DNA from: an uncultured Alphaproteobacteria bacterium
Lineage (GTDB): Bacteria; Pseudomonadota; Alphaproteobacteria; UBA7879; VGCX01
Length of the DNA: 49,964 bases
Assembly (NCBI GenBank): GCA_913061155.1
Contig: CAJXSI010000006.1
Coordinates: 1-49,964 of the forward strand
Reading direction: 5' to 3'
Part shown: positions 1 through 49,964 of the stretch, piece after piece
Layout: the number at the start of each line of letters is the position of its first letter
Position numbering within the stretch: the stretch's first letter is position 1
Translations under genes and position numbers: made by a program
The notes under the pieces: model-generated
What the model saw: the letters and a program-made list of their open reading frames with translations, nothing else
What the model was told of the DNA's origin: nothing
Databases searched by the model: none

Positions 1-49
1 ACGAGATCTAGTACGGTCTCGTGGGCTCGGAGATGTGTATAAGAGACAG
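1..49. other. Nextera i7 adapter left in the assembly
   Basis: This is not genomic DNA. It reads as the end of the Illumina P7 oligo (1-7), an 8-base i7 index CTAGTACG (8-15), the Nextera read-2 primer site (16-30) and the 19-bp Tn5 mosaic end AGATGTGTATAAGAGACAG (31-49). Translated on the minus strand it adds the familiar false protein tail ending ISEPTRPY to the truncated rluD. Genomic sequence starts at 50. Confidence 0.97.
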
Positions 50-727
50 GTCTGCTGCATACAATTCAATGGTTTCATAATGGGTGATGGCCGTTTTCCC
101 CTTACCTTCAACCACAGCCATTTTCTGACGATTGCGATCACTTCGGATAATATTTTTATCAATCGTCCCTACTGCCGGGGAAAGATGGCCCAAAACAAAG
201 GCAACATAGGTACGGCTTAAAGACCGATCTTCAAACTGTTTTGATAATTCTGTGTGGGCCTTGTCCGTTTTGGCAACAACCATTAACCCACTGGTATCTT
301 TATCCAACCGGTGGACAATGCCTGGGCGTTTCACCCCCCCAATACCGGAAAGACTATCACCGCAGTGGAAAAGCAATGCATTAACCAAAGTGCCTGCGGG
401 ATTCCCTGCCCCCGGATGCACAACCAAGCCAACGGGCTTATTAATAACCAATAGATAGTCGTCTTCAAAGACAACATCCAAAGGGATATCTTCTGCAACG
501 GGATCTGGATCATCTGCGACAGGAATGGTTATAAGATAGACATCGCCTCCCTTAACTTTTGTCGCTGGATTTGTAACAACATCCCCGGCTTGTGTTTTAA
601 GATGGCCTTCCTGGATAAGACTTGTTATACGGGACCGCGTTAGCTGCCCCACACACAAAAGCGATAACGCTTTGTCTAGTCTGGATTTTCCTTGATCTTC
701 TTCTATTACTAATGTCAGTTCTTGCAC
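50..727 (-). CDS. rluD: RluD-family 23S rRNA pseudouridine synthase, 3' end cut off by the contig edge
   Basis: Isomerises uridines to pseudouridine in large-subunit rRNA. An N-terminal S4 RNA-binding domain (about residues 13-60) precedes the RluA-type catalytic domain. The signature HRLDKDTSG sits at residues 139-147, with the catalytic Asp after HRL. Only 226 codons remain before the adapter, whereas family members are usually about 300-330 residues, so the C-terminal third is missing. I place the start at the GTG (725-727) because AGGAAAAG lies just upstream. A TTG at 772 would add 15 residues with no good ribosome binding site. RluA, RluC and RluD are hard to tell apart without a tree. 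The S4 domain argues against RluA. Confidence 0.88.
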
Positions 728-781
728 GAATCTTTTCCTAAATTTGACAATAAAAATTATATTGTGGCACAATGGTAATAA

Positions 782-830
782 TACTTAGTAATGTCACTGG
801 GCACAAGCAACAACATCCCAGTGCTAAGTA
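782..830. repeat. Imperfect hairpin between rluD and the next gene
   Basis: TACTTAG (782-788) plus CACTGGG (795-801) pair perfectly with CCCAGTG (817-823) plus CTAAGTA (824-830), with a 6-base bulge in the left arm. A related CAGTGTTAAGTA motif recurs twice near 41.55 and 41.65 kb, so this is probably a member of a dispersed intergenic element rather than a simple terminator. It lies between two divergent genes. Confidence 0.5.
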
Positions 831-868
831 CTCTTGCACTATGGTTAATATAAGGATAATAAAGACAT

Positions 869-1300
869 ATGTCAGGTATAAAAAATCAAAACCCAATATT
901 TATTGTTTCCAATATGTTTAGTCGCATGCTTATCCCCTTTGCAGCCGTCATGTACACGGCCCTTAAGGAAAGCATTTTATCCCCTGAAGCTGGCGGAATG
1001 ATGGATTCTTGGGTATCCATGGGATTCAGCGTAATCTTTTTTTATATGATCCAAGTCATGATGTTGAAAGACAAAAGCCATCGCTTTTTAAGAAAAGATT
1101 TATGGATGCTGGGCTTTGCCTGGTTATTATTTGGATTTATATGCCAAGCTGTTTTATTTAAATTTGCCTATGGTGTTTCTTGGCAAGCCCTTATGAACAG
1201 TTATGATTTCACCAAAATGGAACCTTGGCCCTATACCTTACTTGCCCTTTTCCTCGCCCCACGAATTTGTGCCATTCCAGCGCGCAATTGGTCTTTCTAA
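869..1300 (+). CDS. Small integral membrane protein, function unknown
   Basis: I do not recognise this 143-residue protein. It has about four hydrophobic stretches (roughly residues 10-32, 48-66, 78-103 and 119-137), so it should sit in the inner membrane. Positively charged Lys/Arg clusters lie between the second and third segments, which suggests that loop is cytoplasmic. The ATG at 869 follows AAGGATAA at a normal distance. It is a single-gene unit, divergent from rluD and convergent with the zinc-ribbon gene. No motif points to a transporter or enzyme. Confidence 0.6.
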   Translation: MSGIKNQNPIFIVSNMFSRMLIPFAAVMYTALKESILSPEAGGMMDSWVSMGFSVIFFYMIQVMMLKDKSHRFLRKDLWMLGFAWLLFGFICQAVLFKFAYGVSWQALMNSYDFTKMEPWPYTLLALFLAPRICAIPARNWSF

Positions 1301-1320
1301 CTTCCTTAGACCTGGTTTAA

Positions 1321-1485
1321 AATAATCTTTGACGCGAAAATCGGCCAAAAAGAATTTATTTAAAATAAGATTTTTGAGGTGAGCCAAAAGGTTAATAGCG
1401 TGGAAAAGTGAAATTGGTGACGCGCAGCGTACCTAGCGTACGTGAGCATCGCAAATAAACTTTGACGCGAAAATCGGCCAAAAAG
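1321..1485. repeat. 32-bp direct repeat pair in an intergenic gap
   Basis: A 32-base unit at 1321-1352 recurs at 1454-1485 with one mismatch, 133 bp apart. Its core is CTTTGACGCGAAAATCGGCC. Between the copies lies a GC-rich stretch with two AGCGTAC heptamers. No coding potential is evident here. The gap separates two convergent genes. Confidence 0.75.
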
Positions 1486-1498
1486 CGCGTTTTAATAC

Positions 1499-2512
1499 CT
1501 ATTTCACAATTTTGTTTTGATAAAGAAGCCACACCAAAGCATCAGCCACTTTCCAACCTGCGCCATTTGATGCTATTTGATCGTTTGGATAGGTTAAGGA
1601 AAAAGTAAAGAACTGGTGATTTGGTAAGTGACGTTTAATAAAATGCAATGTATTGGCCCCATACCAGGCCCCGGTATAGGCCATCATTTCACCAGAAATT
1701 TGCAGGTTATCTTTGGCATTATACCCACCCACATAGTCTGTTTGCCTTAACAAAGTATTTGAATCAGGCAGCAATGATGCCAGTTTTTCAAAACTATGGT
1801 AAGCAATGGCAAAAGGCTTGGATACCGTTCTTTTTTTCGAAGTGGTTGATTCATGAACCAATTTCATTAAATCTTCAAACGCATTATATTTTAAAGGTAA
1901 TGTTGGTATGGGTAAGAAGTATAAAAACGCATCATATAAATTAAAATCATCCTTATTACTATCCCCGTCCACACCGTGAAAAACAAAAGAAAAATAATCC
2001 ATTGTTGGGGAAAATTTATTTAACGGCGATCTTGATTTTTCAAGACGTTCAAACTTTATTTCCAAAGATTTATCTGATGATGGATGAATTATTAATCCTA
2101 AATTATGGGCAAGATTTTCTGAAAATGATTGTTTTGCCATCACAACAAAATGCGATAACTGTGAAGTCATTGCCCCGATTACACCCACATGAATATAATG
2201 GGTTTGGAAAAAGCCCTTATCCAAATTATGGTGACAAGTGGGGCACGCCCTTTGTTCCGTCACATGCGCACAAAGGTCACACTTTTGCCCATCCGCTTCG
2301 TTAAATTTTTTAAGAAAATCTTGGCTTTGACTTTCAATCAAACGTCCTTGTTTTTCAATTGTTGAAACCGGGTGATGATGGGTATAAATGGCATCGTCTT
2401 CATAATCACAAATTTCAGGAATGGATTGACATCGAAACAATGCCTGTTGTTTTGTAAACTTTGTAAAACAATGGGGGCATGTATATTTTTTTTTGATTGA
2501 TTCTTTTATCAT
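1499..2512 (-). CDS. Zinc-ribbon protein with a degenerate P-loop domain, partner of the kinase
   Basis: The N-terminus has three CxxC-type knuckles: C12-P-H-C15, C78-D-L-C81 and C90-P-T-C93. Residues 109-122 follow, reading VGVIGAMTSQLSHF. They sit where zinc-ribbon GTPase-like proteins found beside bacterial kinase/phosphatase/VWA genes usually carry GxxxxGKS/T. Here the Gly and Lys are missing, so nucleotide hydrolysis is unlikely. The remaining roughly 210 residues show no motif I know. I start at the ATG 2510-2512, which has AAGG upstream and abuts the kinase stop at 2514. An earlier start at 2566 would lie inside the kinase gene. Tight coupling to the kinase implies a shared job, possibly as a substrate or scaffold. 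The GTPase-like assignment is inferred from pattern only. Confidence 0.6.
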   Translation of the reverse strand: MIKESIKKKYTCPHCFTKFTKQQALFRCQSIPEICDYEDDAIYTHHHPVSTIEKQGRLIESQSQDFLKKFNEADGQKCDLCAHVTEQRACPTCHHNLDKGFFQTHYIHVGVIGAMTSQLSHFVVMAKQSFSENLAHNLGLIIHPSSDKSLEIKFERLEKSRSPLNKFSPTMDYFSFVFHGVDGDSNKDDFNLYDAFLYFLPIPTLPLKYNAFEDLMKLVHESTTSKKRTVSKPFAIAYHSFEKLASLLPDSNTLLRQTDYVGGYNAKDNLQISGEMMAYTGAWYGANTLHFIKRHLPNHQFFTFSLTYPNDQIASNGAGWKVADALVWLLYQNKIVK

Positions 2513-2513
2513 C

Positions 2514-5279
2514 TTAAACCTTATATGGATGAAGTAACTGTAGCTTATTTTCCCAAACAGGATCAATAATTTCCAAACGGTATTGCCAATTTTTATTCAG
2601 TTTTTGACTCATTCGAATTTCCATTTTATTTGATTTTCCGGCCTGTAAATCACACGGCGGAATTTCCCCAATGATGATAGACTGTGAATCTTTGTAACAG
2701 GGGAATCTATCTTCGGTTGCAATCAAGCGCATCCTTGGAAAAACATTGGTATTTTCGGATTTTACATTTAATAAAATCTTGTAATCATATCCTTTGCCAA
2801 ACCCGCGCCATTTGGCTTTTTTTACTTTGGTGTCATAGGCTATGGCTGAAAAATTTTTATCTTTAAGGGTAAAGGCATCGGCCAATAATAAAGGGTGGCC
2901 ACAAACAACCGTGGCTGGCCACACATGAATAAACAAAGGGCCTGACCTTAATTTTGGGATGCGGGTTTGGCCCATCAAATCCCTTTTTTCCACCAGACAA
3001 CGATAAAGACAATTTTGATCATTGTAATGTGCTGGCGTTGGGGTGGCACTAACTGTTATCAAACAAATGGGAATTCGGGCATTTGATTCAGGCCATTCCC
3101 AACGGGCGGTTATAAAGTCTTTTTCAGCTGTAATTTTTTGCCAATTAGATTCCTTAAAATGCACATTTCTGTAATACGTTTGGAACGCCCTGCGTACCCG
3201 TTCCGCTTTGATGGGATCCTCAATCAAAGGGGCAAATTTTTCTTCTTCCCAATTTTCAACAATAACTTCAACCTGATCTTCTTGAATCGCCCGGTATACC
3301 TTGCGCCATGTACTGGCCAATGTTTCCGCAACCTTTATCTTTGGCAAAAATATTTCAAATTCCGGCCGCCCTTCACATATTTCTGGGTTCCATAGCTTTG
3401 CCAATGCTTGTAAATCAGATTTTTCGTTGGCCTTTTGGAATTTTTTTAATAGGTCTTGTCGTTTTTGGGCCTGCAAAATATGATTTTTAAAAGATGTGCC
3501 ATCAAATATTTCTTCTAAAAAGTCAGACCTGTGTAAAGATGGATGTTTCCCCCACCAGACATCAACCATCACATCTTGCTTATTAACAAGATCTTTCAAC
3601 GTATCAACAGCAGATTTATGAATCCGGGCATCTTGTATAAATTTTTTCTGACCATCTGTCATTCTAAATTTCTGATATGTTTTTTTATTGGCCTCCCATA
3701 ACTTTAAACCGGTGGCATGTTTTCCCTTATCATAGGCTTCTTTAAAAGCACGCCATGATTCAATTCGTTGGCGGGCAACAACAACACGATCAAATATTTC
3801 CGGCTCGGCGGATTTAATACTTTCTGGCCATTGATGGTGGGCGTAAACCTCCAGAATTTCCCGTTCAAAGTCCTCATCCATCACAGGATCACCGAATGAA
3901 TCTTTTTTATCTGCCTTGGCAACGGCTTCTTTTAATTTCGATAAAGACTGACGGCGGCGGCGAATTTCTTCTAAAAATTCTTTTAATGGTTTTCCATTGA
4001 CGCGCTCGGTCGGGGCCAACGGAAAGTAACTTAGTTTATCGTCCGTACTCCACCAATCAAGAATTTCCTGGTCACTTTTACTTTGCAGACAAAATTCCTT
4101 AAACTGATCCAGAACTTGAATATAATCACAGGCTTTCTTGATTTCTTCTTTCTGTACTGAAAATCGACTTTCTTTATGCAGGTCTGTATTGGTATTCCAG
4201 ATTCTGGCGATTTCCCGCATGTCTTCGGTTTTTATCGCTTGTTCCAACTTAACAACGTCTTCTGTCCGGGCATACCCTTTTACTGCGGGAAAAATATCCA
4301 CACCCGTTATTTGTTTTCGACTGCACCAAAAACAAGTTTCCCCACTTAAAAAGTGCTGGGAATTTTCTGGACAGGTTGTAAGGCTTTGCACTGCTTCTGT
4401 TAAAATTGCCTTCCAGTCAGCCGCTGATAATCTTTGATTGGGGTGAACAAACCCATCATTAAATGTTTGCAAAAAGGCAGCGCGGATCTTTGGATGCAAA
4501 ATTTCTTGTGGCAAGGCATACATGGGGCTTTGCACTTTTGCATTGGGGGCATAGGGCCATTCGCCCTTTAAGATTGCGTCATCCCGACTTTCTGGTTCTT
4601 CCCCTTCTGGCCATTCTCCGCTGAAGGGATGATACCCCAACAACAAAAGGTGAATCATAATGGCCAGGCCAAAACGATCATGAACCTCTGTTCGATCCAC
4701 GTCTGCCAGATTTTTGCCTATTAATTCAGAGGGGGTAAATCCTTCGGATCCAACCGGACACCGATACACCCTTCCTTCTTGCTGAATTTGAAATGAATCT
4801 GCATCTGTAAGGGCAACCAGCGCACGGTCATTAATCATAAAGTTATCGGTTTTAACATCCCCAACAACGTATCCTTTTTTATGAAGCGCCTCCAGAATCG
4901 AGGCTATATTGTAAGCCGTCACATGTAAATAATGCCAATTAAACCCAGGGGCATTCCGTTTACGAAGTTTTGTATTATAAACGTGATTTACCCGTAAAGA
5001 TCCGGAAACACGCGGCATAATAAACCCACAGAACTGACCTTGATCATCCTGAACGGTTCCTTGTGGCCAGGCAATGGATATATGATTCTGGCTTTTTGTT
5101 GGGTCTTCGGGTGGGTTTTGAACCATGGCCAAAACTTTTGTTTCATAATCATGACGGGGGGTGTGATAAATCTTTGCCACAATCTCAGGCAGATCCGTCA
5201 GCCATATGGCGCCTTCCCCCCCGCTATCCAAGCGTTGCTTTAAATCAATTTTCTGACCTGTTTCTTTTATCGTGTACAT
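2514..5279 (-). CDS. Large Ser/Thr protein kinase-like protein with zinc ribbon (TerY-P triad kinase)
   Basis: A cytoplasmic protein of 921 residues. The N-terminal kinase domain has a glycine loop GGEGAIW (20-26), a lysine in VAKIY (K36), a catalytic-loop-like GDVKTDN (D141, N146) and a metal-binding TDADSF (D159/D161). This matches the atypical kinases encoded with VWA and PP2C genes. A four-cysteine zinc ribbon lies near residues 302-320. A long helical, charged region and a C-terminal beta-rich domain follow. The usual HRD is VGD, which is common in this group. The gene starts 8 bp after higA with no strong ribosome binding site, so translation may be coupled to the higBA transcript. Its natural partners, the phosphatase and VWA protein, lie 2 kb upstream on the same strand. 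Kinase activity is expected but unproven. Confidence 0.82.
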   Translation of the reverse strand: MYTIKETGQKIDLKQRLDSGGEGAIWLTDLPEIVAKIYHTPRHDYETKVLAMVQNPPEDPTKSQNHISIAWPQGTVQDDQGQFCGFIMPRVSGSLRVNHVYNTKLRKRNAPGFNWHYLHVTAYNIASILEALHKKGYVVGDVKTDNFMINDRALVALTDADSFQIQQEGRVYRCPVGSEGFTPSELIGKNLADVDRTEVHDRFGLAIMIHLLLLGYHPFSGEWPEGEEPESRDDAILKGEWPYAPNAKVQSPMYALPQEILHPKIRAAFLQTFNDGFVHPNQRLSAADWKAILTEAVQSLTTCPENSQHFLSGETCFWCSRKQITGVDIFPAVKGYARTEDVVKLEQAIKTEDMREIARIWNTNTDLHKESRFSVQKEEIKKACDYIQVLDQFKEFCLQSKSDQEILDWWSTDDKLSYFPLAPTERVNGKPLKEFLEEIRRRRQSLSKLKEAVAKADKKDSFGDPVMDEDFEREILEVYAHHQWPESIKSAEPEIFDRVVVARQRIESWRAFKEAYDKGKHATGLKLWEANKKTYQKFRMTDGQKKFIQDARIHKSAVDTLKDLVNKQDVMVDVWWGKHPSLHRSDFLEEIFDGTSFKNHILQAQKRQDLLKKFQKANEKSDLQALAKLWNPEICEGRPEFEIFLPKIKVAETLASTWRKVYRAIQEDQVEVIVENWEEEKFAPLIEDPIKAERVRRAFQTYYRNVHFKESNWQKITAEKDFITARWEWPESNARIPICLITVSATPTPAHYNDQNCLYRCLVEKRDLMGQTRIPKLRSGPLFIHVWPATVVCGHPLLLADAFTLKDKNFSAIAYDTKVKKAKWRGFGKGYDYKILLNVKSENTNVFPRMRLIATEDRFPCYKDSQSIIIGEIPPCDLQAGKSNKMEIRMSQKLNKNWQYRLEIIDPVWENKLQLLHPYKV

Positions 5280-5286
5280 TATTATT

Positions 5287-5598
5287 CTAACAACTTAATT
5301 GATTATCTGACCTATCACATACCGTAATCATTTTGATCTGTCCTTTAATCTTTCTTTTGGTTTCCAAAAGTTCATAGCTATCTTGAAGCCGCATCCAAAA
5401 ACCTTCACTTGTTCCAAAGTATTTTGCAAGCCTTAAATCTGTATCAGCTGTCACACTTCTTATCCCTTTTACAATTTCATTTATCCTTCCAGGTGGCACT
5501 TTAATATCTCTGGCAATCTGATTTTGACTTAATTTTAAAGGCTTTAAAAATTCTTCCAGAAGAATTTCCCCTGGGTGTATGTTCCTTAATTCTTTCAT
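5287..5598 (-). CDS. higA: HigA-type antitoxin (XRE-family)
   Basis: A 103-residue protein that starts with the HPGEILLEEFL motif typical of HigA/VapI antitoxins. A helix-turn-helix of the Cro/XRE type follows (about residues 24-62, SQNQIARDI and the recognition helix after it), then GTSEGFWMRLQ. It should bind and neutralise HigB and repress the higBA promoter. It lies 11 bp downstream of higB, and toxin-first order is usual for HigBA. The C-terminal 20 residues are less conserved in character. An AGGAG ribosome binding site precedes the ATG. Confidence 0.9.
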   Translation of the reverse strand: MKELRNIHPGEILLEEFLKPLKLSQNQIARDIKVPPGRINEIVKGIRSVTADTDLRLAKYFGTSEGFWMRLQDSYELLETKRKIKGQIKMITVCDRSDNQLSC

Positions 5599-5609
5599 TT
5601 TTTACTCCT

Positions 5610-5891
5610 TTAGTGGTAATCAATGATTTCCACAATCATGGCATTAGTGTCTTTCCATTCAAAGCATATTCGCCATTGTTGATTTATTCTTATACTGTGT
5701 TGGCCTTTTCGTTTACCCTTCAAGGATTCCAGCCTATTACTGGGAGGTATCCGTAAGTCTTCTATTTTCATAGAGGCCTCTATTAAACGGAGTTTTATTA
5801 AAGCTATTTCTTGTATGTCCCTTGGTAACTTACAAGAAATATGGCCACGCCATATTTTTTCTGCTTCTTTACACTTAAAACTTATTATCAT
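5610..5891 (-). CDS. higB: HigB-type mRNA interferase toxin (RelE/ParE fold)
   Basis: A 93-residue basic protein. It contains LKGKRKGQHSIRINQQWRICFEW, a pattern diagnostic of HigB/RelE-superfamily toxins, in which the RINxxWRIxF strand and the C-terminal EIIDYH carry the conserved residues. Toxins of this family cleave mRNA at the ribosome. It is the first gene of the higBA pair and is followed directly by the kinase gene. The promoter region upstream holds tandem TACGTTA repeats. No truncation is visible, so the pair looks functional. Confidence 0.9.
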   Translation of the reverse strand: MIISFKCKEAEKIWRGHISCKLPRDIQEIALIKLRLIEASMKIEDLRIPPSNRLESLKGKRKGQHSIRINQQWRICFEWKDTNAMIVEIIDYH

Positions 5892-5903
5892 AATTTAATG
5901 TAT

Positions 5904-5917
5904 TACGTTATACGTTA
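5904..5917. promoter_or_regulatory. Tandem heptamer upstream of higB, candidate HigA operator
   Basis: Two head-to-tail TACGTTA units lie 13-26 bp upstream of the higB start codon, in an AT-rich segment suited to a -10 region. HigA-type antitoxins repress their own promoter. This is the only repeated motif at that position. The assignment is inferred from location. Confidence 0.4.
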
Positions 5918-5981
5918 TATGTCAATACCTAAGCTAACCCCAAAAGTTAAATTAGAAATACGGCCGCCCGCTTGTTAAGGA

Positions 5982-7031
5982 TCATCGAAAATAATTCTTC
6001 ACTGCAAATTCAATCTGTTGCATAAAAAGTTCTTTGAATGCAGAAAGATTATTTTGCTCATAAAAGAACAGCATAGCTTTTTTATAGGCCAGCGATTCCA
6101 CACTGCGGTAAGATAATGGGCATGCCCCCTCTGCAATCAGCAGCGCGTTACTTACCATTCGCGCAGTGCGTTTATTACCGTCTTCGAAGGGCTGAATATA
6201 AGAAATAAGAGCCACTGCGAGCAATGCCTTTTCAAAACCGTTTTGCTTGGTATTGATGGTTAGGCACATTCTGTCTATCGCTTCTTTGATCTGATGGGAA
6301 TTATCCAAGGGTTTATAGGCGGTACCTGTGATGCCAATTGTCCGTGAGCGCAGGTTGCGTCTGATGCCTAAATCCTTAATCAATAAAGAATGGATTTCCT
6401 CAAGCATTGCTAAATTAAGCGTCCTTCCCATCTCCTTATGCTCTAAAATAAAATCCAGGCATTCTTTATGATTCAGCAGCATCGTCGCTTCTTCCTGCGA
6501 TTTTCCTTTTGCGCGTTTATGTTCTATAAAAAGCCTCTCTGTTTCTAACAATGAATAGGTGTTGCCCTCTATTTGCGATGATTTCCAACTTAGCTCAATC
6601 GTCAGGCGCTCTAATTCTTTTTGATAGATTGCCGGCGAAAGGGTCGTGATGTTCTGCCGATATTCTTGTTTTAACGCCTCAAGATAAGAAAATTGCTCCT
6701 GCGTGAAAAGCGACACGTCTTTGAGCATAGCGATTAAATCGTCATTGAACCTTCCCAATATAGTGCGCGCATCTGGATCTAAGTCAAAATACTGATCAAG
6801 CTGAACCGGTGTAAAAAGCTTGTAAGAGGGAGATAGTTGATAAACAGTCGCACGACCTTTGCCGATTTTGATCAAGTAGTCTAGGGCAACCAAAGTTGCC
6901 ATATCACGGTTTAATGTAGGGGTACTGATTTTTTCCGTTAATTGGGTTTGAACCTGAGATATAGAGGCGGTACGGTAATCAGCAACAATCTCCAAAATAG
7001 CTTTCTGTCTGCGTGTTATGGGTTTTTTCAT
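5982..7031 (-). CDS. Fic-family protein with N-terminal winged helix; catalytic His replaced by Gln
   Basis: A protein of 349 residues. Residues 1-66 look like a DNA-binding winged helix. An N-terminal inhibitory helix follows, with the class II motif SSQIEG (S151-xxx-E155-G156). The Fic core has its motif at 280-291, reading QPFEDGNKRTAR. Active Fic enzymes have His at the first position, needed to attack AMP or another nucleotide. I re-read the codon and it is CAG (Gln). The Asp/Glu-Gly-Asn and terminal Arg that bind phosphates are intact. The protein may therefore bind nucleotide without transferring it, or act mainly as a transcription regulator. It sits between the phosphatase and higBA, and a perfect palindrome lies upstream. 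Confidence 0.88.
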   Translation of the reverse strand: MKKPITRRQKAILEIVADYRTASISQVQTQLTEKISTPTLNRDMATLVALDYLIKIGKGRATVYQLSPSYKLFTPVQLDQYFDLDPDARTILGRFNDDLIAMLKDVSLFTQEQFSYLEALKQEYRQNITTLSPAIYQKELERLTIELSWKSSQIEGNTYSLLETERLFIEHKRAKGKSQEEATMLLNHKECLDFILEHKEMGRTLNLAMLEEIHSLLIKDLGIRRNLRSRTIGITGTAYKPLDNSHQIKEAIDRMCLTINTKQNGFEKALLAVALISYIQPFEDGNKRTARMVSNALLIAEGACPLSYRSVESLAYKKAMLFFYEQNNLSAFKELFMQQIEFAVKNYFR

Positions 7032-7039
7032 TCTCTAAA

Positions 7040-7083
7040 ATCCTATCATATTCACAGCTTCATCCTATCATTTTTGATAGGAT
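7040..7083. promoter_or_regulatory. ATCCTATCA palindrome upstream of the Fic gene, candidate autoregulatory operator
   Basis: A perfect inverted repeat has arms ATCCTATCA (7062-7070) and TGATAGGAT (7075-7083) with a TTTT spacer. A third half site, ATCCTATCA, lies at 7040-7048. All of this is within 55 bp upstream of the Fic ATG. The Fic protein has its own DNA-binding domain, so self-regulation is the simplest reading (inference). Confidence 0.6.
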
Positions 7084-7292
7084 TTGCAAGTTTTTATGAT
7101 AGAAAACAGAAAAAGCCATTATAAGGAATAAATCAATCAACCCTTAACAGCCTTACGTTTATTCGTAAATTTTCTTATGAAAATGGATTCATAATATTTC
7201 TATTGGGGCTGACACCTAAACTAAAACAAAAAGGAATTCACCTTCTTACGTAGCGCGTATAAGCAAATGACATAATAAAAACAAGGCGAAAA

Positions 7293-8030
7293 CTATTCAC
7301 CCAAAAATTTTGCGATAATAAGCGTTCGGTCATCATTTGATCTTTGTTTTAATCGATCGGATGTTAGGAATGATTTTAGCTCTGAATCAATCAATTCCTT
7401 ATCAGGCTTTTCTGATAAGAAAGTATCAAACGGTTTGAAAAAGCCCATATGGGCCTCGTTCAACCGGTGGTCTATGGCGACATGATCCAGGCCATCCGTT
7501 GCCAGGGCAACAAAATTAATGGGTTCACGTTGTACAAAAGTTTGAATATCCAAAGTCTCGTCTGTCACAAAACTTGTTTCATTAACGTATTCCCCTTTTT
7601 TGCCAGAAAAGATTAAATCATATTCATCTTCTGCCCCTGACACAAGAAACCCATCCCCCACCTGGATACCAATCAAACAGTCTGGCATAAAGACAGCCGC
7701 CACCAATGTGCTGGCATAATTATGAGGATCTTCTTTATTTTTTTCAGCGATGTTACGGATTTTTTCCCGGATAATTTGGGGAATATTACTAAGATCTTGT
7801 ATCGTTTGGGAGGAAAGATTTTTCAGATCCAGTTTCTTGAGGCACGCCATGGCTTCTTTGACTGTTATTTCTGCGCCTTCTTTTGCCTTGGAAACAGACC
7901 CCGCCCCATCGGCAAGGACGGCGATAACTTGATGATCGCCTATTTTTTCCACAGCAAACGCATCTTGGCAATCGTGATCATGCTCCCTAATTTGTTTTGC
8001 AACAGCGCAAGCGCCTGTAATCCATGTCAT
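7293..8030 (-). CDS. PP2C-family Ser/Thr protein phosphatase (TerY-P triad)
   Basis: A cytoplasmic metal-dependent phosphatase of 245 residues. The metal-binding motifs are present in order: D23 in HDCQDAF, D41-G-A-G-S, GDGFLV in the middle, ATDGLD, and the C-terminal NDDRTLIIAKF. It should reverse phosphorylation by the neighbouring kinase. The start codon lies one base after the stop of the VWA gene, so the two are co-translated. Compact, non-membrane PP2Cs of this length with a DGAGS motif are the form found in VWA/phosphatase/kinase triads. In T6SS clusters the comparable enzyme is PppA, but this one reads more like the TerY-P type. Confidence 0.88.
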   Translation of the reverse strand: MTWITGACAVAKQIREHDHDCQDAFAVEKIGDHQVIAVLADGAGSVSKAKEGAEITVKEAMACLKKLDLKNLSSQTIQDLSNIPQIIREKIRNIAEKNKEDPHNYASTLVAAVFMPDCLIGIQVGDGFLVSGAEDEYDLIFSGKKGEYVNETSFVTDETLDIQTFVQREPINFVALATDGLDHVAIDHRLNEAHMGFFKPFDTFLSEKPDKELIDSELKSFLTSDRLKQRSNDDRTLIIAKFLGE

Positions 8031-8031
8031 A

Positions 8032-8703
8032 TCATGTTCCTGTTGCTGCCCAACCTGAAACGGATGGTAATTCTATCATATCCCCGCCAACACGGTTGGT
8101 CGAAACACGCCGTACCGAAGAAGATAACCAGCGAAATAATTCTTTGAATTTCAGATCTTGTAATTGAATGGGGGGCCGGCTTATTGGGGCCACCCGTTCC
8201 AATATTTCCATATCTGCGCCTTCCACTGCGATTGTGAAAAAACTGATGCGTTTATTGGCCTCTAAATAACTGACGCGGGCGGCGGCATCTTTCCACTTTT
8301 CCCCATCCGTAGGGGCCCCATCCGTTACCAAGAAAACCCAAGGACGATAATATTGCACGCCATTTGCCTTGTATATTTTTTTGCGTTCTTCAAGCGCATC
8401 CAGCCCCCTATCAATAGCACTTCCCAAAGGGGTTTTCCCAGCTGTCACCAAAACAGGGGGGGTGAAATCATCAACTGTTATAAAGGGCTGCAGAACGTCT
8501 ACTTCTCGGCCAAAGCCAATAATACATAACTCCACCCGCAATGCCGCCAATTCATCTTGTTCAACATCAAACTTAAATTCTGCCAATCCTTGGTTCAAAG
8601 AATCAATGGGATCCCCCTCCATTGAGGCCGACGTATCCAAAATTAAAACAACTGGACATCTGTTTTCTGGGTTATCGACAAATTCTGGCTTAAGCAATGA
8701 CAT
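8032..8703 (-). CDS. TerY-like von Willebrand factor A domain protein
   Basis: A single VWA domain of 223 residues with a complete MIDAS metal site: D23-T-S25-A-S27, T91 in GKTPLGS and D128 in VTDGAPTDG. This is the TerY type, which in tellurite-resistance-like clusters works with a PP2C phosphatase and a kinase. It probably acts as a metal-dependent adaptor. I choose the ATG at 8701-8703 because GAGG lies 8 bp upstream. A longer reading to 8757 lacks such a site. It is the first gene of the signalling operon and is divergent from tssB, so the two operons share the 277-bp control region between them. Confidence 0.88.
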   Translation of the reverse strand: MSLLKPEFVDNPENRCPVVLILDTSASMEGDPIDSLNQGLAEFKFDVEQDELAALRVELCIIGFGREVDVLQPFITVDDFTPPVLVTAGKTPLGSAIDRGLDALEERKKIYKANGVQYYRPWVFLVTDGAPTDGEKWKDAAARVSYLEANKRISFFTIAVEGADMEILERVAPISRPPIQLQDLKFKELFRWLSSSVRRVSTNRVGGDMIELPSVSGWAATGT

Positions 8704-8980
8704 TATATATACCTCTGATTTTTTTTGCCCTTTTAAGGTAAAAGTGTTTTTAAACATACCTTACAAACGGGCTCTTTAACATGATACCGAATCGTGCTAC
8801 GATTACAAGTAACAGGTTGCAGATTTTATGTCACACCGTGTGGTAAAAATATAACACAATACAAAAAATGTAAAAAAATCAGTATTTTACATTTACATGG
8901 CAAATTAAAAGTGGCAGTCTGTATCATAAGTAGTAAAAAGCTTTTGAAGCTTAAATAACAATAAACGGGAGAGTCTTAGT
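8704..8980. promoter_or_regulatory. Shared divergent promoter region of the signalling and T6SS operons
   Basis: The region carries two palindromes. CACACCGTGTG lies at 8832-8842. A perfect 10-bp inverted repeat has arms AAATGTAAAA (8866-8875) and TTTTACATTT (8885-8894) separated by 9 bp. The second fits a dimeric regulator site better than a terminator, because the stem is nearly all A/T and no T-run follows. GGGAGAG directly precedes tssB as its ribosome binding site. No sigma-54 -24/-12 element is evident. Confidence 0.5.
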
Positions 8981-9538
8981 ATGGCTGAAAGTACTCAACA
9001 TAAATTAGACCGTGTGCGTCCTCCGCGCGTACAGATCACTTACGACGTAGAAGTCGGCGATGCAATCGAAATGAAAGAATTGCCGTTTGTAGTAGGTGTC
9101 ATGGCTGACCTTTCTGGGGACAGAGATCCAGAAAAATCAATGAAGGCCTTAAAAGAACGTAAATTCACTGAAATTGACCGTGATAACTTTAATGATATCA
9201 TGGCCGATATAACTCCCAGGGCAGCAATGCGCGTTGAAAACCGCTTAGGCGGTGGGGAAGAGGCTGAAGACAGTTCTTTAAGTGTCGCCCTTGATTTTAA
9301 AAACATAGAAGATTTTGAACCTATAAACATCATCAAACAAGTTGAACCCATGCGTAAGCTTTACGAGGCACGCACCAAGTTAAGTGACCTTATGTCAAAA
9401 CTTGATGGGAATGATGACTTGGAAGGCATGCTTCAAGATATTCTTGAAAATACCGAAGTTCGTGAAGAAGTAAAAAAGAACTTGGGCGAAGCCAAGAAAG
9501 ATGAAGGCGGCGAAGAAGACGCCAAACCTAAAAAATAG
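8981..9538 (+). CDS. tssB: T6SS contractile sheath small subunit TssB (VipA)
   Basis: A 185-residue sheath protein that intertwines with TssC to form the contractile tail sheath in the cytoplasm. The family hallmarks are present: an N-terminal RVRPPRVQITYDVE strand, ELPFVVGVMADLSG, and the FxxIDRDNFNDIM segment followed by R-V-E-N. The C-terminus is a Lys/Glu-rich tail. It opens the T6SS operon, with 48 bp to tssC. Both genes use an almost identical GGGAGAG ribosome binding site, consistent with high, matched expression. Confidence 0.96.
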   Translation: MAESTQHKLDRVRPPRVQITYDVEVGDAIEMKELPFVVGVMADLSGDRDPEKSMKALKERKFTEIDRDNFNDIMADITPRAAMRVENRLGGGEEAEDSSLSVALDFKNIEDFEPINIIKQVEPMRKLYEARTKLSDLMSKLDGNDDLEGMLQDILENTEVREEVKKNLGEAKKDEGGEEDAKPKK

Positions 9539-9586
9539 GTTGAATAAGAATAAATAACAGATGCTAATCTAAATAGGGAGAGCGCA

Positions 9587-11068
9587 ATGGCTGATGAAAA
9601 GAAAACAAAAGATCAGGCAGCTGAAGGTCAAGAAAGCTTATCAGTTCTAGATCAAATCATTCAAAAGGGTAAGTTGGCCCGGGATGAAGAACAAGTTGTC
9701 TATGCACAGGATATGGTTGATGAGTTTGTTGAGCAAATTCTTCAAGCTGGTGATACTGTAAGTAATAATACGATTGCCTTTATCAACAAACGTATCCAAG
9801 AACTTGACTTATTATTAAGCCAGCAATTGGATGAAATCCTGCATCACGAAAACTTTCAAAAAGTCGAAGCAACTTGGCGTGGCATGAACTATCTTGTCAT
9901 GAACACTGAAACAAGTACGAAATTAAAACTTCGTGTGTTTAACGTTTCCAAGAAAGAACTTCGCGACGATCTTGAAAAAGCCGTGGAATTCGACCAAAGC
10001 GTTCTGTTTAAAAAAATATACGAAGAAGAATATGGCACATTCGGTGGTAATCCTTATTCCTGTCTGGTTGCAGATTATGAATTTGGGCCAATTGCCCCTG
10101 ACATGTCACTTTTAACAAAGTTATCAAATGTTGCGGCAGCGGCGCATGCCCCTGTTATTTCAGCAGCGTCACCAACTTTGTTTGACATGGATAACTATAC
10201 TGATCTTGGGAAACCCCGTGATCTTGCAAAGATTTTTCAAGGATCTGACAAGATTAAATGGCGTTCATTCCGGGAAAGTGAAGATTCACGCTATGTTGTC
10301 TTAACAATGCCGCGCGTTTTGATGCGTCTTCCATATGGACCAAACACGAATCCAGTTGAAGGCATAAACTACGAAGAAGTCGTTGACGGAACAACATTAA
10401 AAACTTTCACATGGGGTAACCCATCTTACATGATGGCACAAAGAATTACGGATGCTTTTGCCAAGTACGGATGGACAGCTGCAATTCGTGGTGTTGAAGG
10501 TGGTGGACTTGTTGAAGGTCTTCCAAGCTATGCCTTTAAAACAACAGATGGTGATTTGGCCTTAAAATGCCCGACCCAAATTGCAATTACAGATCGTCGT
10601 GAAAAAGAACTAAGTGACCTTGGATTCATTTCACTTTGTCACTGTAAAGGAACCGACAAAGCTGCTTTCTTTGGGGGGCAAACGGTCCAAAAACCAAAGA
10701 AATATAACACGCCTCAGGCAAATGCGAATGCTGCGACTTCTGCGCGTATTCCATACTTGTTGGCAGCGTCCAGGTTTGCGCATTACATCAAATCAATTAT
10801 GCGCGACAAGATCGGGTCTTTTATGACACGCGACCAGGTACAACGTTATCTGCAAACTTGGATTTCCCAATATGTATTGCTGAATGATGATGCATCACAA
10901 TCAATGAAAGCCCGCTTTCCACTTCGTGAGGCCCGCATTGATGTCTTTGATGTACCAGGCGAACCCGGAAAATTCCGCGCAACTGTCTTTTTAAGACCCC
11001 ACTTCCAATTGGAAGAGCTAACAGCGTCTATTAGACTTGTTGCTGAATTACCACCACCTGCAGGTTGA
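9587..11068 (+). CDS. tssC: T6SS contractile sheath large subunit TssC (VipB)
   Basis: A protein of 493 residues, the normal length. Recognisable blocks are ATWRGMNYLV, the KKIYEEEYGTFGGNPYSCLVADYEF block, PDMSLLTKLSNVAAAAHAP, WRSFRESEDSRYVVLTMPR, and the C-terminal LRPHFQLEELTASIRLVAELP. TssC builds the sheath around the Hcp tube, and its contraction drives the spike outwards. It is the second gene of the operon and complete. Nothing in the sequence suggests an inactive allele. Confidence 0.97.
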   Translation: MADEKKTKDQAAEGQESLSVLDQIIQKGKLARDEEQVVYAQDMVDEFVEQILQAGDTVSNNTIAFINKRIQELDLLLSQQLDEILHHENFQKVEATWRGMNYLVMNTETSTKLKLRVFNVSKKELRDDLEKAVEFDQSVLFKKIYEEEYGTFGGNPYSCLVADYEFGPIAPDMSLLTKLSNVAAAAHAPVISAASPTLFDMDNYTDLGKPRDLAKIFQGSDKIKWRSFRESEDSRYVVLTMPRVLMRLPYGPNTNPVEGINYEEVVDGTTLKTFTWGNPSYMMAQRITDAFAKYGWTAAIRGVEGGGLVEGLPSYAFKTTDGDLALKCPTQIAITDRREKELSDLGFISLCHCKGTDKAAFFGGQTVQKPKKYNTPQANANAATSARIPYLLAASRFAHYIKSIMRDKIGSFMTRDQVQRYLQTWISQYVLLNDDASQSMKARFPLREARIDVFDVPGEPGKFRATVFLRPHFQLEELTASIRLVAELPPPAG

Positions 11069-11127
11069 TCTTTGATCAGCCCAGGCTGGGTAATTATTTG
11101 GAATAGGATGAAAAACATAGGTATAAG

Positions 11128-11655
11128 ATGAAAAATGATATAGTTGTAATGATGGTTGAAAATGTTGATGCAATGTGTGGAAGCATCAAATATGAAGGGT
11201 ACGCAAGGGGCATCCGCCTTCTTGAATTCCCGGAACTGCAAATTATCAACTCTGCCGAATCATCCCACAGTATTGGCATTCGTCCAAACAATGGGGAATG
11301 TCTGCCGATCACTGTGCGCACACACTATGACAAAAGTGTTCCAAAGGCCCTTGAAGCCATGGTAAAAGGGACGAACTTAAAAAAGATCACGATTTATCAT
11401 CTTGTATCAACCGGGGGTGACTCACTTACTTTAAACAGGTATATTGAACTGTCTGATGTTTATTTAATTAAGTTTGGCATACATTATTTTGATGCCTTTA
11501 ACCACGAAACGCCTCAAGGGGGGATTGCATCATATACCTTCAAACCTGATGAAGTAAAATCTGTTGCCAACGTGTTTGATGATCAAATGCAAGAACAAGG
11601 AAAATCAGGGTATTCAATTAATAATACGAAACGTATCACAGATACAGTAAGTTAA
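11128..11655 (+). CDS. hcp: Hcp-family T6SS tube protein, first copy
   Basis: A 175-residue protein of the Hcp family (secreted inner tube, hexameric rings). It shows ECLPITVRTHYDKSVPKALEAM, a tube-interface helix region, then ITIYHLV and the IELSDVYLIKFGIHYFDA beta strands typical of Hcp. It lies between tssC and a second, clearly different Hcp-like gene. The C-terminal extension after the core may carry a short signal or be structural. An upstream ATG at 11108 opens only an 8-codon reading frame and is not the start. Confidence 0.85.
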   Translation: MKNDIVVMMVENVDAMCGSIKYEGYARGIRLLEFPELQIINSAESSHSIGIRPNNGECLPITVRTHYDKSVPKALEAMVKGTNLKKITIYHLVSTGGDSLTLNRYIELSDVYLIKFGIHYFDAFNHETPQGGIASYTFKPDEVKSVANVFDDQMQEQGKSGYSINNTKRITDTVS

Positions 11656-11676
11656 AAATTTAGGACGGGGTGAGCC

Positions 11677-12333
11677 ATGCCAGAAAGACCATATAATTCA
11701 TTAGAAAGCAGCCAATTAAATGATGGACAAGTCGTCGCATCACCAACGTGTCTTTTGACTTCAACAGTCCACGAAGGCGGCGTTAATGTTGGAAAAATTG
11801 AAAATGCACACGAAGTCTTTTACTACTTTATTTCTGCTTCACGTGCTTCATTACCCGGGTATCATGGTCTGCATGAATCCACGGCAAAAATTCGTTTCAC
11901 GGCTTTAAACATTGCCTTACACAACAACAGCTATACCGAACCTTTTATGAAAGCTGTTTACAGTGGGGCCAGCATTGGTGACATTACCGTTACCAGTATT
12001 CAACATGCTGGTGAAGAATCTTTGCCAAGTTTTACAATGACATATAAAAACTGTCGACCTGTAAGTGGGAAAGTTTCCAGACTTAATGTTGGGGGGCGAT
12101 TGGGCGAAAATGTCATGAGTCGCGGGCATTACGAAGATCGTGTTGATATGGTGAATCGTCCTGTTGATGCAGATGATCCTTACAACCGTTCAGCAGAAGT
12201 TACCGCTTGCTGTTTAAAAATTCTTTTTGATCAAGTGGCGATTGTTTATCATGCTCTTACAGAAAGTGGCGAGGTTGATGGTCAAATAGCCGGTGGATTT
12301 AACTTAGTTAAAAACACAACAGAGCTTGAATAA
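11677..12333 (+). CDS. Second Hcp-like tube protein, divergent from the first
   Basis: A protein of 218 residues. The central part (about residues 60-150) has Hcp-like strands: TAKIRFTALNIALHN, then YTEPFMKAVYSGASIGDITVTSIQHAG, a helix plus strand equivalent to the Hcp core. Residues 1-55 and 150-218 are extensions not shared with the first copy. A GGGGTGAG ribosome binding site precedes the ATG, 21 bp after hcp1. Two unlike Hcps in one operon could form different tubes, mixed rings or an evolved Hcp. The sequence alone does not decide. I am less sure of the Hcp label here than for the first copy. Confidence 0.65.
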   Translation: MPERPYNSLESSQLNDGQVVASPTCLLTSTVHEGGVNVGKIENAHEVFYYFISASRASLPGYHGLHESTAKIRFTALNIALHNNSYTEPFMKAVYSGASIGDITVTSIQHAGEESLPSFTMTYKNCRPVSGKVSRLNVGGRLGENVMSRGHYEDRVDMVNRPVDADDPYNRSAEVTACCLKILFDQVAIVYHALTESGEVDGQIAGGFNLVKNTTELE

Positions 12334-12339
12334 TAAATC

Positions 12340-12897
12340 GTGGCAAGGAAGTGGGAAGACAAAGGGGCTGATGCCCCCTTATTCGACAAGCTTCGTGATG
12401 AAGACCCACAGATAACCGAAGAACATCCGATTTTTAAAAAATATGATCGCAAAGAACTTTTGCTTTCAGTCCAAAAGGAAGTTTCCAATATTTTAAATAC
12501 CCGTTGCAAGATGCCTTATCAAGAATATAAGGATCTTGACCCTGCGGATCTAGAGTATGGATTTCCTGAATTATTTGGCCTTCCCGACCAATCTTACGCT
12601 GACCCACAGTCCCCTGAAGGGGCGGATAAAATGGCGGACTTAATTGCGAATGCCATAGAAATATTTGAACCCCGACTGACGAATGTCTCTATTGAAATTC
12701 AGACATTCCATAAACAAAACCAATCTTTATCCGTTGGGGTTAATGGCGACCTTATTATAGGGGATGTTCGTGAACCAATTTCTTTTCCTGTTGCTGTGCA
12801 AGATTACGGTGCCGTTGCAACAGAAGAAAAAGTTGGATATGACACAACTGCAAAAATAGAATATACTAAAGATGATTCTGAAGGGGCAGATGAATGA
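12340..12897 (+). CDS. tssE: T6SS baseplate wedge TssE (gp25-like)
   Basis: A baseplate protein of 185 residues, homologous to phage T4 gp25. The N-terminal APLFDKLRDEDP motif, LLLSVQKEVSNILNTR, the YGFPEL region and IEIFEPRLTNVSIEIQ (the EPR core) all match TssE. It nucleates sheath assembly with TssF and TssG. The start is GTG at 12340, only 6 bp after the previous stop, without a clear ribosome binding site, so it is probably coupled to hcp2. The end overlaps tssF by 4 bp (ATGA). The last 15 residues are acidic. Confidence 0.93.
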   Translation: MARKWEDKGADAPLFDKLRDEDPQITEEHPIFKKYDRKELLLSVQKEVSNILNTRCKMPYQEYKDLDPADLEYGFPELFGLPDQSYADPQSPEGADKMADLIANAIEIFEPRLTNVSIEIQTFHKQNQSLSVGVNGDLIIGDVREPISFPVAVQDYGAVATEEKVGYDTTAKIEYTKDDSEGADE

Positions 12898-14702
12898 ATG
12901 ATTTTCACGAAAAGCATTTGCAATACTACCAACGTGAAATGTCCTTCCTTCGCAAGATGGGGGGGATTTTTGCGGCAAAGTATCCCAAGATTGCCAAGCG
13001 TCTGGGGTTAAGCGATACAACATCGTCTGATCCCCATGTTGAACGCTTGATTGAATCTTTTGCCTATCTTACATCTTATTTACAAAAAGATATTGATAAT
13101 CAATTTCCCCGAATATCATCTGCTATGTTGAACACCTTGTACCCCCAGCAAGTTAGTTTAATCCCCCCGATGAGCATTTGCCAATTTGAACCAGACCCCG
13201 AAGCTGGCTTAACAACGGCTTACGATATTCCCAGAAATTTCTCTATGTATGCCGAAGGGGATACGGGCGATGTCACACGATTTAAAACAGCCTACCCTGT
13301 TGAAATGTGGCCGATTAAAGTCACAGATATTTCAATGGTTAAAACAAACCTTTATGACCTTGGGGAAAAATTAACGGACCATACGTATGCTTTAAGAATT
13401 AAATTAAAATCTTTGTCCGAAGATTTAAGCCTATTGGATATAAAGAAACTTCGGTTTTTTATTAATATGCCGCGGGCGCAGGCCAATATTTTATACCAAC
13501 TTATTTTTGAAGAATCTTTAAAAGTTGGTGTCGTGGGCGCTGATGATAAACCTGCCTATATTGTGCCAGCCGGCTGTATCAGCCAAGTTGGATTTTCCCC
13601 GGATGAATCTGTTCTTCATGTGCCAAAAAATGGGCACCCTGCTTATACTTTATTGCAAGAATATTTCATGTTTCAAAAGAAATATATGTTCTTTGATATT
13701 GATAATTTGAACTTTAGAAATGCAGGACAAACGGCCGAAATTTTAATTCCTTTGTGTAATTCCAAAGATGCAAAATCCCTGGTTTTGGGGGAACGATCTT
13801 TGCTGTTAAACTGTGCGCCGATTGTTAACTTGTTTTACAAAACATCTGAACCCATTCGCTTGGACCATCAACGGGTTGAATACCGACTTATTCCAGATCA
13901 TCGTCGGGAAATGACCACTGAAATTCACAGTATTGACCGGGTTTTTTGTTCTGGCGAAGATGAAAAAGAAACGGTTGAAATTGATTCTTATTTTTCATAT
14001 AACCACCATTCTTTAAGCGAGGACAAAATGGGTTTCTGGCATGCGCGCCGTGTTCCAGCTGCCAATAAAAATATTCCGGGAACGGACATGCATATTTCTT
14101 TCGTGAATTTAAATTTTTCCCCAACAAGTCCGCCTATTGATGTGGCTTATGCACGGGTTCTTTGCACCAATCGACAGTTGGCGCCAACGGTTCCTGCCAA
14201 TGCGCTTTTGAATGAAGACGAAGGCACGCCAACAAAATCAATTCGATGTTTATATCAACCGACCGATACAAATTATCCTTCCGAAGAAGGGGCCACCCAA
14301 TGGCAACTTATTTCACAATTGGCTTTGAATTATTTATCCCTATCCAATAATGAAAAAAGTTTGGAAGCCTTAAAAGAAATGCTACGTTTATATTCAGGCG
14401 GACAGAAAAAAACAAATGATGTGGAAATCAATAGTCTGGTTAAAATGACCTGCGAACCCATTGTCCGACGCTTTGGAAAAGATGCGTGGCGTGGTTTCAC
14501 GAAAGGAACGGCTGTGACCATCACCATTGACGAAGGGGCTTCGGCCAGTTTGGGATCGTTCCTGTTTTCATCTGTTTTGGCCCACTTTTTTGGATTGTAC
14601 ACCACCATCAATTCATTTGTTGAAGTTACTGTTAAAAGCACACGACGTGAAGGGATTTGGAAAAAATGGCCACCAATAGCCGGCGCACAAGAACTTCTAT
14701 AA
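12894..14702 (+). CDS. tssF: T6SS baseplate protein TssF
   Basis: A protein of 602 residues, within the family's usual range. The N-terminus reads HLQYYQREMSFLRKMGGIFAAKYPKIAKRLGL, then DPHVERLIESFAYLTSYLQKDIDNQFP, the hallmark TssF opening. The middle has APIVNLFYKTSEPIRLDH, and the C-terminus has FLFSSVLAHFFGLYTTINSFVEV. TssF forms the wedge with TssE and TssG in the baseplate that docks on the membrane complex. It overlaps tssE upstream and tssG downstream by 37 bp, so translation is tightly coupled. Confidence 0.97.
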   Translation: MNDFHEKHLQYYQREMSFLRKMGGIFAAKYPKIAKRLGLSDTTSSDPHVERLIESFAYLTSYLQKDIDNQFPRISSAMLNTLYPQQVSLIPPMSICQFEPDPEAGLTTAYDIPRNFSMYAEGDTGDVTRFKTAYPVEMWPIKVTDISMVKTNLYDLGEKLTDHTYALRIKLKSLSEDLSLLDIKKLRFFINMPRAQANILYQLIFEESLKVGVVGADDKPAYIVPAGCISQVGFSPDESVLHVPKNGHPAYTLLQEYFMFQKKYMFFDIDNLNFRNAGQTAEILIPLCNSKDAKSLVLGERSLLLNCAPIVNLFYKTSEPIRLDHQRVEYRLIPDHRREMTTEIHSIDRVFCSGEDEKETVEIDSYFSYNHHSLSEDKMGFWHARRVPAANKNIPGTDMHISFVNLNFSPTSPPIDVAYARVLCTNRQLAPTVPANALLNEDEGTPTKSIRCLYQPTDTNYPSEEGATQWQLISQLALNYLSLSNNEKSLEALKEMLRLYSGGQKKTNDVEINSLVKMTCEPIVRRFGKDAWRGFTKGTAVTITIDEGASASLGSFLFSSVLAHFFGLYTTINSFVEVTVKSTRREGIWKKWPPIAGAQELL

Positions 14703-15712
14703 TAGAACGTGCCTATAAAGACGCGGATAAATTTGAATTCCATGCCATGGTTAAACTTATGGAAAGCATGGAAAAAGACAGCGTGCCTTTGGGGGAAGGA
14801 TCTGACCCAACGAAAGAAGCTGTTCGGTTGCAGGCACGTGTGGCTGAAGGGTTCCCCAACACAGATATTTTTAAGTTAATTGATCCAAAAACCGAAGAAA
14901 TTCCCCCGTTACTTATTACGAATTTTTTGGGCATTGCGGGGGCGCATGGCCCCTTGCCTTCCCCCTATACTGAACAAATAATTGAACGAACATCCAGACG
15001 CGATACAGGGTTCAGAGATTTCATTGATATCTTTAACCACCGTTTGATTTCCTTGCTTCATCGCATTCGTAAAAAACATTGGATTGGTATTTCCAACCAG
15101 CCGTCCCAAGAATCTTTGATGGGAAAATGCCTTAAGGCTTTGCTGGGGATATTTAATCCCCATTTAGAAAATCGCTTGGGCATTCCGGATCAAAGTTTAA
15201 CCCACTATGCTGGGTTATTATGGCAACGCCCTCGCTCTGCTTACGGGTTACGCCAACTGCTTGAGGGATTCTTTCGTATGCCAGTCGAAATCCACGAACT
15301 GGGGGGGAAGTGGAATTTTGTTCCCCACAGTCAATTAACCAGCATCGGAAAATCTGGACAATTCAATGAATTGGGAAAATCTGCCATTATTGGACCAAGA
15401 TTTTGGGATCAACAAGCTTTGTTCACCGTTAAGATTGGGCCCATGACTTTGGACCAATATGTTGACTTTTTAAAACCTGGAAAATCGTGGCGGACTATTT
15501 GCAGTATCATTCGATATTATGTAGGCAGCGACCAAGATTTCGTGATAAACTTAGTCTTAAAAAAAGAACAAGTTCCCAAACCAAGATTGGGATACGGGGT
15601 GGCAATTGGTTGGACAAATTGGTTAAATAGAACCAGTGCCAAACCTTATACAGATGATGAACAGTGTTATTTAACAACACGTTCTTTTAGAATTTCAGCA
15701 GGAGGCGATTAA
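14666..15712 (+). CDS. tssG: T6SS baseplate protein TssG
   Basis: A protein of 348 residues. Conserved parts are KFEFHAMVKLMESM near the N-terminus, PPLLITNFLGIAGAHGPLPSPYTE, the RDTGFRDFIDIFNHRLISLLHRI block (a TssG signature), YGLRQLLEGFF, and LGKSAIIGPRFWDQQ. It completes the TssE-F-G wedge. The ATG at 14666 is chosen with AAGGGA about 10 bp upstream. A TTG nine bases earlier is possible. The gene overlaps tssF, and its stop overlaps the clpV start (TAATG). Confidence 0.96.
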   Translation: MATNSRRTRTSIIERAYKDADKFEFHAMVKLMESMEKDSVPLGEGSDPTKEAVRLQARVAEGFPNTDIFKLIDPKTEEIPPLLITNFLGIAGAHGPLPSPYTEQIIERTSRRDTGFRDFIDIFNHRLISLLHRIRKKHWIGISNQPSQESLMGKCLKALLGIFNPHLENRLGIPDQSLTHYAGLLWQRPRSAYGLRQLLEGFFRMPVEIHELGGKWNFVPHSQLTSIGKSGQFNELGKSAIIGPRFWDQQALFTVKIGPMTLDQYVDFLKPGKSWRTICSIIRYYVGSDQDFVINLVLKKEQVPKPRLGYGVAIGWTNWLNRTSAKPYTDDEQCYLTTRSFRISAGGD

Positions 15713-18372
15713 TGCAAAACTTACAATCTTTAATTGGAAATTTAAATACAACGTGCAAAAGATGTCTTGAAGAATCCGCCCAATTATGTCTTGCCAACAC
15801 AAATGCCACGGTTGATATTGAACATTTATTATTTAAAATTTTGGAAAAACCTGCAACAGATTTATCGGTCATCATAAAGTACTATGAAATTGACGATAAA
15901 AAAGCCAAACAGCAACTTCAAAATGCCATTAATGAATTCAAACGGGGAAATAATAAAACACCCTCAATGTCCCAACAATTGATTAAATTATTGGAAAGAT
16001 CTTGGGTTATAACATCCCTAAATCTTAAACAAACACAGATCCGTTCTGCGGCGTTATTGATGGCCATTTTAAAAACCGAAGAATTATTGGGGGTTTTGGT
16101 TAACAGCTGCCAAGAACTTTTGAAAATCCCAAGAAATAAATTGGAAGAAGATGTCCTGGAATTAATTAAATCCAGCCCTGAAGATGTCTCTGGCGGAAAT
16201 TTAAACAGCAGCACAGGGGGGGCAAAAACAGATTCTGGTGGCCAATCATCCACCCAGGCATTGGATAAATTTACAATCGATTTAACACGCCAAGCCAAAG
16301 AAGGAAAAATTGACCCCATCGAAGGTCGTGATACTGAAATCAGACAGATGTTAGATATCTTGGGACGCCGTCGCCAAAACAACCCAATCTTAACCGGTGA
16401 GGCCGGTGTGGGAAAAACAGCCGTTGTTGAAGGTTTGGCTTTGAAAATTGCCGCCGGCGATGTGCCTGACAGTTTGAAAAAAGTCAGCATTCGTACTTTG
16501 GATCTTGGCTTATTAGAAGCCGGGGCCGGCATGAAAGGGGAGTTTGAAAACCGATTAAAATCCGTTATTCAAGAAGTTCAAAGTTCGTTAAACCCCGTTA
16601 TTTTATTTATTGACGAAGCCCATACATTAATCGGCGCCCAACAAAATGCGCAAAATGATGCGGCCAATCTTTTAAAACCCGCCTTGGCCCGTGGGGAATT
16701 ACGTACAATTGCCGCAACAACTTGGGATGAATACAAACGATTCTTTGAAAAAGATGCGGCCCTTACCCGTCGATTCCAAGTCATCAAAGTTGAAGAACCA
16801 AGTGAAGATGTGGCGGTAAAAATGTTACGTTGTTTAACTGAAAAATTGGAACAACACCATAAAGTTTTAATCTTGGATCTTGCCATCAAAGATGCCGTTC
16901 GTTTATCCAATCGCTACATTGGGGGACGCAAACTTCCTGACAAGGCTGTAAGTGTTCTTGATACGGCCTGTGCCAGGGTAAATCTTGCACAAAATTCCAC
17001 TCCCGAAGCAGTTGAAACTTTAACCCGTGATCTGGAACTTTTAGGCATTGAAAAAGGCCGCTTGCAAAAAGAAGAATTAAGTGGTCATACCCACCAAGAT
17101 CGGCTTGCCCAAATTGCGGTGGATGTTCAATCAAAACAATCTGAATTAAATACCGTTAAGAAAGCCTGGGAAGAAGAATTAAATCTTGTTAAAGAAATTA
17201 ATATTGTTCAAGGCAAAATATTGGAAATCAATGAACAGAATGGTCCCGATCACCCTGACATGAAAGACCTTAAAACACAAATCAGTAAATTGAAAAAAGA
17301 TTTGGAAGACACGCAAGGGGGCAAAGGATTGGTTCCTGCTTGTGTTGACGGAAGTGTTGTCGCCCAAGTTATTGCTGGGTGGACAGGTATTCCATTGGGT
17401 AAAATGTTACGGGATGAAATTAATACGGTTCTTAGCCTTAAAGAAATCATGGCCAATCGTTTAATTGGTCAAGCCCAAGCTGTGGACACCATCGCCAAAC
17501 ATATCGTAACATACCGTGCCAATTTGGATGAACCAGGCAAGCCTGTAGGTGTCTTTTTATTGGCTGGACCAAGTGGGGTTGGTAAAACAGAAACGGCCTT
17601 GGCCTTGGCGGATACCTTGTATGGGGGGGAACGTAATTTAGTAACCATCAACATGTCTGAATACCAAGAATCCCATACCGTATCTTCTTTAAAGGGGTCG
17701 CCTCCGGGTTATGTTGGTTACGGCGAAGGCGGTGTACTGACTGAGGCCATTCGTCGCAATCCCTATAGTGTCGTATTGTTAGACGAAATTGAAAAAGCCC
17801 ACCCAGATGTTCTGGAATTATTTTATCAAGTTTTTGATAAAGGAATTTTGGAAGATGCAGAAGGCATTGAAATTGATTTTAAAAATACTGTAATTTTAAT
17901 GACAACAAACCTGGCATCAGAAACCATTATGAAGGAATGCAAAAATCCAAAAAAATTACCCGAAGTAAAAAAGATGGCCGATATCATCCGCCCAGAACTT
18001 TCTGCCCATTTCAAACCGGCCTTGTTAGGGCGGATGACAGTGGTTCCGTATTATTCATTAAATAAGGATGAAATTACTGAAATCGTGCATCTAAAATTGG
18101 ACCGTATTAAAAAACGATTTGACCTTAATCATGGGGCTGATTTTTCGTATGACAAAGATGTCATAAAGTTTATTGCAGATCGCTGTGATGATCCTGATTC
18201 TGGCGCCCGTAATATTGATTATATTATCAACCAAAATTTATTACCGTTATTGTCGGCTGATGTTTTAAAACACATTGCAGATGAAACGCCTTTTGGTAGT
18301 ATCAAAGTATCCATTAAACGCGGTGAATTTACCTGTGATTTTGAAACATCAAAAATTGCAAACAAGGCTTAA
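15712..18372 (+). CDS. clpV: T6SS sheath-recycling AAA+ ATPase ClpV (TssH)
   Basis: A protein of 886 residues, typical for ClpV1-type unfoldases. It has an N-terminal Clp repeat domain (1-165). The first AAA module has Walker A GEAGVGKT (229-236) and Walker B LFIDEAH. A middle-domain coiled coil follows. The second AAA module has Walker A GPSGVGKT (619-626) and VLLDEIEKAHPDV. It disassembles contracted TssB/TssC sheaths so that subunits can be reused. The T6SS context and the shortened middle domain separate it from housekeeping ClpB. A strong GGAGG ribosome binding site lies inside the end of tssG. Confidence 0.97.
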   Translation: MQNLQSLIGNLNTTCKRCLEESAQLCLANTNATVDIEHLLFKILEKPATDLSVIIKYYEIDDKKAKQQLQNAINEFKRGNNKTPSMSQQLIKLLERSWVITSLNLKQTQIRSAALLMAILKTEELLGVLVNSCQELLKIPRNKLEEDVLELIKSSPEDVSGGNLNSSTGGAKTDSGGQSSTQALDKFTIDLTRQAKEGKIDPIEGRDTEIRQMLDILGRRRQNNPILTGEAGVGKTAVVEGLALKIAAGDVPDSLKKVSIRTLDLGLLEAGAGMKGEFENRLKSVIQEVQSSLNPVILFIDEAHTLIGAQQNAQNDAANLLKPALARGELRTIAATTWDEYKRFFEKDAALTRRFQVIKVEEPSEDVAVKMLRCLTEKLEQHHKVLILDLAIKDAVRLSNRYIGGRKLPDKAVSVLDTACARVNLAQNSTPEAVETLTRDLELLGIEKGRLQKEELSGHTHQDRLAQIAVDVQSKQSELNTVKKAWEEELNLVKEINIVQGKILEINEQNGPDHPDMKDLKTQISKLKKDLEDTQGGKGLVPACVDGSVVAQVIAGWTGIPLGKMLRDEINTVLSLKEIMANRLIGQAQAVDTIAKHIVTYRANLDEPGKPVGVFLLAGPSGVGKTETALALADTLYGGERNLVTINMSEYQESHTVSSLKGSPPGYVGYGEGGVLTEAIRRNPYSVVLLDEIEKAHPDVLELFYQVFDKGILEDAEGIEIDFKNTVILMTTNLASETIMKECKNPKKLPEVKKMADIIRPELSAHFKPALLGRMTVVPYYSLNKDEITEIVHLKLDRIKKRFDLNHGADFSYDKDVIKFIADRCDDPDSGARNIDYIINQNLLPLLSADVLKHIADETPFGSIKVSIKRGEFTCDFETSKIANKA

Positions 18373-18385
18373 AAGTTAAACATAA

Positions 18386-20665
18386 ATGGCTAAATTAATT
18401 TCCCATGCAAACACATATTTATCTGTCACCACAAAGTTGGGGACGGATAAAATTATTTTGAATCATTTCAGCGGCGATGAAAAATTAAATGGCTTGTTTG
18501 AATTTGATTTGGAACTTTATATTCCTTATGCCATTAATGCAAAAAATTATGATTTAGACTTTTCAAAACTGATTGAAACTGAAGTCACCGTCACCATTAC
18601 CTTGGATAAAAAAGTTCGTTATTACCACGGGTTGATCACCGAATTAATGCAGGGGCCCACTATTGCCTCTGGGGCTGAAAAATTACAACGCACCCACGAA
18701 CATACCTATTTTTATGCCAAGGTCCGTCCAACTGCGTGGCTGCTGACCTTAACTGAAAATTGTGAAATCCATCAAAATAAATCTGCGATGGATATTATCA
18801 AAGAAATTTTGGCAAAACATAAAGTAACGATCAAGGATGCCACGTCCAAAAGGGGAACCTTAAAAAGGGAATATTGTGTTCAGTACAACGAAAGTGATTT
18901 TGCTTTTATTTCAAGGTTAATGGAACAAGAAGGCATCTATTATTATTTCAAGCATGAAAAAGCAAAGCATACAATGTACCTGGCGGATGGAGGAAAACCC
19001 TGGGAAAAACACACCGATGCAGATACGGCATCCGTCACTGTTTATAACACCCAACATGCTTCCCCTGTGAGGCCTTGCTTGTATGATATGCGGTTATCAC
19101 GCCAAATTGTGCCGTCAAGTTTTACGTATAATGATTATGATTTTGAAAAACCCACAACCAAATTAAAAGCCGAATCAAAAGGCGTGGGAAAAGGGCGTGA
19201 TTATTATCATTATCCCGGGAAATACAGGATTCAAAAAAATGGGGCGGCCTATACAGATATGCGTTTGGATGCCCTGGAATATCCATCTGATGCCATTCAT
19301 TCCAAATCCAATATTCCTATGTTGGAAATTGGGCATTCTTTTAAAATGGATAATGCCTTGCGAAAGGATTTAAATAAAAAAGAATTTGTTGTATTTTCAA
19401 TCCATCACGATGCCAAAATTCAACCAGAAGAAGAACAAAATTATACGGATGAAATTGTTTACAGTAATACTGTCAGTTTTTTCAAAAAAGATCTTTCTTA
19501 TCGGCCGCCGTTAAAAACCCCTTGGCCAAAAATTCATGGGACGCAAACTGCCACCGTTTCAGGAAAATCTGGCGAAGAAATTTGGACCGATAAATATGGC
19601 CGCGTGCAGGTAAAATTCCACTGGGATTTAAGCACAACAAAAAATGATAAAGTATCTTGCTTTGTTCGGGTGGCCCAGGCATGGACGGGCAAACAATGGG
19701 GTATCTTGTTTACCCCCCGAATTGGTCAAGAGGTCGTCATCAGCTTTTTAAACGGAAATCCTGATGAACCCTTGGTAACTGGATGTGTTTATAATGGGGA
19801 TAATCTGCCGCCTTATTTACCCTCTGAAAAAACAAAAAGCACCATTAAAACAAATACATCCCCCAAGGGCGGTGGGTTCAATGAATTGCGTTTTGAAGAT
19901 AAAAAAGATGCAGAAGAAGTTTTTATTCACACCCAAAAAGATTACAATACAACTGTTTTAAATGGGGAACGAACCGTCACAATCGAAGGTAAAAAAGATT
20001 GTGGTCACGATAAATTAACCATCCGAAAAGGGGACCGAACTTTTTTGATTGAAGAAGGCGATCAATCTGATACTTTGAAAAAAGGGGATAAAACAACAAC
20101 TCTTGAAAAAGGAAATGATACAGAAATTTTGAAAGATGGGAATCAAACCATTACCCTTGAAAAAGGGAATCAAAGTACTACGTTAAAAAGTGGTAACCAG
20201 ACGATTGATATAAAAGGCAACCAAACAGAAACCATTTCAGGCAATCAGACTGTTACAATAAAAGGAAATCGCCAAACCACCATCAAGGGAAATGATACAA
20301 CAAAAGTTACGGGAAATATGGCAATGGATGTTACTGGTAACATCACGGCAAAATCCAAAGGAAAAGTAACAATTGATGCAATGGGCGATATTACAATTAA
20401 AACGGCTGCAGCAACCATTAAAATAAGTGCATCCGGAAAGATTGATATCAAAGGTCCGACAGGTGTTGGCATTGAAGGCGCCGCAAAAGTTGATATTAAA
20501 ACATCTGGTATGTTAACAATTAAATCATCCGGTATGGGAACAATACAGGCGACCATGTTAACTGTTAAAGGGTCTGCAATAGCTGTTTTCGAAGGCGGCG
20601 GCATGGCAACATTAAAAAGTGGGGGCATAGCCGCCGTCAAAGGCTCAATGGTAATGTTAGGATAA
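18386..20665 (+). CDS. vgrG: T6SS spike protein VgrG (TssI)
   Basis: A protein of 759 residues. Residues 1 to about 380 form the gp27-like base, with motifs HEHTYFYAKVRPTAWLLTLTENCEIHQNKSA, YCVQYNESDFAFISRLMEQEGIYYYF. The gp5 OB-fold follows, with EIWTDKYGRVQVKFHWD, VRVAQAWTGKQWG and PRIGQEVVISFLNGNPDEPLVTG. From about residue 540 a run of roughly ten-residue repeats with GNQT/GDxT cores makes the triple-stranded beta-helix needle. There is no extra enzymatic domain, so effectors probably attach through the next genes. The sequence ends in a hydrophobic VMLG tip. Confidence 0.96.
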   Translation: MAKLISHANTYLSVTTKLGTDKIILNHFSGDEKLNGLFEFDLELYIPYAINAKNYDLDFSKLIETEVTVTITLDKKVRYYHGLITELMQGPTIASGAEKLQRTHEHTYFYAKVRPTAWLLTLTENCEIHQNKSAMDIIKEILAKHKVTIKDATSKRGTLKREYCVQYNESDFAFISRLMEQEGIYYYFKHEKAKHTMYLADGGKPWEKHTDADTASVTVYNTQHASPVRPCLYDMRLSRQIVPSSFTYNDYDFEKPTTKLKAESKGVGKGRDYYHYPGKYRIQKNGAAYTDMRLDALEYPSDAIHSKSNIPMLEIGHSFKMDNALRKDLNKKEFVVFSIHHDAKIQPEEEQNYTDEIVYSNTVSFFKKDLSYRPPLKTPWPKIHGTQTATVSGKSGEEIWTDKYGRVQVKFHWDLSTTKNDKVSCFVRVAQAWTGKQWGILFTPRIGQEVVISFLNGNPDEPLVTGCVYNGDNLPPYLPSEKTKSTIKTNTSPKGGGFNELRFEDKKDAEEVFIHTQKDYNTTVLNGERTVTIEGKKDCGHDKLTIRKGDRTFLIEEGDQSDTLKKGDKTTTLEKGNDTEILKDGNQTITLEKGNQSTTLKSGNQTIDIKGNQTETISGNQTVTIKGNRQTTIKGNDTTKVTGNMAMDVTGNITAKSKGKVTIDAMGDITIKTAAATIKISASGKIDIKGPTGVGIEGAAKVDIKTSGMLTIKSSGMGTIQATMLTVKGSAIAVFEGGGMATLKSGGIAAVKGSMVMLG

Positions 20666-20669
20666 CAAA

Positions 20670-21632
20670 ATGGCAGATTATATTTCACCAGAATTTCTTG
20701 AAAAACTTCGTATGATTAATAAGAAGAAAGAAGTTGAAAAACAGACCGAGGAAGATTTAAAAACCGCTGAGAATTTTAGCGCCTATGATGCGATTAAAAG
20801 CACGATCGATGAAGACGAAGAAGATTTGGAAAACAATCAAACAGCCCCTTTCTTAATGGATCTGCCTATGGATCCTGCAAAGGCTTCTGTGCCTAAAGCG
20901 CCAGAATCAAAAGAAGAACCTGCCCCTGAAATGGGTGACATAGACGACGGGGTTCGTGAAATCAAAAAAGATACCGGGGAAATTGTTCAACGTATTCCGT
21001 ATAAAAATAAAAAAATTCACGGAACGGTAGAAATTTATAATGACAATCAAATTCTTGTGCAAACAATTCCTTATAACAAAGGGGTGATGGAAGGTGTTTC
21101 AAGGGCCTATGATGAAAATGGACAATTGCTTCAAGAAATTACCTTCAAAGAAAATATTAAAAATGGGCGCATTGTCTTTTATAACAACGGTAAAAAAGCA
21201 GCTGAAATGTTGTATGAAAATGATGAATTAAATGGGCCTGCCCTATTTTACGAACCAGGGGGGAATATCACCACTGTTTCTTATTATAAAGATGGGAAAC
21301 TTGATGGTGAAATGACAGCCTATACTGAAAATAAAACCATTACGAAAAAATGTGTTTATGAAGCCGGGGCCTTAAATGGTCTTTCCTGTATTTATTATCC
21401 CAGTGGAAAAATATTTGAAGAGTCCACTTATGTGAATGATGTATTGGAAGGGGATGTCATAAGTTATTATGAAAATCGGCAAGTTATGACGCAAAAAAAA
21501 TACGAAGCTGGTAAACTTATTTCAGAAGTTACCTATGACCAAGATGGTAATTCAATGAATCAAGATGTAAGCACCAATGATCCCAAACAAACCATGTTGG
21601 ATGCCATCGAAAAATTAAAGGAAATGGAATAA
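20670..21632 (+). CDS. MORN_2-repeat protein between vgrG and the PAAR-like gene
   Basis: A protein of 320 residues. The first 95 are helical and highly acidic. Residues about 100-290 hold seven or so repeats of about 22-25 residues with the pattern GxxxxYYxNGKxxxExxYxxGxLxG, typical of MORN_2 (toxin-antitoxin-repeat variant) domains. A short helix ends the protein. It starts 5 bp after vgrG and ends 2 bp before the PAAR-like gene. Genes in this slot usually encode adaptors, immunity proteins or effectors loaded on the spike. No signal peptide or catalytic motif is visible, so I favour an adaptor or chaperone role. Confidence 0.75.
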   Translation: MADYISPEFLEKLRMINKKKEVEKQTEEDLKTAENFSAYDAIKSTIDEDEEDLENNQTAPFLMDLPMDPAKASVPKAPESKEEPAPEMGDIDDGVREIKKDTGEIVQRIPYKNKKIHGTVEIYNDNQILVQTIPYNKGVMEGVSRAYDENGQLLQEITFKENIKNGRIVFYNNGKKAAEMLYENDELNGPALFYEPGGNITTVSYYKDGKLDGEMTAYTENKTITKKCVYEAGALNGLSCIYYPSGKIFEESTYVNDVLEGDVISYYENRQVMTQKKYEAGKLISEVTYDQDGNSMNQDVSTNDPKQTMLDAIEKLKEME

Positions 21633-21633
21633 A

Positions 21634-22020
21634 ATGCCACAACTTGCAACAACTGGCGCCCTGGCAAAATGTATTTTTGGCGTTGCCCCAGCCCCCCTAA
21701 ACTTTCTACCTAGTTATAAAGTTACAGCCACAACACCTGCTGGAAATATTAGCGATTTCAAGCCATTTTCGAATATTATTCCTTTTGGGATGTGTATGAG
21801 TCCTGGAAACCCTGCTGTCTTAGCAGCAACCATTGCGGCCCTGGGGGTTCTTACCCCGATGCCTTGCACACCAAATATTTCAACGCCTTGGATTCCGATG
21901 GCCCCAACAAAAATGATTGGCATGATGCCTGTCGTTACATCAGTCAGTATGCAGGTATGTAAATTTGGGGGGTTAATTAAAATTAATTTTCCAGGGCAAG
22001 TCACTGTGCAAGTAAGCTAG
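21634..22020 (+). CDS. DUF4280 PAAR-like spike-tip protein
   Basis: A protein of 128 residues that follows the DUF4280 pattern: GALAKCIFG near the start, FKPFSNIIPFGMCMSPGNP, MPCTPNISTPW, and a final CKFGGLIKINFPGQ. The paired Cys/Gly-rich turns resemble PAAR folds that cap the VgrG needle and sharpen it. No C-terminal effector domain is attached. It follows the MORN gene by 1-2 bases. That vgrG, MORN protein and tip are encoded in a row suggests a pre-assembled spike. Confidence 0.85.
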   Translation: MPQLATTGALAKCIFGVAPAPLNFLPSYKVTATTPAGNISDFKPFSNIIPFGMCMSPGNPAVLAATIAALGVLTPMPCTPNISTPWIPMAPTKMIGMMPVVTSVSMQVCKFGGLIKINFPGQVTVQVS

Positions 22021-22069
22021 CTTTTATTCAAAATTAATGATAATTTACTTGTATAGATAATTATTGAAT

Positions 22070-23062
22070 ATGACAAATTTTTTAAAAATATTATTGCTTG
22101 GCACAGGGTTTATTACCGCTGGATTGTTTATTGCAAATAAATTTAATGATCCTGACAATCCTTCAGTCATGACAACAATTAAGCATGTGTCTGTGGCCAT
22201 TCGCAATACCTTGCAACAATATATCAAACTTGGGGACAAGGGTGTTTTTGTGGGGGACGTTAAGGGACAGAAAAAAGAAAAATTATCTGAAAAAAGATAT
22301 GGACTTGAAAATCCATTATACATGGATGATGATGAAATCACAGATGCCCAGAAATTTTTCAATCAACTGGCTGGCTTAGACCCCGAAGAACTGGCTAAAC
22401 AAAAAGAAGAAAAAAAGAAGGCTGTACAAGATGCCTTGAAAGCCGCCGAAGATGCCGCCAAAAAAACCGGGGAATCTGCTGCAGAAAAAGATAAAGGTGT
22501 TGAACTTCCTGAATCCCTTTGGCCAATGAAACGCAAACGCGAGGGTATCATTGAAATTTCAGATCATAAAACTGGGGCTGTTTATAACAAAGGGGCCTTG
22601 CCTTATGGCCCGCCCCCTTTTGTTAAGTCAGAAATATTTCCTGATGATGACAGGTTGCAAGTTCGAAATGATCCCGAAGCTGAAATAGCCAGAAAAGTAA
22701 GCATCGATGATCAAGATGAAATTAGTTATGGGCCTAAGTCCATTATTAATATTGCGGATACAGCCCCCTTTCCCAAGAAAATATCTGCACCTATTATGAA
22801 GCATGGGGACGCCTACACAGTTCAATTAGGCGCCTATGAAACAAAACATGATGCCCAAAAAATGGCCGATAAATTGGTAACAAAAGGGTTTAATGTTGGT
22901 ATTTATCAAGGGGATACGTCACATAAAAATTGGTACTATGTTCGTTTGAACGAAAAAGAAACTGAACAAAACGCCATGAATCATGCAAAAGAAATTATGG
23001 AGCAACACGGCATATTCCCCCTTGTTGTTCCGACGAAAGAACAAGAACGTAGGGTACAGTAA
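22070..23062 (+). CDS. Membrane-anchored SPOR-domain protein in the T6SS operon
   Basis: A protein of about 330 residues. One N-terminal transmembrane segment (about residues 3-22) is followed by a long periplasmic linker with a Lys/Glu/Ala coiled segment (about 108-145). A C-terminal SPOR domain (about 250-325) begins with DAYTVQLGAYETKHDAQKMADKL. SPOR domains bind glycan strands stripped of peptide stems. In a T6SS setting this could anchor the apparatus in peptidoglycan or steer it to remodelled wall. I start at the ATG 22070, because the TTG six bases earlier has no support and neither has a clear ribosome binding site. Confidence 0.8.
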   Translation: MTNFLKILLLGTGFITAGLFIANKFNDPDNPSVMTTIKHVSVAIRNTLQQYIKLGDKGVFVGDVKGQKKEKLSEKRYGLENPLYMDDDEITDAQKFFNQLAGLDPEELAKQKEEKKKAVQDALKAAEDAAKKTGESAAEKDKGVELPESLWPMKRKREGIIEISDHKTGAVYNKGALPYGPPPFVKSEIFPDDDRLQVRNDPEAEIARKVSIDDQDEISYGPKSIINIADTAPFPKKISAPIMKHGDAYTVQLGAYETKHDAQKMADKLVTKGFNVGIYQGDTSHKNWYYVRLNEKETEQNAMNHAKEIMEQHGIFPLVVPTKEQERRVQ

Positions 23063-23074
23063 CAAGAGGCAACT

Positions 23075-23602
23075 ATGAAAAATTTATGGGTTTTAATTTT
23101 TATTTTATTCACTGGGTGCGGCCCGGTTAAAAATTATATTTTTGAAGATATAAATATTGAATTCATCGATGAACTTAGTATTGTTGGCACAAAAAATATG
23201 AATAACAACAAACCAATGCGGGTTGATTTTGTGGTGGTTAAACACCCAGTCGTTGCCCAGCAAATTGGTCGATTGTCAGCAAATCAATATATGCGCAGCC
23301 GCAGTCAGCTAAAGCAAGACTATCCAAAACATATTAAATTCAATTCTTATGAACTGGTCCCCGGACAAAGCATTGTCTTGCCGTTAAAATATTCAAAAAA
23401 GGAAGTTGTATCTGCTTTTATCTTTGCTGACTTTGACAATGAAAATGTAAACCGATGGTCTGTTTTTGCAGCTGACTATGTTACTGTGAAATTATTTGAA
23501 AATACATTGCAAATAATGTCCCATAATGAAGGGCAGGAGCCAAAAATAAAACCAAGCAAAGTTATGGAAGATATTGTTATTGTTGATAGGACACCGCTGT
23601 AA
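23075..23602 (+). CDS. TssJ-like outer-membrane lipoprotein
   Basis: A protein of 175 residues with a lipoprotein signal ending F-T-G-C15. The mature part has the TssJ-like order: an N-x-x-x-P-M-R-V-D-F-V-V-V strand, a variable middle, ELVPGQSIVLPLKY, a strand SAFIFADFDNENVNRWSV and a final strand. TssJ tethers TssM to the outer membrane in the trans-envelope complex. It is 12 bp after the SPOR gene, with an AGAGG ribosome binding site. Sequence identity in TssJ is always low, so the call rests on architecture and context. Confidence 0.7.
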   Translation: MKNLWVLIFILFTGCGPVKNYIFEDINIEFIDELSIVGTKNMNNNKPMRVDFVVVKHPVVAQQIGRLSANQYMRSRSQLKQDYPKHIKFNSYELVPGQSIVLPLKYSKKEVVSAFIFADFDNENVNRWSVFAADYVTVKLFENTLQIMSHNEGQEPKIKPSKVMEDIVIVDRTPL

Positions 23603-23668
23603 CATAAGGGACCGGCAACAAGGCAAGATGCCCCTAACCACGACGCCTCCAAACATTAAATTAGGAAC

Positions 23669-23695
23669 GCAACAAGTCCCTTTTGGGCTTGTTGC
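23669..23695. terminator. Hairpin between the T6SS operon and ligA
   Basis: GCAACAAG-T-CCC and GGGCTTGTTGC pair around a TTTT loop with a single bulged base. It lies between two convergent genes and could end both transcripts. No long T-run follows on either strand. The surrounding 23603-23735 shares short blocks (GACGCCT, CGCAACAA) with the repeat near 41.6 kb. Confidence 0.5.
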
Positions 23696-23735
23696 ACGAT
23701 GAGATTTTCAGGGCTAAGTATTTTCGTCTAAAACC

Positions 23736-27469
<3,734 letters not shown>

Positions 27470-27495
<26 letters not shown>

Positions 27496-28279
27496 TCCAT
27501 TGTTTTTTCAAATTAACATTCAAGTCTGCTTTCGGAAGCATCCCTTTTGAATCAAGCAGTTTATAAGTTCGCTTGTACCAAATATTATCGCTATAGTTAT
27601 GACCAGAAACAACAGCTGTTGCTTGGGCCTCATCGACAATACCCAACATCAAATAAATTTCAACCAAACGGTGTAATGCTTCGGGAACGTGACTTGTTCC
27701 CTCATATTCTTTTATGACTTCTTGGAAACGATTCAACGCAGCAATCAATAATTTTTGGGAAAGATAAAACCGCCCAATTTCCATATTTTTTCCGGCCAAA
27801 TGTTCGTATGCCAGATCAAGTTTCAGCTTGGCATCTTTTGCGTATTTACTTTGTGGAAATCGACGGATCAATTCTTCAAAAGTTTTTCGGGCCATTTCTG
27901 TCATTTCTTGGTCACGATCAACCGTTGAAATCTGAACGTAGAAACACATTCCTTTTAAGAAATAGGCATATGGAATATCTTGGCTACCTGGGTAAATTTG
28001 TAAATAAGTATCCAAAGATGCAACGGCATCTTCAAAAGCTTGGGCCTTATAATAGGCATAAGCAGACATTAACTGGGCTTGTTTTGCCCACCCGGAATAG
28101 GGGTGTTGGCGAATAACTTCTTCAAAAGCAATTCCTGCTTTTTTGTTTTTGCCTTCTTCTAATAACTTTTCTGCCCTTTTGTACAAAGTTTCAACGGGCT
28201 TTTCTTCGTATTTTTCTTTATCACTGCCACAACCAACTAAAAATAGAATTACGGCGAAAAGACATATATTTTTTAACAT
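27470..28279 (-). CDS. bamD: Outer-membrane protein assembly lipoprotein BamD
   Basis: A protein of 269 residues with a lipoprotein signal ending L-V-G-C17 and a run of TPR helices. Motifs are YKRAEKLLEEGKNKKAGIAFEEVIRQHPYSGWAKQAQLMSAYAYY and the YFLKGMCFY segment followed by DRDQ, which is diagnostic for BamD/ComL. It works with BamA to insert beta-barrel proteins. I start at ATG 28277-28279, with AAGG seven bases upstream. A TTG two codons earlier is less likely. First gene of the bamD-recN-ligA operon. Confidence 0.95.
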
Positions 28280-28340
28280 TATCAACCTTTTTTTTACAAT
28301 CCACCTATCTTATAGCATATCAGGTAATTTTTAAAATAAA

Positions 28341-28371
28341 AAAAGCTGCCGTGAAATCTGGCAGCCTTTTT
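28341..28371 (-). terminator. Rho-independent terminator after the small secreted-peptide gene
   Basis: GCTGCC and GGCAGC pair around a 9-base loop. On the minus strand the hairpin is followed by TTTTTTTATTTT. It ends transcription of the 55-residue gene just before the bamD promoter. Confidence 0.85.
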
Positions 28372-28392
28372 AAAATCACTAAGTATAATAAA

Positions 28393-28560
28393 TTACGCTT
28401 CGTCTGCAGGAACATTCGCGACCCAATTGCCGTCATTTAATGTCCCGTCACCTTGTACTGGTGTATACATTACATAGTTATAGGGCGGGCAGCCTTCTGC
28501 CTGTGCATAACCTGTAACCATTACACCCACAAAGAATAATAGTGCTGTTAATTTTTTCAT
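28393..28560 (-). CDS. Small secreted peptide, 55 residues, function unknown
   Basis: The ATG at 28558-28560 has a textbook GGAGGAAAG ribosome binding site. A longer reading to 28635 lacks one. The peptide has a clear signal sequence (MKKLTALLFFVGVMVTGYAQA) with an AQA cleavage site, leaving about 34 residues that contain a single Cys, Pro-Pro-Tyr-Asn-Tyr, Asn/Gly turns and an acidic end. It is a single-gene unit with its own terminator, between bamD and sodB. I know no family. Exported peptides with one Cys may be modified or disulphide-linked. Confidence 0.75.
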   Translation of the reverse strand: MKKLTALLFFVGVMVTGYAQAEGCPPYNYVMYTPVQGDGTLNDGNWVANVPADEA

Positions 28561-28702
28561 TTGTCTTTCCTCCACAATTTTATAAAGTATCTTATAATTT
28601 ATACAATTATCTCTTAGATTTCTGTTTATTGTCAAGGGGATTGATCATCAAAACAGATCGGAGTACCATCAAACGACTTTAACTGGCAAAAGGAGCAAAC
28701 CT

Positions 28703-29299
28703 ATGAGTTTCACATTACCAAAACTTCCTTATGAAAAAATGGCCCTAGAGCCACATATTTCAAGAGATACCTTAAGTTTTCATCATGAAAAACATCACCA
28801 AACTTATGTTACAAAATTAAATGAATTAATCGACGGGTCAAACTTAGAAAAGCTTGAACTGGAAGATATTATTAAAGAAACTGCTGGAAAAGATGACTTT
28901 GCCGGTGTTTTTAATAATGCTGCCCAAGTATGGAATCACACATTTTATTGGCATTGCATGAAACCAAGTGGTGGGGGAAAGCCAACTGGATCTATTGACG
29001 AAGCCATTGACCAAGCCTTTGGAAGCTATGACGATTTCAAACAAGCCTTTAAACAAGCGGCCTTAACACAATTTGGCAGCGGTTGGGCATGGCTGGTAAA
29101 AGACAACGAAGGCCTAAGAATCATGAAAACAGCCAATGCCGACACGCCTATTGTCCACGGTGTTACACCTTTGTTAACATGTGATGTTTGGGAACATGCT
29201 TATTATCTTGATTATCAAAATCGTCGGCCAGACTATGTTGATACATTCTTGGATCACTTAGTTAACTGGGATTTTGTCAACCAGAATTTTTCATCTTAA
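28703..29299 (+). CDS. sodB: Iron-type superoxide dismutase
   Basis: Converts superoxide to oxygen and hydrogen peroxide. A protein of 198 residues. The metal ligands are His in FHHEKHHQTYV, His in QVWNHTFYW, and Asp/His in DVWEHAYYLDY. The Gln in FNNAAQVWNHTFYW is the iron-type second-shell residue, where manganese enzymes place Gly and supply Gln from the C-terminal domain. There is no signal peptide, so it is cytoplasmic. It has an AAAGGAG ribosome binding site. A ubiH-like gene follows 9 bp later, suggesting an aerobic-metabolism unit. Confidence 0.96.
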   Translation: MSFTLPKLPYEKMALEPHISRDTLSFHHEKHHQTYVTKLNELIDGSNLEKLELEDIIKETAGKDDFAGVFNNAAQVWNHTFYWHCMKPSGGGKPTGSIDEAIDQAFGSYDDFKQAFKQAALTQFGSGWAWLVKDNEGLRIMKTANADTPIVHGVTPLLTCDVWEHAYYLDYQNRRPDYVDTFLDHLVNWDFVNQNFSS

Positions 29300-29308
29300 A
29301 CTTAAAAT

Positions 29309-30538
29309 ATGAAAAAGATATCAAGCCAGGTTATTATTATTGGAGGGGGGCCTGTTGGGGCCACCTTCGCCTGTGCCTTGGCATCATCAGGCATTAAATC
29401 TATTATCATCGACCAACAAGATATCAATACCTTAAGCATGCCTAAAACAGATGGACGGGCCATCGCCATTAACAGTGCCAGCCGTTCATTATTCCAAACA
29501 ATTGGCATCTGGGAAAATATTCCACAAAATGAAATTCAATCCATCGAAAAAATCCACACACTGAATGGTCTTGAACAAAAAGGCCTGTTGTTCCAAGAAC
29601 TGGAAGATACGGGCGATGGCCTTGGATCCATTATTGAAATGCCGGTTTTAAAAGCCTCTATTTTAGACAAAGTCCAAGAACATATTAAAACGGGTTTTAT
29701 CACATGGAAAGGAAATCAAAAGGTTACAAATATTGACTTCAAAGATTTTGGGGCCAGGGTTGAAACGGATTCAGGACAAGACTATACAACCCCCTGCGTT
29801 GTCGGGGCGGATGGAAAAAATTCAATCACACGAAAAATTTCCGGTATCCAAGCAGACGCAAAATCTTATCATCAAACAGCCCTTGTTTGCGCCTATACAC
29901 ATACAAATTCTCATGAAAATACGGCTTATGAAATTTTTCTTCCTACGGGTCCTTTTGCCATTTTACCTATGACAAAAAACAGATCCTCTGTTGTCTGGAG
30001 CTTAGACGAAGATATTGCCAAGACTTTGTTAAAAGGTCCCGAAGAAAATATTGATAAAGAAATTATTAAATTAATGGCCCCTTATTTGGACAACCTAAAA
30101 AGGGTTGGGAAAATATGGTCTTATCCCCTTGGGTTATCCCATGTTAAAAAATATTCTGTTAACCGGTGTGCCTTAATCGGTGATGCTGCCCATGCCATTC
30201 ATCCTTTGGCAGGGCAAGGGGTTAACCTGGGTTTGCGGGATGCGGCCATCTTGGCAGAAATTATCCATGACGCCATAAAACTTGGCATAGATTATGGCCT
30301 GCCTTCGACTTTACAAAAATATGACGCGTGGCGGAAATTTGATGTCAGCAGTCTTTTAATTATGACGGATGGTTTAAATAGGTTGTTTTCAAATTCTTCC
30401 AAAACTTTAAATTTCATTCGGGGCAACGGCTTGAAAATTATTAACCGCCTTCCCCTTGTCAAAGGATCTTTGGGAAAGCGGGCAAAGGGTTTGGGCGGAA
30501 AACTACCGAAACTTATAAAAGGGGAAAGGTTGACATGA
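29309..30538 (+). CDS. UbiH/Coq6-family FAD-dependent hydroxylase (ubiquinone biosynthesis)
   Basis: A protein of 409 residues. The Rossmann FAD motif GGGPVGATFACALA is near the N-terminus. DGRAIAINSASRSLFQTIGIW is the UbiH/UbiF/VisC signature region. Then come VVGADGKNSITR, and GDAAHAIHPLAGQGVNLGLRDAAIL, the FAD ribose-binding motif. It should hydroxylate the ubiquinone ring at one position, which I cannot fix from sequence because the family includes UbiF, UbiH, UbiI and UbiL. It is close downstream of sodB with no visible ribosome binding site and overlaps the next gene by 4 bp. Confidence 0.9.
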   Translation: MKKISSQVIIIGGGPVGATFACALASSGIKSIIIDQQDINTLSMPKTDGRAIAINSASRSLFQTIGIWENIPQNEIQSIEKIHTLNGLEQKGLLFQELEDTGDGLGSIIEMPVLKASILDKVQEHIKTGFITWKGNQKVTNIDFKDFGARVETDSGQDYTTPCVVGADGKNSITRKISGIQADAKSYHQTALVCAYTHTNSHENTAYEIFLPTGPFAILPMTKNRSSVVWSLDEDIAKTLLKGPEENIDKEIIKLMAPYLDNLKRVGKIWSYPLGLSHVKKYSVNRCALIGDAAHAIHPLAGQGVNLGLRDAAILAEIIHDAIKLGIDYGLPSTLQKYDAWRKFDVSSLLIMTDGLNRLFSNSSKTLNFIRGNGLKIINRLPLVKGSLGKRAKGLGGKLPKLIKGERLT

Positions 30539-31584
30539 ATTTTTCTTCAAAAAATATCAGATTTATTTTACTTGTTGTCATTGTTCCCATCATTGTTGGC
30601 ACCCTATGGTTTCGCGAAAGTAACCATAAAATTAAAATTGCGCACAACTTATCTTACGCCAGCCTTCAAACAAATATATTACGAATGTTTACAGATAATG
30701 TTGAAATGGAAACCAATAATGACATTAAATTTGAACAAAATTTAACAGAAGAAATGCGTTGGCCTGGATCAAGGTTAAGTGAACTTTCTGAGACAGGGGC
30801 GTCTGATATGTCTGTCTTTCTGTTGTCTGCCTTTTCCCCTGATCTTTCTGTTTTTTCCGCCAATACCCTACCGTACCTTGCAGAAAATTTTGACCAATCA
30901 AAAGCTTTATGGGCTGTGAATAAAAATTCTATTCAAGAAGAAATGGATCGGCAGAATTTAATCCCCCTATTCATTATGACTTGTCCCCCCCAAGGGCTGT
31001 TCTTAAAAAAACCCCTGAAAGATGAAAAGGATTTAAGTAAAATAAAAATTCGTGTCTTTGATAAGTTGGGTTTCACCTTTGTCCAACAGATGGGATTCAC
31101 CCCTGTTTATATTGAAAACAAACAAATGACAGACGCCATTAAATCAGGAAAAGTCGACGGGGCCTTGGGATCGAAAACCCATTTTTATGATTATAACTTC
31201 ATAACTTTTCTGCCCTATTATTACGAACTAAACTTTATGTTACCCAGATATATTGTTGTTATGAATAAAAAGGTCTTCCAAGAATTGCCTGATGAAAAAC
31301 GGGAAGCCATTTTAACAAACGCCGCCTTTACTGGTTCCATGTCTTGGCGTCTTGCCGCCGCTGATGAATACAAAAAAACCATGATTATGAGGAATAAATA
31401 TGAACCCGTCCCCCAGTGGTTTAAGGAAAAAGCCCTAAAGGTGGCCATCGAAATTTTATCAGATTGGATAGAAATAAAAGACGCGCATAAAAAAACTCTA
31501 AAAAATTATGAAACTTATTTAAAAGAAAACCATATCCAACCCCCGCAAATTTTAAAGAAAGTTTCTACTCTGTATAATTCTTGA
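30535..31584 (+). CDS. Membrane-anchored DctP-like (TRAP-type) substrate-binding protein
   Basis: A protein of 349 residues. An uncleaved-looking N-terminal hydrophobic helix (about residues 9-26) precedes a DctP-type domain. Visible DctP features are KIKIAHNLS at the start, the hinge KDLSKIKIRVFD, GFTPVYIENKQMTDAIKSGKVDGALGS, and FLPYYYELNFMLPRYIVVMNKKVFQELPDEKREAIL. TRAP binding proteins normally lack a retained anchor and sit by DctQ/DctM permease genes. None is present here. It is translationally coupled (ATGA) to the ubiH-like gene. Ligand unknown. Confidence 0.8.
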   Translation: MNFSSKNIRFILLVVIVPIIVGTLWFRESNHKIKIAHNLSYASLQTNILRMFTDNVEMETNNDIKFEQNLTEEMRWPGSRLSELSETGASDMSVFLLSAFSPDLSVFSANTLPYLAENFDQSKALWAVNKNSIQEEMDRQNLIPLFIMTCPPQGLFLKKPLKDEKDLSKIKIRVFDKLGFTFVQQMGFTPVYIENKQMTDAIKSGKVDGALGSKTHFYDYNFITFLPYYYELNFMLPRYIVVMNKKVFQELPDEKREAILTNAAFTGSMSWRLAAADEYKKTMIMRNKYEPVPQWFKEKALKVAIEILSDWIEIKDAHKKTLKNYETYLKENHIQPPQILKKVSTLYNS

Positions 31585-31643
31585 CTTGTTTATCAAACTA
31601 AAATTCCATATGATTGAGTCTAAATAATATTTAAGGGGGACAA

Positions 31644-32420
31644 ATGTCTAATAAAACTTTATCGACTTTAGTTATCGTAAGCTTGGTGCTTTCGCTTTAT
31701 TCCGTTATAAACATTCACATGCCGCGCTTACATCTTGCCAATAGCGTTATGGATCATATGGATTCAGATTCTGAACGTGTCGCAAAAATGACAATGACCG
31801 GCATGCAAAAGATGCAAAATCGCATTGAAGATAATGCAAAAACAATAATGAAAAAGACGCTGAAGGATGTTGCAAAAAAGGTTGAAGATGATTCTTCTGC
31901 CCCCTTCGTGGGATCCCCTGACGGCGATGTAAAAATGATTTACTTTTTTGATTATCGCTGTGGGTATTGCCGCAAAAACTATCCAACAATTAAAAAGCTT
32001 CTTGAAAGTGATAAAAACCTTAAGATCATCTATAAAGAATATCCCATTTTTGGAAATACTTCCTTATCACAGATTGCTTTGGCTGCGCACAAGCAAGGAA
32101 AGTATGAAGAAATTCATGCGGCTTTCATGGAAAATGATGATCAGTTAAGTGAAGCAAAAGCACTTGATATTGCCAAAAAACTTTGTTTGGATATGAAAAA
32201 GCTAAAAACAGACATGAACAGTGATGAAATTAAAAATACCATTACTGATAACATTAAATTAGCCCAATCCATGCAAATCAATGGAACACCAACATCTATT
32301 ATTGGGGAATCCGTCATTATACCTGGCGCCCTTTCTTATGATGAATTTAAAGAAGCTGTTGACTCTGTTCGTTCAGGCGAAGGCGAAGAAAACGAATCGA
32401 CTGAATCAAAAGATGATTAA
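31644..32420 (+). CDS. DsbA-family thiol oxidoreductase, membrane-anchored
   Basis: A protein of 258 residues. It has an N-terminal signal anchor (about 7-25), a helical spacer (35-85), then a thioredoxin fold with C106-G-Y-C109 in FDYRCGYCRKNYP. KIIYKEYPIFG, the helical insert and a cis-Pro loop NGTPTSIIG follow. This matches periplasmic DsbA-like proteins of the Com1/BdbD kind in alphaproteobacteria, which form or shuffle disulphides in exported proteins. The tail is rich in Glu/Ser/Asp. A strong AAGGGGG site precedes the ATG, and a good terminator follows. Confidence 0.9.
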   Translation: MSNKTLSTLVIVSLVLSLYSVINIHMPRLHLANSVMDHMDSDSERVAKMTMTGMQKMQNRIEDNAKTIMKKTLKDVAKKVEDDSSAPFVGSPDGDVKMIYFFDYRCGYCRKNYPTIKKLLESDKNLKIIYKEYPIFGNTSLSQIALAAHKQGKYEEIHAAFMENDDQLSEAKALDIAKKLCLDMKKLKTDMNSDEIKNTITDNIKLAQSMQINGTPTSIIGESVIIPGALSYDEFKEAVDSVRSGEGEENESTESKDD

Positions 32421-32440
32421 GAAGAATACCATTAACTGCA

Positions 32441-32469
32441 AAAGGGGATCCCAGGATCCCCTTTTTTTT
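32441..32469 (+). terminator. Rho-independent terminator after the DsbA-like gene
   Basis: AAAGGGGATCC pairs with GGATCCCCTTT around a CA loop and is followed by a run of eight T. It lies 20 bp past the stop codon. Confidence 0.93.
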
Positions 32470-32512
32470 ATCTATTAATGGGCTTGTTGAATGATCAGGT
32501 TTTTAAGGCGGG

Positions 32513-32589
32513 ATCCAGGGCGGTATTCACCAGACACAATTTTTGTCATTCTGGTGCTTGATACCAGAATCCAGGGCGGTATTCACCAG
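32513..32589. repeat. 21-bp direct repeat flanking a palindrome
   Basis: ATCCAGGGCGGTATTCACCAG occurs at 32513-32533 and again at 32569-32589. Between them is the inverted repeat ATTCTGGT (32548-32555) / ACCAGAAT (32563-32570). This is the start of the palindrome-rich gap before nadK. Confidence 0.85.
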
Positions 32590-33500
32590 GTTTCCCGTTA
32601 AAGTTGCCCGAAATCTGGACATATTGACACAAGTATGGTTAACCTCAGCCAATGGGTTTTTTCGCTTTGCTTCATAACTGCGTTAAATTGCCTAAAAAAT
32701 AGGCACGAAAAACCGCGGAAATTAATTTTTTTATTAAAAAAGTGCCTACGCGCGCATGGCTTAGGCAAAACAGGCCTAACCAATTAATGCGGGTTACAGG
32801 CCTGTAATAAATATAACTAACTGAAATAACTGACTTATTTATCCATGCGTAAAACGCATACAATTTCCCGTTAATTTTACCCAGACTAGATTTTTTTCAG
32901 GAGGCAACAAAACGGCAGGCGCATCGAATTCGGTAACCTCTGGCCTGGACCCCGTGTCAAGCACGGGGCGACGAAGTTAGAGGGTATCAAGTAACACATG
33001 GATTCTGAACTAAACTCAGAATAACAAACGATCCTACTCCGATGACACGTATCGTCGTCCCGGACTTGATCCGGAATCCACACGCTAACTGCCTCCTCCA
33101 ACCTCGTCATCCTGGTGCTTGACACCACTCAACCTCGTCTCCCCGCACTTGATGCGGGGTCCAGTCCAACTTAGACATCTTTCTTCATTGTCGTCCCGGA
33201 CTTGATCCGGGATCCAGAACACTGTTCATCACAGACAATTTGATTACCCTTAACAACATAGTTGATGACAAGCTAAAGTTATATCCGGTGAACACCGCCC
33301 TAGACCCCGCATCAAGTGCGGGGCAACGATATAAAATAGCCATCGAATTACTGAACTTATATTCAGGGCGACGAAGTTGGAGGGGGCAAATACCGCTGTG
33401 GATTACGGATCAAGCCCGGAATGACAATGAAGAAAGATGTCTAAGGTGGACTGGGTCCTGGTGTCAAGAACCAGAAGGGCGATACATAATTCAGGGATAA
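32590..33500. repeat. Non-coding palindrome-rich block between the DsbA-like gene and nadK
   Basis: No credible gene. The stretch holds many short palindromes built round a TTGA/TCAA centre. CCCCGTG-tcaag-CACGGGG is at 32950-32968, CCGGA-cttga-TCCGG at 33060-33074, CCCCGCA-cttga-TGCGGGG at 33141-33159, CCCGGA-cttga-TCCGGG at 33195-33211 and CCCCGCA-tcaag-TGCGGGG at 33305-33323. ATTCTGA/TCAGAAT lies at 33002-33022. A 48-bp inverted repeat (33161-33208 against 33407-33454, 44 of 48 matching) encloses 198 bp. Such elements are widespread between alphaproteobacterial genes. They are much richer in GC than the flanking genes. Confidence 0.85.
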
Positions 33501-34259
33501 TTAGGTGTAAAATTGCTCTGAAATAATACGTTTTTCCAGATTGTGTTCTGGGTCAAAAAGTAAGGGAAGTTTTATCTGCTGGGCTTCTTGAATTTCCACT
33601 TTCTTAACCTTACTAAATTCCAAATAATCAGAAACGGCCGCAACAGGTCGGCGTTCTGGATCAAGAACTTCGATTTGAACCTTTGCATTATGGGGTAACA
33701 AAGCCCCCTTCCATCGCCTGGGACGAAAGGCGCAAATGGGTGTCAGGGCCATAATATTGCTTCCTATCGGAATAATGGGCCCATTTGCTGACAAGTTATA
33801 AGCCGTACTTCCTGCGGGTGTTGCCACCAATACGCCATCACAAACCAGCTCAGAAAGGCGTTCTTGATTATCCACACTTATCTTAAGATGGGCCGCCTGG
33901 GAACTATGACGATAAAGCGAAACTTCATTAATCGCATAAGTTTTTTCAACTTTTCCATGAATGTTTTCTGTCTTCATTTCCAGAGGTTTCAATATAACTT
34001 GTTCAGCTTGTCTAATTCTATTTTCTAAATTATCTAGGTTAAATTCATTCAGCAAAAAACCAATTTTACCGCAATTCATACCAAAAATGGGGGTGGGCCT
34101 ATTAATTCGTTCATGCAACGTCCTAAGCATAAAGCCGTCGCCCCCCAGCACGACAAGAACATCGGCATCTGCAGGGGAAACCAGATTATATTTTTCTTTA
34201 ATGGCCTTGAATGCCCCTTGCGAGGCAGGCCTATTGCTTGCAATGACACTTAATTTCAT
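33501..34259 (-). CDS. nadK: NAD kinase
   Basis: Phosphorylates NAD+ to NADP+. A protein of 252 residues, the short alphaproteobacterial form. The signature LGGDG sits at residues 38-42. FGMNCGKIGFLLNEF, the conserved NE in YAINEVSLYR, DGVLVATPAGSTAYNLSANGPI and LTPICAFRPR complete the family motifs. It is cytoplasmic. Here it is a lone gene on the minus strand, separated from the DsbA-like gene by the repeat-rich gap. Its stop (33501-33503) lies right at the edge of that gap. Confidence 0.96.
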   Translation of the reverse strand: MKLSVIASNRPASQGAFKAIKEKYNLVSPADADVLVVLGGDGFMLRTLHERINRPTPIFGMNCGKIGFLLNEFNLDNLENRIRQAEQVILKPLEMKTENIHGKVEKTYAINEVSLYRHSSQAAHLKISVDNQERLSELVCDGVLVATPAGSTAYNLSANGPIIPIGSNIMALTPICAFRPRRWKGALLPHNAKVQIEVLDPERRPVAAVSDYLEFSKVKKVEIQEAQQIKLPLLFDPEHNLEKRIISEQFYT

Positions 34260-34332
34260 TTTTATATCTTAGCAGAAATATCCTGCTATACAAATTGAAT
34301 CAGAAAATATATCAGGCATTAAGCACACCCAG

Positions 34333-34368
34333 CTAACATATTGTTCATGAACTAACTGTATATGTTAG
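34333..34368. repeat. Inverted repeat in the nadK / tail-collar intergenic region
   Basis: CTAACATAT (34333-34341) and ATATGTTAG (34360-34368) are perfect 9-bp arms with an 18-bp spacer, in the divergent promoter region. It could be an operator for the secreted tail-collar gene. Confidence 0.45.
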
Positions 34369-34461
34369 AAAAAACAATAAAAAGGAACTTGAATAAATTT
34401 TGTATGCAGCACTACAGTTTATTTAGATACTAATTATAGTCAAAATTTATGGAGGTTTGTA

Positions 34462-35046
34462 ATGTATAAAAAACTATTCTTACTATTGTTATTAGTCCCA
34501 TTTGTTGTAAAAGGTGCAGCATCAGAGGTGGCAAGTGAACATGGGAAGTGCCCTAAACATTTCATGGTAGGTGTCCCTATTGGGGGTGTAGTAGATTTTG
34601 CTGGAGATAAAGAACCAATGGGTTGGTTGTTTTGCAATGGGAAAGCCGTAAGTCGTGAAGAGTTTAGTGACTTGTTTGATTTGCTTGGAGAGTCTTATGG
34701 AAGTGGTGATGCTTCTACAACTTTTAATTTACCTGATTTAAGAGGAAGGTCAGTTTTTGGGTGCGACCATCTTGTTGAGGGCACCCTAGCTGCCAGAGTA
34801 TCCAAAGCAGAGCTAGGCAGCATAGGCGGTGAGGAAACACATACATTAAGCGTGGCAGAGATGCCTGCCCATAGTCACTCGTACAAGACAGGCTCAGGAG
34901 AAGAAACGGTAAGGAGTGGGCGTCCAGCTAATGCTCAAAATCATACGGATTTTCAAACTTTATCTACTGAACCTGCAGGGGGAAGTCGTCCTCATAATAA
35001 TATGCCACCTTTCATGCTTTTAAATAAAATCATTAAAGCAATATAG
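34462..35046 (+). CDS. Secreted phage tail-collar-domain protein
   Basis: A protein of 194 residues with a cleavable signal peptide (hydrophobic run about 5-20, likely cut after KGAASE or nearby). The tail-collar fold follows: GWLFCNGKAVSREEFSDLFDLLGESYGSGDASTTFNLPDLRGRSVFG, a His-rich MPAHSHSY loop, and the standard C-terminal PPFMLLNKII. Collar proteins normally occur in phage tails without a signal peptide. The microcystin-dependent MdpB-like group is similar. A GGAGG ribosome binding site sits 8 bp upstream. No other phage gene is near, so this looks like a domesticated, exported surface protein. Confidence 0.85.
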   Translation: MYKKLFLLLLLVPFVVKGAASEVASEHGKCPKHFMVGVPIGGVVDFAGDKEPMGWLFCNGKAVSREEFSDLFDLLGESYGSGDASTTFNLPDLRGRSVFGCDHLVEGTLAARVSKAELGSIGGEETHTLSVAEMPAHSHSYKTGSGEETVRSGRPANAQNHTDFQTLSTEPAGGSRPHNNMPPFMLLNKIIKAI

Positions 35047-35057
35047 AAATAACATTA

Positions 35058-35103
35058 AATTAACCCCATTTCTTTTTCAACACAAAAGGAAACGGGGTTA
35101 ATT
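35058..35103 (+). terminator. Hairpin terminator after the tail-collar gene
   Basis: AATTAACCCC (35058-35067) pairs with GGGGTTAATT (35094-35103), extended by TTTC/GAAA after one mismatch. The stem is strong, but the following T-run is weak. Confidence 0.65.
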
Positions 35104-35183
35104 ATGACTTTTCGCTTAAAACAAAAAGTGTTATCTTCCAAAGAGGTTATCAACTATCATAAATAATTATTAGAAAGAATTCG

Positions 35184-35945
35184 ATGGGAAAAAACTTACT
35201 GAATTTAAGTCTGGAAGAAAAACTAAAGTATTTCTTGGTACCTCCCCGTTTATATATGGCTTACAGGTCTGCAAAAGAATATAAAAAAGGGGAAAAAGAA
35301 ATAAGAATTTTAAATACTCTGGTAGGCAATAAAAAAAATAGCATTGATATTGGAGCCAATAAGGGAGTTTACACTTACTTCCTTGCCAAACTTTCAAAAA
35401 AAGTTTATGCCTTTGAACCCAACCCCAAAGTTTTTGCCTTTTTAAAAAAGAGCTTGCCGGGTAAAGCCGAAGCTTTTTTTGTAGCTTTATCCAATAAAGA
35501 TGGTAAAGACATTTTAAGAATTCCCAGATCAAAAAGGGGAGTTTCTAACCAAGGGGGGTCCCTAAGCCATCAAAAAGTTCCTGATAATTACGTTGCCATT
35601 GAGATTGATTCTAAAACATTGGATAGTTATTCTCTAAAAAACATTGGGTTTATAAAAATAGATGTGGAAGGATTTGAACGGGAAGTTTTAGAAGGCGCAA
35701 AACAAACTGTATGCCGCGAAAAGCCTAATATACTTATAGAAATGGAAGAACGCCACACAAAAAGGCCCATCGAAGAAGATATAAAGTGGGTGGAAAATCT
35801 TGGATATAAAGGCTTTTTTTATACTGAGGGGGAAGGCTTAAAAAGCATTGATTTTTTTGATGGAAATAAGCATCATCGGCAGGCTTATACAAAGGATAGA
35901 GATAACTACGTATTCAATTTTATCTTTTTGCCGATGATATCATAA
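35184..35945 (+). CDS. FkbM-family methyltransferase
   Basis: A SAM-dependent methyltransferase of 253 residues. Motif I is SIDIGANKGVYTYFL (D55-I-G57-A-N59), followed by VYAFEPNPKVFAFLKKSL. Downstream are FIKIDVEGFEREVLEGA, the FkbM hallmark, and PNILIEMEERH. Family members O-methylate sugars or natural products and are common in surface-polysaccharide loci, but no glycosyltransferase is next to this one. The ribosome binding site is weak. It stands alone between the collar gene and mreB. The substrate cannot be told from sequence. Confidence 0.88.
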   Translation: MGKNLLNLSLEEKLKYFLVPPRLYMAYRSAKEYKKGEKEIRILNTLVGNKKNSIDIGANKGVYTYFLAKLSKKVYAFEPNPKVFAFLKKSLPGKAEAFFVALSNKDGKDILRIPRSKRGVSNQGGSLSHQKVPDNYVAIEIDSKTLDSYSLKNIGFIKIDVEGFEREVLEGAKQTVCREKPNILIEMEERHTKRPIEEDIKWVENLGYKGFFYTEGEGLKSIDFFDGNKHHRQAYTKDRDNYVFNFIFLPMIS

Positions 35946-36011
35946 ACCTGATTCATGGATTAAATAGTCCTTGAAACATAAAATCACCCTTTGCCAAACC
36001 CACCTGTTTAA

Positions 36012-37088
<1,077 letters not shown>

Positions 37089-37101
37089 CCGGAGAATATG
37101 A

Positions 37102-37989
37102 TTGTTTGGACGCTCAAATAAACCAGGGTTTGGACTGTACGGAAGAAGACCTTGGTTGAAGAGAGCACACCAGACCTTTCACTTATACCGAAAACTATTT
37201 TTAGTTTTTGTCTTTATCTTGATTTCTGTTTTCACCCTGGGCCTTAGTTATGCCAATATTCCCTTTGCCACAAAAGTAAGGGTTTTTCTGACAGACTTAA
37301 CAACACCTGTTATGACCGTTGCGTCAATTCCTTATGACTTAACGATTTCCACCAAAAACAAAATATATAAATGGATTTACACTTATCATGTCTTGGATGA
37401 TCTTGAAGCAGAAAATGTCACCCTACACACCCAAGTAAACAGGTTGAAAAGCTTGGAAGACGAAAACAAAAAACTTAGGAAACTAATGAAGATGGTTCCT
37501 GACAGGTTCCGTACGTATATTACGGCCCGTATCGTCGCATACCCAGGCCGCCCTTTTGTCAAAAGCATCCTTTTAAATGCGGGGGCCAAAGATGGCGTTG
37601 AAGAACAACAACCTGTTCTTACTGAAGACGGGTTGGTCGGCAGAACAGTTGATGTGGGGGATCATTCCACCAGAATCTTATTGATTACTGACTTAAATTC
37701 GCGCGTTCCCGTTATTATAGAAGGTATAAATGAACATGCCATTATGGCAGGGGATAATACAGATCACCCTATCCTTAAGTATGTAAAGCAAATTTCAAAA
37801 ATAAAGGTTGGGGACAAGATCAAAACTTCTGGCCGCGGCGGTGTCTTTGCTTCGTCAACACCGGTCGGTATCATCAGTGAAATTGATGGCGCCACAATTA
37901 AAGTCCAACCTTACGTTGATTTAGAAGCATTAACACATGTAACCCTTGTTACGCCTCTTGTGGATCATCGATTAATACGGATGGAGTAG
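37102..37989 (+). CDS. mreC: Rod-shape determining protein MreC
   Basis: A protein of 295 residues: one transmembrane segment (about 33-53), a coiled coil (about 90-125, VTLHTQVNRLKSLEDENKKLRKLM), then the periplasmic beta domain with ILLNAGAKDGVEEQQPVLTEDGLVGRTVDVGDHSTRILLITDLNSRVPV. It activates PBP2 and RodA. The start is TTG at 37102, with GGAG 7 bp upstream. An ATG at 37098 is in a different frame. Confidence 0.95.
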   Translation: MFGRSNKPGFGLYGRRPWLKRAHQTFHLYRKLFLVFVFILISVFTLGLSYANIPFATKVRVFLTDLTTPVMTVASIPYDLTISTKNKIYKWIYTYHVLDDLEAENVTLHTQVNRLKSLEDENKKLRKLMKMVPDRFRTYITARIVAYPGRPFVKSILLNAGAKDGVEEQQPVLTEDGLVGRTVDVGDHSTRILLITDLNSRVPVIIEGINEHAIMAGDNTDHPILKYVKQISKIKVGDKIKTSGRGGVFASSTPVGIISEIDGATIKVQPYVDLEALTHVTLVTPLVDHRLIRME

Positions 37990-37991
37990 TC

Positions 37992-38483
37992 ATGTTTTAT
38001 GATATGCTTCTTCGATATAAGTTATTCTTAAAATATTGCTTTCCCTTATTTTCAATTTTCATAGCGGTTATTCTTGATCGTTTTCATGTTTTTAGGGCAC
38101 TTCCCCTAGAGCCAAATTTAACGTTCCCAATGATTTATTACTGGACAATCCACCGGGCAGAGTTACTTCCTGTCCCTGGTATATTTCTGGCAGGTATTTT
38201 GGATGATGCCCTGGGGGGAACTTATCTGGGGCAAAACACCTTAGAATTTTTATTTTTGTACGGGGCCGTTCTTGGACAACGCCAATACTTATTAAACGCA
38301 TCCTTTTTCATGAGCTGGATGGTTTTATTCTTTTTATCCCTTGGATTAATGGTTATTGAATGGGGTATTGCCAGCCTTATTTCACAGACTTGGTTAGATG
38401 CGACCCCTCTATTCTTGGAAAATACCTTAAGCGTGGTTTTATACCCATGGTTAACGTATTTATTAAATAAGATAAAAGATTAA
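37992..38483 (+). CDS. mreD: Rod-shape determining membrane protein MreD
   Basis: A very hydrophobic protein of 163 residues with five or so transmembrane segments, including PGIFLAGILDDALGGTYLGQNTLEFLFLYGAV, the conserved MreD region (GxxxDxxxGxxxGxN). It lies 2 bp after mreC and 11 bp before mrdA. It is assigned from this motif and the fixed operon order. Confidence 0.92.
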   Translation: MFYDMLLRYKLFLKYCFPLFSIFIAVILDRFHVFRALPLEPNLTFPMIYYWTIHRAELLPVPGIFLAGILDDALGGTYLGQNTLEFLFLYGAVLGQRQYLLNASFFMSWMVLFFLSLGLMVIEWGIASLISQTWLDATPLFLENTLSVVLYPWLTYLLNKIKD

Positions 38484-38494
38484 GGACGAATAAC

Positions 38495-40339
38495 GTGCAA
38501 CATACAAGCAAAAATGAATTCTTGAAAAGAATTGCCATCATTGCATTTATCCAATTTGTCTTGATGTTTGTCATTGTTGTGCGCCTGTATATTCTTCAAG
38601 TTTTGCACTCTGAACAATATAAAACTTTGTCTGATGACAATAGAATACGTGTTCGTCTGACCCTTCCAAATAGGGGGCATATTTATGATAGAAATGGCAA
38701 GCCGCTTGCAACAAATACCATAAGTTACCGAACGATTTTAATTCCAGAAGATTCCCCTGATATAAAGAAAACACTTCAACAAGTATCTTCTGTCCTATCA
38801 CTTTCGCAAGATGAAATTGACAGAATATTAAAAAAGATAAAACAAAAGCCCCGGTTCCTACCAACTGTTGTTAAAGATGATCTGACATGGGATCAGGTTT
38901 CGGCCATTGAAATAAATATGCTGGAAATGCCTGGCTTATCCGTAGAGGAAGGGCGTGGTCGGGATTATTCGTTAGGTCGACATACATCCCATGCCCTTGG
39001 GTATATTGCGGCACCATCAGATGAGGAAGCTAAGACAGATAAATCCCTTATGCTGCCTGGGGCAAAGGTGGGGAAAAATGGAATTGAAAAATCATACGAA
39101 GCTTCGTTGCAAGGAATTGCTGGGCAAAAAGAAGTAGAAGTAAATGCGCATGGCCGAATTATTAGGGAACTGAGATACACCCCATCCATACCTGGAAAAG
39201 ATTTACACCTAACCCTTCATAAAGATTTGCAAGATTATACATCTAAGTTGCTGGAACCTTATAATAGTGTAAGCGCAATTGTTTTAGATATTCACACAGG
39301 GGAAGTTTTATCTTTAGTCTCTGTTCCAGGTTATGACCCTGAACTGTTCTTTAATGGTATTGATCAAAAAACATGGGATGGCTTAATTAATAACAAGTAT
39401 GCCCCCATGACAAACAAGGTTATATCTGGTCAGTACAGTCCGGCCTCTACCTTTAAAATTGCTGTCGCCCTTTCTGCCCTTGATGTTGGTGTTTCGCCAA
39501 AAGAAAATTATTTCTGTCCTGGTTTTATGATGATGGGCCGCCATAAATTTCACTGTTGGAAAAGGGGGGGGCATGGATCTGTCGATATGCATCAGGCCAT
39601 TATGAAATCATGCGATGTCTTTTTCTATCAAACAGCAAAGAAAATTGATGAAGGCCCGATTATTTCCACCGCCCAAAACTTGGGGGTTGGGACCAAAACA
39701 GGGATTGATATTCCTTATGAACAAAGTGGTTTCATTGCCAGCCCTGAATGGAAAAGACGTGTGAAAAAACTACCTTGGTATCCTGGCGATACAATCTTAA
39801 CATCTATTGGGCAAGGGTATGTTTTGATGACCCCTATTCAACTTGCTTTAATGATGGCAGAAATTGCAAATGGGGGGGTGAAAATAACACCCCATCTGGC
39901 CAAAAAAGAAAATGTGCCCGCTGGGAAATCACTTAATGTATCTAAAAAGAACTTGAAATTCTTGTTGGCTGCGTTATCCGATGCTGTCAACAGTCCCAGC
40001 GGGACATCTTACCGATCCAGAATTAAAGAAAAGAAATGGCAAATGGGGGGGAAAACAGGAACAGCCCAAGTTCGACGCATCACAATGGCAGAGCGTGAAT
40101 CAGGGGTTCGCAAAGAAAGCGAATTGCCTTGGGAATTAAGAAACCATTCTTTGTTTGTTGGGTTCGCCCCCGTTGACAACCCCCGTTTTGCCGTTGCAGT
40201 TGTTGGGGCACATCTGGGATTTGGAAGTTCTTTTGCCGCCCCTATGGGGAAAGAAATTCTGACAAAAACGCAAGAATTAATGGAAAAAGAAGACATCGAA
40301 AAGGCACAACAAAAGAAAGTTCAAGACAATGTACAGTGA
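38495..40339 (+). CDS. mrdA: Penicillin-binding protein 2 (elongation transpeptidase)
   Basis: A protein of 614 residues. One transmembrane anchor (about 14-33) precedes a dimerisation domain with GHIYDRNGKPLATN and EEGRGRDYSLGRHTSHALGYI. The transpeptidase domain has the active-site S318-T-F-K321, the SCD triad in MKSCDVFF, and K520-T-G in GGKTGTAQV. It cross-links peptidoglycan during elongation together with RodA. It starts with GTG, with AAGGA 8 bp upstream, and overlaps rodA by 11 bp. Confidence 0.96.
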   Translation: MQHTSKNEFLKRIAIIAFIQFVLMFVIVVRLYILQVLHSEQYKTLSDDNRIRVRLTLPNRGHIYDRNGKPLATNTISYRTILIPEDSPDIKKTLQQVSSVLSLSQDEIDRILKKIKQKPRFLPTVVKDDLTWDQVSAIEINMLEMPGLSVEEGRGRDYSLGRHTSHALGYIAAPSDEEAKTDKSLMLPGAKVGKNGIEKSYEASLQGIAGQKEVEVNAHGRIIRELRYTPSIPGKDLHLTLHKDLQDYTSKLLEPYNSVSAIVLDIHTGEVLSLVSVPGYDPELFFNGIDQKTWDGLINNKYAPMTNKVISGQYSPASTFKIAVALSALDVGVSPKENYFCPGFMMMGRHKFHCWKRGGHGSVDMHQAIMKSCDVFFYQTAKKIDEGPIISTAQNLGVGTKTGIDIPYEQSGFIASPEWKRRVKKLPWYPGDTILTSIGQGYVLMTPIQLALMMAEIANGGVKITPHLAKKENVPAGKSLNVSKKNLKFLLAALSDAVNSPSGTSYRSRIKEKKWQMGGKTGTAQVRRITMAERESGVRKESELPWELRNHSLFVGFAPVDNPRFAVAVVGAHLGFGSSFAAPMGKEILTKTQELMEKEDIEKAQQKKVQDNVQ

Positions 40340-41447
40340 ACATATAAAAGTTTTTGAGAAGTTAAAAAACTTAAATTATTTTCTTATCATCATGATATCC
40401 AGCTTAAGCTTTCTTGGATTTGCTTTGTTATATTCTGCCGGTGGGGGATCTTTTTTACCGTGGGCGCAACCTCAAATAATAAGGTTCTTTATTGGATTTG
40501 TATTAATGATTTTTGTCGCCATCGTAAATTTAAGAGTAATCTTAAATTATGCTTATGCCTTTTATGGCCTATCCTTTATTTTATTGGTGGCTGTTGAAGT
40601 TTTTGGCATGGTTGGCATGGGGGCACAGCGTTGGATTGATATTGGTTTTCTTCGTATTCAGCCTTCTGAATTGATGAAAATTGGTTTGGTTCTTGCCCTT
40701 GCTTGTTATTACCACCGGCTTGGGACAGAAGAAGTTCGTCACTTTAAATTTATGTTGGTCCCGTTGGCTTTGATTGTTGCGCCCTCTATTCTGGTTTTAA
40801 AGCAACCTGATCTGGGAACAACTTTGTTGCTTGTCATGATCGGGGTCAGTATTATTTTTGCCGCTGGGGCCAAAGCCCGTTACTTTGTTATTGCCGGGTT
40901 AACTTTCCTGGGATCCATTCCTTTTGCTTGGAACTTTTTACATGACTATCAAAAAAATCGTGTCATGACCTTTTTAAATCCAGAGCAAGATCCCTTGGGC
41001 GCAGGGTATCACATTCTTCAATCCAAAATTGCCTTAGGGTCAGGGGGGTTAACAGGGAAAGGATTTTTAAAAGGTACCCAAAGCCATTTGAATTTCTTAC
41101 CTGAAAAGCAAACTGATTTTATCTTTACAATGTTCTGTGAAGAATTTGGTCTGATTGGGGCGTTGGCCTTAATCACTGTTTACATGACATTAATTTTTTA
41201 TTGCCTGGTTATTGCCATTCGCTGCCGGAATCGATTTGGGCAACTTTTGATTTTTGGTATTACCATGACTTTATTCATTTATGTCTTTATCAACATTGCC
41301 ATGGTTATTGGGCTGGTCCCTGTTGTTGGTGTTCCCTTGCCTTTGGTTTCTTATGGGGGGACATCCTTGATTACCCTTTTACTTGGATTCGGTCTTTTAT
41401 TAAACGCTGATGTTCATCAAGAATTTAAATTGCCCAGATATGATTAA
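40329..41447 (+). CDS. rodA: SEDS glycosyltransferase RodA
   Basis: A multi-pass inner-membrane protein of 372 residues with about ten transmembrane segments. SEDS signatures include GAQRWIDIGFLRIQPSELMKIGLVLALA, KQPDLGTTLLL, QKNRVMTFLNPEQDPLGAGYHILQSKIALGSGGLTGKGFLKGTQSHLNFLPEKQTDFIFTMFCEEFG, and the final PVVGVPLPLVSYGGTSLI. It polymerises lipid II into glycan strands with PBP2. Last gene of the shape operon. Confidence 0.97.
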   Translation: MYSEHIKVFEKLKNLNYFLIIMISSLSFLGFALLYSAGGGSFLPWAQPQIIRFFIGFVLMIFVAIVNLRVILNYAYAFYGLSFILLVAVEVFGMVGMGAQRWIDIGFLRIQPSELMKIGLVLALACYYHRLGTEEVRHFKFMLVPLALIVAPSILVLKQPDLGTTLLLVMIGVSIIFAAGAKARYFVIAGLTFLGSIPFAWNFLHDYQKNRVMTFLNPEQDPLGAGYHILQSKIALGSGGLTGKGFLKGTQSHLNFLPEKQTDFIFTMFCEEFGLIGALALITVYMTLIFYCLVIAIRCRNRFGQLLIFGITMTLFIYVFINIAMVIGLVPVVGVPLPLVSYGGTSLITLLLGFGLLLNADVHQEFKLPRYD

Positions 41448-41520
41448 TTTTTATCGACAGCGCGCTTAATTTTTGGTAATAATCTAATAGTTTATAGTAA
41501 AAGTAATAAATGATGGCGCA

Positions 41521-41670
41521 ATAACGCTGGGCCATAAAAATGGGCCAGTGTTAAGTATTATTCTGAAATAGCAGAAATAATAACGATGGCACAAGGCATC
41601 AGCGACGACGCCTACTTTAGGTAGGTTAGAAGCGCAACAACACAGTGCCAGTGTTAAGTATTTTTGATAT
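41521..41670. repeat. Intergenic repeat/hairpin block between rodA and tRNA-Lys
   Basis: The block contains a hairpin around CTGGGCCA-taaaaa-TGGGCCAG and two copies of GCCAGTGTTAAGTAT (near 41545 and 41648). CCTAC-tttag-GTAGG follows a GACGACGCCT block. The motifs resemble pieces at 782-830 and 23603-23700. It may double as the rodA terminator region. No gene is seen. Confidence 0.5.
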
Positions 41671-41674
41671 ATGA

Positions 41675-41750
<76 letters not shown>

Positions 41751-41798
41751 CCCTCATCAAGGGTTTCGGGGCTTCCATGATTTAACTCATAATCAAAA

Positions 41799-41817
41799 AG
41801 TCACCAATAAGTCACCA
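41799..41817. repeat. Tandem AAGTCACCA repeats just after tRNA-Lys
   Basis: AAGTCACCA occurs at 41799-41807 and 41809-41817, one helical turn apart, 50 bp past the tRNA. Paired short direct repeats beside an attachment core are typical integrase arm-binding sites. The core attachment copy at the other end is not in the window. Confidence 0.4.
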
Positions 41818-41975
41818 CGAGAAGTTTTTTTGGGTTTGAAAAAGTAAATTTAAACTTACGCCTCACCTAAAGTATCTAAAGTTAACACCATCAGTTAACA
41901 AATTGCACATCATAATAACTTATGATAATACATCTTAACATTTTTAATTTTCAAAATATTTAGGGGCTTCAATCT

Positions 41976-42473
41976 ATGAAAAATAACTTCTCTACAATAA
42001 AAAAATCAAAACTAATTACCAGGAAAGAAATAGAAGAAAAGGTTCAGAAACACTTATCTGTAGATCGATACAATGAAGAAAGAATTAATCAATGCTCCTC
42101 TTCCTTCCAAAATATATCTGAAGAAATATTCTTAAGCAATACCGTCCATCCAACACAAAATAAAAAAGCCACACAACCAAACAACATAAAACCCAAAGCT
42201 GGCCTCCATTTACCCCAAAAACAAAAGAAGAACTCAAAAACAGTAGTAAAAGAAGCAATCCACTTAGCTATAACTAAGCTTGAAGAAAAGTATAATAAAA
42301 TGGGAAAATATAAAGTCATGGACCTTGCAAAACAAATAGACGAATTAAAAGATATTTCTTGGCCAAAGAAGAAACCTACTTTAAAAAGTATTAAGCGCTA
42401 CCTTGGTGGTTGGGATAATATTATTAGTATTCTTGGAAGAAAACCGGACTTCTCTTACCAGAAGAAGCCCTAA
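41976..42473 (+). CDS. Unknown basic protein at the left end of the island
   Basis: A Lys-rich protein of 165 residues that I do not recognise. The N-terminal 95 residues look disordered. The C-terminal 65 form helices (TVVKEAIHLAITKLEEKYNKMGKY), then KKKPTLKSIKRYLGGWDNI, which looks like a small DNA-binding helix-turn-helix with a conserved GGWDNI end. It has an AGGGGC ribosome binding site. A regulatory or DNA-packaging role is possible. It is first after the tRNA and on the same strand as the replication genes. Confidence 0.6.
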   Translation: MKNNFSTIKKSKLITRKEIEEKVQKHLSVDRYNEERINQCSSSFQNISEEIFLSNTVHPTQNKKATQPNNIKPKAGLHLPQKQKKNSKTVVKEAIHLAITKLEEKYNKMGKYKVMDLAKQIDELKDISWPKKKPTLKSIKRYLGGWDNIISILGRKPDFSYQKKP

Positions 42474-42883
42474 TTCTTTCTCGATAGATTATAATAAACC
42501 TCCAAAATTGCTCTCACCATTTTTAATGTCTTGATGAACACAATTCGTAATAAACACAGAGCTCTCTTTTAAACATTTTGCCTTTCTAGATAATCTTCCG
42601 ACCTATCAGTTTAATTTTGAAACCTTTTATCCATGAATATTCTCATAACAATTTCAAACACCTAACTGAAGACAAAACCTATCCTCATAATGGGATAATC
42701 CCAAACTATTTTTAAAAATCTCAAAAAAACCCTTGAGAACCGCTTAAAACAAGAATTTTTCAAAACAGAAAAAACCAACACTCCTTATTGTTTATCCCAT
42801 TCTCCCAAGGTCTAATGCACATAGTAACAAAAGCAGCATTAAGTTGCTTATTCAAAACATAAAGCATAGAAAGGAATCTTTAC
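42474..42883. promoter_or_regulatory. Non-coding control region upstream of the AlpA-like gene
   Basis: 410 bp with no gene. It holds a perfect palindrome TGGGAT-A-ATCCCA at 42691-42703, and a matching half, TTATCCCA, recurs about 85 bp later (near 42788). It is AT-rich throughout. These may be binding sites for the AlpA-like regulator that follows, or part of a replication origin for the primase module. The evidence is position only. Confidence 0.4.
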
Positions 42884-43135
42884 ATGATAAGTAAAGTAAT
42901 AATCCCAAATAAAGAATGGCCACATCCTGATCAATTGGTATCTACCGTAGATCTTCAAAAGTTAACCGATCTTAGTCAAAGATTTTGGGAAGCCAGGCGT
43001 ATCAGTGGGGATACCCCTCCATATATTCGTATAAGTGGTCGTGCTATTCGGTATCGCTGGAAAGATGTTGTTGAATGGTTAGATAACAGAAAACGCTTAA
43101 ACACTTCAGATAAAGGGGTTTCAAATAATGCATAA
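42884..43135 (+). CDS. AlpA/excisionase-like DNA-binding protein
   Basis: An 83-residue protein. The single winged helix-turn-helix starts with VSTVDLQKLTDLSQRFWEARRISGDTPPYIRISGRAIRYRWKDVVEWLDNRK, the pattern of AlpA and Xis-type regulators (select-a-helix, then wing, then Trp-Leu end). Such proteins switch on integrase or replication genes of P4-like elements. It has an AAAGGA ribosome binding site and overlaps the primase gene by 8 bp. Confidence 0.85.
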   Translation: MISKVIIPNKEWPHPDQLVSTVDLQKLTDLSQRFWEARRISGDTPPYIRISGRAIRYRWKDVVEWLDNRKRLNTSDKGVSNNA

Positions 43136-44081
43136 ATTTAAACTCCTTAATAACAAGTTATTGTCTAAGAGTTATAGTTTGATTCCTACATGGCTCCCTC
43201 ATGGTCGCTGGCATGGAAGGTTATATTTTGCTCTCAACCCTACTAGGCCAGATAATAATATAGGCTCCTTTTATGTTGATAAAGAAAAAGGAAGTTGGAT
43301 TGATCATGCTACTAATGATTCGGGTAGTGACCTTATTAGCCTGTATGCTTATCTTAATAACCTAAGTCAAGGAAATGCATATGACTCTCTAACAGATTAT
43401 AAAGAGTATAAACATCTTACTATAAATAGAAAAATTGGCAGAAAAAATATCTGTTCAGAAGCAAGGAGTCAATCCACTTCAAAATATGCCCTTAAAATTT
43501 GGGAACAATCAATAGAACCAGATAAAACACCTGTTGATACTTACCTTCAAAGCCGTGCCCTTAATCATGCTATCCCTAAAACACTGCGTTATCACTCCGG
43601 ATTAAAAGCTTCCAATGGTCTAACATATCCAACAATGGTAGCAGGAATTAATCATTGGCCTGATGATGACATCAAAGCAATCCATAGAACCTTTTTATCT
43701 TCAGATGGCAAAAAGAAAGCCGATACCAATCCCAATAAAATGGCTTTAGGAAACATTAGTGGTGGAGCAGTTCGTTTTGGTGAAGACCTTGATACAATTG
43801 TTGTTGCTGAAGGAATTGAAACAGCTTTAAGTATTTATCAAGAAACAAGCCTGACGACTTGGGCCGTTCTTTCTTGTAGTGGATATAAAAATCTTATTCT
43901 TCCTCGTCCAGAAATAACAAAAATAATTATTATAGCTGCCGATAATGATAGTTCAGGGTTAAATACTGCTCAAGAAGCAGCTAAGAAGTGGTGGGGAAAG
44001 GGCTATACTGTTAAAACTGCTCTTCCCCCTGTAAATTGCGACTTTAATGATCTATTAAAAGGAAACTGCTATGAATCCTAA
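43128..44081 (+). CDS. Toprim-domain primase-like protein of a mobile element
   Basis: A protein of 317 residues. The N-terminal part has HGRWHGRLYFALNPTRPDNNIGSFYVDKEKGSWIDHAT, as in P4-type DUF7146 primase modules. The C-terminal Toprim domain has IVVAEGIETALSIYQ (catalytic Glu in AEG) and IIIAADNDSSGLNTA (DxD-like metal residues), then DFNDLLKG. It should make primers for replication of the element. It overlaps the AlpA-like gene and the DUF3987 gene, giving a three-gene replication operon. No zinc finger Cys are visible at the N-terminus. Confidence 0.85.
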   Translation: MHKFKLLNNKLLSKSYSLIPTWLPHGRWHGRLYFALNPTRPDNNIGSFYVDKEKGSWIDHATNDSGSDLISLYAYLNNLSQGNAYDSLTDYKEYKHLTINRKIGRKNICSEARSQSTSKYALKIWEQSIEPDKTPVDTYLQSRALNHAIPKTLRYHSGLKASNGLTYPTMVAGINHWPDDDIKAIHRTFLSSDGKKKADTNPNKMALGNISGGAVRFGEDLDTIVVAEGIETALSIYQETSLTTWAVLSCSGYKNLILPRPEITKIIIIAADNDSSGLNTAQEAAKKWWGKGYTVKTALPPVNCDFNDLLKGNCYES

Positions 44082-45576
44082 TGATGTCTATGGTATTACC
44101 ACAAATGCAGAAGAATATAAACCAGAAGAGCCTCAACCCTTAAGGAAAAAAATGGGAGAACCAAAACTTTTTCCTGTTGATATACTGCCATTAGTTCTTT
44201 CAAATGCTGTTAAGGCTATTCATAATAAGATTCAAGCCCCCTTACCCATTTGTGCACAGTCTGTTTTAGCAACAGCGTCCTTAGCTGTTCAAGGGCATGC
44301 AAATGTTGTTTTACCCATGGGTCAAGAACGTCCTTTATCCTGTTCTTTTCTTTCGATTGCAGAAAGTGGAGACAGAAAAAGTTCTGCTGATAATGAAGCT
44401 ATGTTTCCTATCACAGAATATCAGAAGACTTTAAATGAGCAGTATCAAAAAGATTTAATCTCATATAAAAATAATAAAGAAATATATGAATGTGAAAAGC
44501 AACAATTACTAAAAGGTAAAAATAAAAAATCATATAATCCGGAAGATCTTTTAAAAAAATTAAATAACTTGAAAGAACCTATTCCACCTATACCTCCTCT
44601 TTTAATTTGTGAAGACCCTACCTTAGAAGGACTCCATAAATTCATGGCCACAAGCCATCCCAGCTTAGGACTTTTTACAACAGAAGGTAGTCAGTTTTTA
44701 GGGGGATATAGTATGGGGAAAGACCATAAACTTAAATCAGCCGGAGCTCTTTCTAAATTATGGGATGGCGGAAATTTGATCACCCGAATCAGGGCTGGAG
44801 ATAGCCCTTTAATTTTATCAGGCAAACGTTTATCCCTCCACCTTATGTCTCAACCTGAAATTGCAAGACAATTGCTATCTGATGAGGAACTCCAAGACCA
44901 GGGTTTATTATCAAGGTTCTTAATTGTAGCACCACAAAGTCTAGCTGGAACAAGATTTTCAAAAAGATTGGATCAAACTGTGGAAGTGGGCATTAATAAA
45001 TACCACTCCTTTATAAGAGATCTTTTGAATGTAAAGCTTCCTTTAAAAGAAAAAATCTATAGTGAATTAGAATTTCGTGCTCTTCACTTAACAGAAAAGG
45101 CAAAAGAGATATGGTTTAGCTATTCCGATGAAATTGAGAGAAAGCTTATTGCTGGGGGTCAAATGGAACCTATTAAAAGTTTAGCAAACAAACTTCCAGA
45201 ACATGCGGCTCGTTTAGCTGGAATTCTATCCTTAATCGAAGACATTAACTGTAAAGAAATTGATGAGAAAAATTTGTGCGCTGGTCTTGAATTAGCTCAA
45301 TATTATGCTGAAGAACGATTGCGTTTAACAGGGGCTTATCGGGTTCCTAAAGCAATACTCTTAGCTGAACGTCTATTAAACTGGCTGCATAATAATTGGG
45401 ATAAAAACCTAATTTCTCTTCCTGATATTTATCAAAAGTCACTCAATGCAATCAAAACAAAAAAACAAGCAGAACCTATTGTTAAAACCTTAGAAGACCA
45501 TGGATGGCTTATTAAGAGTGGGCCAGCTGTAGTCAATAATATCCCCAGGAAAAATGTATGGAAAATCATGCGTTAA
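44071..45576 (+). CDS. DUF3987 replication protein (helicase-like)
   Basis: A protein of 501 residues of the DUF3987 family found next to primases in phages and satellites. Motifs include LPICAQSVLATASLAVQGHANVVLP, an ATP-loop-like ESGDRKSSADNEAM (Walker A variant), CEDPTLEGLHKFMATSHPSLGLFTTEGSQFL (Walker-B-like), SLHLMSQPEI and DQGLLSRFLI. A winged-helix tail completes it. It probably acts as the element's replicative helicase or initiator. It overlaps the primase gene by 11 bp. Convergent with the small-terminase-like gene 22 bp later. Confidence 0.85.
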   Translation: MNPNDVYGITTNAEEYKPEEPQPLRKKMGEPKLFPVDILPLVLSNAVKAIHNKIQAPLPICAQSVLATASLAVQGHANVVLPMGQERPLSCSFLSIAESGDRKSSADNEAMFPITEYQKTLNEQYQKDLISYKNNKEIYECEKQQLLKGKNKKSYNPEDLLKKLNNLKEPIPPIPPLLICEDPTLEGLHKFMATSHPSLGLFTTEGSQFLGGYSMGKDHKLKSAGALSKLWDGGNLITRIRAGDSPLILSGKRLSLHLMSQPEIARQLLSDEELQDQGLLSRFLIVAPQSLAGTRFSKRLDQTVEVGINKYHSFIRDLLNVKLPLKEKIYSELEFRALHLTEKAKEIWFSYSDEIERKLIAGGQMEPIKSLANKLPEHAARLAGILSLIEDINCKEIDEKNLCAGLELAQYYAEERLRLTGAYRVPKAILLAERLLNWLHNNWDKNLISLPDIYQKSLNAIKTKKQAEPIVKTLEDHGWLIKSGPAVVNNIPRKNVWKIMR

Positions 45577-45597
45577 AAAAATTATTAAAATTATTTT

Positions 45598-45972
45598 CTA
45601 CCGCATATAATCTATAAAATCTCTATCTTCATTATTATAATCGGGATCTATTTTTGGGTCCCAACCTCTCTTACGTCCTTTTGATCTTAGAAAATATAAA
45701 AGACTTTTAACGCAGCCACTTTCTATATGTTCCCATAATTTATTTTCTACATAATCAACAAGTCTATATTCAACTTCTTTGCAAGATTTTTTAAAAATAG
45801 GATCACTTCTTTTCCACTGATAAAAAGTTTCCGCAGAAATATTTAACTCACGACAAGTGTCATATATTCGACCATGATTTTTTTCTAAAACCTCCGGAAA
45901 TAATTCTTTCTCTTTTTGTTTGTATGGAAATTTCGTAATTTTATCTGAAGGGGTTTTTATGTTTGAACTCAT
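45598..45972 (-). CDS. Small-terminase-like helix-turn-helix protein
   Basis: A protein of 124 residues. The core FPEVLEKNHGRIYDTCRELNISAETFYQWKRSDPIFKKSCKEVEYRLVDYVENKLWEHI has the order of phage TerS / phBC6A51-type proteins (a helix-turn-helix, Trp-x-x-x-Asp-Pro-x-Phe, an oligomerising helix). Then SLLYFLRSKGRKRGW follows, as in those families. TerS selects DNA for packaging. I start at the ATG 45970-45972, with a near-perfect AGGAGAGAG site, not at 46026. It is the only minus-strand gene in the replication region. Confidence 0.7.
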   Translation of the reverse strand: MSSNIKTPSDKITKFPYKQKEKELFPEVLEKNHGRIYDTCRELNISAETFYQWKRSDPIFKKSCKEVEYRLVDYVENKLWEHIESGCVKSLLYFLRSKGRKRGWDPKIDPDYNNEDRDFIDYMR

Positions 45973-46229
45973 AAGCTCTCTCCTTTCTTGCTTGCTTACA
46001 CTTAAACCATAAACCAATCTAGCCATAAAACAGATAAAAATATCAGGTTTATCAGATTTTAAAAATAATAGAAAATCAGCAGAGTAGATTTTATGCCTCT
46101 TGATGTTTTTATATATGAGGATATATTGTTATGTGTTACTAACTGTGGGAAAACTCTTTCGCATGTTTAATAATTTTTTTGAGTTACAAGATAAAAATTC
46201 TAGCGAGGTTATAAAAGGAAGAAAAAAAT

Positions 46230-47171
46230 ATGAAAAAGTTTATCTTTAATTTTAGTGCAGGTCATTGGCTAATATTCACTTCTTTTTTATTTATATTATT
46301 GGGATTGCCTGTTTTTTTTGAAGCAAGCTCCGAAGAAATCGCAGAAAAAATATGCTACTTAGCAAATTTCTTATTATTGCCCTTTTTAATTTACTTTTTA
46401 TATATAAGAAACAAACCATCTAAAAAAGCTAAAATTGCATTGATAATTGTTGGTTTGGTGGCAATTACGAAAGCATCAACAATATTGGTAAACAGGTATA
46501 AAGAAAATAAATATTTTACTGCATTATCTTTAAATTTAATAAAGTCAGTCGAAAGCGATTACAACATAGAAAAATTCTATGAGTCTAAAGAAAATGATCC
46601 TTTAATCTATAAAAAAAAGAAAAAAACCGTTGATTTTATAATAAAGGTATTTGCAGAAAGAAATTCTTTTAATAAATTAGTGAAGAAAATAAATAGTTAT
46701 ATTGAAAAAATAGATATGAAGCAAATTCTTTCTGAAGAGATTTTCTATAAAAAGGGCTTTATACAAACCTCTGAAACTAAGTTAGAAGAACTTAAAAAAC
46801 TCTATGAGATGAGATTTGAAGCAAATAATATATGGCTTAATAGCTTCAAAAAATTATTTACAGGTCATAATAAGAGAAATTTGAAAAAAATACTTAGTCA
46901 AAGGGAGAGTTCAAAAAAACTACTGATGGAATGGAAAGACAACTCAGATAAAATTTTCTCAAGTGCTTCTATAATTTTGAACATAGCCAATAAATATTAT
47001 AAAAAGCCAGAAGAAATGACAGAAGGAGATAAACTCCTGCTCAATGAATCAATTGAAAATATAATAAAAGGAGGAAAAAAAGAAGAAAAAATAATTAGTG
47101 AATTGCATTACAGGGAAGATTTTCTGTTACAACTATTAAAAAATGATGCATATTTATTGAATTATTTCTAG
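46230..47171 (+). CDS. Unknown membrane protein with long helical cytoplasmic region
   Basis: A protein of 313 residues. Three transmembrane helices (about 11-30, 41-59 and 68-88) are followed by about 220 Lys/Glu-rich residues predicted as helices and coiled coil. There are no enzymatic motifs. Base composition is strongly AT-rich, as in the next gene, unlike the T6SS and core genes. It has a ribosome binding site AAGGAAG 8 bp upstream. The pairing with the following gene 27 bp later suggests a two-gene cargo unit. Membrane plus soluble pairs of this kind are often defence or toxin cassettes, but nothing here proves it. Confidence 0.6.
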   Translation: MKKFIFNFSAGHWLIFTSFLFILLGLPVFFEASSEEIAEKICYLANFLLLPFLIYFLYIRNKPSKKAKIALIIVGLVAITKASTILVNRYKENKYFTALSLNLIKSVESDYNIEKFYESKENDPLIYKKKKKTVDFIIKVFAERNSFNKLVKKINSYIEKIDMKQILSEEIFYKKGFIQTSETKLEELKKLYEMRFEANNIWLNSFKKLFTGHNKRNLKKILSQRESSKKLLMEWKDNSDKIFSSASIILNIANKYYKKPEEMTEGDKLLLNESIENIIKGGKKEEKIISELHYREDFLLQLLKNDAYLLNYF

Positions 47172-47197
47172 AAAAAATTAAAGAGAGAGAAAGCTTT

Positions 47198-47695
47198 ATG
47201 GGTTTGATAAAAACTACGCCTCAAGAAAACAATCATATAAATTTTCTTTTTAGTGATTTAATTACAATGCTAGAAATTAGAGAATATGAAAAAGCATCTC
47301 CCAAGTTTATTTCTGTTTTTGACCATTGGCTCACAAGAGAAGAAGTCACTGAAAAATTAGACAAAATGAATAGACATGAACATTCATTACATAGCCAAAA
47401 GTTTCAAAATTTATGGCTACATATATATAGCCAACATGCTATATATACTTATATTAAAACTCATTCTCAATATTTTCGCATTAAGACAAAAGAATGTTTA
47501 AAAACCTATTTTGATAATACGTATGATAAATACTATAAGGATGAACCTATTTTCTTAATACCAGACCTTTTCCTTGTATTCATGCCCATAACAGATCATA
47601 CAATTATGTATTTTGATAATGAATTCATAGAAAAATCAGATTTTTATGGAGCTGTTAAGAATGCAAATTTATATATCTTAGACTCACAGGAATAA
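47198..47695 (+). CDS. Unknown soluble protein paired with the preceding membrane protein
   Basis: A protein of 165 residues that I do not recognise. No signal peptide or membrane segment. It is helical at first (LFSDLITMLEIREYEKASPKF), has a His-rich stretch (RHEHSLHSQKF), then Tyr/Phe-rich strands (YKDEPIFLIPDLFLVFMPI). It has an AGAGAGA ribosome binding site and the same orientation as the previous gene. It could be the regulator, immunity or effector half of that pair. Confidence 0.55.
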   Translation: MGLIKTTPQENNHINFLFSDLITMLEIREYEKASPKFISVFDHWLTREEVTEKLDKMNRHEHSLHSQKFQNLWLHIYSQHAIYTYIKTHSQYFRIKTKECLKTYFDNTYDKYYKDEPIFLIPDLFLVFMPITDHTIMYFDNEFIEKSDFYGAVKNANLYILDSQE

Positions 47696-47924
47696 GGATA
47701 AATAAGAAATATTAAAAAATTATTTGAGAGATTGAAATACCATTCCAAATATTTATGGATTGTTGTTTATAGATTTTTTTAGGGGAACAAAGGGTTTATG
47801 AGTTATTCTTCCAAAAGTTCTGTTTCAAAAAGTTATTTAGATTAATAGAGTCCTGTATAAATTTTAGACAAAGATAATCTGCATTGGATAAAGAGTTTGA
47901 GGAAATAAGATTGTTGTATGATCA

Positions 47925-48313
47925 TCATGCCATTGCCTCAATTCCTTTTAAACATCTATTGGCTGTTTTAAAAGACTATAAACCCTACATAGTCCTGTTC
48001 GTCGCTTGGTCCTTAGATAACCTAATTCAATTCTGTTATTAAGGTATTTAACTTGCCGGTAAATCAGATTATTAGGTAAATCTCCTTCTTCTTTTAATTC
48101 ACGAATATCTTAAGAATAAGCATGTTTCTTATCCTTATTGAATTTTACGGGAATCTTATGACCATATTTAAGGGCTTTTTTAATGAAGAGTTTTGCTAAT
48201 TTAACGCCCCGTTTATGGAAAAGCCTAAAGTCAAGGGTATCGCCTTTTTTATCAATGGCTCTATACAAATACTTCCATTGTCTTTTAATTTTGATATTCA
48301 TTTCATCGACTCT
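47925..48313 (-). pseudogene. IS6-family transposase remnant
   Basis: Reading the minus strand gives VDE-x-x-IKIKRQWKYLYRAID followed by DTLDFRLFHKR, a K-rich helix, AYS-stop-DIRELKEEG, LPNNLIYRQVKYLNN, then (after a frameshift) SFKTANRCLKGIEAMA. This is the catalytic half of an IS6/IS26-type DDE transposase in the correct order. It carries an in-frame stop, a frameshift and more stops. The N-terminal third, before the DDE Asp, is absent. It is dead. Confidence 0.85.
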
Positions 48314-48381
48314 TCAGAAAAACCCAATAGGCTGACTATACCAACAAAGTTTTTTCAAACTCAAGCGCATTTCTTTGGATC

Positions 48382-49428
48382 TCATTCATCTTCGGAGTCG
48401 GAGTCGGAATCTGAATCACTTTCGTCTTCAGAACCACTTTCATCCTCTCCACCCAGGACAGAAGCCAATTTTCCTCTAAGGTCAAAGTGATTTTTTATAA
48501 GCATTTTTAAATTATCTTCTCTACTATCAACATCTCCCATCACACACGATAAAAATTCATCAAAGTTTTCAGCTAATACGAGTAACGATGCAAAGGGAAA
48601 ATTATATAAACCTTCATCTTTTTCACCCCTATGAGAAAGATATCTCCTTGAACTTTCCATCTCAAAAAGTAAGGAAAGGGCATTAAGATAGGCCGAACTG
48701 TGCTCAACATAACCTTCCTTAAATATCTTTCTTGTTCTTATCTTAGTTATGGGGAAAGAAGTCTCATCCTTTAAAAGAAGAAATGCCTTATTTTTTCTAT
48801 CTTCATCAACAAATCTATCAACTAGCCCATCAAAAGCGGGAGTCGTATATTGAGTAGGAACTTCTGCAGGTGTTGTAAAATTTATGAAAAGGTTTCCATG
48901 CTGGGACCTTAGTGGCTGGAAAGAGATAGTAGCAGTCAGTTTTGATCCAAATTTGATTTTTAAGTCTTTCTTGCTTTTGTATTTAAAAGTACGATGAGGG
49001 TGTTTTCCAAACATTCCATACAACGCACCGCCATCTTCATATATGTCATTATCTATGGCATCGGCATGAGGCAAAACACCTTCAGGTACGATCTGATCAT
49101 ACAAAAAATCTACATTTATATTAACACACTCGGCAAAAAAGATAATTCTAGCTCTACGAGATAAATTAGATATATCTACCACTGGGCAGTCTGCCACATC
49201 TCCATCAAAATATGCTTTATACTCCTCAATCTTTACTGCAGACGCGGATTTTCCGTGCTCACGAACATAGTGTCTATCAACCTTTGCAAGCTCCGTAATA
49301 AATTCATCACTTGGATCATAGGCCGCCGCACACATTCCCAAAATAGGGATTGTTATAAAGCTTAATAATAAAATTAATACTGTTTTTTGGGACCTACCTA
49401 TATTAACTCTTCTTTTAAATATAATCAT
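48382..49428 (-). CDS. Exported protein with a Ser/Asp/Glu repeat tail, function unknown
   Basis: A protein of 348 residues. The N-terminal signal peptide (hydrophobic core about 16-36) ends in MCAAA, a usual cleavage site. The middle has no motif I know, with a few Cys and many charged residues. The final 20 residues are almost purely Ser, Asp and Glu in DSDSDS order, followed at once by the stop. It has an AAAGGA ribosome binding site. Acidic Ser-Asp tails occur on some secreted or surface proteins and can bind calcium or act as low-complexity spacers. It is cargo of the island, between the dead transposase and the integrase. Confidence 0.65.
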   Translation of the reverse strand: MIIFKRRVNIGRSQKTVLILLLSFITIPILGMCAAAYDPSDEFITELAKVDRHYVREHGKSASAVKIEEYKAYFDGDVADCPVVDISNLSRRARIIFFAECVNINVDFLYDQIVPEGVLPHADAIDNDIYEDGGALYGMFGKHPHRTFKYKSKKDLKIKFGSKLTATISFQPLRSQHGNLFINFTTPAEVPTQYTTPAFDGLVDRFVDEDRKNKAFLLLKDETSFPITKIRTRKIFKEGYVEHSSAYLNALSLLFEMESSRRYLSHRGEKDEGLYNFPFASLLVLAENFDEFLSCVMGDVDSREDNLKMLIKNHFDLRGKLASVLGGEDESGSEDESDSDSDSDSEDE

Positions 49429-49796
49429 AATTATTTCCTTTTACATTACCCCCCCCTCTGCAGGGCCATTTTATTATTTACAACATTTTGTTTTGCCTCA
49501 ACACTAGAAAATAAAAAAAGTTTCTCTTTTTAACCATACAATAGAAACAATTTTTAAGGTTGAGTCTAGGGACTTTATCAAAAACGGCGTGGGGGTTCCT
49601 ACATGAAAAGGCCTGTTATATTAATTTTCATTCTTTACACTAGGGTGAGCTCTACTTCAAAAAATAGATTAATAAATCTAATTACACTGCCCCAGAGACT
49701 GTTCCCTCTGTAACAGGAGCAAAGTTTTTGATATATTAAAGAAATGGAGTCTCTTATAAATTTAGATGATTTAGGTGCTTTAGATGGGGGGAAGTT
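49429..49796. other. Non-coding gap between the exported protein and the integrase
   Basis: 368 bp with no gene seen on either strand. A run of eight C near 49448 and a short CAGAG/CTCTG pair near 49693-49712 are the only structure. A GAGCAAAGTTTTTGATATATT stretch near 49719 faintly recalls an IS6-type end, but there is no paired end in the window. Confidence 0.4.
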
Positions 49797-49964
49797 TTAT
49801 TTTTCTGTTGTGATTGCCTCCATAAGCTTTTCACTATGGTTTTCTAAAGCTTCCCTTCTTTGATCTGGTGCATAGCGTGCATAAGTCATTGTTGTGCTTT
49901 GATTTGTATGGTTTAGTACTGTGCCAATTAAATGCAAACTACTCCCTGACTGTGCTAGCCAAGA
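49797..49964 (-). CDS. Tyrosine recombinase (phage/P4-type integrase), C-terminal end only
   Basis: The last 55 residues of a tyrosine integrase, running off the right edge. SGSSLHLIGTVLNHTNQSTTMTY-ARYAP contains the second catalytic box, with the histidine of LNH and the nucleophilic tyrosine in TTMTYAR, then the usual REALE helix. The stop is at 49797-49799. It is on the minus strand, so its start lies to the right. It would catalyse insertion of the island at an attachment site. It was too short to be listed as a full gene. Confidence 0.92.
   Translation of the reverse strand, partial: SWLAQSGSSLHLIGTVLNHTNQSTTMTYARYAPDQRREALENHSEKLMEAITTEK

Follow-up and report, generated by a model that had tools for sequence, protein, structure and literature searches.

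A lone small-terminase gene in a tRNA-Lys island, probably of phage-satellite type, of an uncultured alphaproteobacterium

Background

Some PICIs carry a lone terS, which drives their packaging by a helper, and PICI terS and replication genes are transcribed in one direction (PMC6092414, in part). The search model for PICMIs combines an integrase, AlpA (PF05930/PF12728) and a DUF3987 primase, and their prototype, PICMI115, is without terS and lies by fis in Vibrionaceae (PMC10803314, in part). The characterised GTA TerS, that of R. capsulatus (RcGTA gp1), has no N-terminal HTH (PMC6854486, in part). A literature search for satellites with terS or DUF3987, and for alphaproteobacterial, Holosporales and Rickettsiales hosts, found no such island among papers of which most were judged by their listing.

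Here we describe an island with a predicted small-terminase (TerS) gene in an uncultured alphaproteobacterium and compare it with these systems.

Results

Borders and gene content of the island

The stretch of DNA analysed (hereafter the window, 49,964 nucleotides) was the whole of contig C6 of a reduced genome (1.26 Mb, 51 contigs). As listed in Table 1, the 3' end of a tRNA-Lys gene was contained in a perfect direct repeat. Searched for within the window alone, a second att copy was not found; it sat on contig C42 of the same genome, was identical to the first over 66 bp and could not be extended. When the genome was searched for integrases, C6 proved to finish with a C-terminal fragment of one, and C42 to open with a larger fragment. 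The two contigs shared 55 identical bases, at the end of C6 and the start of C42, and the integrase reading frame was continuous across the join. Because the contig break fell within the integrase, the evidence for the join is the 55-bp overlap together with the att repeat rather than a single assembled sequence. Given the exact 66-bp repeat on C42, the element measured 9,394 bp from att to att, its true end lying 1.2 kb beyond the window end. The GC content was 0.325 in the island vs 0.398 in window positions 1-41700. Beyond attR were found a peptidase gene, a GmhA-like gene and ABC transporter genes (names by eye). The arm-like repeat of Table 1 had its partner beside the integrase start (L197 1042-1072, L197 being the fetched stretch of C42), and these two repeats are, by sequence, probable binding sites of the integrase.

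Two side observations concern the same contig. The assembly break inside the integrase (window 49964 / L197 1), with its 55-base shared end, could be a sign that the sample contained another version of the island end. Window positions 8981-22020 held, by eye, a type VI secretion-like cluster (sheath, baseplate, ClpV and VgrG types).

Table 1. Features of the island and of its borders (window coordinates unless a contig is named)
Feature	Position	Strand	Evidence or remark
tRNA-Lys (CTT), island integration site	41675..41750	+	ARAGORN, Rfam RF00005
attL, 66-bp perfect direct repeat of tRNA-Lys 3' end	41702..41767	.	
Arm-like repeat (AGTCACC..TAAGTCACCAC)	41787..41818	.	blastn, 90.6% over 32 columns
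165-aa protein, no assigned role	41976..42473	+	weak family matches, best phrog_18520, E 0.0071
AlpA/excisionase-like HTH protein, 83 aa	42884..43135	+	phrog_2528 (no known function), E 2.6e-6
Primase, DUF7146 + Toprim_3, 317 aa	43128..44081	+	Pfam E 2e-25 and 1.8e-14; phrog_510 primase, E 1.4e-36
DUF3987 replication protein (helicase/primase type), 501 aa	44071..45576	+	PF13148, E 1.1e-86
Predicted TerS, 124 aa	45598..45972	-	convergent with DUF3987 gene, 21-bp gap
313-aa protein, hydrophobic N-terminal part	46230..47171	+	ORF; no family
165-aa protein	47198..47695	+	ORF; no convincing family
348-aa protein, signal-like N-terminus, acidic Ser/Asp/Glu tail	48382..49428	-	no convincing family
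Tyrosine integrase, C-terminal end	49797..49964	-	PF00589, partial match 49869-49964
Tyrosine integrase, remainder	C42, L197 2-1045	-	PF00589, E 2.9e-20; PF13356 arm domain, E 3.7e-15
attR, second att copy	C42 1187-1252 (L197)		

The AlpA-like protein also matched phrog_2620 "excisionase and transcriptional regulator" (E 1.9e-4) and, under the cut-off, Pfam HTH_17 (E 0.0023), and the DUF3987 protein matched the DNA helicase family phrog_2373 (E 2.3e-60). No TerL or virion gene was recognised by family scans of the island genes, and phmmer with 63 TerL seeds against the window and L197 detected no TerL in the island. The island was in keeping with the general picture of a satellite, i.e. a bounded integrated element with an integrase and replication genes and without virion genes, and lacked the TerL, portal and capsid genes that a complete prophage holds between its att sites. 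A first, sequence-only reading of the window had reported no large terminase beside the small one and would have counted a TerL just outside the window against its claim. The former was confirmed; past the window end the island closed with integrase, attR and host genes, and no TerL was found there.

Form and family of the TerS gene

The ORF had 124 codons with an ATG start, and its 5' flank, AAAGGAGAGAGCTT-ATG, was a good Shine-Dalgarno match; an alternative in-frame ATG upstream would give 142 aa. As a single sequence it matched PHROG 4044, terminase small subunit, weakly (E 1.4e-5) and Pfam HTH_Tnp_1 under the Pfam cut-off (E 1.7e-4), nearly all its weak Pfam matches being HTH domains, and an NCBIfam scan of the ORF gave no convincing family. 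An HMM of 32 viral homologues, with the window row excluded, matched the ORF at E 3.7e-30 and selected it as the only one of 453 ORFs of the window and own-genome stretches, leaving the other 452 unmatched; its source alignment had been built with the window row in it, so the column register of this HMM is not fully independent. In an alignment of the TerS homologues (A4), C40, Y51, D73 and E76 were invariant and R102, G103 and others nearly so. The similarity to TerS proteins encoded beside TerL was full-length, including the helical part beyond the HTH.

From the lone minus-strand position and the ribosome binding site, the sequence-only reading had suggested that TerS is timed apart from the replication genes. 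Promoter-like sites were found at chance level (36 vs 34.2 expected), and the gap between the convergent stops of the TerS and DUF3987 genes contained no terminator-like site. The LexA-type box has the motif GTTCN7GTTC; with one mismatch permitted it was also at chance level (26 found vs 30.0 expected).

Viral relatives of TerS and their neighbours

A tblastn search of TerS against 50,697 phage records gave three matches, and in all three annotated phage matches an annotated TerL lay immediately downstream of the TerS homologue. Single-sequence TerS scans of viral contigs, genome contigs and plasmids found no relative, and 116 viral relatives in IMG/VR were reached only once the window TerS had been aligned with two of the phage proteins (A3). 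The best 80 of these 116 were fetched and formed 31 groups under a rough redundancy filter. Among these best 80, 75 had at least 600 bp of downstream sequence, and in 53 of the 75 a TerL was found next to the TerS relative by phmmer with seed sequences. For the remaining 22 the next ORF was of 425-503 aa at an offset of -22 to +22 nt; Pfam TerL families were recognised in five of six representatives, and the 503-aa neighbour type (11 loci) had no Pfam match.

The ORF belongs to a sequence family of terminase small subunits whose phage members lie directly upstream of TerL, and on this similarity it is identified as a phage small terminase (TerS). The claim of the sequence-only reading that a small-terminase-like gene with a strong ribosome binding site lies on the minus strand was borne out by the HMM match and the Shine-Dalgarno flank. 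Among other genomes, TerS was detected in 0 of 2 of the family, 0 of 5 of the order and 3 of 384 of the class; one of these three matches (L042) was FtsI-like and was rejected as false.

Predicted structure of TerS

Single-sequence folding of TerS gave a pLDDT of 43.6, and this model was set aside. The AlphaFold2 model from A4 had a mean pLDDT of 82.5, with block means of 95-97 for residues 21-90 and helices at 16-31, 36-42, 47-56, 58-84 and 88-102. In this model a loose N-terminal tail was followed by an HTH, a long helix with a second helix as a hairpin and a loose C-terminus, i.e. by an N-terminal HTH and then a helical region, whose part in oligomerisation is putative. The predicted HTH points to site-specific binding.

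In a Foldseek search of the PDB the eleven best rows were TerS-type (2ao9 of phBC6A51, Sf6 TerS), with E-values of 0.16 to 1.3. By VIA-align, the model matched Sf6 TerS with Z 7.0 over 58 residues and phBC6A51 2ao9 with Z 6.4 over 85, whereas regulators scored lower (SpoIIID and NtrC1, Z 5.0; TetR-type, Z 4.8 and below). In a structure search of a viral library five matches had E < 0.001, of which two carry the name phBC6A51-type domain protein; entries labelled terminase small subunit came at higher E-values. The sequence-only reading had called for comparison with TerS structures and had regarded a plain transcription regulator fold as fatal to its claim. The predicted fold was instead consistent with TerS rather than with a plain regulator, evidence that is weak when taken alone and falls short of proof.

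TerL elsewhere in the genome

That reading had also proposed a search for TerL elsewhere in the island or in co-resident prophages. Searches of the whole genome found a single one, on contig C10: PF03237 gave this TerL above the cut-off and one sub-threshold match, and PF04466 and PF05876 gave none in the own genome (PF05876 was positive in the Finniella genome, E 7.5e-4). The A5 TerL profile detected no TerL in six genomes of the order, in a search without a positive control. The C10 TerL lay in a GTA-like cluster with portal, protease and capsid-type neighbours (gene names by eye), and no TerS was seen upstream of it. It was split into ORFs of 257 and 165 aa by a 566-bp repeat insert (L044 9638-11475; L008 923-1488).

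Repeats like those of the insert were also present at window 32508-33442. In the loci fetched from two same-family genomes (L046, L047), the GTA-like TerL was represented by its N-terminal ATPase part alone, with unrelated genes after it, which suggests that the cluster is decaying across the family.

Relatives of the replication module

DUF3987 relatives at E < 1e-20 were present in 10 of 384 other genomes of the class; the primase as sole query had no viral relative. Scans with a DUF3987 alignment provided 142 loci (80 kept of 246 genome loci, and 62 viral loci), in which TerS and TerL were detected with seed sequences and not exhaustively. A TerS-like gene was found in at least 12 of the 142, KHGILS-type matches excluded. 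TerL was next to it or near it in seven of these 12 (L052, L056, L131, L132 and L153; L177 by a weak match; L152 by eye), no TerL was in view in L072, L078 and L158, and L093 and L098 ended too early for TerL to be judged.

The KHGILS-type proteins L051k and L053k had been used as trial TerS seeds; their identity as TerS was unsupported, and 12 matches, seeds included, were removed from the counts. In L051, L053 and 10 more loci such a protein was encoded directly behind DUF3987 or close to that place, where it is an alternative to TerS. The TerL ORF of L177 (5781-8129, 782 aa) seemed by eye to have an intein-like insert past the ATP-binding start. On Paracoccus versutus pTAV4 (L014 15397-18045) an integrase-primase-DUF3987 island contained the gene of an 882-aa protein matching the phage DNA ejection protein family phrog_26400 (E 5.2e-13); phmmer found no TerL in the 25 kb taken from this locus.

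Three full prophages, L052, L131 and L132 (47-49% identity), were among the closest DUF3987 relatives in the matches listed from the genome and viral scans. These three and the full prophage L056, all of Holosporales/Rickettsiaceae-type hosts, began with int-primase-DUF3987, followed by TerL, portal and capsid-type genes. The nearest replication modules were those of Candidatus Finniella inopinata, with the order int-primase-DUF3987-TerS-TerL-portal-capsid, and of two IMG/VR contigs, all full prophages with a different TerS-like gene. With the window TerS as phmmer query, only L098 and L169 of the 142 loci were matched at E < 1, so it had no match to the TerS-like gene of the full prophages.

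Islands with the same module also held a lone, different TerS or TerS-like gene (L032, L033/L078, L072 and L158). L032, which came from the search of the class genomes and lay next to a tRNA-Ala gene, contained int, an AlpA-like gene, primase, DUF3987 and a phrog_2412 protein, then two further ORFs and host murI (by eye), and no TerL was found in its 20-kb stretch. Between the TerS or TerS-like proteins of the window (phrog_4044-like), L035/L093 (Terminase_2, E 2.6e-12), L032 (phrog_2412), and L033/L078 and L072 (phrog_15261-like) no mutual similarity was detected. Neither phrog_2412 nor phrog_15261 has an assigned function; the phage homologues examined lie directly upstream of TerL in EJ-1 and Javan576 (phrog_2412) and in MW202462 (phrog_15261). 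In the window, L033/L078 and L035/L093 the TerS or TerS-like gene was convergent, and in L032, L072, L098 and L158 it was co-directional. A search for att repeats of the islands L032, L072 and L035 found none.

Discussion

On the sequence evidence, the gene is probably the TerS of a complete 9.4-kb island of phage-satellite type in tRNA-Lys, where it would steer the TerL of a helper, and the most likely mode of action of the island is that of a satellite steered by TerS, of the general PICI/PICMI type. On helper infection or induction the island would be excised by its integrase and AlpA-like protein and replicated by its own primase/DUF3987 module. TerS would be expressed from its own minus-strand unit, bind a putative pac site on the island and pass the island DNA to the helper TerL, by which it would be packed into helper particles. 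As the searches detected no intact TerL in the genome, an infecting phage is probably the helper, not a resident one.

The satellite reading is favoured by the borders, the far-end integrase, the host genes beyond and the lower GC content of the island, by the identity of TerS from the HMM and the TerL-adjacent homologues, and by the lone, different TerS of other islands with the same module. It is favoured too by the core of the PICMI model, with lone terS known in some PICIs (PMC10803314 and PMC6092414, each in part), and by the N-terminal HTH, which is missing from the characterised GTA TerS (PMC6854486, in part). Against it stand the orientation of TerS opposite to the replication genes, unlike described PICIs (PMC6092414, in part), the finding of no terS in the PICMI paper (PMC10803314, in part) and the E-values above 0.1 of the PDB fold matches.

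The main rival is that a complete prophage of the Finniella type lost the block from TerL to tail and kept int, the replication genes and TerS. As the closest DUF3987 relatives (L052, L131, L132) are full prophages, the island could be such a deletion product, and the same int-primase-DUF3987 module leads these three and L056, in all of which TerL was recognised; the reduced genome, with its split GTA-like TerL, is also compatible with loss. The sequence-only reading had taken a lone TerS as a hallmark of satellites that redirect the packaging of a helper. The bounded, integrase-bearing island with its replication module agrees with a satellite, but the same module occurs in full prophages, so a lone TerS is no proof of a satellite and the element may be a remnant; because a DUF3987 module with TerS would fit a full prophage equally well, the borders of such an element are needed before it can be called a satellite. 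We nevertheless consider a remnant unlikely: the island genes are intact ORFs and the att repeats perfect throughout, unlike those of a decayed remnant, its TerS lies on the strand opposite to the replication genes, whereas the four full prophages have both on one strand, and is unmatched to the TerS-like gene of those prophages, and other islands, too, have a lone TerS behind their replication genes.

Two further explanations were rejected. That the HTH protein is a transcription regulator of the island, derived from a re-used TerS or a transposase-type HTH and without a role in packaging, would suit the HTH domains among its weak Pfam matches and the structural rows of SpoIIID, NtrC1 and TetR-type proteins; it is quite improbable in view of the full-length similarity to TerL-adjacent TerS, with conserved residues beyond the HTH, and of the better structural rows of Sf6 TerS and 2ao9. 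Still more remote, and hardly credible, is a TerS of the genome's own GTA-like cluster on C10 that has relocated to the island and acts in the packaging of the GTA. The C10 TerL, with its portal, protease and capsid-type neighbours, indeed has no TerS visible upstream, and in another genome (G058) a GTA-type TerL is directly preceded by a TerS that belongs to the same broad family. However, the C10 TerL is interrupted by the repeat insert, G001 and G002 keep only the N-terminal half of TerL in the 3.6- and 2.4-kb loci seen, R. capsulatus GTA TerS is without the HTH that the window TerS has (PMC6854486, in part), and the gene sits within an element of foreign origin that is bounded by att repeats.

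If the island is a TerS-steered satellite, it may, tentatively, represent an undescribed alphaproteobacterial family of phage satellites with an integrase, mostly an AlpA-like regulator, a primase, DUF3987 and, behind the replication genes, a TerS cassette that can be exchanged. From their sequences, the mutually dissimilar island TerS look as if each had been taken from the current helper, and different TerS genes in the same island type suggest that the helper could be changed by the swap of one small gene. TerS-steered satellites would then extend to reduced-genome alphaproteobacteria, whose phages are hardly known, and the island TerS would be a handle for finding the helper.

Comparison with known systems

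Like PICMIs, the island is small, with an integrase, an AlpA-like regulator and a DUF3987 primase and without structural genes (PMC10803314, in part); the AlpA assignment is by PHROG, the PF12728 match being under the cut-off. It differs from them, as described in that part of the paper, in having terS, a separate DUF7146/Toprim primase gene, a tRNA-Lys site instead of one downstream of fis, and an alphaproteobacterial host outside Vibrionaceae. With PICIs (Gram-negative, SaPI) it shares an integrase, an AlpA-type regulator, a primase and, at times, a lone terS (PMC6092414, in part). PICI terS is co-directional with the replication genes (same source, in part), whereas the island terS (-) is convergent with them (+); no interference genes were recognised in the island, and the DUF3987 family is unmentioned in the part of PMC6092414 considered. 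The prophages L052, L056, L131 and L132 have a similar integrase and the same primase and DUF3987 module, but their TerS, TerL, portal and capsid-type genes all lie on one strand, and of these genes the island has a TerS alone, and a different one. RcGTA gp1 is likewise a TerS of an alphaproteobacterial element, but it is without the N-terminal HTH of the window TerS (PMC6854486, in part), which moreover is not beside a GTA TerL. The phBC6A51-type and Sf6 TerS (2ao9, 3hef) gave the top rows in structure comparison and share the HTH and helical hairpin of the model, but with 12-25% identity and Foldseek E-values of 0.16 and above. By the features examined, the island joins a core of PICMI type to a TerS of PICI type whose orientation is reversed, and it belongs to neither group.
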